A stretch of DNA of 64,000 bases, from the NCBI RefSeq assembly GCF_002150005.2, contig NZ_MSPP01000002.1, forward strand, positions 372,001 through 436,000. The letters run 5' to 3'. The DNA is from Marivivens niveibacter. Lineage in GTDB: Bacteria; Pseudomonadota; Alphaproteobacteria; Rhodobacterales; Rhodobacteraceae. How positions within the stretch are numbered: the stretch's first letter is position 1; each line of letters starts with the position of its first letter. The position numbers and the translations under genes are program-made. Shown here piece by piece: positions 1 to 64,000 of the stretch. The notes below the pieces were generated by a model that saw only the letters and a list, made by a program, of their open reading frames with translations, did not search any database and was not told the DNA's origin.

Positions 1-730
1 CGGTTGGGCGTGGGACGCAGGAAACATCGAACCAAGTCTCATCCGGATCGCCAGAAATATGGATATTTTGTCGTGAAATGGCGCTGTCCAGCAGCGTGCC
101 GCCTTCGCTGGGGGTGTTGAACAAATTCAGTGGTGGCCAAGTTTGAATGTCCGTAGGGGCGCAGCCAGAATGTTGCGAGGCAAGATCCAAGTACGCTCTG
201 TTTGCCCAAGTGATCGTGCCATTAATGTCTTGTTTCCAGATCAGTTGAGGTGAATCTTCGGCGATATTACGCAGCGCTTGCAATTCGTCGTTCAGCGATG
301 CTGCTGCGGCGCGGTCGATGGTTTCGCCGCGATGGGAACCATCGTCATAGCTGATCCGTGATAGACCGTTCCAATATTCTGCGATCACTTGCAAATCAGG
401 ATTATCAGGCGAGGTTAAAACCCGCCTCCCGTCTTGAGACAGGGTTTCCAGATGTGACCGAAGATGCGGAAAATGCGGTGCGAAAAGCGCGACAAATCGA
501 TCCCAGTCCGTGGTTTCGGTCGTGCGGTTTTTGATCAACGCACGGGCCGCAGGGGTTGCATCAATCAAGTTATGGTCATCAAACAGAAAAACAATTTTCT
601 CTTCGGCTTCGCGCAACAGGGCGCGCGCAGTTTGCCGTTTCTGATCGAAATGCCGCATGATGGCGTAGATGAATGTCCCACTTAATCCCACGCCCAAAAG
701 GCAGGTTAAAACCAATCCTTGGATCGTCAT
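1..730 (-). CDS. PAS-domain sensor histidine kinase, N-terminal part (cut by window edge)
   Basis: I translated this reading frame from the minus strand. It opens with ATG at 730 and stays open to the window edge (about 243 residues). Residues 3-23 form one hydrophobic segment (LVLTCLLGVGLSGTFIYAIM). A charged linker and a PAS-like sensor region follow, including LRNIAEDSPQLIWKQDING and a TWANRAYLDLA stretch typical of PAS folds in kinases. The catalytic domain would lie outside the window. The gene starts 56 bp after the regB stop on the same strand, so it may be co-transcribed with regB and form a second sensory input. Histidine kinase is inferred from PAS wording and context; a diguanylate cyclase is not excluded. 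Confidence 0.7.
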   Translation of the reverse strand, partial: MTIQGLVLTCLLGVGLSGTFIYAIMRHFDQKRQTARALLREAEEKIVFLFDDHNLIDATPAARALIKNRTTETTDWDRFVALFAPHFPHLRSHLETLSQDGRRVLTSPDNPDLQVIAEYWNGLSRISYDDGSHRGETIDRAAAASLNDELQALRNIAEDSPQLIWKQDINGTITWANRAYLDLASQHSGCAPTDIQTWPPLNLFNTPSEGGTLLDSAISRQNIHISGDPDETWFDVSCVPRPT

Positions 731-786
731 GATCGAAACTCCATCATCGTTTTGATGAAGCTAAATCAACGAAGGTTAATTCAGGG

Positions 787-2136
787 TTAAATATCGATTG
801 GCACGTTTTCTCCAAGAGCCGCGCGTTCGCCGTGGTCTGGATCAACCTTGGAGCGGATCCAACTGACAGTCACAATTGCGCCACCCAGATCACCGCCATT
901 GGCAAAGGCCAATTTCGCACCCGACCGTTCCAGCAAGGTTTTGGCGATGAACAGGCCTAGACCCATTCCGTCATAGCCAGGCCGTTGCGGCAAATTGCGT
1001 TGCCTGACAAAGGGATCGCCGATACGTGAAATAACGTTCTGGCTGTACCCAGCGCCATCATCACAGATGCGCACCAAAACTGTGTCCTTTGACCAATGCA
1101 TTTCGACGTCGACGGTCGTTGCAGCAAAATCCACTGCGTTTTGAATAAGGTTCCGTAGGCCGTGAATGATTTCAGGACGGCGGCTGATGATTGGCTGTGT
1201 GTCGGGTGCGATTGTGTCTTTGGCGATATGGAACCTGATTTCTTTGCCTCGGGTTAGGTGCGGCTCGGCCGCTTCGCGCAAAATCCCTTCGATTGGGACA
1301 TTGCGTAGGTGCAAATCGTCTTTGCCCGCGCGGCCCATAGACCGCAGAATATCACGGCACCTATCCGCCTGATCGCCAATCAAACGCAAGTCTTCGACAA
1401 GGTCGTCGTTATCCCCTGCTTCGTCCAATAGTTCGGCTGAAACCAATTTGATCGTCGCCAATGGCGTACCCAGTTCATGCGCGGCCGCAGCGACGACACC
1501 GCCCAAATCCGTAAGCTTTTGTTCGCGTGCCAAAGCCATCTGAGTGGCAAGAAGGGCATCAGACATATCGTGCATTTCGGTGGTAATCTGGCGTGCATAA
1601 GCGCCTAGAAACAAAACGCCGACAACGAGCGAGATCCAGAAGCCAAAGCGAAAAATCGCAGGAAGTTCTAGCAACTCGCCAGTGCTGGTGATCAGTGGGA
1701 AATGCCACAGCGCCAATGCCGTGATGATAGCGATTGCGACACCGCCCAACATAGCGGTGTTCCGCAACCGCAAAAATGTTGCAGCGATCGTGACGGGGGC
1801 AAGCACGAGCAAGGCAAAGGGATTGTTCAGACCGCCCGTCAGATACAGCAGCAAACACAATTGCAGCAGATCAAATAGCAGCATCAACATCGCCTCTAAT
1901 TCCGTGAGGCGTTTGGTTTCTGGATATAAAAATGATGAAAATAAGTTGGCGATGATAGATGCGCCAATCGCCATGGCGGCCAATCCTACCTCCAATTCCA
2001 GTTGGAATAGATAGACTGTGACAATTAGCGCGATGATCTGACCTACGATGGCGATCCAACGCAGGATAACCAATGTACGCAGGCGGACCCATCGGCTGCG
2101 TTCGCGGTCGTACAAAGAAGTTGTCGGAATTGTCAT
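787..2136 (-). CDS. regB: Redox sensor histidine kinase RegB/PrrB/ActS
   Basis: This is the membrane sensor of the RegBA redox system, which controls photosynthesis, respiration, carbon and nitrogen fixation genes in alphaproteobacteria. Residues 20-190 carry about six membrane segments. The ubiquinone-sensing loop motif GGLNNPF lies at residues 101-107. The H-box (AHELGTPLATIK) places the phosphorylated His at 220. The redox-active cysteine following the H-box is present as C260 in DRCRDIL. An HATPase domain with DDGAGY and GMGLGLFIAKTLL fills the C terminus. The gene diverges from senC across 73 bp, and regA follows senC: the classical regB-senC-regA arrangement. All diagnostic residues are present, so the kinase should be functional. 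Confidence 0.97.
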   Translation of the reverse strand: MTIPTTSLYDRERSRWVRLRTLVILRWIAIVGQIIALIVTVYLFQLELEVGLAAMAIGASIIANLFSSFLYPETKRLTELEAMLMLLFDLLQLCLLLYLTGGLNNPFALLVLAPVTIAATFLRLRNTAMLGGVAIAIITALALWHFPLITSTGELLELPAIFRFGFWISLVVGVLFLGAYARQITTEMHDMSDALLATQMALAREQKLTDLGGVVAAAAHELGTPLATIKLVSAELLDEAGDNDDLVEDLRLIGDQADRCRDILRSMGRAGKDDLHLRNVPIEGILREAAEPHLTRGKEIRFHIAKDTIAPDTQPIISRRPEIIHGLRNLIQNAVDFAATTVDVEMHWSKDTVLVRICDDGAGYSQNVISRIGDPFVRQRNLPQRPGYDGMGLGLFIAKTLLERSGAKLAFANGGDLGGAIVTVSWIRSKVDPDHGERAALGENVPIDI

Positions 2137-2209
2137 AGCTGGTGGCCTTTGCAGGGCTTGTTATTCAGGGACTTTAGGGCAATCAATGCGCCAAACAAAG
2201 GAGAGCGTC

Positions 2210-2830
2210 ATGGAAAAGAAAATCGCCATTGCTGCCACATCCGTTGCTGCATTGTTTATCGGCGGGACTATTGCAGTCGTTCAATTGAACAAAGCGCCGC
2301 AGGATTTTGCACAATGCGGGGCAACCGCAGTTGCGGGCAGCGCAATTGGCGGACCGTTCGAATTGGTCGATTCCGATGGCGAAACTGTTACTGACGCAGA
2401 TGTAATTACTGGCCCGTCAGTGATTTATTTCGGCTATACGTTCTGCCCTGATGTGTGTCCTCTGGACGCGATGCGCAACGCCCAAGCAACTTATATTTTG
2501 GATGAAAAAGGGATCGAGGTTACGCCGATCTTTATTTCGATCGACCCCGAACGCGATACACCAGAGGTCGTCGGAGAGTTCGCCAGCAATTTTCATGAAC
2601 GTATGATTGGCCTGACAGGATCGCTCGAACAAACCGATGCGGCATCCAAGGCATATCGCACGTATTATAAGAAAGAAGAAAACGGCGATCCTGAATATTA
2701 CCTCGTGGATCATAGCATTCAGTCGTATTTCAACATTCCCGGTTATGGCGTAATTGATGTGTTCGGGCACACTGAAACGCCCGAAAATGTGGCCCAGCGT
2801 ATGGAATGTCTGATTGATATGACTGGCTGA
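2210..2830 (+). CDS. senC: SCO1/SenC/PrrC family copper chaperone
   Basis: The product is a membrane-anchored thioredoxin-fold protein that delivers copper to the CuA or CuB site of haem-copper oxidases and in some species feeds redox information to RegB. An N-terminal anchor (residues 5-26) is followed by the copper-binding motif TFCPDVCP with C79 and C83, and by the distal His ligand in LVDHS. The length (206 aa) is normal. I chose ATG 2210 because AAAGGAGAG lies directly upstream and because the hydrophobic anchor begins there; an upstream in-frame extension to 2048 would overlap the divergent regB and lacks a ribosome site. The gene sits between divergent regB and co-directional regA. Confidence 0.95.
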   Translation: MEKKIAIAATSVAALFIGGTIAVVQLNKAPQDFAQCGATAVAGSAIGGPFELVDSDGETVTDADVITGPSVIYFGYTFCPDVCPLDAMRNAQATYILDEKGIEVTPIFISIDPERDTPEVVGEFASNFHERMIGLTGSLEQTDAASKAYRTYYKKEENGDPEYYLVDHSIQSYFNIPGYGVIDVFGHTETPENVAQRMECLIDMTG

Positions 2831-2887
2831 TTTGACGAAACTGTTTGTCAGGGCTACCTGTAGGGTACGCGAAAAGAGGCAGATCGT

Positions 2888-3439
2888 ATGGACGTAAAAG
2901 CTCTGGATCTGGGAGAGGACAATTCGCTTCTTCTGGTTGATGATGACGAACCGTTTCTGAAACGGCTGGCAAAAGCTATGGAAAAGCGCGGATTTTCTGT
3001 CGAAACGGCAGGGTCTGTCGTGGCTGGCAAAGCGATTTCAACTGCCCGTCCGCCAGCCTATGCGGTGATCGACCTGCGGCTAGAGGATGGAAATGGTCTG
3101 GACGTCGTGGAAACCCTGCGCGAACGCCGCCCTGACAGCCGCATCGTTGTGTTGACGGGATACGGTGCGATCGCGACGGCTGTTGCTGCGGTAAAAATCG
3201 GTGCGACTGATTATTTGTCGAAACCAGCTGATGCGAATGACATTATCAACGCCTTGTTGCAGACGGGCGATGAACTGCCGCCGCCCCCAGAAAACCCGAT
3301 GAGCGCGGACCGCGTCCGTTGGGAACATATCCAGCGCATCTACGAATTGTGTGATCGCAACGTGTCGGAAACCGCGCGTCGCCTGAACATGCATCGCCGC
3401 ACGTTGCAGCGCATTCTGGCGAAACGCAGCCCTAAATAA
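2888..3439 (+). CDS. regA: Redox response regulator RegA/PrrA/ActR
   Basis: This is the cognate response regulator of RegB. The receiver domain (residues about 13-130) has the acidic pair DDDE and the phospho-acceptor Asp62 in YAVIDLRLEDG, then the TGYG and SKPAD motifs. The C terminus (about 145-183) is a Fis-type helix-turn-helix, VSETARRLNMHRRTLQRI, nearly invariant in RegA proteins. A proline linker (PPPPENP) joins the two domains as in the family. The gene is 57 bp downstream of senC and probably shares its transcript. Its last 8 bp overlap the 3' end of the convergent LysR gene. Confidence 0.97.
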   Translation: MDVKALDLGEDNSLLLVDDDEPFLKRLAKAMEKRGFSVETAGSVVAGKAISTARPPAYAVIDLRLEDGNGLDVVETLRERRPDSRIVVLTGYGAIATAVAAVKIGATDYLSKPADANDIINALLQTGDELPPPPENPMSADRVRWEHIQRIYELCDRNVSETARRLNMHRRTLQRILAKRSPK

Positions 3440-4307
3440 CGGCCTCGCTGCGCAGCCATTTGATGAACGTGGCGCGTTTAGATGACACAGACTCTTTGCG
3501 AGTTACGATGTAATATCCCACACCGCGCGGTTTCGTGCGGGCGATGGGAATGATCGTTCCTGCGTCCAGCTCTGCCTTGACCAGTGGTTCCATCAATACC
3601 GCAATGCCTGATCCTGTTGCCAATGCGGCGCGGACGCTGCCCATTGTGGGCAGACTGCGAATGGTTGATTGATCGTCTAGCCACCCTTCCTCTTTCGCCC
3701 ATTCGATCGGCTCCAGATGGTTTTCATCGAAAAGCCAATCCATTTTGCTTAGATCGCCGTCCATCAGGCGGGGGATATCGCGCACAATCTGGGCAGAGCC
3801 GCAAATGACAAATCGCGCTTCGGTTAGCAATTGATTGTCCGTCCCTGCCCAATTGCCCCGTCCGTAGCGAATGGCCAGATCAACGCCGTCAGATTGGAAA
3901 TTAACCAGATCATGCGACGTTCGGATCGCGAGTGGAATATCGGGGTGTTTGGACCAAAACCGCGGTAGCCGAGGCATCAGCCAGTTCTCAGCGAAATTCG
4001 ACGTTGTCGATATAACCAGCGGCGCATCAGTTTTGTCCGCCGTTAAATCACGAACCGCAGAAATAATCGTACCAAACCCAAGGTTCAGTTCAGCGGACAG
4101 TTTTTGACCAGCTGCAGTCGGGACCATGCGGTTGCCCTGACGTTTGATCAATGGCTCTCCGAAATAGTCATGAAGAGCGCGGATATGTTGGGCAATCGCC
4201 GCGTGGGTGACGTTTAATTCAGTCGCTGCTGCCGTCAGATTGCCAGTCCGACAAGCCGATTCAAACGCGCGCAGCGCAGCCAATGATGGGATGTTGTGCC
4301 AGTCCAT
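3432..4307 (-). CDS. LysR-family transcriptional regulator (GcvA-like)
   Basis: The N terminus (residues about 5-65) is a LysR winged helix-turn-helix with LAALRAFESACRTGNLTAAATELNVT split over two helices, and the remainder is a periplasmic-binding-like effector domain. The wording AAIAQHIRALHDYFGEPLIKRQGNRM resembles the GcvA subgroup. The 291-aa length is normal. The gene is convergent with regA (8-bp overlap) and divergent from a 55-residue ORF at 4403. A LysR-type T-N11-A palindrome lies 3 bp upstream of its start codon, suggesting autoregulation. The effector and targets cannot be read from the sequence. Confidence 0.9.
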   Translation of the reverse strand: MDWHNIPSLAALRAFESACRTGNLTAAATELNVTHAAIAQHIRALHDYFGEPLIKRQGNRMVPTAAGQKLSAELNLGFGTIISAVRDLTADKTDAPLVISTTSNFAENWLMPRLPRFWSKHPDIPLAIRTSHDLVNFQSDGVDLAIRYGRGNWAGTDNQLLTEARFVICGSAQIVRDIPRLMDGDLSKMDWLFDENHLEPIEWAKEEGWLDDQSTIRSLPTMGSVRAALATGSGIAVLMEPLVKAELDAGTIIPIARTKPRGVGYYIVTRKESVSSKRATFIKWLRSEAVI

Positions 4308-4310
4308 ATT

Positions 4311-4325
4311 GTAAGTTTGGCTTAC
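4311..4325. promoter_or_regulatory. Candidate LysR operator (T-N11-A palindrome)
   Basis: The sequence GTAAGTTTGGCTTAC has perfect 5-bp arms and fits the T-N11-A pattern recognised by LysR regulators. It lies between the divergent LysR gene and the small ORF at 4403. It is a candidate autoregulatory site; no experimental support. Confidence 0.5.
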
Positions 4326-4402
4326 ATCATGACATTTTTCAAGATTCGCGAATTTGGGCAGGCACGCTGTAAAGGTTAACCACCCAATCAGGAGGTTTAC
4401 CC

Positions 4403-4570
4403 ATGTTATGCGTATTTAATTCGATGTTTTCCGCAGCAACACGCCGCCAAACCCGTTCAGGGTATTCGCATTTCGAACGGGAGCTTCGCCGTGTTCAGGA
4501 CGATAAAAATCTAACACCTTCCGAACGCGAAGATTTTCGCCGCGCATTGCTGCGCAGCTATATGCGTTAA
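4403..4570 (+). CDS. Small conserved-looking hypothetical protein (55 aa)
   Basis: The ORF starts with ATG at 4403 behind a strong ribosome site (GGAGG at 4391-4395, 7 nt spacing), which is the main reason to call it real. The protein is basic and charged (RELRRVQDD, PSEREDFRRALLRSYMR), with no membrane segment, and is probably mostly helical. It is divergently placed from the LysR gene and its stop codon overlaps the convergent HD-hydrolase gene by 4 bp. It looks loosely like the short arginine-rich DUF1127-type proteins of alphaproteobacteria but lacks their full signature, so no function is assigned. Confidence 0.6.
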   Translation: MLCVFNSMFSAATRRQTRSGYSHFERELRRVQDDKNLTPSEREDFRRALLRSYMR

Positions 4571-5163
4571 AGCTGCGCCAGTAATTCGTTGTGCCGTGCG
4601 GTGTAGTCATTCCGCGCGTGGACAGGCGGGCGCAGTTTCAATTCAAATTGCGCGGCAAAGCTGCGGTCGATTTTACCAAAGAATTTGTCGGCCTCGGCTT
4701 CGGTGAAACCTGCGATGCGGGTTGCCTCTAACCATGCGCTGACCAGGTCTGCCTTTTTGATCTGGCGTTTGACGGTTGCAGGCAATTTGGCGGGCAGGCC
4801 GAATTTAATGTGAATGGCCGCGGTCAGCCGTTCATCCAGATCTTTGTAGCTGGGGCCAACGGATGCTTTGACGGGGCTGATCATATCGCCAATGACGTAT
4901 TCGGGCGCATCATGCAGCAACGCGGCCAATTGCCATTTCGCGGGTGCCTTGGGATTTTGGGCGGTGAAAATCTGTTCAACCAGCACGGAATGTTCGGCAA
5001 CAGAATAGGGCCAATCGCCCATGGTTTGCCCATTCCAGCGCGCAACAAAAGCCAGCCCGTGGGCGATATCTTCGATTTCGATATCCATTGGGGTTGGGTC
5101 CAACAGGTCCAAACGACGCCCCGAAAGCATACGTTGCCATGCGCGTGGTTGTTTAGCTGCCAT
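4567..5163 (-). CDS. HD-domain phosphohydrolase (YfbR-like)
   Basis: This 198-aa protein is a single HD domain, a metal-dependent phosphohydrolase fold. The metal-binding residues are visible as SVAEHSVLVEQ (first His) and LLHDAPEYVIGD (the HD pair). The family includes 5'-deoxynucleotidases and nucleotide hydrolases; the ordering of motifs is closest to YfbR-type enzymes, but the substrate is not determinable here. The gene is divergent from ahcY across 79 bp and convergent with the small ORF. No oddities in length or start (SD-like purines are weak). Confidence 0.85.
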   Translation of the reverse strand: MAAKQPRAWQRMLSGRRLDLLDPTPMDIEIEDIAHGLAFVARWNGQTMGDWPYSVAEHSVLVEQIFTAQNPKAPAKWQLAALLHDAPEYVIGDMISPVKASVGPSYKDLDERLTAAIHIKFGLPAKLPATVKRQIKKADLVSAWLEATRIAGFTEAEADKFFGKIDRSFAAQFELKLRPPVHARNDYTARHNELLAQL

Positions 5164-5242
5164 GTTTTCACCCGTTCGTTCCGTTGCCCGATAGGGATTA
5201 CAGTGCTATCTGTCCCGCGACAATTGAATTGGAGATGCGCTC

Positions 5243-6631
5243 ATGGCCGCAGATTATGTAGTTAAGGATATCGCTCTTGCCGCGTTTGGCCGCAAAGAGC
5301 TGGATATTGCTGAAACCGAAATGCCTGGCCTGATGGCCACCCGCGAAGAATATGGCGACGCGAAACCACTGGCTGGTGCACGCATCGTTGGATCGCTGCA
5401 TATGACGATCCAGACCGCTGTTTTGATCGAAACCTTGGTCGCGCTGGGCGCTGATGTGCGCTGGGCGTCGTGCAACATTTTTTCGACCCAAGACCACGCA
5501 GCGGCAGCCATCGCCGAAGCAGGCGTTCCTGTGTTCGCGATCAAAGGCCAAAGCTTGGAAGAGCACTGGGACTACTTGGACAAATCTTTCCAGTTTGAAG
5601 ACGGTCCAAACATGATCCTGGACGATGGCGGGGACGCAACGCTGTACGTTCTGCTGGGTGCACGTGCCGAAGCTGGCGAAGACATTATTCCGGTGCCTCA
5701 GTCCGAAGAAGAAGCCGTGATCAAAGCGCAGATCAAAAAGCGTATGGAGCAATCCCCAGGCTGGTTCACCAAAGTCCGCGACCAGATCAAAGGCGTGTCC
5801 GAAGAAACCACCACAGGCGTTCACCGTCTGTATGATCTGCACAAAAACGGCCAGCTGCCGTTCCCTGCGATCAACGTGAACGATTCCGTCACCAAATCGA
5901 AATTTGACAACAAATACGGCTGTAAAGAATCGCTGGTTGACGGCATTCGCCGTGCGACAGACGTAATGATGGCTGGTAAAGTGGCTGTTGTTTGCGGTTA
6001 TGGCGACGTTGGCAAAGGCTCGGCTGCTTCGCTCGCTGGCGCTGGTGCCCGCGTAAAAGTAACCGAAGCCGACCCGATCTGCGCCCTGCAGGCCGCGATG
6101 GACGGTTTCGAAGTCGTCCTGTTGGAAGACGTTGTTGCTGACGCTGACATCTTCATCACCACCACCGGCAACAAAGACGTCATTCGCATCGAACACATGC
6201 GCGAAATGAAGGACATGGCGATCGTTGGTAACATCGGTCACTTTGACAACGAAATTCAGGTCGCCTCTTTGAAAAACCACAAATGGACCAACATCAAAGA
6301 ACAGGTCGACATGATCGAAATGCCTTCGGGCAGCCGTCTGATCCTGTTGTCCGAAGGTCGTTTGCTGAACCTTGGCAACGCAACGGGTCACCCATCGTTC
6401 GTGATGTCGGCATCCTTTACCAACCAGGTTCTGGCGCAGATCGAACTGTGGCAAAACGGCGATGACTACCAGCCGGGCGTTTTCATCCTGCCAAAGCATC
6501 TGGATGAAAAAGTGGCGCGTCTGCATTTGGCGCGTGTTGGCGCGAAACTGACCACCCTGTCCCCTGATCAGGCGGCATATATCGGTGTGACCCCAGAAGG
6601 TCCGTTCAAGCCCGAACACTATCGCTACTGA
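5243..6631 (+). CDS. ahcY: Adenosylhomocysteinase (S-adenosylhomocysteine hydrolase)
   Basis: The enzyme reversibly hydrolyses S-adenosylhomocysteine to adenosine and homocysteine, relieving product inhibition of methyltransferases in the activated methyl cycle. The 462-aa length is typical of bacterial AhcY. Visible signatures are [15 protein letters not shown] (about residues 76-90), the NAD-binding glycine motif [10 protein letters not shown] (about 252-261), and the invariant C-terminal KPEHYRY. ATG 5243 follows GGAG at 5231-5234. It is monocistronic, with a strong terminator 16 bp after its stop. I looked for a SAM/SAH riboswitch in the short 79-bp leader and saw none. Confidence 0.98.
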
Positions 6632-6646
6632 TCTAATGTGATCCAT

Positions 6647-6682
6647 AAACCGCCGGTTCAGGATGCTGAGCCGGCGGTTTTT
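6647..6682 (+). terminator. Rho-independent terminator of ahcY
   Basis: AAACCGCCGG at 6647-6656 pairs perfectly with CCGGCGGTTT at 6671-6680 around a 14-nt loop, followed by a T run. It lies 15 bp after the ahcY stop codon. Confidence 0.92.
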
Positions 6683-6701
6683 CTATGCTCTAAGGGGGAA
6701 A

Positions 6702-6723
6702 AATTCGCCCGAACGTGCGAATT
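6702..6723. repeat. Inverted repeat upstream of the DUF2853 gene
   Basis: AATTCGC (6702-6708) and GCGAATT (6717-6723) form perfect arms around an 8-nt spacer. The element lies about 105 bp before the DUF2853 start and after the ahcY terminator, in a 197-bp gap. It could be an operator; the cognate regulator is unknown. Confidence 0.4.
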
Positions 6724-6828
6724 CTGACGAATGCTCGGATTTTGTCTTTACCCAACAATCTTTCACGAATTAGGCTCTTGGCATCCAGACACGAAATGGG
6801 CGTGTGAATTTATTGAAGGGGCACAGAA

Positions 6829-7170
6829 ATGGGCAAGCGTGACGACCTGATCGCAAAATATGCGGAAGATCTGAAAGAAAAATGTGGCATGACACCAGAT
6901 ATGGATCTGCTGACAAAAGTAACCATTGGTTGCGGTCCAGCTATCTATAACGCGGATGCGTCGACCGTTGCGGGCAGCCAGCCAGCTGAACTAGAAACCG
7001 TGAAAAACAATTTCCTGATTAAAAAATTGGGCCTGTCCGATGGTCCAGAGCTGATGGAAGCAATCAACTCGGTTATCGAAACTTACGGTAAATCCGAGCG
7101 CAACAAATACCGCGCGGTGATTTACTACATGCTGACCAAACATTTCGGCAAAGAGTCGATCTACAGCTAA
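6829..7170 (+). CDS. DUF2853 family protein
   Basis: This 113-aa soluble protein matches the DUF2853 family by its pattern: MGKRDDLIAKYAEDLK at the start, a central KVTIGCGPAIYN stretch, and the C-terminal KYRAVIYYMLTKHFGK. Structures of family members are helical and no function is known. It is preceded by a GAAGGGG ribosome site and followed by a strong terminator, so it forms its own transcription unit. No membrane segment or catalytic motif is evident. Confidence 0.85.
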   Translation: MGKRDDLIAKYAEDLKEKCGMTPDMDLLTKVTIGCGPAIYNADASTVAGSQPAELETVKNNFLIKKLGLSDGPELMEAINSVIETYGKSERNKYRAVIYYMLTKHFGKESIYS

Positions 7171-7194
7171 TCGATCGATATCGATGAAAATGCG

Positions 7195-7226
7195 AAAGGC
7201 TTTTCCTTTGTGGAAAAGCCTTTTTT
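7195..7226 (+). terminator. Rho-independent terminator of the DUF2853 gene
   Basis: AAAGGCTTTTCC (7195-7206) pairs with GGAAAAGCCTTT around a 5-nt loop, followed by an uninterrupted T run. Confidence 0.92.
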
Positions 7227-7308
7227 GTTTTTACATACCCCCACGGTCCAACGTGTGGGAGCGTCGGGTGACACAGCGGGGCGGTGCATGTGCGCGGCCC
7301 CGTTTTGA

Positions 7309-7704
7309 TTAGAACAGGTTCAAAACCGCGCCGATCACGGCGCAGCCAAACACCGCATAGCCAGCATCAATCAATGTTAATTTGAACGGCCGGCCACCGT
7401 AGGCGTTGTTGATCATGATCCAAGGGCTGATAAAAAACGCGCCGATCCCCAATCCAGAAATCAGGCCTCCGCCAATCGTCATAACGCCGGATGATGCAAA
7501 TACGTGGCGCATCATGCCAGCGACGAAAATCATCGCGACCATTGCCATGATATAGGGTTTTGGATCGCTGCTGTTTTTGGGTTTGCCGTCCGCGCCTTTT
7601 TCGATTTGCGCAGCGGCCATCCATGGTTCAGCCAAAAGCATGTACCACACCGCGCCAAAGGCAAATCCCGCGATCGCGGCCACAATTACGTTTAAAAATT
7701 CCAT
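7309..7704 (-). CDS. DUF1761 family small membrane protein
   Basis: The 131-aa protein has four hydrophobic segments (about residues 5-27, 50-70, 75-98 and 110-131). The opening pattern (VAAIAGFAFGAVWYMLLAEPWM) and the later ALISGLGIGAFFISPW-like segment match DUF1761 membrane proteins of unknown function. It is the last gene of a minus-strand series but is separated from the EVE gene by a 10-bp-stem hairpin whose 3' arm contains its probable ribosome site (see 7708-7744). Translation may therefore be conditional. Confidence 0.8.
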   Translation of the reverse strand: MEFLNVIVAAIAGFAFGAVWYMLLAEPWMAAAQIEKGADGKPKNSSDPKPYIMAMVAMIFVAGMMRHVFASSGVMTIGGGLISGLGIGAFFISPWIMINNAYGGRPFKLTLIDAGYAVFGCAVIGAVLNLF

Positions 7705-7707
7705 ATC

Positions 7708-7744
7708 AAAGCCCCCGTTAATTGGGTTTAGTATCGGGGGCTTT
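7708..7744 (-). promoter_or_regulatory. Hairpin covering the ribosome site of the DUF1761 gene
   Basis: On the minus strand, AAAGCCCCCG and CGGGGGCTTT form a perfect 10-bp stem with a 17-nt loop. The 3' arm holds ACGGGGGC, the only purine-rich candidate ribosome site, and ends 3 nt before the ATG at 7704. No T run follows on this strand, so it is not a typical terminator of the upstream EVE gene. It could be a leader that hides the start site, or a weak terminator/attenuator. On the plus strand it is followed by T-rich sequence but no plus-strand gene leads into it. Confidence 0.55.
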
Positions 7745-7759
7745 GTTTTGTTTGGCTAT

Positions 7760-8173
7760 CTAAATTCCGCCAAGGTCGCAGATGATTTTCCATTCATCTG
7801 CGGTCACAGGCTGAACCGATAGGCGAGAATTTTTCAACAGAACCATGTCTTTCAGGCGGTCGTCTTGTTTGATCTGTTCCAGCGTGACAGCGCGTTTTAG
7901 CGGTTTGACGGCGCGCACATCCACGCAGTCCCAACGTTCATCATCCGTCGTGCTGTCAGGGTGGGATTCAGCGCAGATCTCAACAATCCCCACGATTTCC
8001 AGCCCGCTGCGCGAATGGTAGAAAAACCCCTGATCGCCCAGTTTCATGGCGCGCATGTTGTTGCGCGCCTGATAATTTCGAACGCCGTTCCATTCTTCGC
8101 CTTTGTCCCCTTTGGCGACCTGATGATCCCAGCCCCAAACGTCGGGTTCGGATTTAAACAGCCAATAGGCCAT
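7760..8173 (-). CDS. EVE domain-containing protein
   Basis: The 137-aa protein opens with MAYWLFKSEPDVWGWD and contains WNGVRNYQARNNMRAMKLGDQGFFYHS, both characteristic of EVE domains (PUA-like fold, linked to binding of modified nucleic-acid bases). It is a stand-alone EVE protein; its role in bacteria is not settled. I chose ATG 8173, which overlaps the upstream yciI-like stop codon by one base (TAATG), rather than the longer frame from 8194 that would begin inside that gene. Last member of the tsaD-gpsA-yciI-EVE operon. Confidence 0.9.
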   Translation of the reverse strand: MAYWLFKSEPDVWGWDHQVAKGDKGEEWNGVRNYQARNNMRAMKLGDQGFFYHSRSGLEIVGIVEICAESHPDSTTDDERWDCVDVRAVKPLKRAVTLEQIKQDDRLKDMVLLKNSRLSVQPVTADEWKIICDLGGI

Positions 8174-8445
8174 TAGCCGATCACCTTTTTCCATTCTTCG
8201 ATGCGGACTTTTTCGAACAGGTCTGCCTTGGCGTATGGATCGTTTTCAGCCCAAGCAATCGCGGCAGCGCGGTCGGCAACGTCCAGAATGATCATCGATC
8301 CGTGCATTTCGCCCGCCTCGTTAATGAACGGGCCCGCCATTTCGACAACGCCGGTGTCTTTGATGTAGGCCAGATGCGCCTCGCGGGTGTCTAGTCGGAT
8401 TTGCAGAGCGCCGTCTTTGTCTTTGGTGATGATGGCAAAACGCAT
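8173..8445 (-). CDS. YciI family protein
   Basis: This 90-aa protein is a single YciI-like ferredoxin-fold domain (MRFAIITKDK..., then HLAYIKDTGVVEMAGPF and a C-terminal DPYAKADLFEKVRIEEWKK). The family has a putative active-site His/Asp pair and lacks an agreed function. It starts 1 bp after the gpsA stop and ends in a 1-bp overlap with the EVE gene, so it is translationally coupled on both sides. Confidence 0.9.
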   Translation of the reverse strand: MRFAIITKDKDGALQIRLDTREAHLAYIKDTGVVEMAGPFINEAGEMHGSMIILDVADRAAAIAWAENDPYAKADLFEKVRIEEWKKVIG

Positions 8446-8446
8446 G

Positions 8447-9406
8447 TTATTCCTCTTTCAATGGGCGGCGCAGCAATACGGCGATGGCTTCGGCGACGCT
8501 GCAATCGGTTGTTAATATGTCTTGAAGCATGGACACAATCGGCATGTCGATGCCTTTTTCAGCGGCCAGTTTCGCAACTGCGTGGGTCGTGGCGACGCCT
8601 TCGACGGTGGTGTTTTCGGTGAATTTATCCGTCCGCCCAATCGACAGGCCATAGCGATAGTTTCGCGACAATTCCGACGTGCAGGTCAGAACCAGATCGC
8701 CAAATCCCGACAAGCCCATTAGCGTTTCGGGTTTCGCGCCCAATGACGCGGCCAGACGCATGGTTTCGGCCATGCCGCGGGTCATTAATGCCGCGCGGGC
8801 GCTATCGCCGATGCCTTCGCCGATGCAGGCGCCGCAGGCAATCGCGTAGACATTTTTCAGCGACCCGCCCAGTTCCGCGCCAATCACATCCGTGGTGCGA
8901 TAGAACCGCAGATTACCAACAGAAAGCGCGTTCTGCATCAGCTCGCCCGCCTCCATATCGGCACAAGCCAAAGTCAGCGCGGTTGGTAACCCTTTGGCGA
9001 TGTCAGCGGCAAAGCTGGGCCCAGTTAGCAGGCCAACGGTCGCAGATGGAACGCTGTCTTGGATAGTCGAGGCCGTCCCGCGCATAGTTTCCGTATCGAT
9101 GCCTTTGGCGCAGGAAACGACCATTTTGCCCGCCAGTTTTTCGCGATGTTCGGCGACAAATCTGCGGAATTGCTGCGCAGGGATTGCCAACAGAATGATG
9201 TTGGCCGCGAAAACATCGTCCAGATCATGGGTCGCGGTCAAATTGTCGGGCAGGGTGACGTCAGGTAGGCGTGGGTTCGCACGACCTTTGTTGATCTGGT
9301 TCACCGTATCCGCGTTGCGTGCCCAGATCGTAATCGGCTGGCTAGAGCAAAAAGAGACCGCTAGTGCGGTTCCGAACGCGCCGGCACCTGCGATTGCGAT
9401 CTTCAT
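8447..9406 (-). CDS. gpsA: Glycerol-3-phosphate dehydrogenase [NAD(P)+]
   Basis: GpsA reduces dihydroxyacetone phosphate to sn-glycerol-3-phosphate for phospholipid synthesis. The N-terminal Rossmann motif [10 protein letters not shown] starts at residue 7 and the catalytic core [15 protein letters not shown] (with the active-site Lys) lies near residue 180. The protein is 319 aa from ATG 9406, which overlaps the tsaD stop as ATGA; an extended frame to 9466 would run inside tsaD and put 20 residues before the Rossmann fold, so I rejected it. Confidence 0.96.
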
Positions 9407-10494
9407 GCTTTGGCCCCCTTTTTCCCTGACCCTAGCATTGCTGCCGCGCGGTCGTCCAATGGCCAACGTGGGCGGGCCTTGAACGTCATGTCGTCAACGT
9501 CGCCATTCATCAGACGTTCTGCACCAGCATAGGCAATCATCGCCGCGTTATCTGTACACAGGGCCATAGGCGGCGCAGTGAATTCAGTCTCTAATTTGGC
9601 GCAAAGGTCCATTAATGCCGCGCGGATTGGCCCGTTTGCTGCCACGCCGCCTGCGATCGCAAACACGGAATTTACGGGGTTTAGTTCGCGGTATTCCAGC
9701 AATGCGCGGCGCGTTTTTTCGACCAGAATATCGGTGACCGACGCCTGAAACGCCGCGGCCAAATCCGCGCGATCTTGTACTGTTAATCCGCCTTTTTCAT
9801 CAACCACAGCATCGCGAGCCCGCAACAAAGCGGTCTTTAGACCCGAAAACGACATATCGCAGCCGGGGCGGTCCAGCAGTGGGCGGGGCAGTTTGAACCG
9901 TTTCGGATCGCCATTCGCGGCTGATTTTTCCACATGCGGGCCACCAGGTTGCGGTAGACCCAAAAGACGCGCGGTTTTATCAAATGCTTCGCCCGGCGCA
10001 TCGTCGATGGTGCCGCCAATGCGGCGGAAACGATCTGGGCCTTCGGCAATCAGGAATTGGCAGTGGCCGCCCGACACCAGCAACATCAGATAGGGAAAGG
10101 TCACATTGTCCGTTAGGCGCGGGGTCAGTGCGTGACCAGCCAAATGGTTCACGCCCACGATGGGCAGACCCGTGGCCGCCGCGATCCCCTTGGCGCACAT
10201 GACGCCCGATAAAACGCCCCCGATCAAACCTGGGCCAGAGGTCACGGCAATACCGTCCAAATCGGTCAACGCCAGCCCTGTTTCGGCCAGCGCGGCCTCT
10301 ACACATAAATCGACGCGTTCGGCGTGGGCACGGGCGGCGATTTCAGGCACGACGCCACCGAAATCGGCGTGCAGGTCGTTTTGGCCTTTTACAACTGATG
10401 AAAGAACAGTCGCTTCGCTGCCAACGCGCACAATAGCGGCGGCTGTATCGTCGCAACTGCTCTCAATTCCTAGGATGGTGATCGTTTTGGTCAT
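9403..10494 (-). CDS. tsaD: tRNA N6-threonylcarbamoyladenosine (t6A37) transferase TsaD
   Basis: TsaD transfers the threonylcarbamoyl group to A37 of ANN-decoding tRNAs. The ASKHA-type fold is evident: [16 protein letters not shown] at the start, the metal-binding HAERV motif ([11 protein letters not shown], near residue 58), [19 protein letters not shown] and [10 protein letters not shown]. The 363-aa length is normal for alphaproteobacteria. It heads the four-gene minus-strand operon (tsaD-gpsA-yciI-EVE) and is divergent from hemD by 69 bp. Confidence 0.97.
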
Positions 10495-10563
10495 CGGGTC
10501 CGCTTGCGCCTGTTTAGATGGCAGGTAACATCTGACGCGTAACTGAACAATGGTAAGGCGGCT

Positions 10564-11244
10564 ATGACCATCCTTCTGCTAACGCGTCCACGGCTGGATT
10601 CCGAAAGATTTCTGGATGCGGTGACCAATGATTATGGCCCCATTAAATCTGTTATTTCGCCTGTCATGGAAATTATTCCGTTAGAGGTCTCGTTGCCGGA
10701 TTGTGACGAGGTCATTCTGACCTCTGCGAATGGCGCACGCCAAGCCGCACGGTTGGGCGTTCCGCATGGGACACGGGCATGGTGTGTGGGCAACCGTACT
10801 GCACAGGTCGCAAAACAAGCCGGATTAGACCCTATTTCAGCTGGAAAAGATGCAGATGCACTGGTTAACTTGATTTCGTCCGAACAAACCAGACGCCTGT
10901 GCCATCTGCGCGGAACGCACGCACGCGGTGATGTCGCACAACGGTTGACGCAACTGGGTAAAAATTGTGCCGAAGCAATTTGTTACGATCAAAGGGCCTG
11001 TCCGCCAGATCCCGACGCACTAGATGCAGTTTCGGGGACCGATCCTGTGGTGCTCCCCTTGTTTTCGCCCCGCAGTGCTGTGTTGATACCAGCAATTGTT
11101 AATGCTCCGGTTCATGCGATTGCGATGAGCCATGCAGTTGCCGCCGAATTGGCAGATTTGGGGGTCGATACGGTGGTTGTCGCGGATCGGCCAGATTTTG
11201 ATTCGATGGTTGCGGCGACCTGTCGCCGATTGTTTGCGCTATAG
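10564..11244 (+). CDS. hemD: Uroporphyrinogen-III synthase
   Basis: HemD cyclises hydroxymethylbilane with D-ring inversion, giving uroporphyrinogen III for haem, sirohaem and cobalamin. The family is poorly conserved; visible hallmarks are [12 protein letters not shown] at the start, [29 protein letters not shown], and the C-terminal [29 protein letters not shown] region. The length (226 aa) is typical. ATG 10564 follows GTAAGGCGG. It precedes the mitofilin-like and HemY-like genes, the usual neighbourhood in Rhodobacterales. hemC, often next to it, is not in this window. Confidence 0.9.
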
Positions 11245-11322
11245 CTGGTGTAGTTAGCTTGAGACCATATTATGCAGCCATTAGGTTGCGCCTAAGTAGT
11301 ATTCGTTCGCGAGGATTCGACA

Positions 11323-12570
11323 TTGGAAGACGATAAAAACAAAAAGGTCGAAGACCAGACTGAAGCATCAGTCGAAGACGACGAAAAAATTGAAGACGCA
11401 GAAATTATTTCAGAAACCGCAGGTGATACCGACGCGGACGACACGTCTGAAAATGAACCAGACGCAGTAGATGCAGAGGTCGACGATGCCGCGCCAGAGG
11501 CTGATCAGGACACTGTAGAGGAAGAGCCAGAAGTTACGTCTGCACCTCCCGAACCTGTCGCCGCTCCAGTGATCGTTGAAAAACGACGCGGTGGATTTTT
11601 CCCTGCTATTTTGGGCGGGTTGATTGCGGGCGGTTTGGGCTACGGCGCTGCATATCTGACGCTGCCGCAGCTAAACGCAGAGACCGAAGCCGCGCAAACC
11701 AGCGAGATTCAGGACATCAAAACGGGCATTTCGGATTTACGGTCTATCTTTGCTGAATTTGATCCTGAAACCATGGTTGATGCTGCTGTTGGCGGCCGAT
11801 TGGATGCAATCGAACGCGATATTACTGGCCAGTTTGCGATATTGACCGACAAAGTTAACAACTTTGAAGCGCGGGTTGCCCAGATCGAAGCCCTGCCCGT
11901 TGGCGAAGGTGAAACGGTTTCGACGATTATTGATGCGGTTGCGGCACAAACTTCAGAATTGCGCGCTGAACTTGCGACCCAGCAGGCCCGTATCCAAGAA
12001 ATTGCAGATGCAGCCGCAGGACAATTGCAATCTGTTCGTGATGCAGCCGCAGCCGAAGAGGCCGCAGCCCGCGAAGCAGAGGAAACAGCCGCAAGCCGCG
12101 TTGCGTTGTCACGGGTGCAAACCGCGCTAGAGGCTGGAACGCCGTTTTCTGACGCGCTGGCCGATTTGCAAGATATCGCGGGCTCCGTCCCTCAGGCCAT
12201 TTCGGATGTCGCTGCCAGCGGCGTTGAAACGCTAGCTGCCCTGCAAGATCAATTCGCTCCTGCAGCTCGGGACGCATTGGCAACAGCCCGCCGCGAAGGT
12301 GTTGCTGGCGAAACCGGTGCCGTTGGCGGATTTTTGGGCAATTTGTTCAACGTCCGTTCGGTCGAACCGCGCGAAGGCGATGATGCGGATGCGATTTTGT
12401 CCCGTGTCGGTGCCGCGGTCCGCGATGGCCGTTTGGCGGATGCGATTGCGGAAATCGAAACGCTCCCTCAAGTCGCGCAAGACGCTTTGTCCACTTGGAC
12501 GGAGGCTGCCAAAGCGCGCGTCGATGCGGTTTCGGCTGCAAACGATCTTTCTGTTAACCTTAATCAGTGA
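11323..12570 (+). CDS. Mitofilin/Mic60-like inner-membrane protein (COG4223 type)
   Basis: This is the alphaproteobacterial homologue of mitochondrial Mic60, which shapes the inner membrane. The layout is diagnostic: a very acidic, disordered N terminus (residues 1-80), one membrane segment (about 89-112, GFFPAILGGLIAGGLGYGAAY), a long alanine/glutamate-rich coiled coil (about 120-265) and a C-terminal mitofilin signature (SRVGAAVRDGRLADAIAEIETLP). The start is TTG at 11323 behind GAGGA, with no ATG nearby. It lies upstream of the HemY-like gene, an association conserved across the class, suggesting joint function in haem/envelope biology. Confidence 0.88.
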   Translation: MEDDKNKKVEDQTEASVEDDEKIEDAEIISETAGDTDADDTSENEPDAVDAEVDDAAPEADQDTVEEEPEVTSAPPEPVAAPVIVEKRRGGFFPAILGGLIAGGLGYGAAYLTLPQLNAETEAAQTSEIQDIKTGISDLRSIFAEFDPETMVDAAVGGRLDAIERDITGQFAILTDKVNNFEARVAQIEALPVGEGETVSTIIDAVAAQTSELRAELATQQARIQEIADAAAGQLQSVRDAAAAEEAAAREAEETAASRVALSRVQTALEAGTPFSDALADLQDIAGSVPQAISDVAASGVETLAALQDQFAPAARDALATARREGVAGETGAVGGFLGNLFNVRSVEPREGDDADAILSRVGAAVRDGRLADAIAEIETLPQVAQDALSTWTEAAKARVDAVSAANDLSVNLNQ

Positions 12571-12578
12571 GGCACGCC

Positions 12579-14033
12579 ATGATGCTCTGGTCCCTACTTA
12601 AGATTCTGGCCTTTGTCCTTGGCGTGACCGCGCTGACCTATGGCGCGTTAGAACTTAGCCGTCTGCAAGGCGAAATGTTCATCACATTCGCAGGCGTCGA
12701 ACTGCGTCTCGGCCCGCTAGAGGTCGTGTTTGCACTGCTAGGTCTGATTGTTCTGACCTGGTTGATGTTCAAACTTATTGGTCTGACAATTGCGTTCTTG
12801 AAATTCCTGAACGGCGATGAAACCGCTGTGTCACGTTATTTCGCGCGCAACCGCATTGAACGGGGATACCAAGCCCTGTCCGAAGGCATGATGGCCGCAG
12901 CTTCTGGTGAAGGGCATTTGGCATTGGCCAAAGCAGCCAAAGCAGAACGTCTGTTGGATAAACCTGAACTAACAACCCTTTTGACCGCGCAAGCCGCCGA
13001 GGTCGCGGGCGATCGCCGCAAAGCGGAGCAAGCGTATAAGAAACTGGTTTCAGATGACCGTACCCGTTTCGTTGGCATTCGCGGGCTGATGCACCAAAAA
13101 TTGTCGGATGGTGATACAGATACGGCGATGAAACTGGCTGAAAAAGCATTTGCGCTAAAGCCGAAACATTCCGACACTCAAGATACGCTGCTGAAACTAC
13201 AGGCAGAAAAAGGGGATTGGAAAGGCGCGCGTCAAACGCTTGCTGCGAAGTTGAAGTCTGGCGATTTGCCCAAGGACGTACATCGCCGCCGTGATGCTGT
13301 TTTAGCATTGTCTGAACTGTCCGAACTAACAGACGAAAGCACCGGTATCGAAACGCAAGAAGCCGCGATTGCCGCCAATAAACAGTCGCCTGATCTGATC
13401 CCCGCTGCCGTCATGGCAGCCAAGGCGCACATCAAAGCCGGTAAGCCAAAATTGGCTGCGCGGGTACTGACCAAGGCGTGGGGCGTTGGGCCGCATCCAG
13501 ATTTGGCGGCAGCCTTTGCTGCGATTGCGCCCGATGAAACGTCGGCTGAACGTCTGAAACGGTTCCGTGCGTTGACTAAGCTGAAACCAAATCATCCTGA
13601 AACGCGGATGCTTTTGTCAGAATTGCACATAGCTAACGGCGATTTCCCCGAAGCCAAACGCGCGTTGGGTACGTTAGTTGAAGAAGACCCAACAGCGCGC
13701 GTTCTGACGCTTATGGCGGCAATTGAACGTGGCAGCGGTGCGGACGATCAAGTCGTTCGTGGCTGGTTAGCAAAGGCACTGGTGGCACCGCGAGGCCCGC
13801 AATGGATCTGTGACAAATGTCACCACATTCACGCAGAATGGGCGCCGGTTTGCAGCCATTGCGCGGGTTTTGACACCTTATCTTGGAAAAACCCGCCCAA
13901 AGGCGACGTTACCATGCCTGCTGGTGTTGAAATGTTACCGCTGATTGTTGGTCCTGAACCAGTGACGGAAATGGACGATGTTGAAATCGTCCCAGACGCA
14001 CCAGAAGTTTTGGAAGCTCAAAGCGAAAAATAA
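12579..14033 (+). CDS. HemY-like TPR membrane protein with C-terminal zinc ribbon
   Basis: The protein (484 aa) has two N-terminal membrane helices (about residues 2-24 and 42-66), a HemY N-terminal domain, about 300 residues of TPR-like helices and a zinc ribbon: CDKCHHIHAEWAPVCSHC (two CxxC pairs). HemY_N proteins are annotated as porphyrin-pathway proteins, but the TPR plus zinc-ribbon layout resembles LapB/YciM, which controls lipopolysaccharide synthesis. Which role applies is not decided by sequence. I chose ATG 12579 (GTGAGG ribosome site, 6 nt) instead of GTG 12567, which sits inside the preceding stop region. Confidence 0.85.
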   Translation: MMLWSLLKILAFVLGVTALTYGALELSRLQGEMFITFAGVELRLGPLEVVFALLGLIVLTWLMFKLIGLTIAFLKFLNGDETAVSRYFARNRIERGYQALSEGMMAAASGEGHLALAKAAKAERLLDKPELTTLLTAQAAEVAGDRRKAEQAYKKLVSDDRTRFVGIRGLMHQKLSDGDTDTAMKLAEKAFALKPKHSDTQDTLLKLQAEKGDWKGARQTLAAKLKSGDLPKDVHRRRDAVLALSELSELTDESTGIETQEAAIAANKQSPDLIPAAVMAAKAHIKAGKPKLAARVLTKAWGVGPHPDLAAAFAAIAPDETSAERLKRFRALTKLKPNHPETRMLLSELHIANGDFPEAKRALGTLVEEDPTARVLTLMAAIERGSGADDQVVRGWLAKALVAPRGPQWICDKCHHIHAEWAPVCSHCAGFDTLSWKNPPKGDVTMPAGVEMLPLIVGPEPVTEMDDVEIVPDAPEVLEAQSEK

Positions 14034-14044
14034 CACTTTTCGGG

Positions 14045-14069
14045 GCGGCTTAGCAGTGCTAATAGCCGC
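14045..14069 (+). repeat. Hairpin between the HemY-like gene and tRNA-Thr
   Basis: GCGGCT (14045-14050) pairs with AGCCGC (14064-14069) and the interior contains TTAGCA/TGCTAA, giving a nested stem. No T run follows, so it is not a standard terminator; it may be a processing or pausing signal upstream of the tRNA. Confidence 0.45.
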
Positions 14070-14075
14070 TCCAGT

Positions 14076-14151
14076 GCCGGTGTAGCTCAGCTGGTAGAGC
14101 ACGTCATTCGTAATGATGGGGTCGTAGGTTCGAGTCCTATCACCGGCACCA
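14076..14151 (+). tRNA. tRNA-Thr (anticodon CGT)
   Basis: The cloverleaf folds fully: acceptor GCCGGTG/CACCGGC, D arm GCTC...GAGC, anticodon stem CGTCA/TGATG around TTCGTAA (anticodon CGT at 14109-14111), T arm GTAGG-TTCGAGT-CCTAT, discriminator A and encoded CCA. It reads ACG codons. It lies 12 bp from the 3' end of the convergent Rrf2 gene; no flanking repeat was seen that would mark it as an integration site. Confidence 0.97.
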
Positions 14152-14163
14152 TTTACCAGACAT

Positions 14164-14631
14164 TCAGCCCGCAATTTGACCTTGGCAGGATATTGTTGGG
14201 GGGGCCGCGAATAGTTCGGTTAGGCCGCAGTTGCCACGTACCAGATCATCCAGTGTTAACATGTCCAGTTCGCGAAAAAACGCGTCCAACGCTCGCCCAA
14301 TCGCAGATTTTAAACGGCACGCTGACACCAAAGGGCAGGTGTTCGTTTCTGGCGAAAAGCATTCGGTAAAGGGGACTTCGGATTCGAAGGCCCGAAATAC
14401 GTCGCCAATGTTGATGTCGTTTGCTGTACGGGCCAGTTTGACGCCGCCAGTGCGTCCGCGGCTGGCTTCGATAAACCCATATTGGTTCAGTGCGTGAACA
14501 ACTTGCGCCAGATGGTTGGCCGATGCGTTGCAGGCCTGCGCAATAACAGGCGAAGGGGTGATCTGATCGGGGTTGGTTCCGCAGAACATCAAGACCCGCA
14601 ATGCAAGATTGGTGCGCGTGGTAAGCCGCAT
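14164..14631 (-). CDS. Rrf2-family regulator (NsrR-like, probable Fe-S sensor)
   Basis: The N-terminal winged helix (residues 1-70, RLTTRTNLALRVLMF and SANHLAQVVHALNQYGFIEASRGRTGG) is typical of Rrf2 proteins. Three cysteines at 91, 99 and 105 (ECFSPETNTCPLVSAC) match the cluster-binding site of NsrR/IscR, but with CX7CX5C spacing rather than the CX4-5CX5C of well-studied members. The sequence CRLKSAIGRALDAFF after the third Cys is NsrR-like. The gene diverges from cydDC across 121 bp, so it probably controls bd-oxidase assembly in response to nitric oxide or redox state. The exact ligand is inferred. Confidence 0.88.
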   Translation of the reverse strand: MRLTTRTNLALRVLMFCGTNPDQITPSPVIAQACNASANHLAQVVHALNQYGFIEASRGRTGGVKLARTANDINIGDVFRAFESEVPFTECFSPETNTCPLVSACRLKSAIGRALDAFFRELDMLTLDDLVRGNCGLTELFAAPPTISCQGQIAG

Positions 14632-14690
14632 TTTATTCCCTTTACACTCAGCATTTTTGCCACATTCACCCGAATTGCGCTGTCCTGTAA

Positions 14691-14704
14691 CTGATCCAGA
14701 TCAT
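14691..14704. promoter_or_regulatory. FNR/Dnr-type box upstream of cydD
   Basis: CTGATCCAGATCAT differs from the FNR consensus TTGAT-N4-ATCAA only at the two outermost bases. It lies 48 bp before the cydD start codon, within the Rrf2/cydD divergent region, suitable for FnrL or a related CRP/FNR regulator. Confidence 0.65.
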
Positions 14705-14711
14705 ATGAAAG

Positions 14712-14723
14712 CCGAAATTTCGG
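14712..14723. promoter_or_regulatory. Palindrome between the FNR-like box and cydD
   Basis: CCGAAATTTCGG is a perfect 12-bp palindrome. Its place 8 bp past the FNR-like box and before cydD would suit a repressor such as the divergent Rrf2 protein. The link is inferred from position only. Confidence 0.4.
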
Positions 14724-14752
14724 TATTTTTGATGTGAGATAGAGGAAATCCG

Positions 14753-16390
14753 TTGGCCAATTTACGCGACACCGCATTGGATAGCTTGCTTAGTCCGATT
14801 GATGCTGACATTCGGACGGCATCGCGGTTTGCGATTTTGGCTAATCTGATTTGGCTGCCGCAAACGGCTATAATCGCTTTGGTCTTAGCGCGACTGTTGC
14901 AAGGTGATCGGCCCTACATCGGTTACATGGTCATCTGTTTTGTTGGGCTCGCCATCATTAGAACGGTATTCGCCGCGATGTCAGAGGCGAGGTCAAGCGC
15001 CGCAGGTGATAGCCTTATTGCGCAATGCCGTCGGATCATCGTTGAAAAAGAAGCTCGGTTTTTTAGTGCTGAGATCGGGGCGGGGGCAACGGCAGCGCTG
15101 AGTTTCGAAAAGCTGGATATGATCGTACCCTACGTCGGCCGCTATCGTCAGGCGATGGCGCGGGTTCGTATTGTGCCCATAATTATTATCGTCATCGCGG
15201 CATACTACAGCTGGGTGGCTGCGTTGATTTTCATGATTACGGGGCCGCTCATTCCCGTTTTCATGGCTTTGATTGGTTGGGCTGCGAAAGACGCCAGTGA
15301 AAACCAGATGGCCGAAATGGGCACGATGAATGACATGATCGTTGATCGGCTGCCTGCGATTTTGGATATGCGGCTGCTGAATACATCGGAGCGGTTTGTA
15401 AAAGGATTTACTCAGGCAGCAGACAGATTGCGTACCCGAACGATGGCGGTCCTGAAAATCGCCTTTTTGACATCTACGGTGCTTGAACTCTTTGCCGCGA
15501 TTGGTGTCGCTCTTATGGCGATTTATTTGGGTTTTTCGCTATTGGGCGCTATTGGTTTTGGCCAATCATGGGGTGGTTTGACACCTTTTTCGGTGATCTG
15601 GATTCTGCTGATTGCACCGGAATTTTATCAATCATTGCGCGATCTATCCGCTGCTTGGCATGATAAGGCTGCGGCAAGCGCTGTCGCTGACGATTGGCAA
15701 AAATGGTTTGATCAGGTTCGACCACCGGTCATTGGGGCAGGGCAAAGCGCGTTTTTGGGTGAAACATTTGGTGTGAAAACTATTGGGGCTGTGGCGCAGG
15801 TGGGGCAGCAGCGTATCCAAATTCCTGATTTCGAAGTTAAATCCGGTCAAGGTATCGCAATCACTGGGCCGTCGGGGGCCGGTAAATCAACGGCGCTCAA
15901 TGCATTAGCGGGTTTGGTGCCAATTGTGGACGGTGCCGTACATGTGAATGGGCAGGTTTTGGATGACGACAAAGTAGCAGCGTGGCGTGACGAAATTGGG
16001 TGGATGCCGCAGGCGCCGCATTTTTTTGATGATACGCTACAGTTCAATCTAGATTTTGGAACGGGCGCGGATATCTGGCCGGCGTTGAAATCCGTAGACA
16101 TGGCAGACGTTGTGGATCGATTGCCCAATGGTGCACAAACAAAGCTTGGCGAAACGGGTGGTGGTTTGTCAGGAGGAGAAGCGCGCCGACTGACTCTGTG
16201 TCGGGCTATTCTGGCGAACCCTAAACTGATTATTGCAGATGAACCAACGGCAGATTTAGACCCTAAAACGGCTGAAATAGTTACAAATGCCTTGTTGAAC
16301 CTAAAGTCAAAGGGTGTTGCGCTGATCGTATCAACGCATGATGCGCGATTGGCCGAACGGATGGATCAAGTGATCGAGGTATCGGCATGA
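14753..16390 (+). CDS. cydD: Cysteine/glutathione ABC exporter, CydD subunit
   Basis: CydD and CydC form a heterodimeric exporter of glutathione and cysteine to the periplasm, required to assemble cytochrome bd. The first about 310 residues hold six membrane helices; the ATPase domain has Walker A GPSGAGKST, signature LSGGEARRL and Walker B LIIADEP. The start is TTG at 14753 after AGAGGAAA, because no ATG with a ribosome site is available before the first membrane helix. The 3' end overlaps cydC by 4 bp (ATGA), showing coupling. Preceded by an FNR-like box; divergent from the Rrf2 regulator. Confidence 0.93.
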   Translation: MANLRDTALDSLLSPIDADIRTASRFAILANLIWLPQTAIIALVLARLLQGDRPYIGYMVICFVGLAIIRTVFAAMSEARSSAAGDSLIAQCRRIIVEKEARFFSAEIGAGATAALSFEKLDMIVPYVGRYRQAMARVRIVPIIIIVIAAYYSWVAALIFMITGPLIPVFMALIGWAAKDASENQMAEMGTMNDMIVDRLPAILDMRLLNTSERFVKGFTQAADRLRTRTMAVLKIAFLTSTVLELFAAIGVALMAIYLGFSLLGAIGFGQSWGGLTPFSVIWILLIAPEFYQSLRDLSAAWHDKAAASAVADDWQKWFDQVRPPVIGAGQSAFLGETFGVKTIGAVAQVGQQRIQIPDFEVKSGQGIAITGPSGAGKSTALNALAGLVPIVDGAVHVNGQVLDDDKVAAWRDEIGWMPQAPHFFDDTLQFNLDFGTGADIWPALKSVDMADVVDRLPNGAQTKLGETGGGLSGGEARRLTLCRAILANPKLIIADEPTADLDPKTAEIVTNALLNLKSKGVALIVSTHDARLAERMDQVIEVSA

Positions 16391-17973
16391 AACCCATGTT
16401 TAACATCATGCGCGCAATGATGCGCGACCACGGCACATCCGTTTACATCGGCGCAGTTCTATCATTCGTCGTGTTGCTTATGGGGGCAGCATTGATCGGA
16501 TTGTCCGGCTGGTTCATCACGGCGGCGTCCGTTGCGGGGCTAGCGGGACTGGGCGCTGTTTTTGACGTGTTCCGCCCGTCTGCGGGGGTGCGTTTCTTGG
16601 CATTGGGGCGCACCGCAGCGCGGTATTTCGAACGTCTATCTACGCATGATGCGACTTTGCGGTTTTTGGCAATGGTGCGGGTGCAAATCCTAACTGGTAT
16701 GGCGCGCGCGCCTTTTCGCGAGCAAATCCAGCTTCGTAGTTCCAAAGCCTCTAACCAAATTGTGGCTGACGTAGATGCCTTGGATACGATCCCACTTCGG
16801 TTGGTTTTCCCGATTGTTGGTGCCGTAGCGACATTGGTTTTTGCGGCGATCCTGTTGGGACTGTTGGTCGGCTGGGGCATTTCCCTGTTTATCACGCTAA
16901 GTTATTTCATATGTGGCGTGATCATCTTTGGTGTCGGCGCACGGTTAAGTGCGCGTTCAGCGGTCCGCATTGAAACCTTTTCGCAGGTCACTCGATCGGG
17001 TTTAATTGACCTTATCCGTGGCCGATCAGACCTAACAGTTTACGGCCGCATCGATCATGAAACTGCCAAATTGCACGCGGGCATCGATACGGTTCTGGCT
17101 GAACGCCATAGGCTCGCGTTTATGGATCGTGTAATCGGGGCTGCTATTGGCCTTTCAACGCAGATTATTATTGCGGGTGCGCTGGTGATCGGGGTTCTAT
17201 CGTATGAACGTGGCGGTCTTTCGATACCTATGGTCGCGTTGTCAGTCTTTGCTGCGCTGGGATTGTCAGAGGTTTTACCGCCACTACGCCGTGCAGCGAT
17301 TGAATTTGGCCGGGTCCGTTTGGCCGCGTTACGGGTAGAACCAAGCCGAACATCAGCGGTCGCACCAGAAAAAATGCAGATCGAAACGACAAGTTTTGAC
17401 GTTGATTTTGGTTTCGGCGAACCTGCTAAGGCTGGCGATACCATTGTTTTGACCGGCCCTAGCGGCGCTGGGAAATCTACGCTGCTGCATCAAATTGCCG
17501 GTCTTATGGATGGTGATGTAAGGATTGGAAATCGACCCGTCTGTGATTGGCCAGAATGGCAGTTACGTGACCACCTGACATTGCTTCCGCAGCGGTCGGC
17601 GCTGGTGTCTGGCAGTTTGCGCGACAATTTTCGACTAATCGACCCAGACATCGACGATGATGCGATTTATTCCATACTGAACAAGGTGTTGTTGGCGGAC
17701 ATCATCCGCGACCGTGGTGGTTTGGATTTTCAAATCGGCCCAAAAGGCGAAGGGCTGTCAGGTGGTCAATTGCGCCGTGTTGCTTTGGCGCGTGCTCTGG
17801 TCCGCAATCCTGATATTCTGCTGCTGGATGAACCAACCGAAGGGTTGGATGACCCAACAGCACGTCAAGTTTTGGCAAACATCAGAGCCGCTTTGCCGAA
17901 TTCTATTTTTATCATCGCGGCGCATCGTCAGGCTGAGATCGACCTTGCTACGCGCATTTTGCATATCGGGTAA
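16387..17973 (+). CDS. cydC: Cysteine/glutathione ABC exporter, CydC subunit
   Basis: This is the partner half of the CydDC exporter. Residues about 20-290 form the membrane domain (SFVVLLMGAALIGLSGWFITAASVAGLAG is typical of CydC); the ATPase has Walker A GPSGAGKST, signature LSGGQLRRVALA and Walker B ILLLDEPTEGLD. The 528-aa length is normal. It is coupled to cydD by an ATGA overlap and followed after 101 bp by cydA, with its own FNR-like box in between, so cydABX can be expressed separately. Confidence 0.93.
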   Translation: MKPMFNIMRAMMRDHGTSVYIGAVLSFVVLLMGAALIGLSGWFITAASVAGLAGLGAVFDVFRPSAGVRFLALGRTAARYFERLSTHDATLRFLAMVRVQILTGMARAPFREQIQLRSSKASNQIVADVDALDTIPLRLVFPIVGAVATLVFAAILLGLLVGWGISLFITLSYFICGVIIFGVGARLSARSAVRIETFSQVTRSGLIDLIRGRSDLTVYGRIDHETAKLHAGIDTVLAERHRLAFMDRVIGAAIGLSTQIIIAGALVIGVLSYERGGLSIPMVALSVFAALGLSEVLPPLRRAAIEFGRVRLAALRVEPSRTSAVAPEKMQIETTSFDVDFGFGEPAKAGDTIVLTGPSGAGKSTLLHQIAGLMDGDVRIGNRPVCDWPEWQLRDHLTLLPQRSALVSGSLRDNFRLIDPDIDDDAIYSILNKVLLADIIRDRGGLDFQIGPKGEGLSGGQLRRVALARALVRNPDILLLDEPTEGLDDPTARQVLANIRAALPNSIFIIAAHRQAEIDLATRILHIG

Positions 17974-17980
17974 TGCGACA

Positions 17981-17992
17981 TCACAAATGTGA
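17981..17992. promoter_or_regulatory. Inverted repeat upstream of cydA
   Basis: TCACAAATGTGA has perfect TCACA/TGTGA arms around two bases. It lies 4 bp before the FNR-like box and 82 bp before cydA. It is a candidate second operator (CRP/FNR-family or Rrf2); assignment is open. Confidence 0.4.
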
Positions 17993-17996
17993 CTTT

Positions 17997-18010
17997 TTGA
18001 TACATGTCAA
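17997..18010. promoter_or_regulatory. FNR-type box upstream of cydA
   Basis: TTGATACATGTCAA matches TTGAT-N4-ATCAA at nine of ten defined positions. It lies 64 bp before the cydA start, in the 101-bp cydC-cydA gap, and supports low-oxygen activation of cydABX. Confidence 0.72.
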
Positions 18011-18074
18011 AGTTACATCAAAGAATCATGATAAGTAGTCGTTGAATTAATCCGTATTTTCAGGAGCCCATACT

Positions 18075-19679
18075 ATGGAACTGGATATTGTCGAACTGTC
18101 ACGGTTACAGTTCGCGCTGACCGCCATGTACCACTTTTTGTTCGTGCCTCTTACTTTGGGGCTGTCGATCATCGTGGCAATCATGGAAACCGTCTATGTG
18201 ATGACCAACCGCCCCATCTGGCGTCAGATGACCAAATTTTGGGGCACGCTGTTCGGCATCAACTTTGTTTTGGGGGTGGCGACAGGCATCACCATGGAAT
18301 TCCAGTTCGGCATGAACTGGAGCTACTATAGCCACTACGTCGGCGATATCTTTGGCGCTCCGTTGGCCATCGAAGGCATGATGGCGTTTTTCCTAGAGGC
18401 AACATTCGTCGGCCTGTTCTTTTTCGGCTGGGATAAACTGTCAAAGGTGGGCCATTTGGTCACCGCATGGTTGGTCGCGCTGGGGTCGAACTTTTCGGCG
18501 TTGTGGATCCTGATCGCGAATGGCTGGATGCAGAACCCAGTGGGCGCTGAATTCAACCCTGTGACGATGCGCATGGAAATGACATCGTTCAAAGAGGTGC
18601 TGTTCAACGAAGTCGCCCAAGCCAAATTCGTTCACACGGTTTCCGCGGGCTACGTCACTGCGGCGGTGTTCGTTCTGGGCGTTTCGGCATGGTATCTGCT
18701 AAAGGGTCGTCACATCGAATTGGCCCGCCGTTCGATCGCGGTTGCAGCGTCGTTCGGTCTTGCCTCGGCCCTATCCGTGGTCGTTCTGGGCGATGAATCG
18801 GGTTATTCGGCCAGCCACACACAGAAAATGAAACTCGCCTCAATCGAAGCGATGTGGGAAACGCACGAGGCGCCTGCACCGTTCACTTTGGTCGGTATTC
18901 CGGACCAAGAGGCGCGTGAAACCCATTACGCTATTGAAATCCCGTGGGTCATGGGCCTGATTGGCACTCGTTCGCTGAATACGGAAATCGCAGGTATCGA
19001 TCAGTTGGTTGAAACCGCAGAACAGCGCGTTCGGTCCGGTATTTTGGCCTATGACGCGTTGATGGATATTCGCGCGGACCTGAACAACATTCAGCCTGAC
19101 GATCAGTTGCGATTTGAACAGCATTCTGACGATCTAGGGTTTGCCATGTTGCTGAAACGCTATGTGGACGATCCGCGCGATGCGACCGAAGAACAAATTC
19201 AAATGGCCGCGAACGATACAGTTCCAACCGTTTGGCCATTGTTCTGGTCGTTCCGTATCATGGTCGGGCTTGGCTTTAGCTTTATCGCGTTGATGGGGTA
19301 TTTCTTTTTCATGTCGTCCTTCCGCGGAATGCGGTTCCCCAAACTGGCTTTGCAGGCTGCAGTGATCATGATCCCCGCGCCTTGGATCGCCGCCGAAATG
19401 GGATGGTTCGTGTCTGAATTCGGGCGTCAGCCGTGGACTGTTGATGGCGTTCTGCCAACTGCGATGTCGGTCAGTGCGCTATCGGTTGGTGAGCTTCTGT
19501 TCACACTGGCTGGGTTCATCATTTTCTACACGGTTCTGTTCGTGGTCGAGATGGGCCTGATGATCAAATACATCCGCAAAGGTCCGTATATGGACGTCGA
19601 CACCACCGATGCGTGGATGACCAAACACAACAACCGACTGGCCACTACGCCAGCCTCTGAACTGGCACCAGCGGAGTAA
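18075..19679 (+). CDS. cydA: Cytochrome bd ubiquinol oxidase subunit I
   Basis: CydA carries haems b558, b595 and d and the quinol site of the bd-type terminal oxidase, an inner-membrane enzyme with high oxygen affinity and resistance to NO and sulfide. Visible: the N-terminal RLQFALTAMYHFLFVPLTLG with His20 as haem ligand, GWMQNPVGAEFNP, and the C-terminal GWFVSEFGRQPW motif. The 534-aa length with a long Q-loop region (about residues 250-340) fits the long-loop, CydA type rather than the cyanide-insensitive CioA type. First gene of cydABX; ribosome site AGGAG. Confidence 0.97.
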   Translation: MELDIVELSRLQFALTAMYHFLFVPLTLGLSIIVAIMETVYVMTNRPIWRQMTKFWGTLFGINFVLGVATGITMEFQFGMNWSYYSHYVGDIFGAPLAIEGMMAFFLEATFVGLFFFGWDKLSKVGHLVTAWLVALGSNFSALWILIANGWMQNPVGAEFNPVTMRMEMTSFKEVLFNEVAQAKFVHTVSAGYVTAAVFVLGVSAWYLLKGRHIELARRSIAVAASFGLASALSVVVLGDESGYSASHTQKMKLASIEAMWETHEAPAPFTLVGIPDQEARETHYAIEIPWVMGLIGTRSLNTEIAGIDQLVETAEQRVRSGILAYDALMDIRADLNNIQPDDQLRFEQHSDDLGFAMLLKRYVDDPRDATEEQIQMAANDTVPTVWPLFWSFRIMVGLGFSFIALMGYFFFMSSFRGMRFPKLALQAAVIMIPAPWIAAEMGWFVSEFGRQPWTVDGVLPTAMSVSALSVGELLFTLAGFIIFYTVLFVVEMGLMIKYIRKGPYMDVDTTDAWMTKHNNRLATTPASELAPAE

Positions 19680-19684
19680 GAGCT

Positions 19685-20848
19685 ATGATTTTACATGAAT
19701 TGATCGGTTTCGCTGAACTGCGAATGATCTGGTGGGGCCTTATGGGCGTTTTGCTGATCGGCTTTGCCCTGACGGACGGGTTTGACATGGGCGTTGGCGC
19801 GCTGCTGCCGTTCGTTGCGAAAAATGACACCGAACGCCGTATGGTGATCAACACCGTTGGTCCCGTTTGGGAAGGGAACCAGGTTTGGTTCATCCTAGGT
19901 GGCGGCGCGATTTTCGCCGCTTGGCCGCCGTTATATGCGGTTAGCTTCTCGGGCTTTTATCTGGCGATGTTTGTGGTGCTGGCCGCGCTGATCGTGCGTC
20001 CTGTTGCGTTCAAATATCGGTCCAAACGCGATGACGTGCGTTGGCGTACAACATGGGACTGGGCGCTGTTTGCGGGTGGTTTCGTACCTGCGCTGATCTT
20101 CGGCGTGGCTGTGGGCAACGTGCTGCAAGGTGTGCCATTCCACCTGACGCCTGAACTGCTGTCGATCTACGAAGGCGGCGCATTCGGCAAATTCTTTGGT
20201 CTGCTGAACCCATTTGCCCTGCTGACCGGCGTTGTATCTGTTGCGATGCTGGTGATGCACGGGTCGGCGTGGCTAGGCCTGAAATCCGAAGGCGACATCG
20301 TCGTGCGTGCCCGTAAATATGGATCAATCGCAGCCATCGTGGCAGGCGTCGGTTATGCGCTGGCTGGTGTTTGGCTGATGACAGGCGTTGATGGTTATGC
20401 CTTCGTGAACGAGGCCGTAAAGGACGGCCCATCTAACCCGCTGATGTCTGAAATCGCCAAAGGCGGCAGCTGGATCACGTCCTACGCCGACCGTCCGTGG
20501 ATCGCAATTGCGCCGATCATGGGTTTTGCCGGTGTTGCACTGGTTCTGGTGTCGATACGCCTGAAACTAGAGGTGATCACCCTGCTGTTTTCCAAAATGG
20601 CGATCCTTGGCATGGTGGCCAGCGTCGGCCTGACGATGTTCCCGTTCATCCTGCCATCGTCGACCGATCCGAATTCGTCGCTGACGGTTTGGGACGCGTC
20701 TTCGTCGCATCTGACGCTGTTTATCATGCTGTTTGTCGCCGCGATCTTTATGCCGATCATCCTGTCCTACACCGCGTGGGTTTATAAGGTGCTGTGGGGC
20801 AAGGTCACGGAAAACGACATCAACGAAAACAGCCATTCTCTGTACTAA
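19685..20848 (+). CDS. cydB: Cytochrome bd ubiquinol oxidase subunit II
   Basis: CydB is the second membrane subunit (387 aa, about eight helices). The opening WWGLMGVLLIGFALTDGFDMGVGALLPF and GPVWEGNQVWFI are family hallmarks. It begins 5 bp after the cydA stop with AAGAG upstream, and is followed by cydX after 15 bp, so the three are one transcript. Confidence 0.97.
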   Translation: MILHELIGFAELRMIWWGLMGVLLIGFALTDGFDMGVGALLPFVAKNDTERRMVINTVGPVWEGNQVWFILGGGAIFAAWPPLYAVSFSGFYLAMFVVLAALIVRPVAFKYRSKRDDVRWRTTWDWALFAGGFVPALIFGVAVGNVLQGVPFHLTPELLSIYEGGAFGKFFGLLNPFALLTGVVSVAMLVMHGSAWLGLKSEGDIVVRARKYGSIAAIVAGVGYALAGVWLMTGVDGYAFVNEAVKDGPSNPLMSEIAKGGSWITSYADRPWIAIAPIMGFAGVALVLVSIRLKLEVITLLFSKMAILGMVASVGLTMFPFILPSSTDPNSSLTVWDASSSHLTLFIMLFVAAIFMPIILSYTAWVYKVLWGKVTENDINENSHSLY

Positions 20849-20863
20849 GAAAGGAAAGATCCC

Positions 20864-20980
20864 ATGTGGTATTTTGCTTGGATCCTTGGACTTCCTCTGG
20901 CGGCTATTTTTGCGGTGATGAACGCAATGTGGCTGGAGCTGCGCGAAGATCAGCGTATCGCCGAAGAGGCCGAACAGTAA
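20864..20980 (+). CDS. cydX: Cytochrome bd small subunit CydX
   Basis: This 38-residue protein begins MWYFAWILGLPLAA, the conserved CydX motif, and consists of one membrane helix (about residues 3-24) plus a charged tail (ELREDQRIAEEAEQ). CydX is required for stability and activity of the bd oxidase. The ribosome site AAGGAAAG precedes ATG 20864 by a proper distance. Its stop is 3 bp from the 3' end of the convergent DUF1513 gene. Confidence 0.93.
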   Translation: MWYFAWILGLPLAAIFAVMNAMWLELREDQRIAEEAEQ

Positions 20981-20983
20981 TAA

Positions 20984-22048
20984 TCACAGCGCAATGATGT
21001 GATTATCCCAATTGACGGGGTGTTCTGCCAAATGGCGGAGCGCCCCGTTTTCCATTGCAGCGATATGGCCGTACCCATCGCTGGTCATGTATCCACGCGG
21101 CAGTGTCACCAGACCGCAAACATCCGTCTGCATGGTGGCGCCAATGAATTCGCCTGTATCAGTAAAACGGTGGAGGCGCCCGCCCTTGGGCGAAGAAATC
21201 GCAATTTCGTGGCCATCGCCGCTGAACGCGATGGAGCCTGCATAGCCTTGCATCGCAAAGGCTTCGTTCAGCGGCGCTTCGGCCAGAATGACGTCCGAAC
21301 CGCGTTTGTGCAGGCCCAGAATGGGGGGCAAAAACGATGGGTCTGCTTGCCACTGCATCGCAAAGCCGACCAATCCATCAGGGCGTACGGCCAAATGGCG
21401 GATCGAATTTTTCGACAGCTCTGGGTCCAGTTCAACCATGTCCAGCAGGCCATCAATCGACAGATAGGCCAAGTTCGGGCGCATGGTTTCGATGTTCAGT
21501 TTCGTGCGGCCAAAGGCATCGGTGTGGATCCCGCCGTTTGCCACGACCAGCGTGGCACCGTCGTCCAGCAGTTTGACGTCATGCGGGCCCAACCCATGGG
21601 TCGGGATCGCGCCGATACGTTTGAAATTGTCCGATGCGTCCCACAGGCCCAGAAAACCTTCGCTCGTTTCGGCGATTTGTTCGGTGGTCAGAAGCAGATT
21701 GCCGTCATCCAAAAACATGCCGTGGCCGGAAAAACTGCGTCCCGTAGGCGCGGTGAGGTCCTGCATCACAGCGCCCGTCAGACAGTCGATCACTAGCGCA
21801 AAGGTACCGGGACGGCGGGCAAAGGCGACGGCGATGGGTTTCGTGGGATGCCCTGCGCCGGCATGACCGCGCGCGGGTAGAGGCACCTGAAACGCGATTT
21901 GACCCGTATCCGTGATGCCGCACAGCGCGTAATCGTCACCAACCTTTGCTGCGGCGATAAACGACGGGTTGCCGACCGACGCCCAGCTGATCGTTGGCGC
22001 AGCAGAGGCCGCCAAGAGCGATGTCAGAAATTGGCGGCGGTTTGCCAT
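20984..22048 (-). CDS. DUF1513 domain-containing exported protein
   Basis: The 354-aa protein starts with NRRQFLTSLLAASAAPTISWA, which looks like a Tat-type or Sec signal peptide with cleavage near residue 24. The rest is a predicted beta-propeller-like DUF1513 domain (repeats such as GPHDVKLLDDGATLVVANGG, SISGDGHEIAISSPKGG-like). The family regularly accompanies imelysins and di-haem oxidoreductases in iron loci; no activity is known. The start overlaps the upstream imelysin stop by one base (TGATG). It is the last gene of the iron operon. Confidence 0.85.
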   Translation of the reverse strand: MANRRQFLTSLLAASAAPTISWASVGNPSFIAAAKVGDDYALCGITDTGQIAFQVPLPARGHAGAGHPTKPIAVAFARRPGTFALVIDCLTGAVMQDLTAPTGRSFSGHGMFLDDGNLLLTTEQIAETSEGFLGLWDASDNFKRIGAIPTHGLGPHDVKLLDDGATLVVANGGIHTDAFGRTKLNIETMRPNLAYLSIDGLLDMVELDPELSKNSIRHLAVRPDGLVGFAMQWQADPSFLPPILGLHKRGSDVILAEAPLNEAFAMQGYAGSIAFSGDGHEIAISSPKGGRLHRFTDTGEFIGATMQTDVCGLVTLPRGYMTSDGYGHIAAMENGALRHLAEHPVNWDNHIIAL

Positions 22049-23031
22049 CAGTCACCATCCGATGCGTTAAACCCAGCCGAGATTCCCATCACCAGCCCGA
22101 TTTCATTGCTGACGCCCGCGCCGATGGCATCCACGTTTTGTCCCATAATTTGCAGCAGCAGCCAGGCTTGGGTATCGGTTTCGATATTAGCAAAGCTGGG
22201 GTCGGTCACCCGATCCGCTGTTTTATGCAATTCGCCCAGCGCGGCGGTTGTGGCGGGCAGGTCCGCGCCCATCAACAGGTGCGCTTGTTCAACCATCGCA
22301 TCCGCCGATAAAACGATATTGCGCAGCGCCCGATCTGACCGCCACGCATTCGCACGGGTTTCGCGGGGGCGATCAAAGGTGCCTAGCGGGCGGTTCACAT
22401 TCTGGATCGTCAGGTTTTCCAGCCCCGACACGATCTGGGTATAGAACGTGGCAAAGGCGTGCTCTTCGTCGATCACTGGCGTACTCACGCCATCGCCTTC
22501 GCCCAACATGATCGGCGCATAATCGTTTGCCCAGCCGTTCGATTGGCGGGCAACCTCGGCGCTGAAATCGGCGGTGATTTGTTTCAGCAGGTCGCAGGTG
22601 TAATCATCAGCGCCATATCCGTTGAAACGATCATCAAACACCAGCATTTCGATCGACATCAGGCCGCGCGCAGCAATCGACATCGTCGCGTATTCGTCCG
22701 CATCGTAGGCGATCGGGTCCTGATCCGCGATCAAATCGGCCAAGGTGCGGGGGATAAACCCGCGATCATCAGGCCAAAATTCGATATTCAGCGTGCCGTT
22801 TTCTGTGGGGCCTAATTTCAGGTTCCGCACGTTCAACCAATGATCAAAGGCATCGTTGTAATAGGGTGCGACGTTTTCGGGCGAACAATCAGCAGCCGTT
22901 GCATCGGCCATAGTCGCGGCGGATGCGGCAAAGGTATCCCACGACGGCAGGATGTAGTCATTCAGCAAGCTATCAACATTTGCTGCCGCAGGGGTGGCGA
23001 AGGCGATGGTGAATAGGGTGGCGCGGATCAT
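22048..23031 (-). CDS. Imelysin-family periplasmic protein (second copy)
   Basis: A signal peptide (residues 1-17, ending TPAAA) is followed by a single imelysin-type helical domain. Imelysins (IrpA, ICMP, EfeO relatives) are periplasmic iron-acquisition proteins. The usual GxHxxE motif appears altered here (ARGLMSIEMLVF, with Met-Ser in place of the His context), so metal binding may differ from the other copy at 25286. It is coupled by an ATGA overlap to the di-haem oxidoreductase and by 1 bp to the DUF1513 gene. Confidence 0.83.
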   Translation of the reverse strand: MIRATLFTIAFATPAAANVDSLLNDYILPSWDTFAASAATMADATAADCSPENVAPYYNDAFDHWLNVRNLKLGPTENGTLNIEFWPDDRGFIPRTLADLIADQDPIAYDADEYATMSIAARGLMSIEMLVFDDRFNGYGADDYTCDLLKQITADFSAEVARQSNGWANDYAPIMLGEGDGVSTPVIDEEHAFATFYTQIVSGLENLTIQNVNRPLGTFDRPRETRANAWRSDRALRNIVLSADAMVEQAHLLMGADLPATTAALGELHKTADRVTDPSFANIETDTQAWLLLQIMGQNVDAIGAGVSNEIGLVMGISAGFNASDGD

Positions 23032-24575
23032 AGGCTCTCCAAAAATGCGATAAGAGCATCGCGGTCGGTTTTTGGCATGTCGATAACGGCGTCACGATGC
23101 GGCGCAGCTTCGCCGCCGTGCCATAGGACAGCCTCTAGGATCGAACGGGCGCGGCCGTCATGCAATAGATTAACGGCGCCGCTGACTTGTTCGGTCATGC
23201 CAATACCCCACAGGGGCGCGGTGCGCCATTCGGTGCCTGTGGCGCGGGCTTCGGGGCGGTGGTCGGCCAATCCTTCGCCCATGTCGTGCAATAGAAAATC
23301 AGAATAGGGCCAGATCAACTGGAACGACTGTTCTGGGCGATCCTCTAGCCGCGAGGTCACGAATTTCGGCATGTGGCAGGATGCGCAGCCGGTGTCATAG
23401 AACACCTCTTTGCCGGCCAAAACTTGCGGGTCGTCCAGATCGCGGCGGGCAGGGACGGCCAAGTTGCGTGAATAGAAAGTGACTAGATCTAGGCCGATCT
23501 CATCAACCTCGAACCCGTCTTGGGCATCGTCATTACCGTGGCGCGCGTTGATGCAATCAGCCTGACCCACCGTGCATTCGCCCCAAGGGTTCGGGCTAAG
23601 AGGGCTGGAAATGCCGATATCACCGGCAAAAGCATCCGCCGACTGTTGTTTGATCGTCGGATTACCCGCCTTGAGCCCGAAACGGCCCAGCATGGGTTGG
23701 TCGAATTCCGTCGACCAGACGATATTTGGGCGGCCTGAAATGCCGTCGCCATCCGCATCATTTTCATCAGCGTTTGCCAGAATATCGGCAGCTGGGATCG
23801 CTTCGATCAGGCCAAGGCCGATCATTTGCGGCGCAATACGGGGGGACAGCATCGCGTCGGGATGCAAGTCGCCATATCCCAGATCAGCCGCCGTATAGGT
23901 TGGGCTGCGCAAGGTCGCGGTTTCCCCATCGCTTAGTTCGATTTCGATGTCTTCGTACTGGATATCCAGACGGTATTCAGCGTTGTGCCCCGCGACTGCA
24001 AAATCTTGCAGCTGGAACCCATAGTTCGGATCGGCAGCCGTTGGGTGGAACCCTTCGATGGCTTCGATCTGTTCGTCATAGCTGCCCGGGATCGAAATCC
24101 GTAGGAACAGGGAAACGGCGTTATCATCGGGGCCTTCTGGAGTGTGACCACGGCCATCTTTGATATGGCAGTTTTGGCAGCCGCGCGCGTTATACAGCGG
24201 GCCTAAACCATCGGAGGCCAAGGTAGACGAAGGCGACGATACCCAGATTTTGCGGAATAACCCGTTGCCGACCTTGAAATCTAATTCGCCTTCGAAGCCG
24301 ATGTTCGCTGACGGCTGCGAAAAGGCATCGGCATTGGTGCGGGCGCGTACGGTCGCGGCGCCAGCGGGATTTTCTTCGAACCGTTCTGGGGCTGAGAAAT
24401 CTGTGGTCGGCGCAGTGACCGCCGCGATCCGCGCGGCTTCGTCGCTGGTGCGTGGAATAACATTTAGATGAATATCTTGCAGATCGTCGTATGTGACAGT
24501 CTGAGCAAAAGTTGCGCTGCCCGTAAGGGCAACGCAAAGCGCAAGTTTATTCGGCTTGGTCCATCGTGGACGCAT
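23028..24575 (-). CDS. Di-haem c-type oxidoreductase (DHOR family)
   Basis: A signal peptide (ending ATFA before QTVTYDD) is followed by a large periplasmic domain with two haem-c motifs, CQNCH and CASCH. The family is related to di-haem cytochrome c peroxidases and is annotated as thiol oxidoreductase or DHOR; the partner imelysins suggest a role in iron oxidation/reduction during uptake. The start is uncertain: I chose ATG 24575, which places the signal peptide at the N terminus. This lies inside the 3' end of bfr (29-bp overlap, other frame); ATG 24587 is the alternative with the closer AAGGG. Confidence 0.87.
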
Positions 24576-25032
24576 TGAGCAGGGCATACCCTTCGGCTCC
24601 CAATCGGTCGTGTAGGTCAAGTTGAGTCTCAAGAAAGTCGATATGCCCTTCTTCGTCGGTCAGCAATTCCTCGAACAACTTCATCGACACATAATCGCCA
24701 ACGGTTTGGCAGTACGTGCGTGCCTCAGCGTACAAAGCGCGGGCTTCTTTTTCCGCAGCCAAATCCGCCTCTAGCGTTTCTTTGGGTGTTTCGCCGATAC
24801 GCAGTGCATCCAATTTCTGTAGATTTGGGTGCCCACCCAAGAACAGAATGCGTGCGATCAGTTTGTCCGCGTGATGCATTTCTTCAATGCTTTCTTCGCG
24901 GCTTTTGGCGGCCATTTTTCCTAGCCCCCAGTCTTCTTGTAGTCGGTAATGCAGCCAATACTGGTTAACGGCTGTTAGTTCGGACCGAAGTGCGGTGTTG
25001 AGAAACTCAACGACTTTTGCGTCGCCCTTCAT
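24547..25032 (-). CDS. bfr: Bacterioferritin
   Basis: Bacterioferritin stores iron in a 24-mer shell. The ferroxidase ligands E18, E51, H54, E94, E127 and H130 are identifiable, and Met52, the haem-b ligand, is present in EEMHHADKL, so this is a haem-binding Bfr. The 161-aa length is normal, with a short C-terminal extension that overlaps the di-haem gene. ATG 25032 follows AGGAG and lies within the last 26 bp of bfd. Its place in an uptake operon links storage to import. Confidence 0.95.
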
Positions 25033-25273
25033 TGTTGTGCTCCTGTGCTGGTGCGGATCTTAGTCCGCGTAGATGGCTGGGTACACCTAGGTTATCATTG
25101 GATCGCATTGTGGAAAGGAAAAGCGACATGCAATTTCCGCAATCTGCCGCTTTGCCTAAGGCGCGATATACTTTTCCCGGAGTGATGATCGTCCGTTCAT
25201 CCGATGCACGCATCCAGTCGATGGCGGCATGGATGTCGCGGTCCGAAATATTCTGACAGCTACAGACGATCAT
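25007..25273 (-). CDS. bfd: Bacterioferritin-associated ferredoxin
   Basis: Bfd is a [2Fe-2S] protein that reduces Bfr-stored iron for release. The CSC near residue 4 and CGNC near residue 46 give the family's CxC-X31-34-CxxC cluster site. At 88 aa it is longer than the usual 60-70, the extra basic tail arising from the overlap with bfr. Adjacent bfr supports the call. Confidence 0.92.
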
Positions 25274-25285
25274 CGTAATTACTCC

Positions 25286-26548
25286 TTATTGGAAAACAGC
25301 GTCTGGGTTGTCCAAGCTGTCCGAACCTTCGAACGCGATTGCGTCCAGGCCTAGCGCTGCAACAACTTTTTCAATGCTGCGGGTTTGGTCGATCAGGCCG
25401 TTTACGGCGCCCATGACCAGTGCTTCGCCTTCGGCGTTGCCGCGTTCCAGCATCATATCGTACGAGAATCCGTTTTCTGCGGCCTCAACAATGTCGCCCA
25501 GCGCAGCAACGGTAGTGTTCAGTTTCGCAGTCAGTTCAGCGTCCAATTCAGGGTTCGCTGCTGCAACCAGTTCGGACAGGGACGGGCCAGACACAACGGT
25601 GCCGTCTACGCGGGTGTAGGAGCCCAGATATACGTTCTGAACGCCCAGACCGTCGTAGTAGTGCGAATTATGCGTGTTGTCGGAAAAACAATCGTGCTCT
25701 TCTTCTGGGTCATTGAGCATCAGGCCCAGACGCATACGTTCACCAGCCTGTTCACCGTAGGACAGCGAACCCATACCGGTCAGGATCGCGATGATGCCTG
25801 CGTTTTCGTCAGCGGTCAGCTCTGCGCGGGCTTCGCCTTCGGCGGCCCAAGCGGCGGTGATGAATTCCAGATCGGATACCAGTAGATCGGTTGCTGCGAT
25901 TAGGTAATCGCCGCGGCGGTCACAGTTGCCGTTGGTGCAATCGTCGCCATCTGCGTAGTCGGTGTATGGACGGTCGCCAGCGCCAGCGTCGGTGCCGTTC
26001 AAATCTTGGCCCCACAGCAGGAATTCAATCGCGTGGTAGCCACGTGCGACGTTGGTTTCGATACCGTCAGCTTCGTTCAGGCTGTCGGCGATCAGTTCGG
26101 GGGTGATGTTGGTCGCGTCGATATCAACGCCTGCAACGGTAAAGGTCGGGTTCGCAATAACGTTCAGCGCTGCGAATTCGTTTTCGTCGGTTGGGCCGCC
26201 ATAGGACGCATCCACATAGTCGATCAGGCCTTCGTCCAGCGGCCAAGCGTTTACCAGGCCTTCCCAGTCGTCAACAATCGCGTTGCCGAAACGGAAAACT
26301 TCGGTCTGTTGGTAAGGAACGCGCGCGTCCAGCCATGCCGAACGTGCAGCCGCCAGCGTGTCTTCGGATGGGTTTGCGACCAGTTCGTTTACGGCAGCTT
26401 GCAAAACTTTCGCGGTTGCAAGGCTGTCAGCATAGCCTGCTTCGGCGATGTTCGCATAGGTGTCCAGAACGGCAGCGTTGTCAGCTGCGACCGATGCGGT
26501 CGCTGAAATTGCCAAAACAGCCGAGGTGGCCAAAAGTGTACGGTACAT
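25286..26548 (-). CDS. irpA: Imelysin-family iron-regulated protein (IrpA-like)
   Basis: The 420-aa protein has a clear signal peptide (cleavage after ATASVA, residue 21) and the imelysin domain with the GxHxxE motif intact (GYHAIEFLLWGQD, near residue 170). Other conserved parts are YADGDDCTNGNCDRRGDYL and GERMRLGLMLNDPEEEHDCFSDNTH. Members bind iron in the periplasm and are induced by iron limitation. It sits 12 bp upstream of bfd and 10 bp downstream of the cysteine-rich gene, all on one transcript. The symbol is by family analogy. Confidence 0.9.
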   Translation of the reverse strand: MYRTLLATSAVLAISATASVAADNAAVLDTYANIAEAGYADSLATAKVLQAAVNELVANPSEDTLAAARSAWLDARVPYQQTEVFRFGNAIVDDWEGLVNAWPLDEGLIDYVDASYGGPTDENEFAALNVIANPTFTVAGVDIDATNITPELIADSLNEADGIETNVARGYHAIEFLLWGQDLNGTDAGAGDRPYTDYADGDDCTNGNCDRRGDYLIAATDLLVSDLEFITAAWAAEGEARAELTADENAGIIAILTGMGSLSYGEQAGERMRLGLMLNDPEEEHDCFSDNTHNSHYYDGLGVQNVYLGSYTRVDGTVVSGPSLSELVAAANPELDAELTAKLNTTVAALGDIVEAAENGFSYDMMLERGNAEGEALVMGAVNGLIDQTRSIEKVVAALGLDAIAFEGSDSLDNPDAVFQ

Positions 26549-26558
26549 GTTGTCCCTT

Positions 26559-27032
26559 TCAATGCAGCGTAGGAGGGGTATTCAGATCAGCGGACATCAT
26601 CATCCGCCGGAATGCGATGCCGACCTGTTGTGCCAGGTCAGCCATGGGCAGGGCCAAATCAGCCCGCACAATAAGGGATGCAATCAATGCTGCGTCTTCG
26701 CGGGCACCTTCGCCAGCAAGCGCAACCAGATTTGCAAAACAAGATTCATCAGCGCCAAGGCAGCTGCAGGTCAATGAATGACGCATTAAAGGGCGGCGGC
26801 CATAAGTGGTGCAGCTTTGGCATAGTTCGTTAAATGCGCCTAAAGCGGCTTCGCCTTGGTCAATGCCCAGGGTCGACAAGAAATCCATGCGCAGGCGATC
26901 AGCACCATTTGCACCGTCGCACCACATACGAAAATACAGCACGGCGGCCGCCTCGACCGGATCTAGGTCGGCCATTTTGCCAACGGGAGCGCCGCCACGG
27001 GGCGTATGGGGTGTATTCGACAGGTCGGACAT
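26559..27032 (-). CDS. Cysteine-rich protein of unknown function, first gene of the iron operon
   Basis: I do not recognise this 157-aa protein. It has no signal peptide or membrane helix, and contains seven cysteines: one in RMWCDG, then LCQSC and HSLTCSCLGADESC. This arrangement could hold a metal or Fe-S cluster. The rest is predicted helical. It is the promoter-proximal gene of the operon with imelysin, bfd, bfr and di-haem oxidoreductase, so an iron-sensing or iron-insertion role is a reasonable guess. ATG 27032 precedes an inverted repeat (27074-27098) that may control it. Confidence 0.72.
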   Translation of the reverse strand: MSDLSNTPHTPRGGAPVGKMADLDPVEAAAVLYFRMWCDGANGADRLRMDFLSTLGIDQGEAALGAFNELCQSCTTYGRRPLMRHSLTCSCLGADESCFANLVALAGEGAREDAALIASLIVRADLALPMADLAQQVGIAFRRMMMSADLNTPPTLH

Positions 27033-27073
27033 AATCGCCTCTTCGAGTCAGGTTGCGGGTTTTCTGACTAATT

Positions 27074-27098
27074 TTGTCGGCAATGTCAATTCCGACAA
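27074..27098. promoter_or_regulatory. Candidate iron-responsive operator upstream of the iron operon
   Basis: TTGTCGG (27074-27080) and CCGACAA (27092-27098) form perfect arms with an 11-bp spacer; a TGTC-N6-GACA element overlaps the right arm (27084-27097). It lies 42 bp before the first gene of the iron operon. The binding factor (IscR/RirA-type, Irr or Fur) cannot be told from the sequence. Confidence 0.5.
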
Positions 27099-27204
27099 TT
27101 TTACTTTGGTAAATCTTAATTGTGTCAACGGGTCAAAAACGCGTCAGCACAATTGCGAAGCACCGGAAGTTCAGCCACTAATCGGCAACTCAAAAGGAAT
27201 AACC

Positions 27205-27813
27205 ATGCTCGATCGTGTTGCGAGACGATTAATCGACCCACCTCTTAACGTGCTAGGTGCGCGTATGGCTCGGCTGGGAATTGCGGCGAATGCCGTGACG
27301 ATTGCTGGGCTGGCGCTGGGCCTGATCGGCGCGGTCTGTGTGGCCTTTGGCCATTTTGCGACGGGATTGATGTTTATCCTGTTAGGCCGTTTGTTAGACG
27401 GTCTGGATGGGGCTGTGGCGCGTCATAGCTGCAAAACCGATTTTGGCGGTTATCTGGATATCACCTGTGATTTCCTGCTGTATGGTGCTGTGCCGTTGGC
27501 TTTTGTTTTGTATGACCCTGCGCTGAACGGCGCAGCAGGCGCATTTCTGCTGGCGTCATTTTATACAAACGGGGCGAGCTTTCTGGGCTATTCAATCCTT
27601 GCGGAACGGTTTGATATGGAAACCTCTGCTCAGGGCGTCAAATCACTGTATTATTCTAACGGACTGCTAGAGGGCACGGAAACGATCGTGTTCTTTATCC
27701 TGCTGTGTCTGTTTCCCGCTGCGTTTGCTGGCATGGCATGGGTGTTTGGGACCTTGTGTTTCCTTACAGCGATATTGCGCGTTTGGGGCGCGCGACAGGC
27801 ATTCGATAAATGA
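27205..27813 (+). CDS. CDP-alcohol phosphatidyltransferase family protein
   Basis: This 202-aa membrane enzyme belongs to the family that joins a CDP-activated lipid to an alcohol. The catalytic motif D-G-x2-A-R-x8-G-x3-D is visible as LDGLDGAVARHSCKTDFGGYLDITCD (about residues 63-88). Six membrane helices are predicted. ATG 27205 follows AAAGGAA; an in-frame extension upstream overlaps the divergent gene and was rejected. The substrate is unknown. The next genes form a YnjBCD-type importer that almost overlaps it (ATGA at 27810), suggesting shared transport/use of a substrate. Confidence 0.88.
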   Translation: MLDRVARRLIDPPLNVLGARMARLGIAANAVTIAGLALGLIGAVCVAFGHFATGLMFILLGRLLDGLDGAVARHSCKTDFGGYLDITCDFLLYGAVPLAFVLYDPALNGAAGAFLLASFYTNGASFLGYSILAERFDMETSAQGVKSLYYSNGLLEGTETIVFFILLCLFPAAFAGMAWVFGTLCFLTAILRVWGARQAFDK

Positions 27814-27824
27814 AAGGAAAACTA

Positions 27825-29018
27825 ATGAAGCTTTCGACATTTGGTGCGGTGTTCATGGCGCCGACAATTGCGTTTGCTGAAACTGATCCCGCTGATTGGG
27901 ATGCTATTGCACAGACCGCAAACGGCCAAACAGTCTATTGGAATGCTTGGGGTGGATCCACGTCAACGAACGCATTTATCGAATGGGTTGGTCAGCGCGT
28001 CGCCGAAGATTATGGCGTGACGTTAGAACATGTGAAACTATCCGACACCGCCGATGCAGTTTCCCGCGTTTTATCAGAAAAACAGACAGGGCAAGACACT
28101 GGCGGCGCAATTGATATGATCTGGATTAACGGCAGCAACTTTGCCGCGATGAAAGATGCGGACCTTTTGTTCGGGCCTTTCGCGACAGATTTGCCGAACT
28201 GGGCCTACGTCGATATTGACGGCAAAACCGTGGAAACCGATTTCACGGTTCCCACCGAAGGCTACGAAAGCCCGTGGGCCATGGCTCAGGTTGTATTTAT
28301 GTATGACACTGCCGACATGGAGCCTGTGGGATCAATGCAGGAATTGCTGGATTGGGCTGTCGCGCACCCTGGACGTTTTACATACCCGCAACCGCCCGAT
28401 TTTCTGGGGACAACATTCCTAAAGCAGGCTTTGGTTGATCTGATCGATGATCCTGCCGTTCTCGCGCAACCCGTGACCGAAGAATTGTATGACGAAGTGA
28501 CCTTGCCGCTATGGACGTGGTTAGAGGCGCTAACGCCGAACCTGTGGCGCGGTGGGGAAATCTATCCGCAGACTGGTCCTGCGCAGCTGCAATTGATCGC
28601 CGATAACGCGGTTGATCTAGCAATTTCTTTCAGTCCTGGCGAAGCATCCACCGCGATTGCGAACAGCCAGTTGCCAGACACAGTGCGTACCTTTGTTCTG
28701 GATAAAGGCACAATCGGTAACGCGTCATTTGTTGCGATCCCGTACAATTCTGATGCAACCGAAGGCGCGATGGTCGTTGCAAATTTCCTATTATCACCAG
28801 AAGCCCAGATCAGAGCGCAAGACCCCAATGTGCTGGGCTACGGCACCGTACTGGATATGGCGAAATTGTCTGATGAGGACGCCGAAGCGTTCGGTGCATT
28901 GGATTTGGGCGTTGCAACATTATCGCCAGCTGAACTTGGCACGGTTCAGGATGAGCCGCACCCCAGCTGGATGACGCGTATCGCAGAGGATTGGCAAGAT
29001 CGGTTTGGCGTTCGTTAA
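27825..29018 (+). CDS. ABC transporter substrate-binding protein (YnjB-like)
   Basis: A signal peptide (MKLSTFGAVFMAPTIAFA, cleavage about residue 18) and a periplasmic solute-binding fold identify the importer's binding protein; the NAWGGSTSTNAFIEWV and AIDMIWINGSNFA stretches are YnjB-like. There are two candidate starts: ATG 27810, which overlaps the previous stop as ATGA, and ATG 27825, which has AAAGGA at a proper distance; I chose the latter. Four bases separate it from the permease gene. The ligand is unknown. Confidence 0.87.
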   Translation: MKLSTFGAVFMAPTIAFAETDPADWDAIAQTANGQTVYWNAWGGSTSTNAFIEWVGQRVAEDYGVTLEHVKLSDTADAVSRVLSEKQTGQDTGGAIDMIWINGSNFAAMKDADLLFGPFATDLPNWAYVDIDGKTVETDFTVPTEGYESPWAMAQVVFMYDTADMEPVGSMQELLDWAVAHPGRFTYPQPPDFLGTTFLKQALVDLIDDPAVLAQPVTEELYDEVTLPLWTWLEALTPNLWRGGEIYPQTGPAQLQLIADNAVDLAISFSPGEASTAIANSQLPDTVRTFVLDKGTIGNASFVAIPYNSDATEGAMVVANFLLSPEAQIRAQDPNVLGYGTVLDMAKLSDEDAEAFGALDLGVATLSPAELGTVQDEPHPSWMTRIAEDWQDRFGVR

Positions 29019-29021
29019 TCC

Positions 29022-30665
29022 ATGATGCGGGCTGTCGTTATTGTCGCCTTGATCGGGCCGGTGATCGCTGGCCTGATCGGGGTAGCGTTGCCCGCGATTG
29101 GATATTTTCCCGCAATTGGGCGGGTCGATTGGGGACTTGAGGCATTTCGCGACGTTATCGCGTGGCAGGGGTTCGGCCCAGCTGCGCGGCTGTCTGTCTT
29201 TACGGGTCTTGCTGCAACCGCCCTGTCGATTATTGTCAGTTTCTTTCTCCTCGCCGCGCTTACGGGGAATGGTCAAAAACGGCTTCGGTTATATTTGGGC
29301 CCCATGTTGGCGTTACCCCATGCAGCGGTAGGCTTTGCCATCGTTTTTTTGATCGACCCAACTGGCATTGTGTCACGATTGATCGCGCAGCTTGTCGGCT
29401 GGTCGCGCCCGCCAGACGTTGCGATCATAGGCGATCCCTGGGGGCTGTCGCTGATCCTGGGGCTGGTTGTCAAAGAAATCCCCTTTCTCCTGTTCATGGC
29501 GTTGGCCGCTCTGCCACCGTTAGCTGCTTTTCAACGGATCAAAGCGTGCAAGGCTTTGGGATACGGCCAAATGGCAGCGTGGATATACGCCGTTGCTATC
29601 CCATTATATCGTGCGATCAGGATGCCGGTGTTTCTGGTGCTGGCTTATTCAATGACCGTTGTTGATATGGCGATCATCTTGGGCCCGACAACGCCCCCAA
29701 CATTGTCTGTTCAAATCGTGAAATGGATGGCGTCACCCGATTTGAATGTGCGTATGGTGGCAGCAGCAGGCGCGATTGTTCAGCTGTTATTGGTTTTGGC
29801 CGTTTTTGCGATTTGGTTGCTCATCGAAACAGTCGCAAAGCAGTTAATCTTGCGATCTGCCAAAATGGGCTATCGGATTCCGCGATTGGGGGCCGCCAGT
29901 TTACGCGTCGGGCGATTTGTACGTTACTTTCCAGTCCTTTTCGTGTGCTTTTTAGGGATTTTGCTGTTGTGGTCGTTTGCTGGGTTTTGGTCGTTCCCAA
30001 ACCTGATGCCCGACGGATTGACGACCCGCGTTTGGGACCAAGAAGCTGGTGGGCTAACGTCGGCATTGTCGAATGCGGCTGTCATCGGAATATGCGTTGC
30101 AGGTGTTAGCACATTGTGCGCGATCGCCGTGCTTGAGTCCGGTAAACGCGTCGCGCCCTATCTGTTGTTTGTGCCTTTGATTGTGCCGCAGGTGGCGTTT
30201 CTCTTGGGGTTGCAGGTCTTTATGATCCATATTGGTGTGCGATCAGGCATGGCTGCGGTCATGTTCGTACATTTCGTTTTTGTCATGCCCTATGTCTTAC
30301 TGACGTTGCAGGGGGCATATGACGGCTATGACAGACGATACGACAGGGTGGCGGCAGCTTTGGGGCGATCCTATTGGGTCATACTCTGGCGTGTGAGGTT
30401 GCCAATTCTAATCGCCCCTATCATATCGGCGTTTGCAGTCGGCTTTGCGGTATCTGTTGCGCAGTATTTGCCGACACTTTTGATCGGTGGGGGACGTGTC
30501 GCAACGATTACGACTGATGCGGTCGCCTTGGCCAGCGGCGGGGACCGGCGTGTGATTGCGTCCTACGCATTATTGCAGGCAATCGCAGCTGTGGGGCCAT
30601 TACTTATCGCGGCTGTTTTGCCTTATGCACTGTGGCGCAACAGAAAAGGACTCCGCCATGCGTGA
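29022..30665 (+). CDS. ABC transporter permease (YnjC-like, double-length)
   Basis: The 547-aa membrane protein has two permease units in tandem (about residues 55-270 and 330-540), each with an EAA-like loop (CKALGYGQMAAWIYAVAIP and AALGRSYWVILWRVRLP). Such fused permeases are typical of YnjC and of ferric-iron importers. About twelve helices. Its end overlaps the ATPase gene by 8 bp. Confidence 0.87.
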   Translation: MMRAVVIVALIGPVIAGLIGVALPAIGYFPAIGRVDWGLEAFRDVIAWQGFGPAARLSVFTGLAATALSIIVSFFLLAALTGNGQKRLRLYLGPMLALPHAAVGFAIVFLIDPTGIVSRLIAQLVGWSRPPDVAIIGDPWGLSLILGLVVKEIPFLLFMALAALPPLAAFQRIKACKALGYGQMAAWIYAVAIPLYRAIRMPVFLVLAYSMTVVDMAIILGPTTPPTLSVQIVKWMASPDLNVRMVAAAGAIVQLLLVLAVFAIWLLIETVAKQLILRSAKMGYRIPRLGAASLRVGRFVRYFPVLFVCFLGILLLWSFAGFWSFPNLMPDGLTTRVWDQEAGGLTSALSNAAVIGICVAGVSTLCAIAVLESGKRVAPYLLFVPLIVPQVAFLLGLQVFMIHIGVRSGMAAVMFVHFVFVMPYVLLTLQGAYDGYDRRYDRVAAALGRSYWVILWRVRLPILIAPIISAFAVGFAVSVAQYLPTLLIGGGRVATITTDAVALASGGDRRVIASYALLQAIAAVGPLLIAAVLPYALWRNRKGLRHA

Positions 30666-31317
30666 TGGAATGTTGGAGCTACGCGATATCCGTGTTTCCA
30701 AAGGCGACGATACGCTAATGACCGTTGATCTGAATGTCCCAGCGGGGACGATTGCCACGATTATGGGCCCGTCGGGTGTGGGCAAATCTACGCTGTTGTC
30801 GTTGATTGGCGGAACATTGGATCCGGTATTTTCGGCGAAAGGTGACATCATACTAGATGGCGTCAATTTAGGCTCTGTTCCGCCTGAAAAACGTCAAATC
30901 GGCATTCTTTTTCAGGATGAACTGCTGTTCCCACACATGACAGTTTCGCAAAATCTGGCTTTTGGTTTGCGGCAGGGCGGAACAGCGGCGCAGCGTTGTG
31001 ATCAGGTGCGTCATGCCTTGGCCCAGATTGGACTGTCTGACTTTGAACGCGCCGACCCTGCAACGCTATCGGGTGGTCAAAAGGCACGGGTGTCGCTGAT
31101 GCGGACGCTGCTATCGGACCCGCGCGCATTGTTGTTGGACGAGCCGTTTTCGCGGTTAGATAGTGATCTGCGCGACCGAATGCGGCAGTTGGTGTTTGGT
31201 CATGCCAAAGAACGCAACATTCCCGTCTTGATGGTCACTCATGATAAACAAGACGCAGATGCGGCAGGTGGCCCAGTGATTAATGTGGGATCAGACCGCC
31301 AGAATCTTGCGGAATAG
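30658..31317 (+). CDS. ABC transporter ATP-binding protein (YnjD-like)
   Basis: The 219-aa ATPase has Walker A GPSGVGKST, signature LSGGQKARVSL and Walker B ALLLDEPFSRLD. ATG 30658 is inside the last 8 bp of the permease gene, preceded by AAAAGGA. Its 3' end overlaps the convergent TetR gene by 27 bp. It powers the YnjBC-like importer. Confidence 0.9.
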   Translation: MRDGMLELRDIRVSKGDDTLMTVDLNVPAGTIATIMGPSGVGKSTLLSLIGGTLDPVFSAKGDIILDGVNLGSVPPEKRQIGILFQDELLFPHMTVSQNLAFGLRQGGTAAQRCDQVRHALAQIGLSDFERADPATLSGGQKARVSLMRTLLSDPRALLLDEPFSRLDSDLRDRMRQLVFGHAKERNIPVLMVTHDKQDADAAGGPVINVGSDRQNLAE

Positions 31318-31902
31318 TTGGTCCAAATAGGCATCCGCACCCGGGAATGGATCATCAACGCCGCCCAGAACGGTACGTACTTGCACGTCGAAATCAGCAT
31401 AGTGCTGCGTTGTCGCCCAGATCGAAAAAATCAGGTGATAGGGGTCTAGTTTGGCGATCTTTCCATCATCGATCCATTTTTGGATGACTTTGGTCTTATC
31501 GTCGACCAACGGTTTCAGGCCTTCGACCAGATCGGGCATGATGCGCGGCGCACCTTGGATGATTTCATTCGCAAACAGGCGACTTTCCCGAGGGAATTCA
31601 CGTGCCATTTCCAATTTGCGGTGAACATAGTCCAAAATCTCTTCGACGGGATCGCCGTCTGGGTTCATTTCCTTTAGCGGGTCCAACCAAGTGTCCAAAA
31701 GACCTTCTAGCAGCTCGACATGGATCGCTTCTTTGGATGGGAAATAATACAGCAGGTTTGGTTTGGACAAACCGGACTGTTCGGCGATTTGGTCCAAGGT
31801 CGACCCGCGAAAACCGAACTGCGAAAACACTTCTAATGCGGCATTCAGGATCGCGGTCCGGTTGCGTTCCTGAATTCGGGTGCGAGTAGGTTTTTCGGTC
31901 AT
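31291..31902 (-). CDS. TetR-family regulator (RutR-like)
   Basis: The helix-turn-helix lies at residues about 12-60 (RTAILNAALEVFSQFGFRGSTLDQIAEQSGLSK, YYFPSKEAI). The C-terminal half (FANEIIQGAPRIM, FSIWATTQHYADFDVQV) matches the RutR subfamily, the pyrimidine-sensing repressor of the rut operon in E. coli. No rut genes are in view, so the target is unknown. The gene is convergent with the ABC importer. Confidence 0.87.
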   Translation of the reverse strand: MTEKPTRTRIQERNRTAILNAALEVFSQFGFRGSTLDQIAEQSGLSKPNLLYYFPSKEAIHVELLEGLLDTWLDPLKEMNPDGDPVEEILDYVHRKLEMAREFPRESRLFANEIIQGAPRIMPDLVEGLKPLVDDKTKVIQKWIDDGKIAKLDPYHLIFSIWATTQHYADFDVQVRTVLGGVDDPFPGADAYLDQLFRKILAV

Positions 31903-32052
31903 AATTCAGCTCTTTGGCGACTAGGTCGGGGCATTTTGATCACTGCCCCAAGGTAAAGCCCAATCAGGGGGAGGATCAACAGCGGTTTTCCCTTGGATGA
32001 AACATCTATTCAGGGTTTATCTGATCTGCGGAATATATTGGGACGAGTGTTA

Positions 32053-32316
32053 ATGACCAGAGCTTTCTATTTATTGGCTGCTGTTTTTGTTGGGCTTTCT
32101 GCCTGTACGATGGGTGATTTTCCGTTGGATGCTGATGGAAACCCGATCTACCCGCCAGAGGTGGTTGCGGCATTACCTGAGGGTGTAGACCCAGCGATCG
32201 TATTCTCGGCAGACAATGGCTGTTACGCGTTTGAAATCGAAACCACCGATCCGCGGTCTGGGTTTCCTTTGATCGATCGAAACGGTGAACCTGTTTGCGC
32301 GCCAACAGTTGAATAG
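32053..32316 (+). CDS. Small putative lipoprotein
   Basis: This 87-aa protein carries a type II signal peptide with a lipobox LSAC and lipidated Cys18. The mature part is acidic, with two further cysteines (NGCYAF and GEPVCAP) that may pair. I chose ATG 32053 because it places the signal peptide at the N terminus. Function unknown. Confidence 0.68.
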   Translation: MTRAFYLLAAVFVGLSACTMGDFPLDADGNPIYPPEVVAALPEGVDPAIVFSADNGCYAFEIETTDPRSGFPLIDRNGEPVCAPTVE

Positions 32317-32376
32317 CTGTTTTGACATCATCGCAACAATCGCATTGAGTGGTGCATACCCGCAGGAGAAGCCAAA

Positions 32377-33156
32377 ATGGATTTGTCGATCAGGTTTGAA
32401 AACGCCCCCGGTCTGCCCGAGAACAAAGGGCCAGTGACCGTCGGTTGGTTCCTCAATTCGCAAAAAAATGGTGTGATCTATTTCCCGCCGGAACGTTATC
32501 GCGGAGCGGAAAAAAATCGCGAACACGCGAAATCTGCGTCGCGCTGTCCGGCTGTGATCAATATGGAAAGCCGCTATTTCGTATTTCGTGCGCCATTTGA
32601 TCTGAACCTGCAATTTATTCGCGACAAGGACGGCAAACCTGGGCTGAAGAACCTAAATGGTGATATGTCACCGGTGCGCGCGAACAAACTAGGTCAAGTA
32701 TTGCACATAGCGAATGAACGGGAATGGCGTCATCCAAACGTTCCGACGGTTCAGTTGTCTTTGCCTTATGTGTTGATCGCGGATGAACCCGTTTATGCAA
32801 CGCAGCTGGCCCCATTTATGGATTATCAAAAAGACCCATGGCCTGGCACCATCTTTGGTGGTCGTTTCCCCATTCATACTTGGCCCCGGCCGTTGATGTG
32901 GGCATTCGAATGGCACGACACGTCCAAGCCGCTGAAAATCAATCGCGGCGATCCGTTGTTTTATGTGCAGTTCGAAACGATATCGCCAGATCGTAGTTTC
33001 GTTCTGACAGAGGCCGAAGTGACCCCAGAATTGACCGATTACGTCGATTTTGTTTCTGGCGCTGTGTCATATGTGAACCAGACCTTTAGCCTATTCGAAC
33101 GCGCCGAAGAGGTCAGACCTGACACATTAGTTAAACCCATCCGCAGAAAGAAATAG
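32377..33156 (+). CDS. DUF6065 family protein
   Basis: The 259-aa soluble protein starts MDLSIRFENAPGLPENKG after a perfect AGGAG site. The pattern WFLNSQKNGVIYFPPERYRG, FRAPFDLNLQFIRD and IHTWPRPLMWAFEWHD matches the uncharacterised DUF6065 family as I recall it. It directly precedes the TPR-glycosyltransferase gene (8 bp), and the block ends in motB. Its role may lie in surface or flagellar glycan modification; this is inferred only from position. Confidence 0.65.
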   Translation: MDLSIRFENAPGLPENKGPVTVGWFLNSQKNGVIYFPPERYRGAEKNREHAKSASRCPAVINMESRYFVFRAPFDLNLQFIRDKDGKPGLKNLNGDMSPVRANKLGQVLHIANEREWRHPNVPTVQLSLPYVLIADEPVYATQLAPFMDYQKDPWPGTIFGGRFPIHTWPRPLMWAFEWHDTSKPLKINRGDPLFYVQFETISPDRSFVLTEAEVTPELTDYVDFVSGAVSYVNQTFSLFERAEEVRPDTLVKPIRRKK

Positions 33157-33164
33157 GCTCTATT

Positions 33165-34514
33165 ATGGCCAAAAACATGCGCGATAGCTGTATAGAGGCG
33201 CATCAGTCAGGCCGTCATAGCGATGCACTGCGCCTGTACGGCCAATATCTGGGCGCGGTTCCGTCTGATGCTCAGATGTGGTCGAATTATGGTGCATTGT
33301 TACGTGCGACCAAACATTTCCATAATGCGAAACGGGCGCATGAACGTGCCTTTGCGCTATCGCCAAAAAGCCGCACCATTCGGGCTAATTACGCAAACAT
33401 CCTGTCTGATCTGGGCCATTATGCGCAGTCGATCGACATACGCAGATCGCTGATTAACGAATATGGCGATGATCCCGAACAACACGCGATGATCGGGCGG
33501 TGTTTGCGCAGCATGGGGGATTATCAGGGCGCTTGGGATTATCTACGCCCTCGGATCGAACAGTTTCCCGACTATGCGGATATCAAACTTCAGGCGGCCA
33601 TGGCGTTGCTGGCTATGGGGCAATATCAGGATGCCTTTGCTTTGTATCGCGCACGCTGGATGACCAATGAATTAACCCCGCGGCGTATGCCCTTTCCTGA
33701 ATGGACGGGGCAGCCATTGGGTGGAAAACATATCATCGTCATGCCTGAACAGGGTTTCGGTGATTTCGTGTTGATGTCTCGTCACGTGTCCGACCTGAAA
33801 CACCTAGGCGCAACTGTTTCGGTGGTTGTTGAAAAACCGCTTTTTCGGCTGATGCAGGGTCTAAAGGGCGCTGATTTCATCGTTCCTAAGCCTGATCCAA
33901 ATATCGCTTATGATTATTGGGTCAATGTGATGGAATTAGGCGCGATTATGCTAAAATCGGATGCTGATATTCGTGCGCCTGTGACAATGATCGTTCCTGA
34001 CGACAGCGTTCAAAGGGCACAGAAAATCCTGTCGCCATTTGAAGATACGTTTAACGTTGGTGTCGTCTGGACGGGGTCAGTCACATATCGTGGAAATGCG
34101 TTCCGGTCGTTTAGCCATAGTGATTTTCTACCGCTTTGTGATGTGCCGAATGTGCAGCTGTTTTCACTTTATAAGGGGCCGATGATCGATGCGTTTTACG
34201 ATGATGGTGCCTCTGGATTGATAGTGGATGCCGGATCACATGACCGCGATTTCGCTGACTGTGCAGCGCTGATGCGTGAATTGGATCTGGTAATTACTTC
34301 CGACACGGCGACGGCGCATATCGCGGGATCATTGGGTATACCGGTCTGGGTCATTTTACATATGGATGCATTTTGGGTGTATCGCCACCGCGGCACGACG
34401 ACTCCTTGGTATCCCAGCATGCGGCTGTTCCGTCAGCGCGAGGCCCTGCGTTGGGATCATGTGATGACCGATGTGCGTCAGGCTCTAAGCGAGAAGGTTT
34501 CAAAAAATGGATGA
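33165..34514 (+). CDS. TPR protein with a glycosyltransferase-9-like domain
   Basis: Residues about 1-180 form TPR repeats (QSGRHSDALRLYGQYLGAVP; FHNAKRAHERAFALSPKSRTI); residues 190-449 form a GT-B-like domain resembling ADP-heptose transferases, with FGDFVLMSRHV and the donor-site motif DLVITSDTATAHIAGSLGIPVWV. Such TPR-glycosyltransferases often modify flagellin or surface proteins. The 3' end overlaps the DUF6165 gene by 8 bp. The acceptor is unknown. Confidence 0.85.
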   Translation: MAKNMRDSCIEAHQSGRHSDALRLYGQYLGAVPSDAQMWSNYGALLRATKHFHNAKRAHERAFALSPKSRTIRANYANILSDLGHYAQSIDIRRSLINEYGDDPEQHAMIGRCLRSMGDYQGAWDYLRPRIEQFPDYADIKLQAAMALLAMGQYQDAFALYRARWMTNELTPRRMPFPEWTGQPLGGKHIIVMPEQGFGDFVLMSRHVSDLKHLGATVSVVVEKPLFRLMQGLKGADFIVPKPDPNIAYDYWVNVMELGAIMLKSDADIRAPVTMIVPDDSVQRAQKILSPFEDTFNVGVVWTGSVTYRGNAFRSFSHSDFLPLCDVPNVQLFSLYKGPMIDAFYDDGASGLIVDAGSHDRDFADCAALMRELDLVITSDTATAHIAGSLGIPVWVILHMDAFWVYRHRGTTTPWYPSMRLFRQREALRWDHVMTDVRQALSEKVSKNG

Positions 34515-34902
34515 TATCCTGGTTCCCGTCGCACCTGGTGAATTGATTGATAAACTGACAATTCTACAGCTGAAATCTGAACGGATCGACGATGCCGCTA
34601 AATTGGCGAATGTCGCTATTGAACAATCCGCATTAACGGCCGTCGCAAATCAGGCGATCCCGAAATCTGACGAATTGCAGCGACTTTGGGGCGAATTGTA
34701 TCAAATTAACGCGGATCTTTGGGTGATCGAAGACGACATTCGTATTTGTGAATCGCATGACGATTTTGGCGACGAATTTATCCGCCTTGCCCGTGCGGTT
34801 TATCAAACAAATGACCGACGCGCGGCGGTGAAAAAACAGATCAATTTGCTACTTGGGTCGGCGCTAGTCGAAGAAAAATCATACGCGGATACGGGCAAAT
34901 GA
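34507..34902 (+). CDS. DUF6165 family protein
   Basis: This 131-aa helical protein matches DUF6165 by VPVAPGELIDKLTILQLKSERI and FIRLARAVYQTNDRRAAVKKQINLLLGS. The family is typically found with TPR-glycosyltransferase genes, as here. It overlaps that gene by 8 bp and the FkbM gene by 4 bp (ATGA). No function is known. Confidence 0.82.
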   Translation: MDDILVPVAPGELIDKLTILQLKSERIDDAAKLANVAIEQSALTAVANQAIPKSDELQRLWGELYQINADLWVIEDDIRICESHDDFGDEFIRLARAVYQTNDRRAAVKKQINLLLGSALVEEKSYADTGK

Positions 34903-35660
34903 ATTTGGGTGCGCGCCTGCGCCAGCACTACACAGACGCCGCCGCGATCAAAAATGAAATCGCGGTAAAGCTGCGCCAAGAGAAAGGGCGCGGTCGGGCC
35001 GCGTTGAACCGCGAATTGCATAGGTTGCGGCGCGGAACAGAGCCGCAGTATCTATTCGCGTCACAAGCGGGCCAAGACATGATCGTGGATCGGTTGTTTA
35101 GCGGTAAGACAGGCGGGACATTTGTGGATGTCGGTGCGTATGACGGTGTAACAGGGTCTAATTCATTGTTTTTTGAACAGATCCGTGGATGGTCGGGTGT
35201 TTTGGTTGAACCTGTTCCGTCCCAAATTCAAAAGGCACGCATCGCCCGCAAAAGTGAGTGTCTGCAACTGGCGGTTTCCGATACGGCTGGTGAGGCTGAA
35301 TTCATTGCGGTCACCAAAGGGTTCACGCAAATGAGCGGTTTGGCGCAAAGTTATGACGCCCAGACCTTGGCTCAGGTCAGGAATGATCCGCGTCATGTAG
35401 AAGAGTTGGTTCAGGTCCAGACCAAACGATTGTCTGACATCCTGACGGACGTGGGAATTGAACATCCTGATTTCGTGTCGTTGGATATCGAAGGCGGAGA
35501 GGTCGCTGTCTTGCGCGATTTCCCGTTTAGCAAACATCGTGTTCAGGTCTGGGCGATTGAAAACAACGCGGGCGATTCCGTTATCGCGTCGATCATGCGA
35601 GACGCTGGATATGATCTGGTGGATTTTGCGGGACCTGACGAAATTTACAGATTACGCTGA
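34899..35660 (+). CDS. FkbM family methyltransferase
   Basis: The SAM-binding core is visible: GGTFVDVGAYDGVTGSNS (about residues 70-87), then FVSLDIEGGEVAVLRDFPF. The FkbM family methylates hydroxyls of sugars and polyketides. At 253 aa it is normal length. Coupling to DUF6165 by ATGA and the following motB gene suggests modification of a flagellar or surface glycan. Confidence 0.87.
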   Translation: MNLGARLRQHYTDAAAIKNEIAVKLRQEKGRGRAALNRELHRLRRGTEPQYLFASQAGQDMIVDRLFSGKTGGTFVDVGAYDGVTGSNSLFFEQIRGWSGVLVEPVPSQIQKARIARKSECLQLAVSDTAGEAEFIAVTKGFTQMSGLAQSYDAQTLAQVRNDPRHVEELVQVQTKRLSDILTDVGIEHPDFVSLDIEGGEVAVLRDFPFSKHRVQVWAIENNAGDSVIASIMRDAGYDLVDFAGPDEIYRLR

Positions 35661-35726
35661 TCGCGATTAATTTCCCCGAAACCTTTGGATCATAGCCCTG
35701 ATTGCGGGTGAACAAAGGTGGATAGA

Positions 35727-36524
35727 ATGGCGGTTGGAACCAACGCGCCGGTCATTATCAAACGCAAAAAAATGGTCGGCGGTGATGGCCATCACGGCGG
35801 CGCGTGGAAAGTGGCCTATGCGGATTTTGTAACGGCGATGATGGCGTTCTTTATGCTGATGTGGCTACTGAACGCGACGACAGAACAGCAACGCAAGGGT
35901 ATTGCGGATTATTTCGCACCAACAATCCCTCTGGCGCGTGTATCCGCCGGAGGCGACGGTGCGTTGGGCGGAGAGGACGTTTTTTCGCGCAACATGCAAA
36001 TTCAATCGGGTACGGGCGGCGTGGGGAACAGTGATGGCATGCCGCCGAATGAAACCGATTCTTTAGCCGAATTTGCCGCGATGATTGCTGGCCAAACCGG
36101 CGAAGCGTTATTTGCAGAGAACGAATTGCGGCACATTGTGACGTCGATCACCGACGAAGGGCTGGTTATCGATATTTTCGCGACACCGTCAGAGCCGATC
36201 TTTGTTGATCGCACTGCTGAGCCCACTCCGATTTTGCTGGAAATATTAGATTCTGTAGGTGCCGCTGCGCAGATGGTCCAGAACGAAATATCGGTTCATG
36301 CTCATCATGCGACGCAACCTGTTGTGGTGCGCGATCATATCGTTTGGGATGTTTCGCTGGCTCGCGCGGGTCAGGTCCGTCAGTTATTAGAGGCCGAAAA
36401 CATTGCGCCAAAACGTTTCGTTCGTGCAGTTGGTCACGCGGACCGCGATCCCGCAGAATTTGTACCCACATCAGTTCGGAATAACCGTATTAGGATCGTT
36501 TTTCTGCGGTCCGATCTCCGTTAG
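35727..36524 (+). CDS. motB: Flagellar motor protein MotB
   Basis: MotB anchors the stator to peptidoglycan and carries the proton-binding Asp. The N-terminal region KVAYADFVTAMMAFFMLMWLLNATTEQQRKGI contains that Asp (YADF) and one helix. The C-terminal OmpA-like domain is recognisable (WDVSLARAGQVRQLLEAENI, VRNNRIRIVFLR). ATG 35727 with AAAGGTGG upstream is preferred to GTG 35718. motA is not in the window. The protein looks intact although the locus is damaged further down. Confidence 0.9.
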   Translation: MAVGTNAPVIIKRKKMVGGDGHHGGAWKVAYADFVTAMMAFFMLMWLLNATTEQQRKGIADYFAPTIPLARVSAGGDGALGGEDVFSRNMQIQSGTGGVGNSDGMPPNETDSLAEFAAMIAGQTGEALFAENELRHIVTSITDEGLVIDIFATPSEPIFVDRTAEPTPILLEILDSVGAAAQMVQNEISVHAHHATQPVVVRDHIVWDVSLARAGQVRQLLEAENIAPKRFVRAVGHADRDPAEFVPTSVRNNRIRIVFLRSDLR

Positions 36525-36585
36525 GGGCCTGTTAATTGTGATGGCCTAGACCTTTGTGCAACGTCCTGATGCAGAAAGGCTCGAT

Positions 36586-38037
36586 ATGACGATTTCCTCT
36601 TCTCTTAACGCGTCGGTCGCGGGGTTGGCGGCAAATGCGTCGCGACTTGCGTCGATTTCGGACAATATTTCGAACGCGTCGACCTATGGGTACAAACGGG
36701 CCGAAACCGATTTCAATTCGATGGTCGTATCGAGCGCCGAAGGTACATATTCGGCAGGCGGCGTGCGTACGACGACCACGCGTGCGATTGATGAAATGGG
36801 GTCTTTGGTGTCGACATCCAGCGCTCTGGATTTGGCCGTCAGCGGACGGGGTATGTTACCTGTGACAACCTCGGCATCTGTAGCTGACGGTGGTAATGAC
36901 ACTCCGTTTCTTATGACGACGACCGGCAGTTTCTCAACGGATGAAGATGGCTATTTGACCACCTCTAGCGGTCTGGTTTTGATGGGTTGGCCCGCAAATG
37001 CGGATGGGTCTATTTCGACCCACGCCCGCGATACCGCCGAAGGGTTAGAGCCAATTTTGATCAATGTCAGTGGTTTTGCGGGCGAGCCGACGACGGCCAT
37101 CGAAATGCAGGCCAATTTACCCGCCACATCAACTGCCAATGGGGCGGAAGGCGCAGCCGAAGAATTGACCGTCGAATATTATGACAATCTGGGAAAGACG
37201 GAAAATCTGGGGATAGAGTTTGTTCCGATCGTCGCCGAAGAAGGATCATCCAACACTTGGACGATGGTCATCACGGATAGCGCCTCTGGTGATGCGGTTG
37301 TGGGTGAATACACGTTGACCTTTGACGACACGCGCGATCTGGGCGGGACGCTGGAGTCTGTCACGGCTGTGACCGGTGGCGCCTATGATGCCACTAATGG
37401 CACGATCACGGTCACTGTAGATGGGGGACCGATTTCTATCGATATTGGAACGCTAGGTGATACCGATGGCCTGACACAGCTTTCCGATACGTTTCAGCCA
37501 GGTACAGTGACAAAAGACGGGTCCGAAGTCGGCAATCTGACGACGGTTGGCGTGGATGAAAACGGCAACGTAACGGCGTCGTTTGATACAGGCGTTACGC
37601 GGGTGCTGTATCAGGTGCCATTGGTGGATGTGGCTAATGTGAACGGATTAGAGACGGTCGGTGGTCAGGCCTATCGCATCACCAACAGTTCCGGGTCGAT
37701 GTATTTGTGGGATGCCGGCGATGGTCCGACAGGTGAAATCGCGTCTTATGCCCGCGAAGAATCTACAACCGATGTCGCGAGCGAACTCACAGACCTGATC
37801 CAGACACAGCGTGCCTATTCATCGAATGCAAAGGTGATCCAGACCGTCGCGTTGTCTTTGGCCGAGTTCACCTCTTTACCGGTCGAAATCGTGTCTTGTA
37901 CTTTGGACAGATCAGAGTTGATGGTTTTCAGGGTGCTTAGCGCCACCATGGCGCCATTGTTGGTCAGAATGCTAGACATAAAGGATGTCCCTATAATGTG
38001 GCGCTTTGCGCCTGGTTTTGTCTTTGTTCGGTTTTGA
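36586..38037 (+). CDS. flgE: Flagellar hook protein FlgE with replaced C terminus
   Basis: Residues 1-421 are a normal hook protein: N-terminal MTISSSLNASVAGLAANA and NISNASTYGYKRAETDF rod/hook signatures, and C-terminal TDLIQTQRAYSSNAKVIQTV. In intact FlgE this is followed by a short helix of the form D-x-M-L-x-x-x-x-N-x-K-R. Here, from 37849 on, the frame runs antisense through the 5' end of a flagellin gene for 62 non-native residues to the stop at 38037. The lost helix belongs to the terminal coiled-coil domain needed for polymerisation, so a working hook is unlikely. Confidence 0.9.
   Translation: MTISSSLNASVAGLAANASRLASISDNISNASTYGYKRAETDFNSMVVSSAEGTYSAGGVRTTTTRAIDEMGSLVSTSSALDLAVSGRGMLPVTTSASVADGGNDTPFLMTTTGSFSTDEDGYLTTSSGLVLMGWPANADGSISTHARDTAEGLEPILINVSGFAGEPTTAIEMQANLPATSTANGAEGAAEELTVEYYDNLGKTENLGIEFVPIVAEEGSSNTWTMVITDSASGDAVVGEYTLTFDDTRDLGGTLESVTAVTGGAYDATNGTITVTVDGGPISIDIGTLGDTDGLTQLSDTFQPGTVTKDGSEVGNLTTVGVDENGNVTASFDTGVTRVLYQVPLVDVANVNGLETVGGQAYRITNSSGSMYLWDAGDGPTGEIASYAREESTTDVASELTDLIQTQRAYSSNAKVIQTVALSLAEFTSLPVEIVSCTLDRSELMVFRVLSATMAPLLVRMLDIKDVPIMWRFAPGFVFVRF
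37839..37979 (-). pseudogene. Flagellin 5' fragment (47 codons) fused tail-to-tail to flgE
   Basis: The minus strand from ATG 37979 reads MSSILTNNGAMVALSTL, then SKVQDTISTGKEVNSAKDN and ATVW: an unmistakable flagellin N terminus. After Trp47 the flagellin frame enters flgE sequence and stops at TAG 37815-37817 after 7 non-native residues. The remaining more than 200 residues of flagellin are absent. The bases CCAGACCGTC (37839-37848) fit both genes, so the junction lies within this shared stretch. A ribosome site AGGGA lies upstream of the ATG. Confidence 0.9.
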
Positions 38038-38121
38038 ACAATCGAAGAGACGCCATTCTGACGCGAACCGGTCCAATGCCGGCATCCATTTCGGATGTGC
38101 TGTGATCATGCGTGCGGTGAG

Positions 38122-38136
38122 CTAACGATTCCCTAA
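38122..38136 (-). promoter_or_regulatory. CtrA-like site upstream of the flagellin fragment
   Basis: On the minus strand the sequence TTAGGGAATCGTTAG has the TTAA-N7-TTAA layout of CtrA sites with six of eight matching bases, and includes a GANTC methylation site. CtrA controls flagellar genes in this group. It lies about 145 bp upstream of the flagellin start and within 35 bp of the end of the FlgN-like gene. Moderate match only. Confidence 0.3.
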
Positions 38137-38169
38137 TGCGCGCGGTGAAATTTGTTCAAATTCTATCGA

Positions 38170-38499
38170 TCAGGCTTTGCGCAATATTTGCGGCGCCGTG
38201 GGAACATGTTTGGCGAACTGTCCATCCGAACCATAACTTGCGAAATTTTCCTGTTGTTCTTTCGCATTGGTCTGATTGGCGATTGAATCATCGATCCCGC
38301 GTTTCGCCGCCTCTATGACTGCCATTGTGCGTCTTGCGGCTGTTTTGATCGCCGTCAGATCATCTGCATCTAGATCGCTGGGTAAGTGCATTGATTCCGT
38401 GATCCGGGCCAATGCGTCCAATGTGGTGAATTTGCCTTCGGTTATGGCTGCGCGTGTGCGTGCAAGCTGGGCAATTATGTCCATGGCACGTTTATCCAT
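38170..38499 (-). CDS. FlgN-like flagellar export chaperone (putative)
   Basis: The 109-aa helical protein shows the FlgN-type layout: TRAAITEGKFTTLDALARIT (the E-G-x4-L spacing) and TMAVIEAAKRGIDDS after it. FlgN escorts hook-junction proteins FlgK and FlgL, both missing in this window. Its start overlaps cheL by 8 bp. Similarity is a pattern judgement; it may instead be another short flagellar helical protein. Confidence 0.55.
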   Translation of the reverse strand: MDKRAMDIIAQLARTRAAITEGKFTTLDALARITESMHLPSDLDADDLTAIKTAARRTMAVIEAAKRGIDDSIANQTNAKEQQENFASYGSDGQFAKHVPTAPQILRKA

Positions 38500-38713
38500 C
38501 TGCCCGCTCCGCTAATGCATGAAACAAGGACTCGGTCAGGCCAATCCCGCCACTTTTTACGATCGCTCGTGCTTGGGCTTCGTGCATGAAAGTCAAAAAT
38601 TGATCCCCGCTATTTCCGGTTTCGCCGACACCGGAATGTTTCAGCATCTGGGATAGAAACGCAGTTTCGATTTTTTCTGCTGCTGATCTTATTGGGGATT
38701 GTGTCGCAATCAT
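38492..38713 (-). CDS. cheL: Rod-binding protein CheL (FlgJ N-terminal type)
   Basis: This 73-aa protein matches the rod-binding domain: AAEKIETAFLSQMLKHSGVG, then GDQFLTFMHEAQARAIVKSGGIGLTESLF. In alphaproteobacteria it is a stand-alone protein that helps rod assembly, unlike the two-domain FlgJ. It is divergent from fliK across 106 bp, and the two flank a direct repeat. Confidence 0.87.
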   Translation of the reverse strand: MIATQSPIRSAAEKIETAFLSQMLKHSGVGETGNSGDQFLTFMHEAQARAIVKSGGIGLTESLFHALAERADG

Positions 38714-38740
38714 TTGGGACTCTCCTTTGGGTCAATTTTC

Positions 38741-38771
38741 CAAAGATTGAATCGATTTCGGTAAAGATTGA
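38741..38771. repeat. Direct repeat AAAGATTGA between cheL and fliK
   Basis: AAAGATTGA occurs at 38741-38749 and 38763-38771, spaced 22 bp, two helical turns, in the divergent promoter region. It may be a regulator site pair for both directions. Confidence 0.35.
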
Positions 38772-38819
38772 GTAATCATCGTCAGGTTTAGTGGCATCAG
38801 AACCAGTGCGGAGATTTTG

Positions 38820-39677
38820 ATGCAGGTCAGTTTAGTTCAGTCATCTTTATCAGGTCTGCCGAATGACGGGGGCCTCTGTGCCACAGATGAGATGTGTGAT
38901 GCGTTTCTACAAACAATGGATCAGCTGGAAACTGACGGCGAAACAGACACTGATTCAGCGGAAGTTGATAAGAGCCCAGAACCCGAGCTGGACGTCGACG
39001 AGAATGATCCGCTGGCGATCCCTGCGCCTCAGATTCCACCGGTAGATCCAAAGCCGGATAGGGAAGGCAGAACCACCACAGATATCGAGGCACAGGATTT
39101 CGGCAAAGATCATCAATTTGATGGCGCCATAACAAGAATAGAGACTAAATCGGCCCAAGTTGACCAAAAATTTCTGGATATAACTGGCTTTGAGGCCAGC
39201 ATGGACCACGCAGTTGCGCCAAACGACGGCCCAGAGAAAGGCCCGCCTGTGTCGCTAGAACGCACGATTGTACGGTCCGAAGTCGTACCAAAAATTGTAC
39301 CAAACACGACCGAGGCTCAGGTTGTGAAACAGGTCCTGTCCGCGCCGTTGTCTGATGGAAATGTGACTGAAATCGCTCTTGATCCCGAAGAGTTGGGGCG
39401 GGTGAGGATGCAGATGATCACGCATGAAACGTCAGTCCAAATCGTTATTGCAGTAGAGCGGCCAGAAACCGTGGATTTGATGCGAAAACATCTGGATCTG
39501 CTGACAAACGAATTCAAAGAGTTGGGGTTTGGTGACGTGAGTTTAGACTTCGCGTCCCACGACGACACGGACGACTCCCGCCAAGGTACTAGCCATGGCA
39601 AAGCTGAAACCCAGACCACCGAGATAATTCAACCCGTTTTGCGCGCCTCCGATGGACGCGTAGACATCAGGCTATAG
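38820..39677 (+). CDS. fliK: Flagellar hook-length control protein FliK
   Basis: FliK measures hook length and switches export specificity. The first about 150 residues are acidic and low-complexity, as usual; the C-terminal Flg_hook domain is clear: LDPEELGRVRMQMITHETSV and LDLLTNEFKELGFGDVSLDF. I chose ATG 38820 (GGAG 7 nt upstream) rather than the overlapping TTG. 285 aa is short but within the family range. flgD follows after 7 bp. Confidence 0.87.
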   Translation: MQVSLVQSSLSGLPNDGGLCATDEMCDAFLQTMDQLETDGETDTDSAEVDKSPEPELDVDENDPLAIPAPQIPPVDPKPDREGRTTTDIEAQDFGKDHQFDGAITRIETKSAQVDQKFLDITGFEASMDHAVAPNDGPEKGPPVSLERTIVRSEVVPKIVPNTTEAQVVKQVLSAPLSDGNVTEIALDPEELGRVRMQMITHETSVQIVIAVERPETVDLMRKHLDLLTNEFKELGFGDVSLDFASHDDTDDSRQGTSHGKAETQTTEIIQPVLRASDGRVDIRL

Positions 39678-39684
39678 GGACCCA

Positions 39685-40332
39685 ATGACAACGATTGATA
39701 CATCCACTTTGGCAACATCAACGGGGACAACGTCGTCTGATACCAATTCGGTCATCAGTTCCGATTTTGAAACCTTTTTGACAATGCTGACGGCGCAAAT
39801 GGAAAACCAGGATCCTCTTAATCCGGTCGATTCCACCGATTATGCCACGCAATTGGCGACATTTTCGTCGGTTGAACAGCAGGTGCTGACCAACGATCTA
39901 TTATCGGACCTGACGGGCATGTTCGCAACATCGTCTATGTCAGAACTGGCCAATTGGGTCGGTAACGAAGTTCGCGTGTCTGCGGCGGCATATTATGGCG
40001 GGACAAACAGCGTAACGGTCGCGGCAGAGCCCGATAGCGCCGCAGATAGTGCGGAATTGGTTGTTTATGACAGCACCGGAACAGAGGTCGATCGGCTGTC
40101 GATCGACACCAACGCGGCATTGATAGAATGGGAGGGAATGTCCGAAGGCAGCTACAGTTTTGCCGTGCTAAGCTATCAAGACGGGGTTCAGATTAACGCT
40201 GAAACGGCCGATGTATATGTAGCGGTAACCGAGGTGCGCAGCGCAGACGATGGCGTCGCATTGGTGTTGGAGTCAGGTGATGTTGTGGCGGCCACTGATG
40301 TGACCGCCTTGCGTGATCCAAGTTATGGTTAG
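39685..40332 (+). CDS. flgD: Flagellar hook capping protein FlgD
   Basis: FlgD caps the growing hook. The N-terminal signature is complete: DFETFLTMLTAQMENQDPLNPVDSTDYATQLATFSSVEQQV. A central FlgD Ig/Tudor-like region follows. It ends in a 4-bp overlap with the convergent ubiB. It forms a two-gene unit with fliK; both look intact. Confidence 0.93.
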   Translation: MTTIDTSTLATSTGTTSSDTNSVISSDFETFLTMLTAQMENQDPLNPVDSTDYATQLATFSSVEQQVLTNDLLSDLTGMFATSSMSELANWVGNEVRVSAAAYYGGTNSVTVAAEPDSAADSAELVVYDSTGTEVDRLSIDTNAALIEWEGMSEGSYSFAVLSYQDGVQINAETADVYVAVTEVRSADDGVALVLESGDVVAATDVTALRDPSYG

Positions 40333-41852
40333 ATCAGCGTACCCACCCAAAACACAGCCATCGCGCCCGCGCCGATAACAGCCCAAATAGCGGGGTGTAG
40401 CGTGGAATCGTCTGTGTCTTTTTCCGGTTTGGACTGACGTATCAACGCAGCCTCGGCCAATTGCGGCAGTCGTGGACCAAAGCGTGCCAATACACGTGCT
40501 GTGCGCACCAGGTCACGGGTCAATGCGGCAGGGCCGATCGATTTTTGGATGTATTCTTCGACCACGGGGCGGGCGACTTCCCAGATGTTGATATGTTCGT
40601 CCAGCGACCGCGCCACGCCTTCGACAACGACCATGGTGCGCTGAAGTAGGATCAATTCGGTGCGCGTTTCCATGCCGAACCGTTCGGTGACTTCGAACAG
40701 ATAGGCCAACAGACGGCCCATCGAAATGCGGCTGGCGTCCATGCCAAAGATCGGTTCGCCCACAGCACGCAAGGCGCGTGCGAATTCCTCAACATCCTGA
40801 TCGGCGGGCACGTAACCTGCTTCGAAATGCACCTCTGCGACGCGTTTGTAATCACGGCGGATAAATCCGAACAGGATCTCGGCGTAAACGCGGCGGGTGT
40901 ATTCGTCGATGTAGCCCATGATACCAAAATCATAGGCAATAATATCGCCATTCGATGCGACCTTTAGGTTGCCGTGATGCATATCCGCGTGAAAAAAACC
41001 ATCGCGCAGTGCGTGGCTTAGGAACAGTTGCAACACACGTGCGCCCAGCGCGCGGCGATCATGGCCGGCGGCGTCAATCGCGTCGATATCACCAAGGCTT
41101 AGGCCTTCGGCCCATTCCAAGGTCATCACGCGGCGGGACGATAGGTTCCATTGGATTTTGGGCACCTGAAATCCTGCGTCGCCTTCGGTATTGGCGGCGA
41201 ATTCTGATGCGCTCGCGCTTTCTAGGCGTAGGTCCAATTCACCCTGAACAACGCCGTCGAAATGTTCGATGACGTCCATCGGGCGCAAACGCCGTGATGA
41301 AGGAGAGAAGAATTCAACAAAGCGGGCCGCGAAATAGAATGCGTCGACGTCCTTTTGAAAGGCGCGTTCGACGTTTGGCCGCAGAACTTTGACCGCGACC
41401 TCTTTGCCGGTTTCAGCGATCCGTGCGCGGTGAACCTGCGCGATGGATGCGGCCGCGACGGGTTCGGAAAATTCGCTGAACACCTCGTCAACGTTGATGT
41501 CCAATTCTTTGGCCACCGCTTTTTTCGCGACGTCCAATGGGAATGGCGGCAGCGCGTCTTGTAGGACGCGTAGTTCGCGGGCCAAATCAGGGCCAACAAC
41601 GTCAGGACGGGTCGACATGATCTGACCGAATTTGATGTAGGCAGGGCCCAATGCGGTTAGCGCGCGGGATACTGGCGGCAGTGAGGCGTCACCTTTGTAG
41701 CCCAACCAGCGGAACGGAAATGCCAATGTGCGTGCGGCAAAGCGCAGGACGGGGCTCGCGTCGAATGCATCTAGCGCGATGTTCATGGCGCCCGCGCGTT
41801 CTAGCGTTGCGCCTGTACGGATCAGGCGCCAAATGTTGTGAGGTCCGCGCAT
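40329..41852 (-). CDS. ubiB: Ubiquinone biosynthesis kinase-like protein UbiB
   Basis: UbiB is an atypical kinase/ATPase of the ABC1/COQ8 family supporting ubiquinone synthesis. Visible: the KxGQ motif (AYIKFGQIMSTRPD), EPVAAASIAQVHRA (the Ala-rich nucleotide loop), FHADMHHGNLKV with catalytic HxD, and YDFGIMGYI. One or two C-terminal membrane segments (residues about 485-507). ATG 41852 overlaps the ubiE stop by 1 bp (TAATG). 507 aa. Confidence 0.95.
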   Translation of the reverse strand: MRGPHNIWRLIRTGATLERAGAMNIALDAFDASPVLRFAARTLAFPFRWLGYKGDASLPPVSRALTALGPAYIKFGQIMSTRPDVVGPDLARELRVLQDALPPFPLDVAKKAVAKELDINVDEVFSEFSEPVAAASIAQVHRARIAETGKEVAVKVLRPNVERAFQKDVDAFYFAARFVEFFSPSSRRLRPMDVIEHFDGVVQGELDLRLESASASEFAANTEGDAGFQVPKIQWNLSSRRVMTLEWAEGLSLGDIDAIDAAGHDRRALGARVLQLFLSHALRDGFFHADMHHGNLKVASNGDIIAYDFGIMGYIDEYTRRVYAEILFGFIRRDYKRVAEVHFEAGYVPADQDVEEFARALRAVGEPIFGMDASRISMGRLLAYLFEVTERFGMETRTELILLQRTMVVVEGVARSLDEHINIWEVARPVVEEYIQKSIGPAALTRDLVRTARVLARFGPRLPQLAEAALIRQSKPEKDTDDSTLHPAIWAVIGAGAMAVFWVGTLI

Positions 41853-42604
41853 TAGATTTTCCACCCCGAATGCAGCGCCGCGATACCCAGCGACAGGTTG
41901 CGGTATTTCGCGTTGCCGAAACCGGCCTTTTTCACCATGTCGAGGAACGTGTCCTGATCTGGGAATTTACGGATCGATTCGACCAGATACTGATAGCTTT
42001 CGCTATCGTTCGCGATCAGTTTGCCCATACGCGGGATGACGTTGAACGAATACAGGTCATAGGCCTTTTGCATCATCGGGTTCGGCAACTGGCTGAATTC
42101 CAGCACCATCAAACGGCCGCCTGGGCGCAGAACACGGTAGGCTTCGTTCAATGCCTCTTGGGGACGGGTTACGTTACGGATGCCAAAGCTGATGGTGTAA
42201 ACATCAAAGGTATTGTCAGGAAACGGCAGTTTCATCGCGTCGCCTACAACCCAGTCTAGGCTATCGGCCATGTCTGCGGCTTCGGCGCGTTTACGGCCTT
42301 CGACCAGCATGGATTCGGTTAGGTCCAACACGGTGGAATGCCCGCTGCCTGCGCGTTGCAGGAAACGGAACGAAATATCGCCGGTGCCGCCAGCCACATC
42401 CAATAGTTTCTGACCTGCGCGTGGGGCCAGCCAATCCATCATCGCGTCTTTCCAAACGCGGTGGATGCCGACGCTCATCACGTCATTCATAATGTCATAT
42501 TTTGATGCGACCGACTTGAACACGCCCTGAACGCGGCCCGCTTTTTCGTTTTCGCGCACGGTTTCAAAACCGAAGTGAGTGGTGTTGTCGCGATTGTCGG
42601 TCAT
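41852..42604 (-). CDS. ubiE: Ubiquinone/menaquinone methyltransferase UbiE
   Basis: UbiE is the C-methyltransferase of ubiquinone synthesis. Conserved motifs: [33 protein letters not shown] (SAM site), and [30 protein letters not shown]. The 250-aa length is typical. The ORF extends upstream to 42928 antisense to mutM, but ATG 42604 begins the family's N terminus ([16 protein letters not shown]) and leaves a divergent 85-bp promoter region with mutM. Coupled to ubiB. Confidence 0.96.
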
Positions 42605-42689
42605 TGCTCTTGCCGTCCTTGCCGATGCGTCACATTTAATAGGTCTGATCAGGGGCATACACTGCCGCCCCAAAGATAGGAAGCGCACC

Positions 42690-43541
42690 ATGCCCGAATT
42701 GCCAGAGGTAGAGACAGTCCGCCGCGGATTAATCCCAGCCATGGAAGGGCAGGTGATATCAAATGCCGCCGTAAACCGCCCAGACCTGCGTTGGCCGTTT
42801 CCGGAAAATATGGCGGAACGTCTGACAGGCAAGAGGATCAACGCCCTGCGCCGTCGGTCGAAATACATCCTGATGGATCTGGATTCGGGTGAAACGCTGT
42901 TGGTGCATCTGGGCATGTCTGGCCGCATGACGATTTCGGGTGTGGCTGTTGGCGAATTCCATCACCCGCATCCGACGCCTGAAAAACACGACCATGTTGT
43001 GTTCGATATGGAAAACGGCGCACGGGTGACATTCAACGATGCACGCCGTTTTGGGGCGATGGATTTGCTGGATACCGCCACGGCCGAAGATCATTGGTTG
43101 CTGCGTGATATCGGGCCCGAACCGTTTTCCAACGCCTTTAACGAATCGTACCTGATCGACCGTTTCCGCGGCAAAAACAGTCCGATTAAAACCGCGCTAC
43201 TGGATCAGGGAATCGTGGCGGGCTTGGGCAACATCTATGTGTGCGAGGTGCTGTTTCGCACAGGAATTAATCCCAAACGAAAAGCAGGGCAGATATCCGC
43301 TCAGCGCATCGCTACCTTGGTTCCTGCCATCCGCGAGGTGTTGGCCGAGGCAATTGAATCGGGGGGATCGTCGCTGAAAGATCATAGGCAAGCGGACGGT
43401 AAGTTAGGGTATTTTCAGCATAATTTCCGTGTTTATGATCGCGAAGGCCAGCCATGCCAAACAGGCGATGCAGGTCACGTGATTCAGCGATTCGTGCAGT
43501 CGGGACGCTCAACTTTCTATTGTCCGCAATGCCAAAGATAA
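42690..43541 (+). CDS. mutM: Formamidopyrimidine-DNA glycosylase with incomplete zinc finger
   Basis: MutM removes 8-oxoguanine and formamidopyrimidines. The catalytic Pro2-Glu3 ([14 protein letters not shown]), the Lys of [11 protein letters not shown] and the helix-two-turn-helix ([18 protein letters not shown]) are present. The C-terminal finger reads [27 protein letters not shown]: Cys256, Cys278 and Cys281 are present but the fourth ligand expected near residue 260 is Asp, with His263 nearby. Zinc binding may be altered, or use His263 instead. 283 aa from ATG 42690, divergent from ubiE. Confidence 0.95.
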
Positions 43542-43604
43542 CTTGAACGCTGTCACAGCTTTGTTAATCACTGAGGTCCAAGACAACAGCAACCGAGGCT
43601 GCAA

Positions 43605-44381
43605 ATGGCTTATGAGACCATCAACGTGGACGTTCAGGGATACGTCTCACTTATCACCCTGAACCGACCAGAGGCTCTCAATGCATTAAATTCCAAGCTG
43701 TTGGGCGAATTGTCCTCAGCGCTTGAGGCGGCAGACGAGAACGACAAAGTTCGCTGCGTCGTTATCACCGGATCGGAAAAAGCATTCGCGGCTGGCGCCG
43801 ATATTTCTGAAATGTCGGACAAATCGTTCGTCGACATGATGACCGAAAAGTTTTTTACGGCGGAAAGCGACCGTTTCAATAACACCCGAAAACCAATCAT
43901 TGCAGCCGTGTCCGGCTATGCGCTGGGCGGTGGGTGTGAATTGGCAATGATGTGCGATTTCATCATTGCGGCAGACAACGCAAAATTTGGCCAGCCGGAA
44001 ATCAATCTGGGCGTGATCGCCGGATTGGGCGGCACGCAGCGTCTGACCCGTTATGTCGGCAAAGCGAAATCCATGGAAATGCACCTGACGGGTCGTTTCA
44101 TGGATGCTGAAGAGGCCGAACGTTCGGGACTAGTATCCCGCGTGGTGCCTGCCAAAAAGCTAAAAGAAGAAGCCATGTCAGCGGCTAACAAGATCGCTGA
44201 GAAATCCATGCTTGCTACGATGGCGGCCAAAGACTGCGTGAACAAAGCATATGAGATGTCTTTGGAGCAGGGGTTGGCCTACGAACGTGGTCAGTTCTAT
44301 TCGCTGTTTGCGACCGAAGACCAAAAAGAGGGCATGGCAGCTTTCCTTGAAAAACGCGAACCTCAGTTCCGCGACCGCTAA
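43605..44381 (+). CDS. Enoyl-CoA hydratase/crotonase family protein
   Basis: This 258-aa crotonase carries the oxyanion-hole stretches [12 protein letters not shown] and [16 protein letters not shown], plus the catalytic Glu region [20 protein letters not shown] with both acidic positions. It is a short-chain enoyl-CoA hydratase (EchA/PaaF/FadB-like), hydrating trans-2-enoyl-CoA in beta-oxidation. It is conserved in this position before rpsT in roseobacters, as I recall. Confidence 0.93.
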
Positions 44382-44396
44382 AACACTTGCCTTTTT

Positions 44397-44421
44397 GGGC
44401 GGCGGGCATTAAACGCCGCCC
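44397..44421 (+). terminator. Hairpin after the enoyl-CoA hydratase gene
   Basis: GGGCGGCG (44397-44404) pairs perfectly with CGCCGCCC (44414-44421) over a 9-nt loop, 15 bp after the stop. No T run follows, so termination is likely but less certain. Confidence 0.55.
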
Positions 44422-44532
44422 GATACATGCGCGTGAGGCCCGCTCTGGCCAGAATCAGCCGGTTCCTATGAACCTTTGGTGGGCTTTCGTGCGTTCGACA
44501 TTTTATTGGCCCAGACCAAAAGGAACCGCACT

Positions 44533-44796
44533 ATGGCAAACACAGCCCAGTCCAAAAAACGCGCACGTCAGAACGAACGCCGCGCCGACATCAACAAAAT
44601 GCGCCGTTCGCGCATCCGCACCTTCCTGCGCACCGTAGAAGAAGCTATCGCTTCGGGTGACAAAGAAGCAGCAGCAGCAGCTCTGAAAGCAGCACAGCCT
44701 GAACTGATGCGTGGCGTTACCAAAGGTATCTTCCACAAAAACACAGCGTCGCGCAAAATGTCGCGTCTGGCTTCCCGCGTTAAATCGCTGGGCTAA
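44533..44796 (+). CDS. rpsT: 30S ribosomal protein S20
   Basis: S20 binds 16S rRNA early in 30S assembly. The 87-aa, Lys/Arg/Ala-rich sequence ([45 protein letters not shown]) is diagnostic. ATG 44533 is the family start; AAAAGGAA precedes. A strong terminator follows. Its location just before dnaA is typical of the group. Confidence 0.97.
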
Positions 44797-44842
44797 TCCC
44801 GCTGATTCCATCCTTTCGGATGGTCCATAGAACTATTTGAAG

Positions 44843-44866
44843 CGCGCCCTTTTTGGGCGCGTTTTT
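44843..44866 (+). terminator. Rho-independent terminator of rpsT
   Basis: CGCGCCC (44843-44849) pairs with GGGCGCG (44855-44861), loop of five T, followed by TTTTT. Confidence 0.93.
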
Positions 44867-45344
44867 GTTGCGCGGATGCCACCAAATTTTGGTTTTCTAA
44901 GCGGTCAAAAAAGGCCGAGAGATTCTTTTTCCAGAAAGTCAGAGTCAAGGACGTTGTTGTGTTGAAGGGAGCGCCCTGACGTTGCTAGTTTCACCCAAGC
45001 GATTCACATCGTTCCTGGGGGAGCATCGTGAAAGCGATCTTGAATAGCGTCAGATTTGATCTGACTTGCTGCTGTTCTTTTATCGTTACTCCTGATCGAT
45101 CTTTCGATCAGCGCAGCTAGGCAGCCGATGTCATTGATATCGGACAGCTTTCTGTACCCCGGACGGATTGCGTCACACGCCCAACGAGGCGCTGACGCGG
45201 GCCGTATATGATAGGATGAAAACGACATAGCGTTCGGAGTGGGACTCTGAGCGGTGGGAAATTTTTGTCCGTTTGAACAGTGTGGAGTGGACTGTGGGGG
45301 TCTGCGAGCGAAGATTTAAAGACTGGGATAGGTACGGGACAAAA
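44867..45344 (+). promoter_or_regulatory. dnaA upstream region: palindromes and GANTC sites
   Basis: This 478-bp non-coding stretch precedes dnaA. It holds three inverted repeats: GTCAGAT-ttg-ATCTGAC (45049-45065), CTGATCGA-tctt-TCGATCAG (45092-45111) and CCGAT-N9-ATCGG (45125-45143). It has four GANTC (CcrM methylation) sites at 44921, 44942, 45001 and 45243. I found no perfect TTATCCACA DnaA box on either strand; the closest is TGTGGAGTG near 45281. It likely carries the cell-cycle-controlled dnaA promoter; origin activity is not shown. Confidence 0.6.
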
Positions 45345-46697
45345 ATGACTATGTGGGGCTCAATCCGCGAGACACTTAAAAACAATATTGGCACAGGCAA
45401 CTTTACGAACTGGATTGAACCGCTCGAATTTCTGCATGTTGACAATGGCGTTGCGTATTTCAATGCGCCGACCAAATTCTTTGGCGACTATGTGAGCCAG
45501 AATTTTGCAGATCAGATCATCTATCATTTGAACCGCAATGGTGCGCAGACGGAACGTTTGTCTTTTGCTGTATCCGCGGCTGCCAATAACCCACGCCCAA
45601 ATGTTGAGCCGAAGCCTGTGGCGAATCCGGTCCGCATGCCGTCCGAAGGTTCGGTTATTCCAGATGTCCCGCTGGATCCACGTTTTACCTTTGATAATTT
45701 CGTTGTCGGTAAACCAAACGAATTGGCCCACGCTGCTGCCCGCCGCGTCGCCGAAGGTGGCCCAGTCACCTTTAACCCGCTGTTCCTGTACGGTGGTGTT
45801 GGTCTGGGTAAAACGCACCTTATGCACGCGGTTGCCCATGAAATCCGCCGCCGTAACCCAGAAAAAACAGTTCTATATATCTCGGCTGAACAGTTCATGT
45901 ATCGCTTCATCTCGGCGCTGAAAGACCGCAAGATGATTGACTTTAAACAACTGTTCCGTTCGGTCGACGTTCTGATGGTCGACGACGTTCAATTCATTGC
46001 TGGCAAGGATTCCACTCAAGAGGAGTTTTTCCACACCTTCAACGCACTGGTTGAGGCACGCAAACAGATCATCATCTCTGCGGATCGCGCCCCAGGCGAA
46101 ATCAAGGACATGGAAGAGCGTATTCAGACCCGTCTGCAATGCGGTCTGGTCGTTGACCTGCACCCAACCGATTACGAACTGCGTGTCGGTATTCTGCAGA
46201 CCAAAGCAGAACTATACGCCGAACAGTTCCCAGGTTTGGAAATTGATCCAGGCGTATTGGAATTCCTTGCGCACAAAATCACCACCAACGTCCGCGTTCT
46301 AGAAGGCGCCTTGAACCGTCTGTTCGCGATGGCGTCGCTGGTTGGCAAACCGATCACGCTAGAAATGACGCAAGACTGTTTGGCCGACCTGTTGAAATCG
46401 TCCGAACGCCGCGTGACCATTGATGAAATCCAGCGCAAAGTTGCTGAACATTTTAACATCCGTCTGTCGGATCTGATCGGCCCGAAACGCCTGCGTGCCT
46501 ATGCGCGTCCGCGTCAGGTTGCGATGTGGCTGGCAAAGCAGCTGACCAATCGGAGCTTGCCAGAAATCGGACGTAAATTCGGTGGCCGTGACCATACAAC
46601 CGTGATGCATGGTGTGCGCCGGATTGACGAACTTTCGGAAAAAGATTCCCAGTTGGCCGATGAACTAGAGCTGCTGCGCCGCACCTTGGCGTCTTGA
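45345..46697 (+). CDS. dnaA: Chromosomal replication initiator DnaA
   Basis: DnaA opens the replication origin. Domains in order: N-terminal domain I (WGSIRETLKNNIGTGNFTNWIEPLEFL), AAA+ domain with Walker A GGVGLGKTHL, Walker B VDDVQFIAGK, sensor motifs, and the C-terminal DNA-binding domain with RDHTTVMHGVRRI. I chose ATG 45345 (GGGAC upstream), which starts at the family's first conserved residues; an upstream ATG at 45273 would add 24 atypical residues. 450 aa. Confidence 0.97.
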   Translation: MTMWGSIRETLKNNIGTGNFTNWIEPLEFLHVDNGVAYFNAPTKFFGDYVSQNFADQIIYHLNRNGAQTERLSFAVSAAANNPRPNVEPKPVANPVRMPSEGSVIPDVPLDPRFTFDNFVVGKPNELAHAAARRVAEGGPVTFNPLFLYGGVGLGKTHLMHAVAHEIRRRNPEKTVLYISAEQFMYRFISALKDRKMIDFKQLFRSVDVLMVDDVQFIAGKDSTQEEFFHTFNALVEARKQIIISADRAPGEIKDMEERIQTRLQCGLVVDLHPTDYELRVGILQTKAELYAEQFPGLEIDPGVLEFLAHKITTNVRVLEGALNRLFAMASLVGKPITLEMTQDCLADLLKSSERRVTIDEIQRKVAEHFNIRLSDLIGPKRLRAYARPRQVAMWLAKQLTNRSLPEIGRKFGGRDHTTVMHGVRRIDELSEKDSQLADELELLRRTLAS

Positions 46698-46805
46698 CGC
46701 TGGTCGCGCAGTATTCAACAGTCATAAAAAGAGCTTGAGCCTTGGAATTAAACCGTTAGGTTTCATTTTCCGGCCAGGTCGGGTCCGACAAGCGGAGCGA
46801 GAGAC

Positions 46806-47924
46806 ATGAAATTCAGTATCGAACGGGCGGTATTGCTCAAGGCTGTGGCACAAGCGCAGTCAGTTGTGGAACGCAGGAACACAATTCCAATCCTCGCCAA
46901 CGTTCTGATCGAGGCCGAAGGCAATAACGTACAATTCCGCGCGACCGATTTGGATATCGAAGTCGTGGACAAAGCCGACGCAATGGTTGAACGCGCTGGC
47001 GCAACCACAGTCGCTGCGGTCACCTTGAACGAAATCGTACGTAAATTGCCAGACGGCGCATTGGTTACCCTGACCGAAGACGGCGTCAAAGGTCGCCTGA
47101 CCATCGAAGCGGGTCGTTCAAACTTTAGCCTGGCGACCCTGCCCAAAGAAGATTTCCCCGTGATGGCGTCGTCGGACTATACCACGAACTTCTCGGCGCC
47201 TGCGCCGGTGCTGCGTCGTTTGTTCGATAAATCGAAATTCGCGATTTCTACCGAAGAAACCCGTTATTATCTGAACGGCGTTTACATGCACATCGCTGAT
47301 GGCGAAGACGGCCGCGCGCTGCGTTGCGTTGCGACTGACGGTCACCGTCTGGCCCGCATCGATGCAGCAATGCCAGAAAACGCAGGCGATATGCCGGGTG
47401 TGATTGTGCCGCGTAAAACCGTTGGCGAATTGCGTAAACTGCTGGATGACGACGAAATGCAGATTGCTGTATCTGTGTCGGAAACCAAAGTTCGTTTTGC
47501 GACCCCGAACATTACCCTGACATCCAAGGTGATCGATGGAACCTTCCCTGATTACACCCGCGTGATCCCTCAAGGGAACACCCGTAAATTGGAAGTCGAC
47601 GCCAGCGATTTCGCTAAGGCCGTTGACCGTGTGGCGACCGTCTCGTCCGAACGCAGCCGCGCTGTCAAACTGTCGCTGGACGAAGATCGTCTGGTCCTGT
47701 CCGTGAACGCGCCAGACAGCGGTGCCGCGACCGAAGAACTGGCCGTGGCTTATGATGACGAACGTCTGGAAATCGGTTTCAACGCGAAATACCTGCTGGA
47801 AATCGCATCCCAAGTGGACCGCGAAAACGCGGTGTTCCTGTTCAACTCCTCGGGCGATCCGACCTTGATGCGCGAAGGCAATGATACTTCGGCGGTCTAT
47901 GTCGTGATGCCAATGCGCGTGTGA
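46806..47924 (+). CDS. dnaN: DNA polymerase III beta subunit (sliding clamp)
   Basis: The clamp gives the polymerase processivity. Conserved: MKFSIERAVLLKAVAQAQSVVERRNTIPILANVL, the internal EETRYYLNGVYMH, and the C-terminal PMRV. 372 aa is standard. It follows dnaA by 108 bp with its own AGCGGAG ribosome site, and precedes recF by 40 bp. Confidence 0.97.
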   Translation: MKFSIERAVLLKAVAQAQSVVERRNTIPILANVLIEAEGNNVQFRATDLDIEVVDKADAMVERAGATTVAAVTLNEIVRKLPDGALVTLTEDGVKGRLTIEAGRSNFSLATLPKEDFPVMASSDYTTNFSAPAPVLRRLFDKSKFAISTEETRYYLNGVYMHIADGEDGRALRCVATDGHRLARIDAAMPENAGDMPGVIVPRKTVGELRKLLDDDEMQIAVSVSETKVRFATPNITLTSKVIDGTFPDYTRVIPQGNTRKLEVDASDFAKAVDRVATVSSERSRAVKLSLDEDRLVLSVNAPDSGAATEELAVAYDDERLEIGFNAKYLLEIASQVDRENAVFLFNSSGDPTLMREGNDTSAVYVVMPMRV

Positions 47925-47964
47925 CGCAGGGCGCGACCATGTTTGAATATTCAGGAGGCCGCGA

Positions 47965-49065
47965 ATGAGCGGCCTTTCTGTTGACCATATTCTGCTGTCG
48001 CATTTTCGATCCCACAAACGGGTCGAGATTGATTTTGATGGTCGGCCCGTTGCGATTTTCGGGCCTAACGGCGCAGGCAAAACCAACATTCTAGAGGCGA
48101 TTTCGCTATTGTCCCCCGGGCGCGGTTTGCGCCGTGCGGCAGTGGACGACATTGTGCGCAAACCCGAAAGTCTGGGATGGAAAATGGCGGCTGATCTGCG
48201 GTCTGGCCACAATTCCCATGAAATCGAAATCTGGGCCGAACCAGAAAAAACGCGCAATCTGCGGATTGATGGCAAAGCGTCTGCGCAAACCGCATTGGGC
48301 CGCATTGCGCGGGTGTTGTGGCTGGTGCCATCTATGGACCGCCTGTGGATCGAAGGCGCCGAAGGCCGCCGCCGTTTTCTGGACCGCATGACGATGAGCT
48401 TTGAACCCGCCCATGCCGAGGCGGTTCTGGCTTATGAAAAATCGATGCGCGAACGCAATCGGTTGCTCAAGGATATGGTGCGAGATGCTCATTGGTATGC
48501 CGCGCTAGAGGCGCAGATGGCGACTGCAGGGGCCACGATCATGGCTGCGCGGCGCGATGCTGTGTTAAATTTGATGACGGCCCAATCACAGGCTGAAACG
48601 GCGTTCCCCGTGGCGGAACTGACAGTTTTGAACGCTGAGGGCACCCCCGAAACCGAAGCCGAATTGCGCAATGCATTCGCCGCAGGGCGTTCGCGCGATA
48701 TGGCGGCAGGGCGCACCCTAACTGGTCCGCATCGCAGCGATCTGGGCGCAGTATTTGCGGCGAAATCCATGCCCGCGGCGGATTGTTCTACGGGCGAACA
48801 AAAGGCGCTTTTGATCTCATTAATCCTTGCCAATGCACGTGCCTTGGCCGCGCAGATCGGCATGGCGCCGATCCTTTTGCTGGACGAGGTCGCTGCGCAT
48901 CTGGATGCAGGGCGTAGAGCGGCGCTCTATGATGAAATCTGCGCGCTGGGATCGCAGGCGTTCATGACGGGCACGGGCCCTGAACTATTCACCGAATTGT
49001 CCGACCGCGCCCAAAACGTCGAAGTCACCGACCAAGGGGGCGCATCGCATGTTGCCAGCTTTTGA
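47965..49065 (+). CDS. recF: DNA replication and repair protein RecF
   Basis: RecF loads RecA at gaps. Walker A FGPNGAGKTN, the signature CSTGEQKALLISLILA and Walker B PILLLDEVAAHLD are visible; 366 aa. AGGAGG precedes ATG 47965. It is coupled with the following acetyltransferase gene, which starts 17 bp inside its end. Confidence 0.96.
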   Translation: MSGLSVDHILLSHFRSHKRVEIDFDGRPVAIFGPNGAGKTNILEAISLLSPGRGLRRAAVDDIVRKPESLGWKMAADLRSGHNSHEIEIWAEPEKTRNLRIDGKASAQTALGRIARVLWLVPSMDRLWIEGAEGRRRFLDRMTMSFEPAHAEAVLAYEKSMRERNRLLKDMVRDAHWYAALEAQMATAGATIMAARRDAVLNLMTAQSQAETAFPVAELTVLNAEGTPETEAELRNAFAAGRSRDMAAGRTLTGPHRSDLGAVFAAKSMPAADCSTGEQKALLISLILANARALAAQIGMAPILLLDEVAAHLDAGRRAALYDEICALGSQAFMTGTGPELFTELSDRAQNVEVTDQGGASHVASF

Positions 49066-49579
49066 AACGATCAATGAATTCGACCTGACCCCTGAAACTG
49101 AGGCAGAGCTGACGACCCTGCTGGACCTTGCCTTTTCGCCGGAATTTGGCGGGGCGTCCTATCATCAACAACGTCACAATGTGCGCCTAATTCAACGGTC
49201 CAAAGGCGCGATTGTCGGGCATTTGGCCATCACCTATCGCACCGTAAGGTTGGGTGAACAGCTGCTGGATATCGTAGGTCTGGCCGAGGTTGCGACCCAT
49301 CCCAACCATCGCAGCCAAGGGATCGCTGGCCATTTGGTGCGTGGAAGTATCGATTTCGCGCGCAAAGTAGGCGCTGATGCGATGGTTCTGTTTGGTGATC
49401 GGCCCGTTTATGCGGCGAACGGATTTCAGGCGAAACCCAACCCCCTGCGCTGGGTGGCGATGACAGACAAACGCACGGTCGCCATCGAGCATCAAACCGA
49501 TGACCTGATGGTTTTGCCCTTGAATAATCGGTCGTGGGACGATCACCTGACGCTGGATTTGTTAGGGAATAAATTTTGA
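49049..49579 (+). CDS. GNAT family N-acetyltransferase
   Basis: This 176-aa protein has the GNAT acetyl-CoA-binding motif A: LAEVATHPNHRSQGIAGHLVRGS, and a preceding acceptor region. The substrate is unknown (N-terminal amines of proteins or small molecules). It begins inside recF (17-bp overlap) and ends in a TGATG overlap with the VOC gene, so recF-GNAT-VOC-LysE are one transcript. Confidence 0.85.
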   Translation: MLPAFETINEFDLTPETEAELTTLLDLAFSPEFGGASYHQQRHNVRLIQRSKGAIVGHLAITYRTVRLGEQLLDIVGLAEVATHPNHRSQGIAGHLVRGSIDFARKVGADAMVLFGDRPVYAANGFQAKPNPLRWVAMTDKRTVAIEHQTDDLMVLPLNNRSWDDHLTLDLLGNKF

Positions 49580-50010
49580 TGACACCGCAGCGCGTGACTT
49601 TAATCACTTTGGGCGTTTCTGATCTGGAACGCGCAAAATCGTTCTATGAAACATTGGGGTGGCAGGTCACCGCCGAACAGCCCGGCGTCGCGTTTTATCA
49701 GATTAACGGAATGGCCTTGGGCCTGTTTCCGACCACTGAATTGGCCAAAGATCAGGGCCGCGAAGGCGCGCCGCTGGGTGTTGGCAACATGACGCTGGCG
49801 CAAAATTTTACAACAACGGACGAAGTCGATGCCGCATTCGACGCTGCGCTGGCCGCAGGGGCAACCGCGCTAAAACGGCCAGAGCCCGTATTTTGGGGCG
49901 GATATTCAGGCTACTACGCCGATCCTGATGGTCACGTATGGGAAGTCGCCCATAATCCCTTTTGGCCTTTGAATGAGGACGGCAGCCTGACCCTGCCTGT
50001 TGCTGAATGA
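49579..50010 (+). CDS. VOC (glyoxalase-like) family protein
   Basis: The 143-aa protein shows the vicinal-oxygen-chelate pattern: RVTLITLGVSDLERAKSFYETLGW, and YYADPDGHVWEVAHNPFWP with metal-ligand His and Glu. Possible activities include glyoxalase, dioxygenase and antibiotic resistance; none can be picked. Start ATG 49579 overlaps the GNAT stop; its end overlaps lysE by ATGA. Confidence 0.87.
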   Translation: MTPQRVTLITLGVSDLERAKSFYETLGWQVTAEQPGVAFYQINGMALGLFPTTELAKDQGREGAPLGVGNMTLAQNFTTTDEVDAAFDAALAAGATALKRPEPVFWGGYSGYYADPDGHVWEVAHNPFWPLNEDGSLTLPVAE

Positions 50011-50627
50011 CGCTATCGATCGGTGATCTGGCGCTCTATGCGGGCGCGTTGTTTGTTCTGTTCATGACGCCCGGCCCTGTGTGGGTCGGCCTGATCGCAC
50101 GGGCGATGTCGGGCGGGTTTCGGGCCGCGTGGCCGCTGGCGATGGGCGTGGTCGTTGGCGACGTGCTATGGTCTGTGCTGGCGATTTTGGGCGTCAGTTG
50201 GATCGTGAACCAATACGGTGGGTTTCTGACGGGCATCAAATATGTGGCCTGCGTGACCTTTTTGGTCATGGGGTACATGGTCATCAGGAATGCGGATAAA
50301 TCCATCAGCTCCGATAGCCGTTTGACCCGCCCGGGGATGATGGCGGGGTTCATCGCGGGGCTGGCCGTGATTTTGGGCAACCCAAAGGCGATCCTGTTCT
50401 ACATGGGGATGCTGCCGGGGTTTTTTGATTTGACCGCGCTCACCACGCCCGACATTGTCGCCATTGCCGCATTATCGGCCATTGTGCCGTTTGTCGGAAA
50501 CCTGATCATGGGGGCGTTTATCGGGAAAATACGGGCTTTGCTGACCTCGCCAAAAGCGCTGCGCAGGATGAACCTAACGGCTGGTTGGCTGCTAATCGCC
50601 GTCGGGGTCATTATCCCCTTTGTCTAA
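50007..50627 (+). CDS. LysE family translocator (amino-acid exporter)
   Basis: This 206-aa, six-helix protein has the LysE/RhtB pattern: FVLFMTPGPVWVGLIARAMSGGF and LAVILGNPKAILFYMGMLPGFF. It exports an amino acid or derivative; the substrate is unknown. Coupled to the VOC gene, 80 bp before gyrB. Confidence 0.88.
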   Translation: MTLSIGDLALYAGALFVLFMTPGPVWVGLIARAMSGGFRAAWPLAMGVVVGDVLWSVLAILGVSWIVNQYGGFLTGIKYVACVTFLVMGYMVIRNADKSISSDSRLTRPGMMAGFIAGLAVILGNPKAILFYMGMLPGFFDLTALTTPDIVAIAALSAIVPFVGNLIMGAFIGKIRALLTSPKALRRMNLTAGWLLIAVGVIIPFV

Positions 50628-50668
50628 CCGCAAAATATAGCGTCTTACCCGTGACAATCGCCCAGTAA

Positions 50669-53143
<2,475 letters not shown>

Positions 53144-53160
53144 TTCCAATCTGATTGCTG

Positions 53161-53194
53161 AAAAGCCGCGTCAGGAAACTGGCGCGGCTTTTTT
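53161..53194 (+). terminator. Rho-independent terminator of gyrB
   Basis: AAAAGCCGCG (53161-53170) pairs with CGCGGCTTTT starting at 53183, then T run; 18 bp after the stop. Confidence 0.92.
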
Positions 53195-53288
53195 GTGCGT
53201 TGATCGATTTTTTGCATGAATATTAATGTAAATTCTTGTCAGCCGCAGGGCTGGGCTTAAACTTGGCTTTATATAGTTGGAGCCAAAA

Positions 53289-53846
53289 ATGACTGATGTT
53301 GCATCGTTAATCGCACGTATTGACCGCCTAGAGGCCGAAAGCGCAGTCCGCCAAACACAAATGAGGTACATGGCGCTTTGTGATACACCATGCCCTGAAT
53401 ATGGCGTGAAAACAGATGCTCAGCGAATTGATCTGATTATGGAGCTGTTCGCTCAAGACGCTATTTGGGAAGGTGTGGGCGTATATTACGACGGACAATT
53501 CGGCGCGGCCGTTGGTAAATCCGCCATCCGTGACCACTTCGAAAAATTTTGGGGCCAGAAAAAAGATCCGGCTCTTGTTTTGAATTGCCATTACGTGACA
53601 TCGGAACAAATTCAGGTCTCTGAAGATGCCCAAACAGCAACGGGGCAATGGGTGCATATGCAGCCATGGCTATATGCGGACGGTACGGCATTGCTGCGGT
53701 CATCACGCCTGAACAATGCCTATCGAAAGGATGAAATGGGCAACTGGGTGTTTACGCGAAACCGCACCGAAAACGTGTTTATCGCGCCGTTGCCAAATGG
53801 ATTTGCGACTGATTTCCCCAGCGCGTCGGTTGTAATGCGGCCATGA
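53289..53846 (+). CDS. NTF2-like (SnoaL-type) protein
   Basis: The 185-aa protein has the cone-shaped NTF2/SnoaL_4 pattern: RIDRLEAESAVRQTQMRYMALCDTP, ELFAQDAIWEGVGVYYDGQFGAAVGKSAIRDHFEKFWG, and WVFTRNRTENVFIAP. Such folds serve as isomerases, dehydratases or ring-hydroxylase beta subunits. ATG 53289 follows GGAG. It converges on the aldolase operon and shares its bidirectional terminator; a role in the catabolic locus is possible. Confidence 0.8.
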   Translation: MTDVASLIARIDRLEAESAVRQTQMRYMALCDTPCPEYGVKTDAQRIDLIMELFAQDAIWEGVGVYYDGQFGAAVGKSAIRDHFEKFWGQKKDPALVLNCHYVTSEQIQVSEDAQTATGQWVHMQPWLYADGTALLRSSRLNNAYRKDEMGNWVFTRNRTENVFIAPLPNGFATDFPSASVVMRP

Positions 53847-53847
53847 A

Positions 53848-53871
53848 AAAGCGCCCCAAACGGGGCGCTTT
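53848..53871. terminator. Bidirectional terminator
   Basis: AAAGCGCCCC (53848-53857) pairs with GGGGCGCTTT (53862-53871) around a 4-nt loop, with T-rich sequence on the plus side and A-rich on the other, between convergent genes. Confidence 0.9.
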
Positions 53872-53875
53872 GGTT

Positions 53876-54649
53876 TTAGGCAAACTCTGGTCGTTCGCGT
53901 TTCATTTTGCGCACCATCGCGTCGAACAGCAGCGTTGCAAATGACGCGTTATCCTTGAGCCTTTGCGCGTCTTCTGCGCATTTCTGTTTGACCGCATCAG
54001 GCAGCTGCACGTTCGGGCCTGGAATGGCGGCCGCTGCGCATTGGATTTCGGCCGCACGTTGAACGGTCCACAGCAGGAAAAAGGTCAGCGGAATATCCGC
54101 TTCGCAGACCGCGACGCCGTGGTTGCGGAGGACCAAGACGTGTTTGTCGCCCAGTGATGCCAACATGCGTTCGCGTTCGGTGTCATAGATCGTGATACCT
54201 TCGAATTCGTGATATCCGACACGGCCATATAGCTGCGCACCGTTGAAATTGTTGTGGTCGATGTGCCCGTCTTTCATTGTGATCGCAGAAATCGGGGTGG
54301 TGTGCGTATGCGCGACGCAGCCGACATCTGGGCGATGTTCGTGGATCACACCATGCAGCGCAAAGCCCGCAGGGTTGGGTTTGTATTCGCTTTCCCGCAG
54401 CAATTTACCATCTACGCCGACGACCAACAGGTTTTCGGGCGTCACCTCGTCATAATGCAGGCCCATAGGGTTCACCAAATAGGCGTGCTCTTCACCCGGC
54501 AAGCGCACTGAGATGTGGTTAAAGATCAGTTCCGTCCAGCCCAAGTAACTGACAAGGTGGTAAAAATCGGCAAGCTGTTCGCGCAGCTCTTGTTCGGATT
54601 TTCCGGCCATCGGATTGGAATCTGCGGTGATAGAAGAGGAGGTGTTCAT
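53876..54649 (-). CDS. Class II aldolase/adducin family protein
   Basis: The 257-aa protein has the zinc-dependent class II aldolase fold: LGWTELIFNHISVRLPG, VHTHT-type motif CVAHTHTTPISAI with two His ligands, and VLRNHGVAVCE with the third. Family members are fuculose-phosphate-type aldolases or decarboxylases. Start ATG 54649 (AAGGAT upstream). Last gene of the minus-strand unit that starts with the TRAP genes; it may act on a breakdown product of the transported compound. Confidence 0.87.
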   Translation of the reverse strand: MNTSSSITADSNPMAGKSEQELREQLADFYHLVSYLGWTELIFNHISVRLPGEEHAYLVNPMGLHYDEVTPENLLVVGVDGKLLRESEYKPNPAGFALHGVIHEHRPDVGCVAHTHTTPISAITMKDGHIDHNNFNGAQLYGRVGYHEFEGITIYDTERERMLASLGDKHVLVLRNHGVAVCEADIPLTFFLLWTVQRAAEIQCAAAAIPGPNVQLPDAVKQKCAEDAQRLKDNASFATLLFDAMVRKMKRERPEFA

Positions 54650-54653
54650 CTGG

Positions 54654-55676
54654 TTATCCTTCTGAAAACTCGGATAGGGTGAAAAGCCGCGCAAGCGCGG
54701 TAGGAACCTGATCGGCAGCCGCAGGGAGAGAGGTTGCGGTTTCGATTTCGGTAATAAGGTGAGACAGAAACGGCATGTCGCCACCCGCGCGGCGGGCCAT
54801 TTCCAGCGGAGCTTTGCAAATCGTATCCAATTCTAATGCGCGGCCTGCGCGGGCGTCTTGCAACATGGATGTCGGGAAATCGCCGGCATCGATGAAAAGG
54901 TCAGTGAGCCAATCATTGGATGGCAGATCGTACCCTGCCCCATTTGCCCATGACCGAAATTCATCGGCCAGTTTCAACGCAACCTCTCGCAGCGCTGGAT
55001 TGGTGCCAACCTCGTTCAGCATAGCGCCGGTTAGGGCGGTCAGCGGGTTGGTCGCGATATTGGCCAACAGTTTTACCAGCACCTTTTGGCGGATGTCGCC
55101 GCATAGGTCAGTGCGAATGCCGCCCGCCTCTAGGACCTGTAATAGGGCATCGATGCGGTTGGTATCTGCACTGCCAACGATGGGCCCAATGCTGAGCGTG
55201 GGCGTGTTCGACGAAATGGCACAGCTCTCGTCGTCCATCCGAACGGTCATCAGTAGGACAGCACCCAAAATCTGTCGCGGCTTTAGCAGTTTCGCCAGAT
55301 CGCCCTTTGGGTCCAGAAAGGGCACCGATCCTATGTCCGAGCCTTTCGCGTTGAACCAGAACGGCATTCCATTCACCATCGGGATCACCAAAGTGTCCTG
55401 CGAAATAGCAGCGGCATTGGCAAGAATAGCCGAGGCCAAAGACTGTGATTTTACGCAGACGAATACCGCGTCCATAGCGTCTGTGATTGTTGGCGCCGCG
55501 ATCGGGCGTGCCGTAAACCGTGACCCGCGATCAATCAGGCTGGTGCCGCGTGATTGAATGGCCGCCAACCGATCACCGCGCGCCGCTACATTGACCATAG
55601 CGCCGGACTGCGCGACAAGGGTCGCCATTGCGGTACCGATGTTGCCAGCACCGATGATGCCAATTTTAAGCGTCAT
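54654..55676 (-). CDS. Ketopantoate reductase family protein (PanE/ApbA type)
   Basis: The N-terminal Rossmann motif GIIGAGNIGTAMATLVAQSG and the PanE-type C-terminal domain (RQKVLVKLLANIATNPLTALTG; PSMLQDARAGRALELD) identify a 2-dehydropantoate 2-reductase family member, 340 aa. Placement between TRAP and aldolase genes suggests a catabolic oxidoreductase instead of pantothenate synthesis, though this is inferred. Confidence 0.85.
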   Translation of the reverse strand: MTLKIGIIGAGNIGTAMATLVAQSGAMVNVAARGDRLAAIQSRGTSLIDRGSRFTARPIAAPTITDAMDAVFVCVKSQSLASAILANAAAISQDTLVIPMVNGMPFWFNAKGSDIGSVPFLDPKGDLAKLLKPRQILGAVLLMTVRMDDESCAISSNTPTLSIGPIVGSADTNRIDALLQVLEAGGIRTDLCGDIRQKVLVKLLANIATNPLTALTGAMLNEVGTNPALREVALKLADEFRSWANGAGYDLPSNDWLTDLFIDAGDFPTSMLQDARAGRALELDTICKAPLEMARRAGGDMPFLSHLITEIETATSLPAAADQVPTALARLFTLSEFSEG

Positions 55677-55685
55677 AGCAGCCTC

Positions 55686-56966
55686 TTAGGTAAGTAATAG
55701 AACCATGGATGGGACTAGCGTCAGCAAAGCGACGCGCACGATATCCATCGCAACGAATGGTCCTAATCCGCGGAAAATGGTGCCTAGCCGTACATCTGGT
55801 ACCACCGACCGCAGGACAAAGGCGTTCATGCCAACGGGCGGCGTGATGTAGGAAATCTCGGTTACCATGACCACGAAAATGCCGAACCAGATCAGATCAA
55901 TGCCCATTGATGCCGCGATCGGATAGAACACCGGAACGGTCAACATGATCATCGACAGGCTTTCTAACACGCAGCCCAGAACCAGATAGATGCACAGGAT
56001 GATCAGGATGAAACTAACGCGGCTATCACCGAATGCGGATAAAAACGTCTGGATGTCGATCGTCATGCCCGACAGGTTGACGTAGTTCGTAAACGTCAGC
56101 GCACCGAACAGGATAAAAAACATCATCGCGGTGGTATTCATGGTGTCATACAGAACCACCAGCATGGAATTGACGGTGAATTTGCCCGACAGGATCACCA
56201 ACAGTAACGCGCCGCCTGCACCCATGCCCGCGCTTTCGGTTGGGGTGAAAACGCCCAGATAAATACCGCCCATGACAAAGGTGAACAGGGCCAACGCGCC
56301 ACCTGTTTTACGCAACGCACGTAGCCGATCACGCAAGGGTAGTTTGGGTTCAGTCGGCAGATCGATATTGCCAACCTTGAGCGTGATACGCACGGCCATG
56401 GAGTAGAACAGAATTCCGATCACGCCTGGAATGATGCCGGCCAAGAACAGTTTGCCGATGTCTTGCTGTGTCAGAATGCCGTAAAACACCAGAATGACCG
56501 ACGGTGGGATCAGGATGCCCAATGTGCCGCCCGCCGCGATTGATGCGGTCGATAGCTGATCTGGGTATCCGAATTTGCGCATCGATGGCAGCGCGATACG
56601 GGTCATGGTCGCGGCGGTTGCCATGGATGATCCACAGACGGATGAAAACGCACCACATGCGATCACGGTAGCGGTCGCCAATCCGCCTTTGCGGTGGCGC
56701 AACCATGCATAAGCAGAGGAATACAGATCCTCGGCCACGCCTGATTGAACGACAAAATTACCCATCATCAAAAACAGCGGCAGCACCGACAGGGAATAGT
56801 CGCGGCCATTGTCAAAGAACGCGGAGCCAAGCAGCGACAACGCAGGTGTCCAGCCGATGATGGACGCTGTGCCCACCAACCCTACACCAGCCAGCGCAAA
56901 GGCAATCGGGACGCCTAGGAAAAGTAGAACAGACAGAATGGCAACGCCAATGGGCCAATGTTCCAT
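55686..56966 (-). CDS. TRAP transporter large permease (DctM-like)
   Basis: This 426-aa protein with about twelve helices is the transport subunit of a tripartite (TRAP) importer driven by the sodium gradient. DctM patterns: GVPIAFALAGVGLVG, IPPSVILVFYGILTQQDIGKLFLAGIIPG and SYITPPVGMNAFVL. It lies 12 bp after the dctQ stop. The ligand is unknown; the next operon suggests an aromatic or indolic acid. Confidence 0.92.
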   Translation of the reverse strand: MEHWPIGVAILSVLLFLGVPIAFALAGVGLVGTASIIGWTPALSLLGSAFFDNGRDYSLSVLPLFLMMGNFVVQSGVAEDLYSSAYAWLRHRKGGLATATVIACGAFSSVCGSSMATAATMTRIALPSMRKFGYPDQLSTASIAAGGTLGILIPPSVILVFYGILTQQDIGKLFLAGIIPGVIGILFYSMAVRITLKVGNIDLPTEPKLPLRDRLRALRKTGGALALFTFVMGGIYLGVFTPTESAGMGAGGALLLVILSGKFTVNSMLVVLYDTMNTTAMMFFILFGALTFTNYVNLSGMTIDIQTFLSAFGDSRVSFILIILCIYLVLGCVLESLSMIMLTVPVFYPIAASMGIDLIWFGIFVVMVTEISYITPPVGMNAFVLRSVVPDVRLGTIFRGLGPFVAMDIVRVALLTLVPSMVLLLT

Positions 56967-56978
56967 GGGAAAACTCCT

Positions 56979-57509
56979 TTATGCGGTGGGGGGCGCAAAG
57001 AAACGTTTCAGGGGAATAGCGACGGTGATCAGCGCGCCAACGACCGTGCAAATGGCACAGAAATATCCCAAGGGCGCGATGGGAATAGACAGGTTCGTGG
57101 TCGATCCGTTGTAACCGCCGATCTGATCGGCATAGACCCAGAGCCGCCATCCGACCACGCATAGGATCACACCGGAAAACAGCCCCGTCAGCACCTGACG
57201 GATCGGGTGAACCCAAGCGGGCATATAATCGACCAGCAGGTCCACGGTGACGTGGTCTTCGCGCAGGGAAACCGCGCCTAGACCCAAAAAGATCACAGCG
57301 CAAAGTAGAATTTCGGTCAGCTCTGCCGCGCCTTTGATGGGCGAATTGAACAAATATCGCCCGATCACGTCGAAAACGGTCAGGCCCATCATGGCGACCA
57401 GCATGATCGCCCCGATGATGGCGAGCGTTACCCCCGACCGTCCAAGTGTTTGGACGGCCGAAAGAGCATTGCCCGAAGGCGGCTTGCTTATCAGGGCTTG
57501 GATTTTCAT
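56979..57509 (-). CDS. TRAP transporter small permease (DctQ-like)
   Basis: The 176-aa four-helix protein matches DctQ (LTVFDVIGRYLFNSPIKGAAELTEILL; VDLLVDYMP). It couples with dctM and dctP, overlapping the dctP stop by ATGA. Confidence 0.88.
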   Translation of the reverse strand: MKIQALISKPPSGNALSAVQTLGRSGVTLAIIGAIMLVAMMGLTVFDVIGRYLFNSPIKGAAELTEILLCAVIFLGLGAVSLREDHVTVDLLVDYMPAWVHPIRQVLTGLFSGVILCVVGWRLWVYADQIGGYNGSTTNLSIPIAPLGYFCAICTVVGALITVAIPLKRFFAPPTA

Positions 57510-58525
57510 TCCGCTGCCAGAGCCTCGATTTCAGCCATTAGCATGTCATAAGCGGCTTGCCCGTCGATGCCGGTTTCCGAAACTTCGGCGATTTTGGCGT
57601 CGATGACGGGCGACAGGCTTTCGGTCCACGCGGCCAATTGGGCATCGGTTGCTGTGGTTACAGTTACTTGGCCCTCCATCGCGGCCAGACCTGCAGCATC
57701 CACGGTGTCCCACATTTGGCCAGCCATGCGGGCCAGCGCTTCGCCTGTGACGCTGTCGATGGCAGCTTGGGATTCTGGGGATAGGCTTTCCCATTTGGCT
57801 TTGTTCATCACGACGTAGAACGACGTATTATACAGGCCGCCCGGAACGTCGACGCCAACGGACAGCTGCGGGATCAGTTTGAAAAAGTTCACCGATTCAT
57901 AGGGAAACAGAATGCCGTCAGCCACGCCTTGGCTCAGCAATTCATAGGCCTTTGACGATGGGCCTTCGACGGGGACCGCGCCCAAGGTCGATGCAACTTC
58001 GTGGACGATGCCGCCGCCAACGCGTAGTTTTTGTCCGTCCAGCAATTCAGCCGCGGCCGCGTCGCCGTCTTTTAGGAAAACCTGACCTGGGCCGTGGGTG
58101 AAAACGCCGAGAACTTTGACGTCGTCATATTCGCCAGCGTCGGCCAGCATCGCCTCGAATGTGCGCCAATACGCGACCGAGATATCTTCGGCGCTGTCGC
58201 CCAAGAATGGGACTTCAGCGATGTTGGTGGTTTTGAAACGACCCGCGTTATAGCCCTGCACGCCAAAGGTGATGTCAGCGATGCCATTTACCGCAAAATC
58301 GAAATGCGCAGCGGGTGGTCCCAATGGCGCAGGCAGGATGTTCGCGGTGACCTCTCCGCCCGTGGCTTCGGCGATTTGTTCGGTCATTGGAACGATCACA
58401 TCCGACACCAATGGGTGCGATGGTGGCAGCCAGTTTGCAACGGTCAATGTTTCTGCCGATGCGGCGGTCGCTGCCAAAGAAGCAGCCAAGGCAATGAGAG
58501 ATATTTTGGTAAATTTCACGTTCAT
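57506..58525 (-). CDS. TRAP transporter substrate-binding protein (DctP-like)
   Basis: A signal peptide (cleavage after ATAASA, about residue 24) and DctP patterns (NWLPPSHPLVSDVIVPMTEQIAEATGG; GLYNTSFYVVMNKAKWESLSPESQAAID) identify the periplasmic binding component. I chose ATG 58525, which has GGGG at 8-9 nt; ATG 58531 lies too close. It is divergent from the MarR gene. Confidence 0.9.
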   Translation of the reverse strand: MNVKFTKISLIALAASLAATAASAETLTVANWLPPSHPLVSDVIVPMTEQIAEATGGEVTANILPAPLGPPAAHFDFAVNGIADITFGVQGYNAGRFKTTNIAEVPFLGDSAEDISVAYWRTFEAMLADAGEYDDVKVLGVFTHGPGQVFLKDGDAAAAELLDGQKLRVGGGIVHEVASTLGAVPVEGPSSKAYELLSQGVADGILFPYESVNFFKLIPQLSVGVDVPGGLYNTSFYVVMNKAKWESLSPESQAAIDSVTGEALARMAGQMWDTVDAAGLAAMEGQVTVTTATDAQLAAWTESLSPVIDAKIAEVSETGIDGQAAYDMLMAEIEALAAE

Positions 58526-58665
58526 TTTCATATTCCCCGTTGGAATGGTTTAAGTATATGACGCCTTGATCAGCGCTCTTTTGGCAATAACTGGCCCTTG
58601 TCAGGACCGAAAATGCCTGTAGTTTCAGTGTTTCTGATCATTCCGCGATAGATGTTGGGTGCGAC

Positions 58666-59136
58666 ATGACCGAAAATTTGGCGAAAGAAGAACAAACCAG
58701 TCCCGAACATTTCCGTGACGGATGGCCCTTTTTTTGGATCAATCGTGCGAATGCTTATTACACGCAGGCGTTGGAAAAACGGCTCAAGCCGCTGGGCGTG
58801 GACGCGCCAAAATGGCGTGTGTTGATGTCGTTGCACGAACAAAATTACATGTCCGTTTCTGAAATCGCCGAATTTTCCACGCTCAAGTTGAATACCACGA
58901 CGAAAATCGTGCAGCGCATGATTGCCGATGGATTTGTTGAAACCCGCGTGCGCGCATCTGATGCCCGCGTGACCGAGGTGTGTTTGACCGCAATCGGTGA
59001 CGATCTGCGTGCCAAAGCTTTGGTCGAAGTGGACCGCATCAAGGCCGAGGCATTTTACAACACGTCGCCCGCCGAACTGGATGCGCTGAATGATACCTTG
59101 CGCAAAATCAGCGACGACCTGTTCAAACTGTTTTGA
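58666..59136 (+). CDS. MarR-family regulator (IacR-like)
   Basis: The 156-aa protein has a MarR winged helix (KWRVLMSLHEQNYMSVSEIAEFSTLKLNTTTKIVQRMIADGFVETRVRASDARVTEVCLT). It is divergent from dctP and convergent with the flavin reductase gene, between the two catabolic operons, so it is the likely regulator of both. TGATCA occurs twice in the divergent region (58567 and 58635), possible half-sites. In known iac clusters the MarR protein IacR is the local repressor. Confidence 0.85.
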   Translation: MTENLAKEEQTSPEHFRDGWPFFWINRANAYYTQALEKRLKPLGVDAPKWRVLMSLHEQNYMSVSEIAEFSTLKLNTTTKIVQRMIADGFVETRVRASDARVTEVCLTAIGDDLRAKALVEVDRIKAEAFYNTSPAELDALNDTLRKISDDLFKLF

Positions 59137-59150
59137 TGCAGCCCAGCTCA

Positions 59151-59660
59151 TTACGCGGTTTCCGTGATCAGATGGTGGAAATCGCGGGCGAACCAGACCA
59201 GACCGTGACGCGCCTGATCTGACAGGCTGACGGCCTGCACATTGCAGAAAAACACCGAATGCGTGCCCATTTCCTGACGCGAGGCAATAGTGCAATCAAA
59301 GGCCACATTCGCGTCGCCTAAAACAGGTGCGCCGGTTTCCATGGTGCCCCAATTCGCGGTGCCGAAACGATCCACGCCTTCGACGTAGCGGGCGAATAGC
59401 ATCGATAGATCTTGATGATCGGATGCCAGCACATTCACCGCTAGAACGCCGTTTTCCACCAGTTTGTCGTGGGCGAACGCGTTGCGGTTTATACACACCA
59501 GCAGGGTAGGCGGGGCATCGGTGACCGAACAGACCGCAGACGCGGTCAGGCCGTGTTTGCCCGCTGGTCCATCCGTGGTGATCAGGTTCACGGCAGCGCC
59601 TAGGCGGCTCATGCCTTCGCGGAAATCTAGTTGGGTTTGGGTCAGGTCGGTCATGGTCAC
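59151..59660 (-). CDS. iacG: Flavin reductase family protein (IacG-like)
   Basis: The 169-aa protein has the FMN-binding split barrel of flavin reductases (MSRLGAAVNLITTDGPAGKHGLTASAVCSVTDAPPTLLVCINRNAF; CTIASRQEMGTHSVFFCNVQAV). It supplies reduced flavin to a monooxygenase, here presumably the IacA-like protein at the right edge. It begins with an ATGA overlap with the reductase gene. The iac name is by cluster order. Confidence 0.8.
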   Translation of the reverse strand: MTMTDLTQTQLDFREGMSRLGAAVNLITTDGPAGKHGLTASAVCSVTDAPPTLLVCINRNAFAHDKLVENGVLAVNVLASDHQDLSMLFARYVEGVDRFGTANWGTMETGAPVLGDANVAFDCTIASRQEMGTHSVFFCNVQAVSLSDQARHGLVWFARDFHHLITETA

Positions 59661-60616
59661 AGGTCCAATACGAGTTTCTTGCCCGAACAGCGCGAACAGC
59701 AGGCGCAGATGACATCGCCGTCTTCGCGTTCTTCTTCGGTTAGGAATTGGTCGCGGTGATCAATCACGCCTTCGATGACGTCGGTCAGGCAGGTGCCGCA
59801 AACGCCTTCTTCGCATTTGACCTCGATCTTGATCCCTTCGCGGGCTAGCGCTTTGGCGATGGTATCTTCGGGGCCGACGGTGACGGTGATCCCGCTGGCG
59901 GCGCATTCCACGTCAAAGCTGTCGCCAGTCAGGTCCACATCCGCCGAAAAATATTCGCGGTGCACATTCGCGGTCGCGTGACCTGCGGCTTCGGCGCTGT
60001 TGATGACCCAATCCATGAACCCTTGGGGGCCGCAAACGTAGATATGGGTTGCGTCGTGGACGGCAGGTAGGTCGCGGGGCAGGTCCAGCCGTTGATCGTC
60101 GCCAGCATCGTCGAAATGGAACACGACTTGATCTTTGAACGCGCAGTTATCTAGCAGATCCAGAAACGCGGCTTGGGATTTCGATCGGGCGCAATAGTGC
60201 AGAGTGAACGGTTTGCCCAAGGCATGCAGGCGGTGCGCCATCGCGATCATCGGGGTGACACCAATGCCGCCGCCGAACAGAACAGTTTGGGTCGCAGTTT
60301 CATCAAGGGGGAAATGGTTCCGCGGCCCTTCGACGGTAAAGCTGGCACCATTCACCGCCGTTTCGTGTACCTTGATCGATCCGCCACGACTGGCTGGGTC
60401 TTTTAGCACTCCGATTTCGTAGAATGCCGTTTCAGCAGGGTCTGAACACAGGGAATACTGACGCCACATATCCAGATCGGGCAGATACAAATCTAGATGC
60501 GCGCCTGCGTCAAACGCAGGCAGCGGCGTGCCGTCGACGGTGGCCAGACGAATGCGGGCGATGTTGCCCTGATCGTCGGATCGTTCAATCACAGTAAGGG
60601 TTTGAGAGTTGGTCAT
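59657..60616 (-). CDS. iacF: Ring-hydroxylase reductase, PDR/VanB type (IacF-like)
   Basis: The 319-aa protein contains an FMN/FAD-binding barrel (MWRQYSLCSDP), an NAD-binding region (LFGGGIGVTPMIAMAHRL) and a C-terminal plant-type [2Fe-2S] cluster (CEEGVCGTC with the fourth Cys in CACC). It passes electrons from NADH to the Rieske dioxygenase encoded upstream. Order within the operon matches iacF. Confidence 0.85.
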   Translation of the reverse strand: MTNSQTLTVIERSDDQGNIARIRLATVDGTPLPAFDAGAHLDLYLPDLDMWRQYSLCSDPAETAFYEIGVLKDPASRGGSIKVHETAVNGASFTVEGPRNHFPLDETATQTVLFGGGIGVTPMIAMAHRLHALGKPFTLHYCARSKSQAAFLDLLDNCAFKDQVVFHFDDAGDDQRLDLPRDLPAVHDATHIYVCGPQGFMDWVINSAEAAGHATANVHREYFSADVDLTGDSFDVECAASGITVTVGPEDTIAKALAREGIKIEVKCEEGVCGTCLTDVIEGVIDHRDQFLTEEEREDGDVICACCSRCSGKKLVLDL

Positions 60617-60618
60617 TG

Positions 60619-61383
60619 TTACCTCGGGAATAGGCCGCCGTTGACGTCCCAGCAGGCGCCATTGACGAAAGCCGCATCAGGGCCAGCAAGCATCACAACC
60701 ATGCGTGCGACATAGGCGGGATCGCCCAGCTGACCGACGGGGATATTGGCCAGAAAGCCGTCCATTTTTTCGGGCGGCACGATCGACCACACCATTGGGC
60801 TGTCCATCGGGCCGGGGGAAATGGCGTTACAGGTGACTCCGAATGCCGCCAGATCGCGGGCAAAGATTTTGGTCAGGGTCAGGATTGCGCCCTTGGAGGC
60901 AGCGTAATGCGCGCCCGTGGCAGTGCCGCCGTTCTGACCGGCCAGCGATGCCATGTTGACGATGCGCCCGTACCCGCGGGTTTTGAAATGCCGGCCAAAG
61001 ATTTGACAGCCCGCAAAAGTGCCGCCAGCGTTGGTGGCCATGATGTCGTTGAACACATTTGGCTCGATGTCCATCAGCGGCTGCGCCATCGTGCGGGCCG
61101 CGTTGTTCACCAGCACCTCGACCGACCCGTATCGATCCACGCATTTATCCAGAACCTTCTGGAAATCGGCAGGGTTCGATACGTCCAGCGTGGCGGTCAC
61201 AGCCGTTTCGCCAGCCAGATCTAATTCGGATGCCAGCGCCTGACCTTCGTCGCCGACATCGCGGTCGGCGATCACAACGCGGTAGCCTGTGGCGTGCAGG
61301 GCGCGGACAATCGCCGCCCCCAATCCGCGCGCGCCGCCGGTCACCACGGCTGTTTGCATCTGTTCGGGCAAAGGCGCTGTCAT
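60619..61383 (-). CDS. iacE: SDR family oxidoreductase (IacE-like)
   Basis: A classical short-chain dehydrogenase, 254 aa: TGGARGLGAAI cofactor motif, NNAA, catalytic Ser and Y-x3-K (HYAASKGAI). The start overlaps the upstream gene by one base (TGATG). In indole-acetate degradation, IacE acts on the early hydroxylated intermediate. The call relies on family plus position. Confidence 0.83.
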   Translation of the reverse strand: MTAPLPEQMQTAVVTGGARGLGAAIVRALHATGYRVVIADRDVGDEGQALASELDLAGETAVTATLDVSNPADFQKVLDKCVDRYGSVEVLVNNAARTMAQPLMDIEPNVFNDIMATNAGGTFAGCQIFGRHFKTRGYGRIVNMASLAGQNGGTATGAHYAASKGAILTLTKIFARDLAAFGVTCNAISPGPMDSPMVWSIVPPEKMDGFLANIPVGQLGDPAYVARMVVMLAGPDAAFVNGACWDVNGGLFPR

Positions 61384-61877
61384 CAGAACAAGTAGCTGAA
61401 CGAATTCAGCATCCCGGCAGAGTTCAACAGACGCACGATTTTGCGGTCGATTTTGAAACCATCATCGGTGCGGATCAGCGTGTAATAGGCATTGCCTGCC
61501 CAAACGCGCTGACGACCAAATTTGTCTTCGATCAGGTGTTCGGCGCAGGATACGCTGATCACATCACCTGCTGCGTTGTCGATTTTGATGCGCGACAGAG
61601 TACGCACTGTTTGCGCCGGCGGAGCCGAAGAGATCGAAAAGCCGCGATTGAAACGATCAATGCGATCACGGCGCATTTTGTCGTTGTCGTAGCACAGGTT
61701 CAGCTGGTTTGCGTAATCGTCGCCTTCGTCAATCGGCATGATGTACAGACCTGTGTCAGTCCATAGGTCCAGCCACGCTGCGTAATCTTTGGCATCCAGA
61801 TATGCGCCTTCGGTCCAGATGAATTCCGTGACATCGGCCAACAGGCTACGAGTGTCGATTTGGCTAAGCTCGGTCAT
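61383..61877 (-). CDS. iacD: Aromatic-ring dioxygenase beta subunit (IacD-like)
   Basis: The 164-aa protein has the NTF2-like beta-subunit fold (FIWTEGAYLDAKDYAAWLDLWTDTGLYIMPID; GRQRVWAGNAYYTLI). I chose ATG 61877, which overlaps the alpha-subunit stop as ATGA. It supports the alpha subunit's hexamer. Confidence 0.87.
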   Translation of the reverse strand: MTELSQIDTRSLLADVTEFIWTEGAYLDAKDYAAWLDLWTDTGLYIMPIDEGDDYANQLNLCYDNDKMRRDRIDRFNRGFSISSAPPAQTVRTLSRIKIDNAAGDVISVSCAEHLIEDKFGRQRVWAGNAYYTLIRTDDGFKIDRKIVRLLNSAGMLNSFSYLF

Positions 61878-63151
61878 TGGCTCATCATTCCTTTCCACAT
61901 CTTGTAGGCGGCGCGCATTCCCGTTTCAGCCGAGATGTGACCGCGTGGGCCGTATTCGCCGGGTTCTTCGTCGACCATGCCGCGGTTAACGAGGATCGAC
62001 AGGTCTTCGCCGCCTTTGGTGCCGCGCTGAACGCGTTCCCAGACTTCGGCGTCGTCAGGCGATCCGAACCCCATTGGGCCCTGAAAATGTTCGTGTAGGC
62101 GCATACGCATTTGGTTGGCGGCCTCTGGTCCGCCGTCCATGCCTAGGGCGATGTGACGGATGTCGGTTTGTTCCACCGATTTCGGGGTCAGTACGCGCAA
62201 GAAAGACAGCGAAAATGAAACGTTCGGGAATAGGTTCAGGTTGAACCCTGCACCACTGACCGCCCGCACGATTTTGCGCATTTGCTCGTCAGGATATCCG
62301 TCATCCAGCAGTTGCTGCGCCAGATCGGCGAAACGTTCGGGGATCGGGTCATCCAGGTTTTCGTCCAGATCCAGCAGTTCGGGGATCATCAGCATAACCG
62401 AATGGCCGTTGCCCAGATCTTCGACATAGCCGACGCCTTTGTCCAAGAAATCGAACAGCTCGCCCGTTTCGCCATCCAGTGTCTGCATAAAGCTTTTGTG
62501 GACGATCGGGAAATGGTAGGCGTCGGTGGTGTTTTCCAGCTGCACTTTCCAGTTCATCGGAACGGAAAACTGGTGTTCTCCCAATACTTTGACAGGAAAA
62601 CCGCCGCCCTGTTTCATGAACAGATCGATGTAGCGGCAGACGCCTTCGCCCAGAAAATCAACCAGCGGTTCGGCGTCTTCGTTGAAGGTCGCGAAAACCA
62701 TTCCGTTGTAGGATTCGGTTCGTAGTTTCAGCAGGCCATGCTGCGTTTTGTCGAAATCATCGCCGTATTGTTCAGGATACGGCAGCGCGCGCAGGCTACC
62801 GTCTAGGCCATAGCCCCAACCGTGGTACGGGCATTGGAAGGACGATGTTTTGCCCTTTTTGACTTCGCAGACGGTGGCGGCGCGGTGACGGCAGCGGTTC
62901 ACCATACAGTGGATTTTGCCCTTGCGGTCGCGCACAACGATCACAGGTTCCAGACCGACGTTCGAAAGTTTGAACGATCCTTTGTCCGGGAATTCGCTGT
63001 CATGGGCGACAAAGACCCAAGTCTTTTTGAAAATCTTTTCCATCTCTTCGGCGAAAAGGTCAGGATCTTCGTACATCGAGGTCGCAACCTCGGCAGTGTT
63101 GGTGTTGTACAGCGCGTCTAGGTCGCTGAATTTTGGCATATCTAGTGACAT
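61874..63151 (-). CDS. iacC: Rieske dioxygenase alpha subunit (IacC-like)
   Basis: The 425-aa protein has the Rieske motif C87-R-H89 and C107-P-Y-H110 and the mononuclear iron site DAYHFPIVH (two His plus a distal Asp). It is the catalytic subunit of a ring-hydroxylating dioxygenase. In iac clusters this enzyme turns dioxindole-3-acetate into catechol. No residue changes seen. Confidence 0.9.
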   Translation of the reverse strand: MSLDMPKFSDLDALYNTNTAEVATSMYEDPDLFAEEMEKIFKKTWVFVAHDSEFPDKGSFKLSNVGLEPVIVVRDRKGKIHCMVNRCRHRAATVCEVKKGKTSSFQCPYHGWGYGLDGSLRALPYPEQYGDDFDKTQHGLLKLRTESYNGMVFATFNEDAEPLVDFLGEGVCRYIDLFMKQGGGFPVKVLGEHQFSVPMNWKVQLENTTDAYHFPIVHKSFMQTLDGETGELFDFLDKGVGYVEDLGNGHSVMLMIPELLDLDENLDDPIPERFADLAQQLLDDGYPDEQMRKIVRAVSGAGFNLNLFPNVSFSLSFLRVLTPKSVEQTDIRHIALGMDGGPEAANQMRMRLHEHFQGPMGFGSPDDAEVWERVQRGTKGGEDLSILVNRGMVDEEPGEYGPRGHISAETGMRAAYKMWKGMMSQ

Positions 63152-63163
63152 GGTGTCGGCCCT

Positions 63164-63526
63164 TTACAGCTGTGGGATTTCTAAAGCGCGGCCCATGCGC
63201 GCTTCGACGGTCATGTATTTCCAAAGGCGGTCGTTGCCTTCGCCGACGACGATGGTGCGCAGCAGGTTGCAGGCGGCTTGGACGTCTTCGCGGGTGGGGA
63301 AATCGGCCATGATGTACCATGTGAACGGAAACCCGACGGACGCGCCCACAAAGGTCTGGTCGTCATCAAAGGTGCCAACGATCTCAACGCCGTCCATCTG
63401 GTCGATCTTGAACATCAATTCCTGCGTTGCTTTCCAAACAGGGCCGATCTGATCGAATGGCAGGCTGAAAAACGCAGCGTGGTTGTTAAAGCACAGCAGG
63501 GTGCGGATCGGTTTTGTCTCGCTCAT
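63164..63526 (-). CDS. iacB: Small protein, IacB-like
   Basis: The 120-aa protein has an N-terminal TLLCFNNHAAFFSLPFDQIGPVW and a ferredoxin-like fold pattern (YIMADFPTREDVQAACNLLRTIVVGEG). It resembles the dimeric alpha-beta barrel family by eye. Its place between the IacA-like and Rieske alpha genes equals that of iacB, a gene of unknown function. Confidence 0.65.
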   Translation of the reverse strand: MSETKPIRTLLCFNNHAAFFSLPFDQIGPVWKATQELMFKIDQMDGVEIVGTFDDDQTFVGASVGFPFTWYIMADFPTREDVQAACNLLRTIVVGEGNDRLWKYMTVEARMGRALEIPQL

Positions 63527-63565
63527 CTGTTTTGTCCTGTTGTCTGAATTCTGAAATGAAATGGA

Positions 63566-64000
63566 TTAGGGGTAGCCGGGCATCGTGGGTTGGTTGAACA
63601 GTCCCGCACCCGCCGCAGGCCATGTGCCAGCACCCATGAATGCGTGCTGGGCAACGCAGGCGGCATCGATCATGCAGCGACCCAGCGGATGGCCCGTGGT
63701 CATCACGCCCGACCCGCCGATGTTGAATGCGATCCGTGCGGCCTCGGCCCCGTCGGCGGCGGCTTTGGTCGCGACAAGGCGCAGTTTCACGCGCATGTCG
63801 TGGCTGATGTCGCCAGTGGTCAGCAGTTCGTCCCAGCCCGCTTCGATCGTGTCGTAAAACGCGGCCTTGGCGCCCATCAGGATGCCTTGGGCCTTGGCGT
63901 AGCCTTCTTGGACGTAAGGACGGGCACCGGGGTTTGGTGCGCCTGTGATTGATGCGCGTTCGGTGCTGTCTTTCATGAAATCCAGCGCTTCGCGGGCGGT
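63566..64000 (-). CDS. iacA: IacA-like flavin monooxygenase, C-terminal part (cut by window edge)
   Basis: The frame is open to the right edge (144 residues visible). The C-terminal half is an acyl-CoA-dehydrogenase-type helical domain (AEAARIAFNIGGSGVMTTGHPLGRCMIDAACVAQHAFMGAG). IacA belongs to this group and hydroxylates indole-3-acetate with reduced flavin from IacG. Another flavin monooxygenase or acyl-CoA dehydrogenase is possible; the order A-B-C-D-E-F-G makes IacA likely. Confidence 0.68.
   Translation of the reverse strand, partial: TAREALDFMKDSTERASITGAPNPGARPYVQEGYAKAQGILMGAKAAFYDTIEAGWDELLTTGDISHDMRVKLRLVATKAAADGAEAARIAFNIGGSGVMTTGHPLGRCMIDAACVAQHAFMGAGTWPAAGAGLFNQPTMPGYP

Follow-up and report, generated by a model that had tools for sequence, protein, structure and literature searches.

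The window analysed here is a stretch of 64,000 nt from a contig of Marivivens niveibacter, and in its middle lies what appears to be left of a fla1 flagellar gene cluster (Table 1). A single open frame runs from the flgE ATG at 36586 to a TGA at 38035–38037 and counts 483 codons from that ATG. As the preliminary description had it, this frame is native flgE to residue 421 and then runs for 62 residues antisense through a flagellin gene, which is borne out by the frame itself and by domain matches. V421 (37846–37848) is the last hook-like residue; in a profile search, Flg_bbr_C covers residues 391–421 and reaches only position 36 of the 46 in the profile, and the 12 C-terminal residues that are missing read DEMLQETTNIKR in most of the relatives read. 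On the minus strand, the ATG at 37979 starts a frame of 54 codons, whose residues 4–47 match positions 1–44 of Flagellin_N with E 2.5e-8 (E 3.7e-7 for this fliC 5′ fragment in the genome-wide search).

Table 1. Features of the fla1 remnant in the window, with the basis on which each was assigned.
Feature	Position	Strand	Basis
motB, fla1 stator, first gene of left remnant	35718..36524	+	MotB_plug E 1.6e-19; also upstream of flgE in relatives
flgE, fla1 hook protein, minus C-terminal 12 residues	36586..37848	+	70% identity with G006 (same genus) over residues 1-424; tails compared
Deletion junction	37847..37850	.	37847 from flgE, 37850 from fliC; codon 45 and comparison of fused/intact pairs
62-codon extension of the flgE frame	37849..38037	+	antisense to flagellin 5′ end and leader
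fla1 flagellin fliC, first 44 codons	37848..37979	-	Flagellin_N positions 1-44
End of truncated flagellin frame, codons 45-54 to TAG	37815..37847	-	antisense through flgE
Small gene at the flgN-like place of intact clusters	38170..38499	-	position alone
Small gene at the place named cheL in the preliminary description	38492..38713	-	weak rod-binding (FlgJ-like) match, PF10135 E 0.0017, below family cut-off
fliK, hook-length control, right remnant	38817..39677	+	Flg_hook E 6.3e-15
flgD, hook cap, last gene of right remnant	39685..40332	+	FlgD E 5.4e-19

The locus has the make-up of a fla1 remnant: motB-flgE stand to the left of the junction and fliC-flgN-fliK-flgD to the right, arranged as in intact clusters and with a ubiB-like gene close by, which follows flgD in the window as in many relatives. 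Here flgN counts by position; the gene at its place has no Pfam match, and tblastn found no match to the flgN-like gene of the intact relative G009 in the window. The names flgN and ubiB are presumed from position or from reading translations. At E 1e-70 no fla1-type FliF was found in this genome (G000), nor does it hold a second copy of the 2.2-kb locus. Further afield in the window we take the genes at 20984–27032, from their translations, to encode imelysin-type and di-haem proteins with a bacterioferritin, perhaps for iron uptake, and those at 58.6–64 kb to be a MarR-like regulator gene adjoining genes of a ring-hydroxylating dioxygenase pathway. The series at 45273–53143, which we likewise read as dnaA, dnaN, recF and gyrB, probably places the locus near the replication origin. 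In Phaeobacter inhibens, fla1 also lies near the origin, according to the excerpted text of Tomasch et al. 2025 (mSystems, PMC12363192).

The deleted block and its end points

In G009, a single-contig genome of the same family, the intact cluster has the order motB, flgE, flgK, flgL, flgI, fliP, fliN, fliH, fliF ... flhA, fliR, flhB, flgH, flgA, flgG, flgF, flgB, fliI, flbT, flaF, fliC, flgN-like, fliK, flgD, where several names are presumed from reading translations; G449, G184 and G464 keep this order. The preliminary description had suggested a comparison of gene order with relatives. Intact ones turned out to read motB-flgE-flgK-flgL-flgI ... flbT-flaF-fliC-flgN-fliK-flgD, which supports its claim that a deletion took the flagellin body, the terminal residues of FlgE and the genes between them. 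It had left the choice between deletion and inversion; since fliC is already on the minus strand in the G009 cluster and in other intact relatives, a plain deletion is sufficient and inversion was rejected. Judged from sequence comparison, the window locus is the fla1 cluster minus everything from the flgE end to flagellin codon 44. The break-to-break distance is 25.17 kb in G449, 25.40 kb in G439, 25.28 kb in G451 and 26.13 kb in G464, from which a deletion of about 25–26 kb would be expected in the window.

Of the 47 flagellin codons that had been described as intact, 44 stand up. Codon 45 is Thr in the window (ACG, 37847–37845), and it is Ala or Ser in all 57 named intact loci and in 72 of 72 loci of a wider intact set, which a few genomes entered twice; codons 45–54 are therefore flgE read backwards. 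V46–W47 look flagellin-like because CCAGAC of flgE gives GTCTGG on reverse reading. The ten bases said to be common to both genes, CCAGACCGTC, do lie at 37839–37848, and they are flgE's own: in the nearest intact flagellins found, those of G003 and G004, codon 45 is Ser, and it is therefore probable that the ancestral flagellin held fewer than all ten. From the relatives, we infer that the crossover in the window falls within about 37847–37850. Thr at codon 45, that is flgE's sequence, is found in 35 of 36 fused genes (a set without fused G304) and in none of the 72 intact loci.

Two pairs of closely related fused and intact genomes place the break at base level. Fused G438 and intact G439 share 96.1% identity across 12.5 kb of the left flank and 95.4% across 10.1 kb of the right one, and their divergence beside the junction is at the background level. 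In G439, flgE reads ATCCAGACCGTCGA before the break and TGAAATG after it, and the flagellin, in antisense, reads GCCCAGACGGCGGA before and ATTGTCC after; fused G438 has ATCCAGACCGTCGAATTGTCC, which switches from one to the other within GA, to the right of three mismatches at all of which it carries flgE's base. Between fused G415 and intact G449 (about 90% identity), flgE is matched to base 4073 and fliC from 29246. G454, G419 and G441 break at the same bases as G415, and G418 and G417 are compatible with them. The sequence is native right up to the junction in both pairs, and across genomes the break points agree to within 2–3 bp. The flgE frame reads Gln-Thr-Val there in 37 of 38 fused genomes and Gln-Thr-Ala in L174. 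The adjoining fliC codon 44 is mixed among fused genes (19 Ser, 17 Ala); it equals that of the nearest intact flagellin in 25 of 36, and in 8 of the 13 where this flagellin is at least 85% identical. Fused G411 has a rare Lys-Asp-Gly-Ser at this place, which also occurs in intact L195.

Distribution of the junction

The same join is present in 38 genomes, both isolates and MAGs, with distinct junction sequences, and the idea of a private lesion of the window genome was rejected on this account. The number comes from 39 fused sources, two of which have the same junction sequence, and one genome may carry two handles. G162 and G290, which carry the junction, are single-contig genomes. Within Marivivens it occurs in three of seven genomes (G000, G002 and G006), three others having an intact flgE and one no flgE. 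Limimaricola has five fused genomes among eight (one intact, two without), and Salipiger/Alloyangia four among 20 (16 intact). In the genus of Loktanella sp. 5RATIMAR09, six of 56 are fused, 35 have other flgE matches (the tails of 24 were read, and all 24 are intact) and 15 are without. Across the named genomes, the best 80 loci comprise 23 fused ones and 57 in which the flagellin runs on.

At the level of the family, fla1 flgE was found in 224 of 295 genomes (E 1e-60) and fla1 fliF in 199 (E 1e-70); 31 have flgE without fla1 fliF, and 11 of these carry the junction. A search of 394 family genomes with the flagellin fragment returned 19 matches at E 1e-17, of which 10 cross the junction and nine are intact flagellins; fused G161 and G162 fall below this limit. 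Reading of the 31 covered all except G052, G066, G096, G159, G254, G288 and G293. Four (G054, G122, G261, G263) keep motB-flgI with no fla1 gene in the fetched stretch beyond, and five (G049, G078, G083, G120, G267) stop at contig ends, G083 with part of fliF. Four other losses of fla1 have junctions of their own (G092, G137, G238, G241). In this family sample, the shared junction makes up 11 of the 15 flgE-retaining losses with a readable join inside the cluster.

The joins of the four separate losses (L123, L126, L127, L128) differ in kind: one links fliP with the stretch upstream of flgN, one links flgK codon 143 with a place near a ubiB-like gene, one links flgI codon 63 with flgD codon 51, and in one flgI is cut at codon 159. 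G092 was considered as a fliC break with another partner and rejected, as its join runs from within fliP to the region upstream of flgN and no fliC start was found.

Fused forms are scattered over the trees. One FlgE tree has 61 rows, of which 12 are fused; the fused label requires 11 changes on it, at least seven of them forced by starred branches; with shuffled labels the mean is 11.2, and 287 of 500 shuffles are as low as 11. The Salipiger/Alloyangia tree needs four changes for its four fused genomes, all forced, and fused G423 adjoins intact G503 there with support 100/98. A tree that takes in Yoonia, Limimaricola and others requires five changes for its 10 fused rows, with four of these changes forced, against a shuffled mean of 9.1. 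The label is clustered on this tree because four Limimaricola fall in one clade; the six fused Yoonia are interleaved with intact species. When more species are included, G439 (intact) and G438 (fused), both Limimaricola, come out as sisters and G439 is nested among five fused, where parsimony gives one loss and one regain, and a tree of the UbiB-like protein also makes G438 and G439 sisters within the genus. Since flgE belongs to the remnant, the FlgE trees could be misled by recombination.

The FlgE of intact G439 is accelerated (1.71 vs an interior mean of 1.06, sd 0.10), and MotB and the ubiB-like product stand at 1.33 and 1.25. Most interior flagellar genes of this genome are not accelerated. 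The FlgE of Limimaricola (L265, the flgE of G439, and L271–L274) has a long stem branch, and this holds also for the species whose cluster is intact. In a comparison of intact clusters, drawn from up to 16 genomes that have both flgE and flgL, the distances of FlgE show a poor correlation with the FlgK, FlgL and FlgI distances (rho 0.10, 0.20 and 0.32), and the latter three correlate mutually at 0.59–0.70; recombination at flgE would give such a pattern.

Proposed recurrent deletion and its alternatives

We regard a recurrent deletion hotspot in many lineages of Rhodobacterales as the best explanation, and give it about an even chance of being right. In each event, about 25–26 kb would be lost between the V-D codons near the flgE end and flagellin codon 44/45, so that flgK through the flagellin body disappear and motB, flgE′, fliC′, flgN, fliK and flgD are kept, mostly open. 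The mechanism we think most likely would begin with a break at a preferred place at the flgE end; the broken end would be healed onto the flagellin copy, with CCARAC and G(A) in register and the flgE end kept whole. The non-motile variant may then become fixed in lineages that can do without fla1, such as those with a second flagellar system. Counted in favour of recurrent deletion are the junction in 38 genomes, the tree scatter, the native flanks in both close pairs, the background-level divergence beside the G438/G439 junction, the lack of a recent import into the G449 interior from three relatives, and the four losses with junctions of their own. The excerpted text of Tomasch et al. 2025, moreover, describes fla1 as ancestral and as inherited strictly vertically, and its losses as sporadic and independent. 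On the other side, no mechanism was found, third positions have no strong peak at the break codons, and independent events that agree to 2–3 bp without homology are hard to credit; the clustered label, the nested and accelerated G439, the poor FlgE correlations and the 25 of 36 agreement at codon 44 count against it as well. The end points would have the precision of site-specific recombination if the events are independent, which we infer from the trees; how the deletions come about is conjecture on our part.

Alternatively, a single old deletion allele would have arisen once and then been maintained in several genera, or passed between them, with presence and absence as its two states. Its flanks would have been rewritten to the local sequence by recombination with intact alleles almost up to the junction. 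The spread would be by transformation or gene transfer agents, which are able to carry the short deletion allele and not 25 kb. The identity of the junction bases, with Thr45 in 35 of 36 and Gln-Thr-Val in 37 of 38, counts for this reading. Intact G439 and G449 among fused relatives, the accelerated FlgE of G439, the poor correlation of FlgE with interior distances and the imperfect agreement of codon 44 with the nearest intact flagellin also speak for it, and recombination over a long time could rewrite flanks. However, the flanks are native to within a few bases in two close pairs, codon 44 is mixed among fused genes, and the rare Gly-Ser of G411 is shared with an intact locus. A donor tract near the junction was sought in Yoonia with windows over flgE and both flanks and rejected, as fused sequences do not become more alike near the junction. 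A mobile element as the means of spread was rejected too: no carrier was found among phage records, viral contigs or the 30 listed of 174 plasmid record matches, all 30 of which end at residue 47/54. The strictly vertical history reported for fla1 in the excerpts of PMC12363192 also argues against a travelling allele. As for import of the cluster interior, the genes inside the intact G449 cluster diverge from three relatives no less than its flanks do, so that no recent import from those three is seen, and no close donor of the G439 interior was found among 30 intact genomes. Taken together, we lean towards new events; one old allele is less likely and yet a serious rival.

A further idea is put forward tentatively, as possible and less likely than not. 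Rhodobacterales may have a built-in, base-precise exit from fla1, either by dedicated cleavage or recombination or as an ancient allele kept across genera, which takes out 25–26 kb from the flgE end to the fliC end and leaves open remnants; lineages would leave swimming, and possibly re-enter it, through this exit.

The preliminary description had favoured microhomology, and an ordinary deletion at a 10-bp direct repeat, repeated by chance since both protein motifs are conserved, would be its general form. CCARAC does stand in the same register in flgE and fliC, where it may still help, and both copies are dictated by protein sequence. However, the match at the site (9 of 12 bases in G439, 7 of 12 in G449) is too ordinary for homology to explain the choice of break: of 15.9 million position pairs in two 4-kb regions, 27,879 in G439 and 280,238 in G449 match at least as well. 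Exact repeats of 13 bp (G439, a direct repeat) and 12 bp (G449) nearby were left unused, and in G438/G439 and G415/G449 the crossover shows 2-bp identity and no long perfect direct repeat. A further point against it is that 35 of 36 fused genes retain flgE's base at codon 45. We consider this explanation improbable and the claim of microhomology weak.

A strong recognition site was not evident either. Third positions at the break codons show no strong conservation peak over 73 intact flgE and 57 intact fliC genes; there is a mild dip in flgE to the left of the break, where windows at a distance of a few codons rank among its eight lowest (0.77 vs a mean of 0.89). No recombinase domain was found in the ten interior proteins of G449 that were scanned, and most of the remaining ones were matched by flagellar queries. 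Separately, third positions of flagellin codons 1–8 (MSSILTNN) are strongly conserved in 57 intact relatives (0.57–0.61 vs a mean of 0.84), which suggests that the gene start holds a signal for translation or in the mRNA.

Also improbable, slightly more so than the microhomology deletion, is a selected product, in which the truncated FlgE, the flagellin N-terminus and the other remnants are functional and the junction outlasts other deletions for this reason. The remnants have not gathered the stops and frameshifts of pseudogenes: 36 of the 38 fused genomes have an open flgE, and no stops were found in the matched parts of neighbour genes in 32 sources, by a method blind to frameshifts. A FlhA match is present in 13 of 32 fused genomes and absent from 19, some of them incomplete MAGs, and flgE is open in 17 of these 19; G006 retains other flagellar genes. 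As for the antisense tail, 24 of 38 genomes have 60 or more codons free of stops, and the other 14 have an earlier stop. Between the fused Alloyangia G423 and G431, dN/dS is 0.058 for flgE and 0.041 for the ubiB-like gene; the Limimaricola pair gives 0.46 and 0.19, and most other pairs are saturated or nearly so. The Alloyangia deletions look separate, however, and low dN/dS may predate them, so we claim no function for the remnants. Furthermore, two genomes, G290 (L117) and L145, both without a FlhA match, have a single frameshift each in flgE near codons 291–298, and selection could hardly fix a junction to the base. The remaining alternative, an assembly chimera, named as a refutation in the preliminary description, has no point in its favour and can practically be set aside, with 38 isolates and MAGs differing in sequence and none of the 11 fused genomes in the family sample having fla1 fliF.

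With respect to the cell, the loss of the filament and probably of the hook had been predicted for M. niveibacter. This does not follow. The suggested search for flagellin elsewhere in the genome found a second flagellar gene set on contig C1, with a flagellin complete in both its N and C domains, a FlgK-domain protein, a FlgL-like protein, FlgE and FlgD, as well as FliF, MotA, MotB, a sigma-54 gene and FlhA; going by these genes, the absence of filament and hook cannot be concluded.

Significance and known systems

The original observation thus holds, and half of its interpretation was right; what makes it of interest is that the break recurs at one base pair, and not the copy of the window. 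If recurrent mutation is the cause, evolution is channelled here, and rate and mechanism are measurable in motile laboratory strains. If one old allele is the cause, a presence/absence polymorphism extends across genera, which would be remarkable for bacteria. In practice, the junction offers an easy way to test genomes and MAGs for fla1 loss by sequence, and it is a warning against taking an open flgE as evidence of a hook.

That fla1 loss in this marine group is frequent and scattered is already known. The losses in Tomasch et al. 2025 resemble ours in cluster, gene order, scattered loss and vertical ancestor; in its excerpted text, that study counts losses without dissecting them, does not mention a shared base-precise junction, and has no occurrence of "remnant" or "truncated" (PMC12363192). 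A literature search limited to open-licence full texts found no description of the shared junction.

Programmed or site-specific excision, as in the nif and skin elements and by DNA invertases, likewise has exact end points and, as here, removes a large block. Unlike in those systems, the ten scanned interior proteins of G449 held no recombinase domain, no strong recognition site was found, and we know of no reciprocal junction. Hotspot deletions at fragile DNA, reportedly described under parallel evolution in a 2019 study in Genome Biology, differ in that the end points here agree to 2–3 bp across genera without a known fragile sequence; the likeness is that a trait changes repeatedly through mutation at a preferred place.
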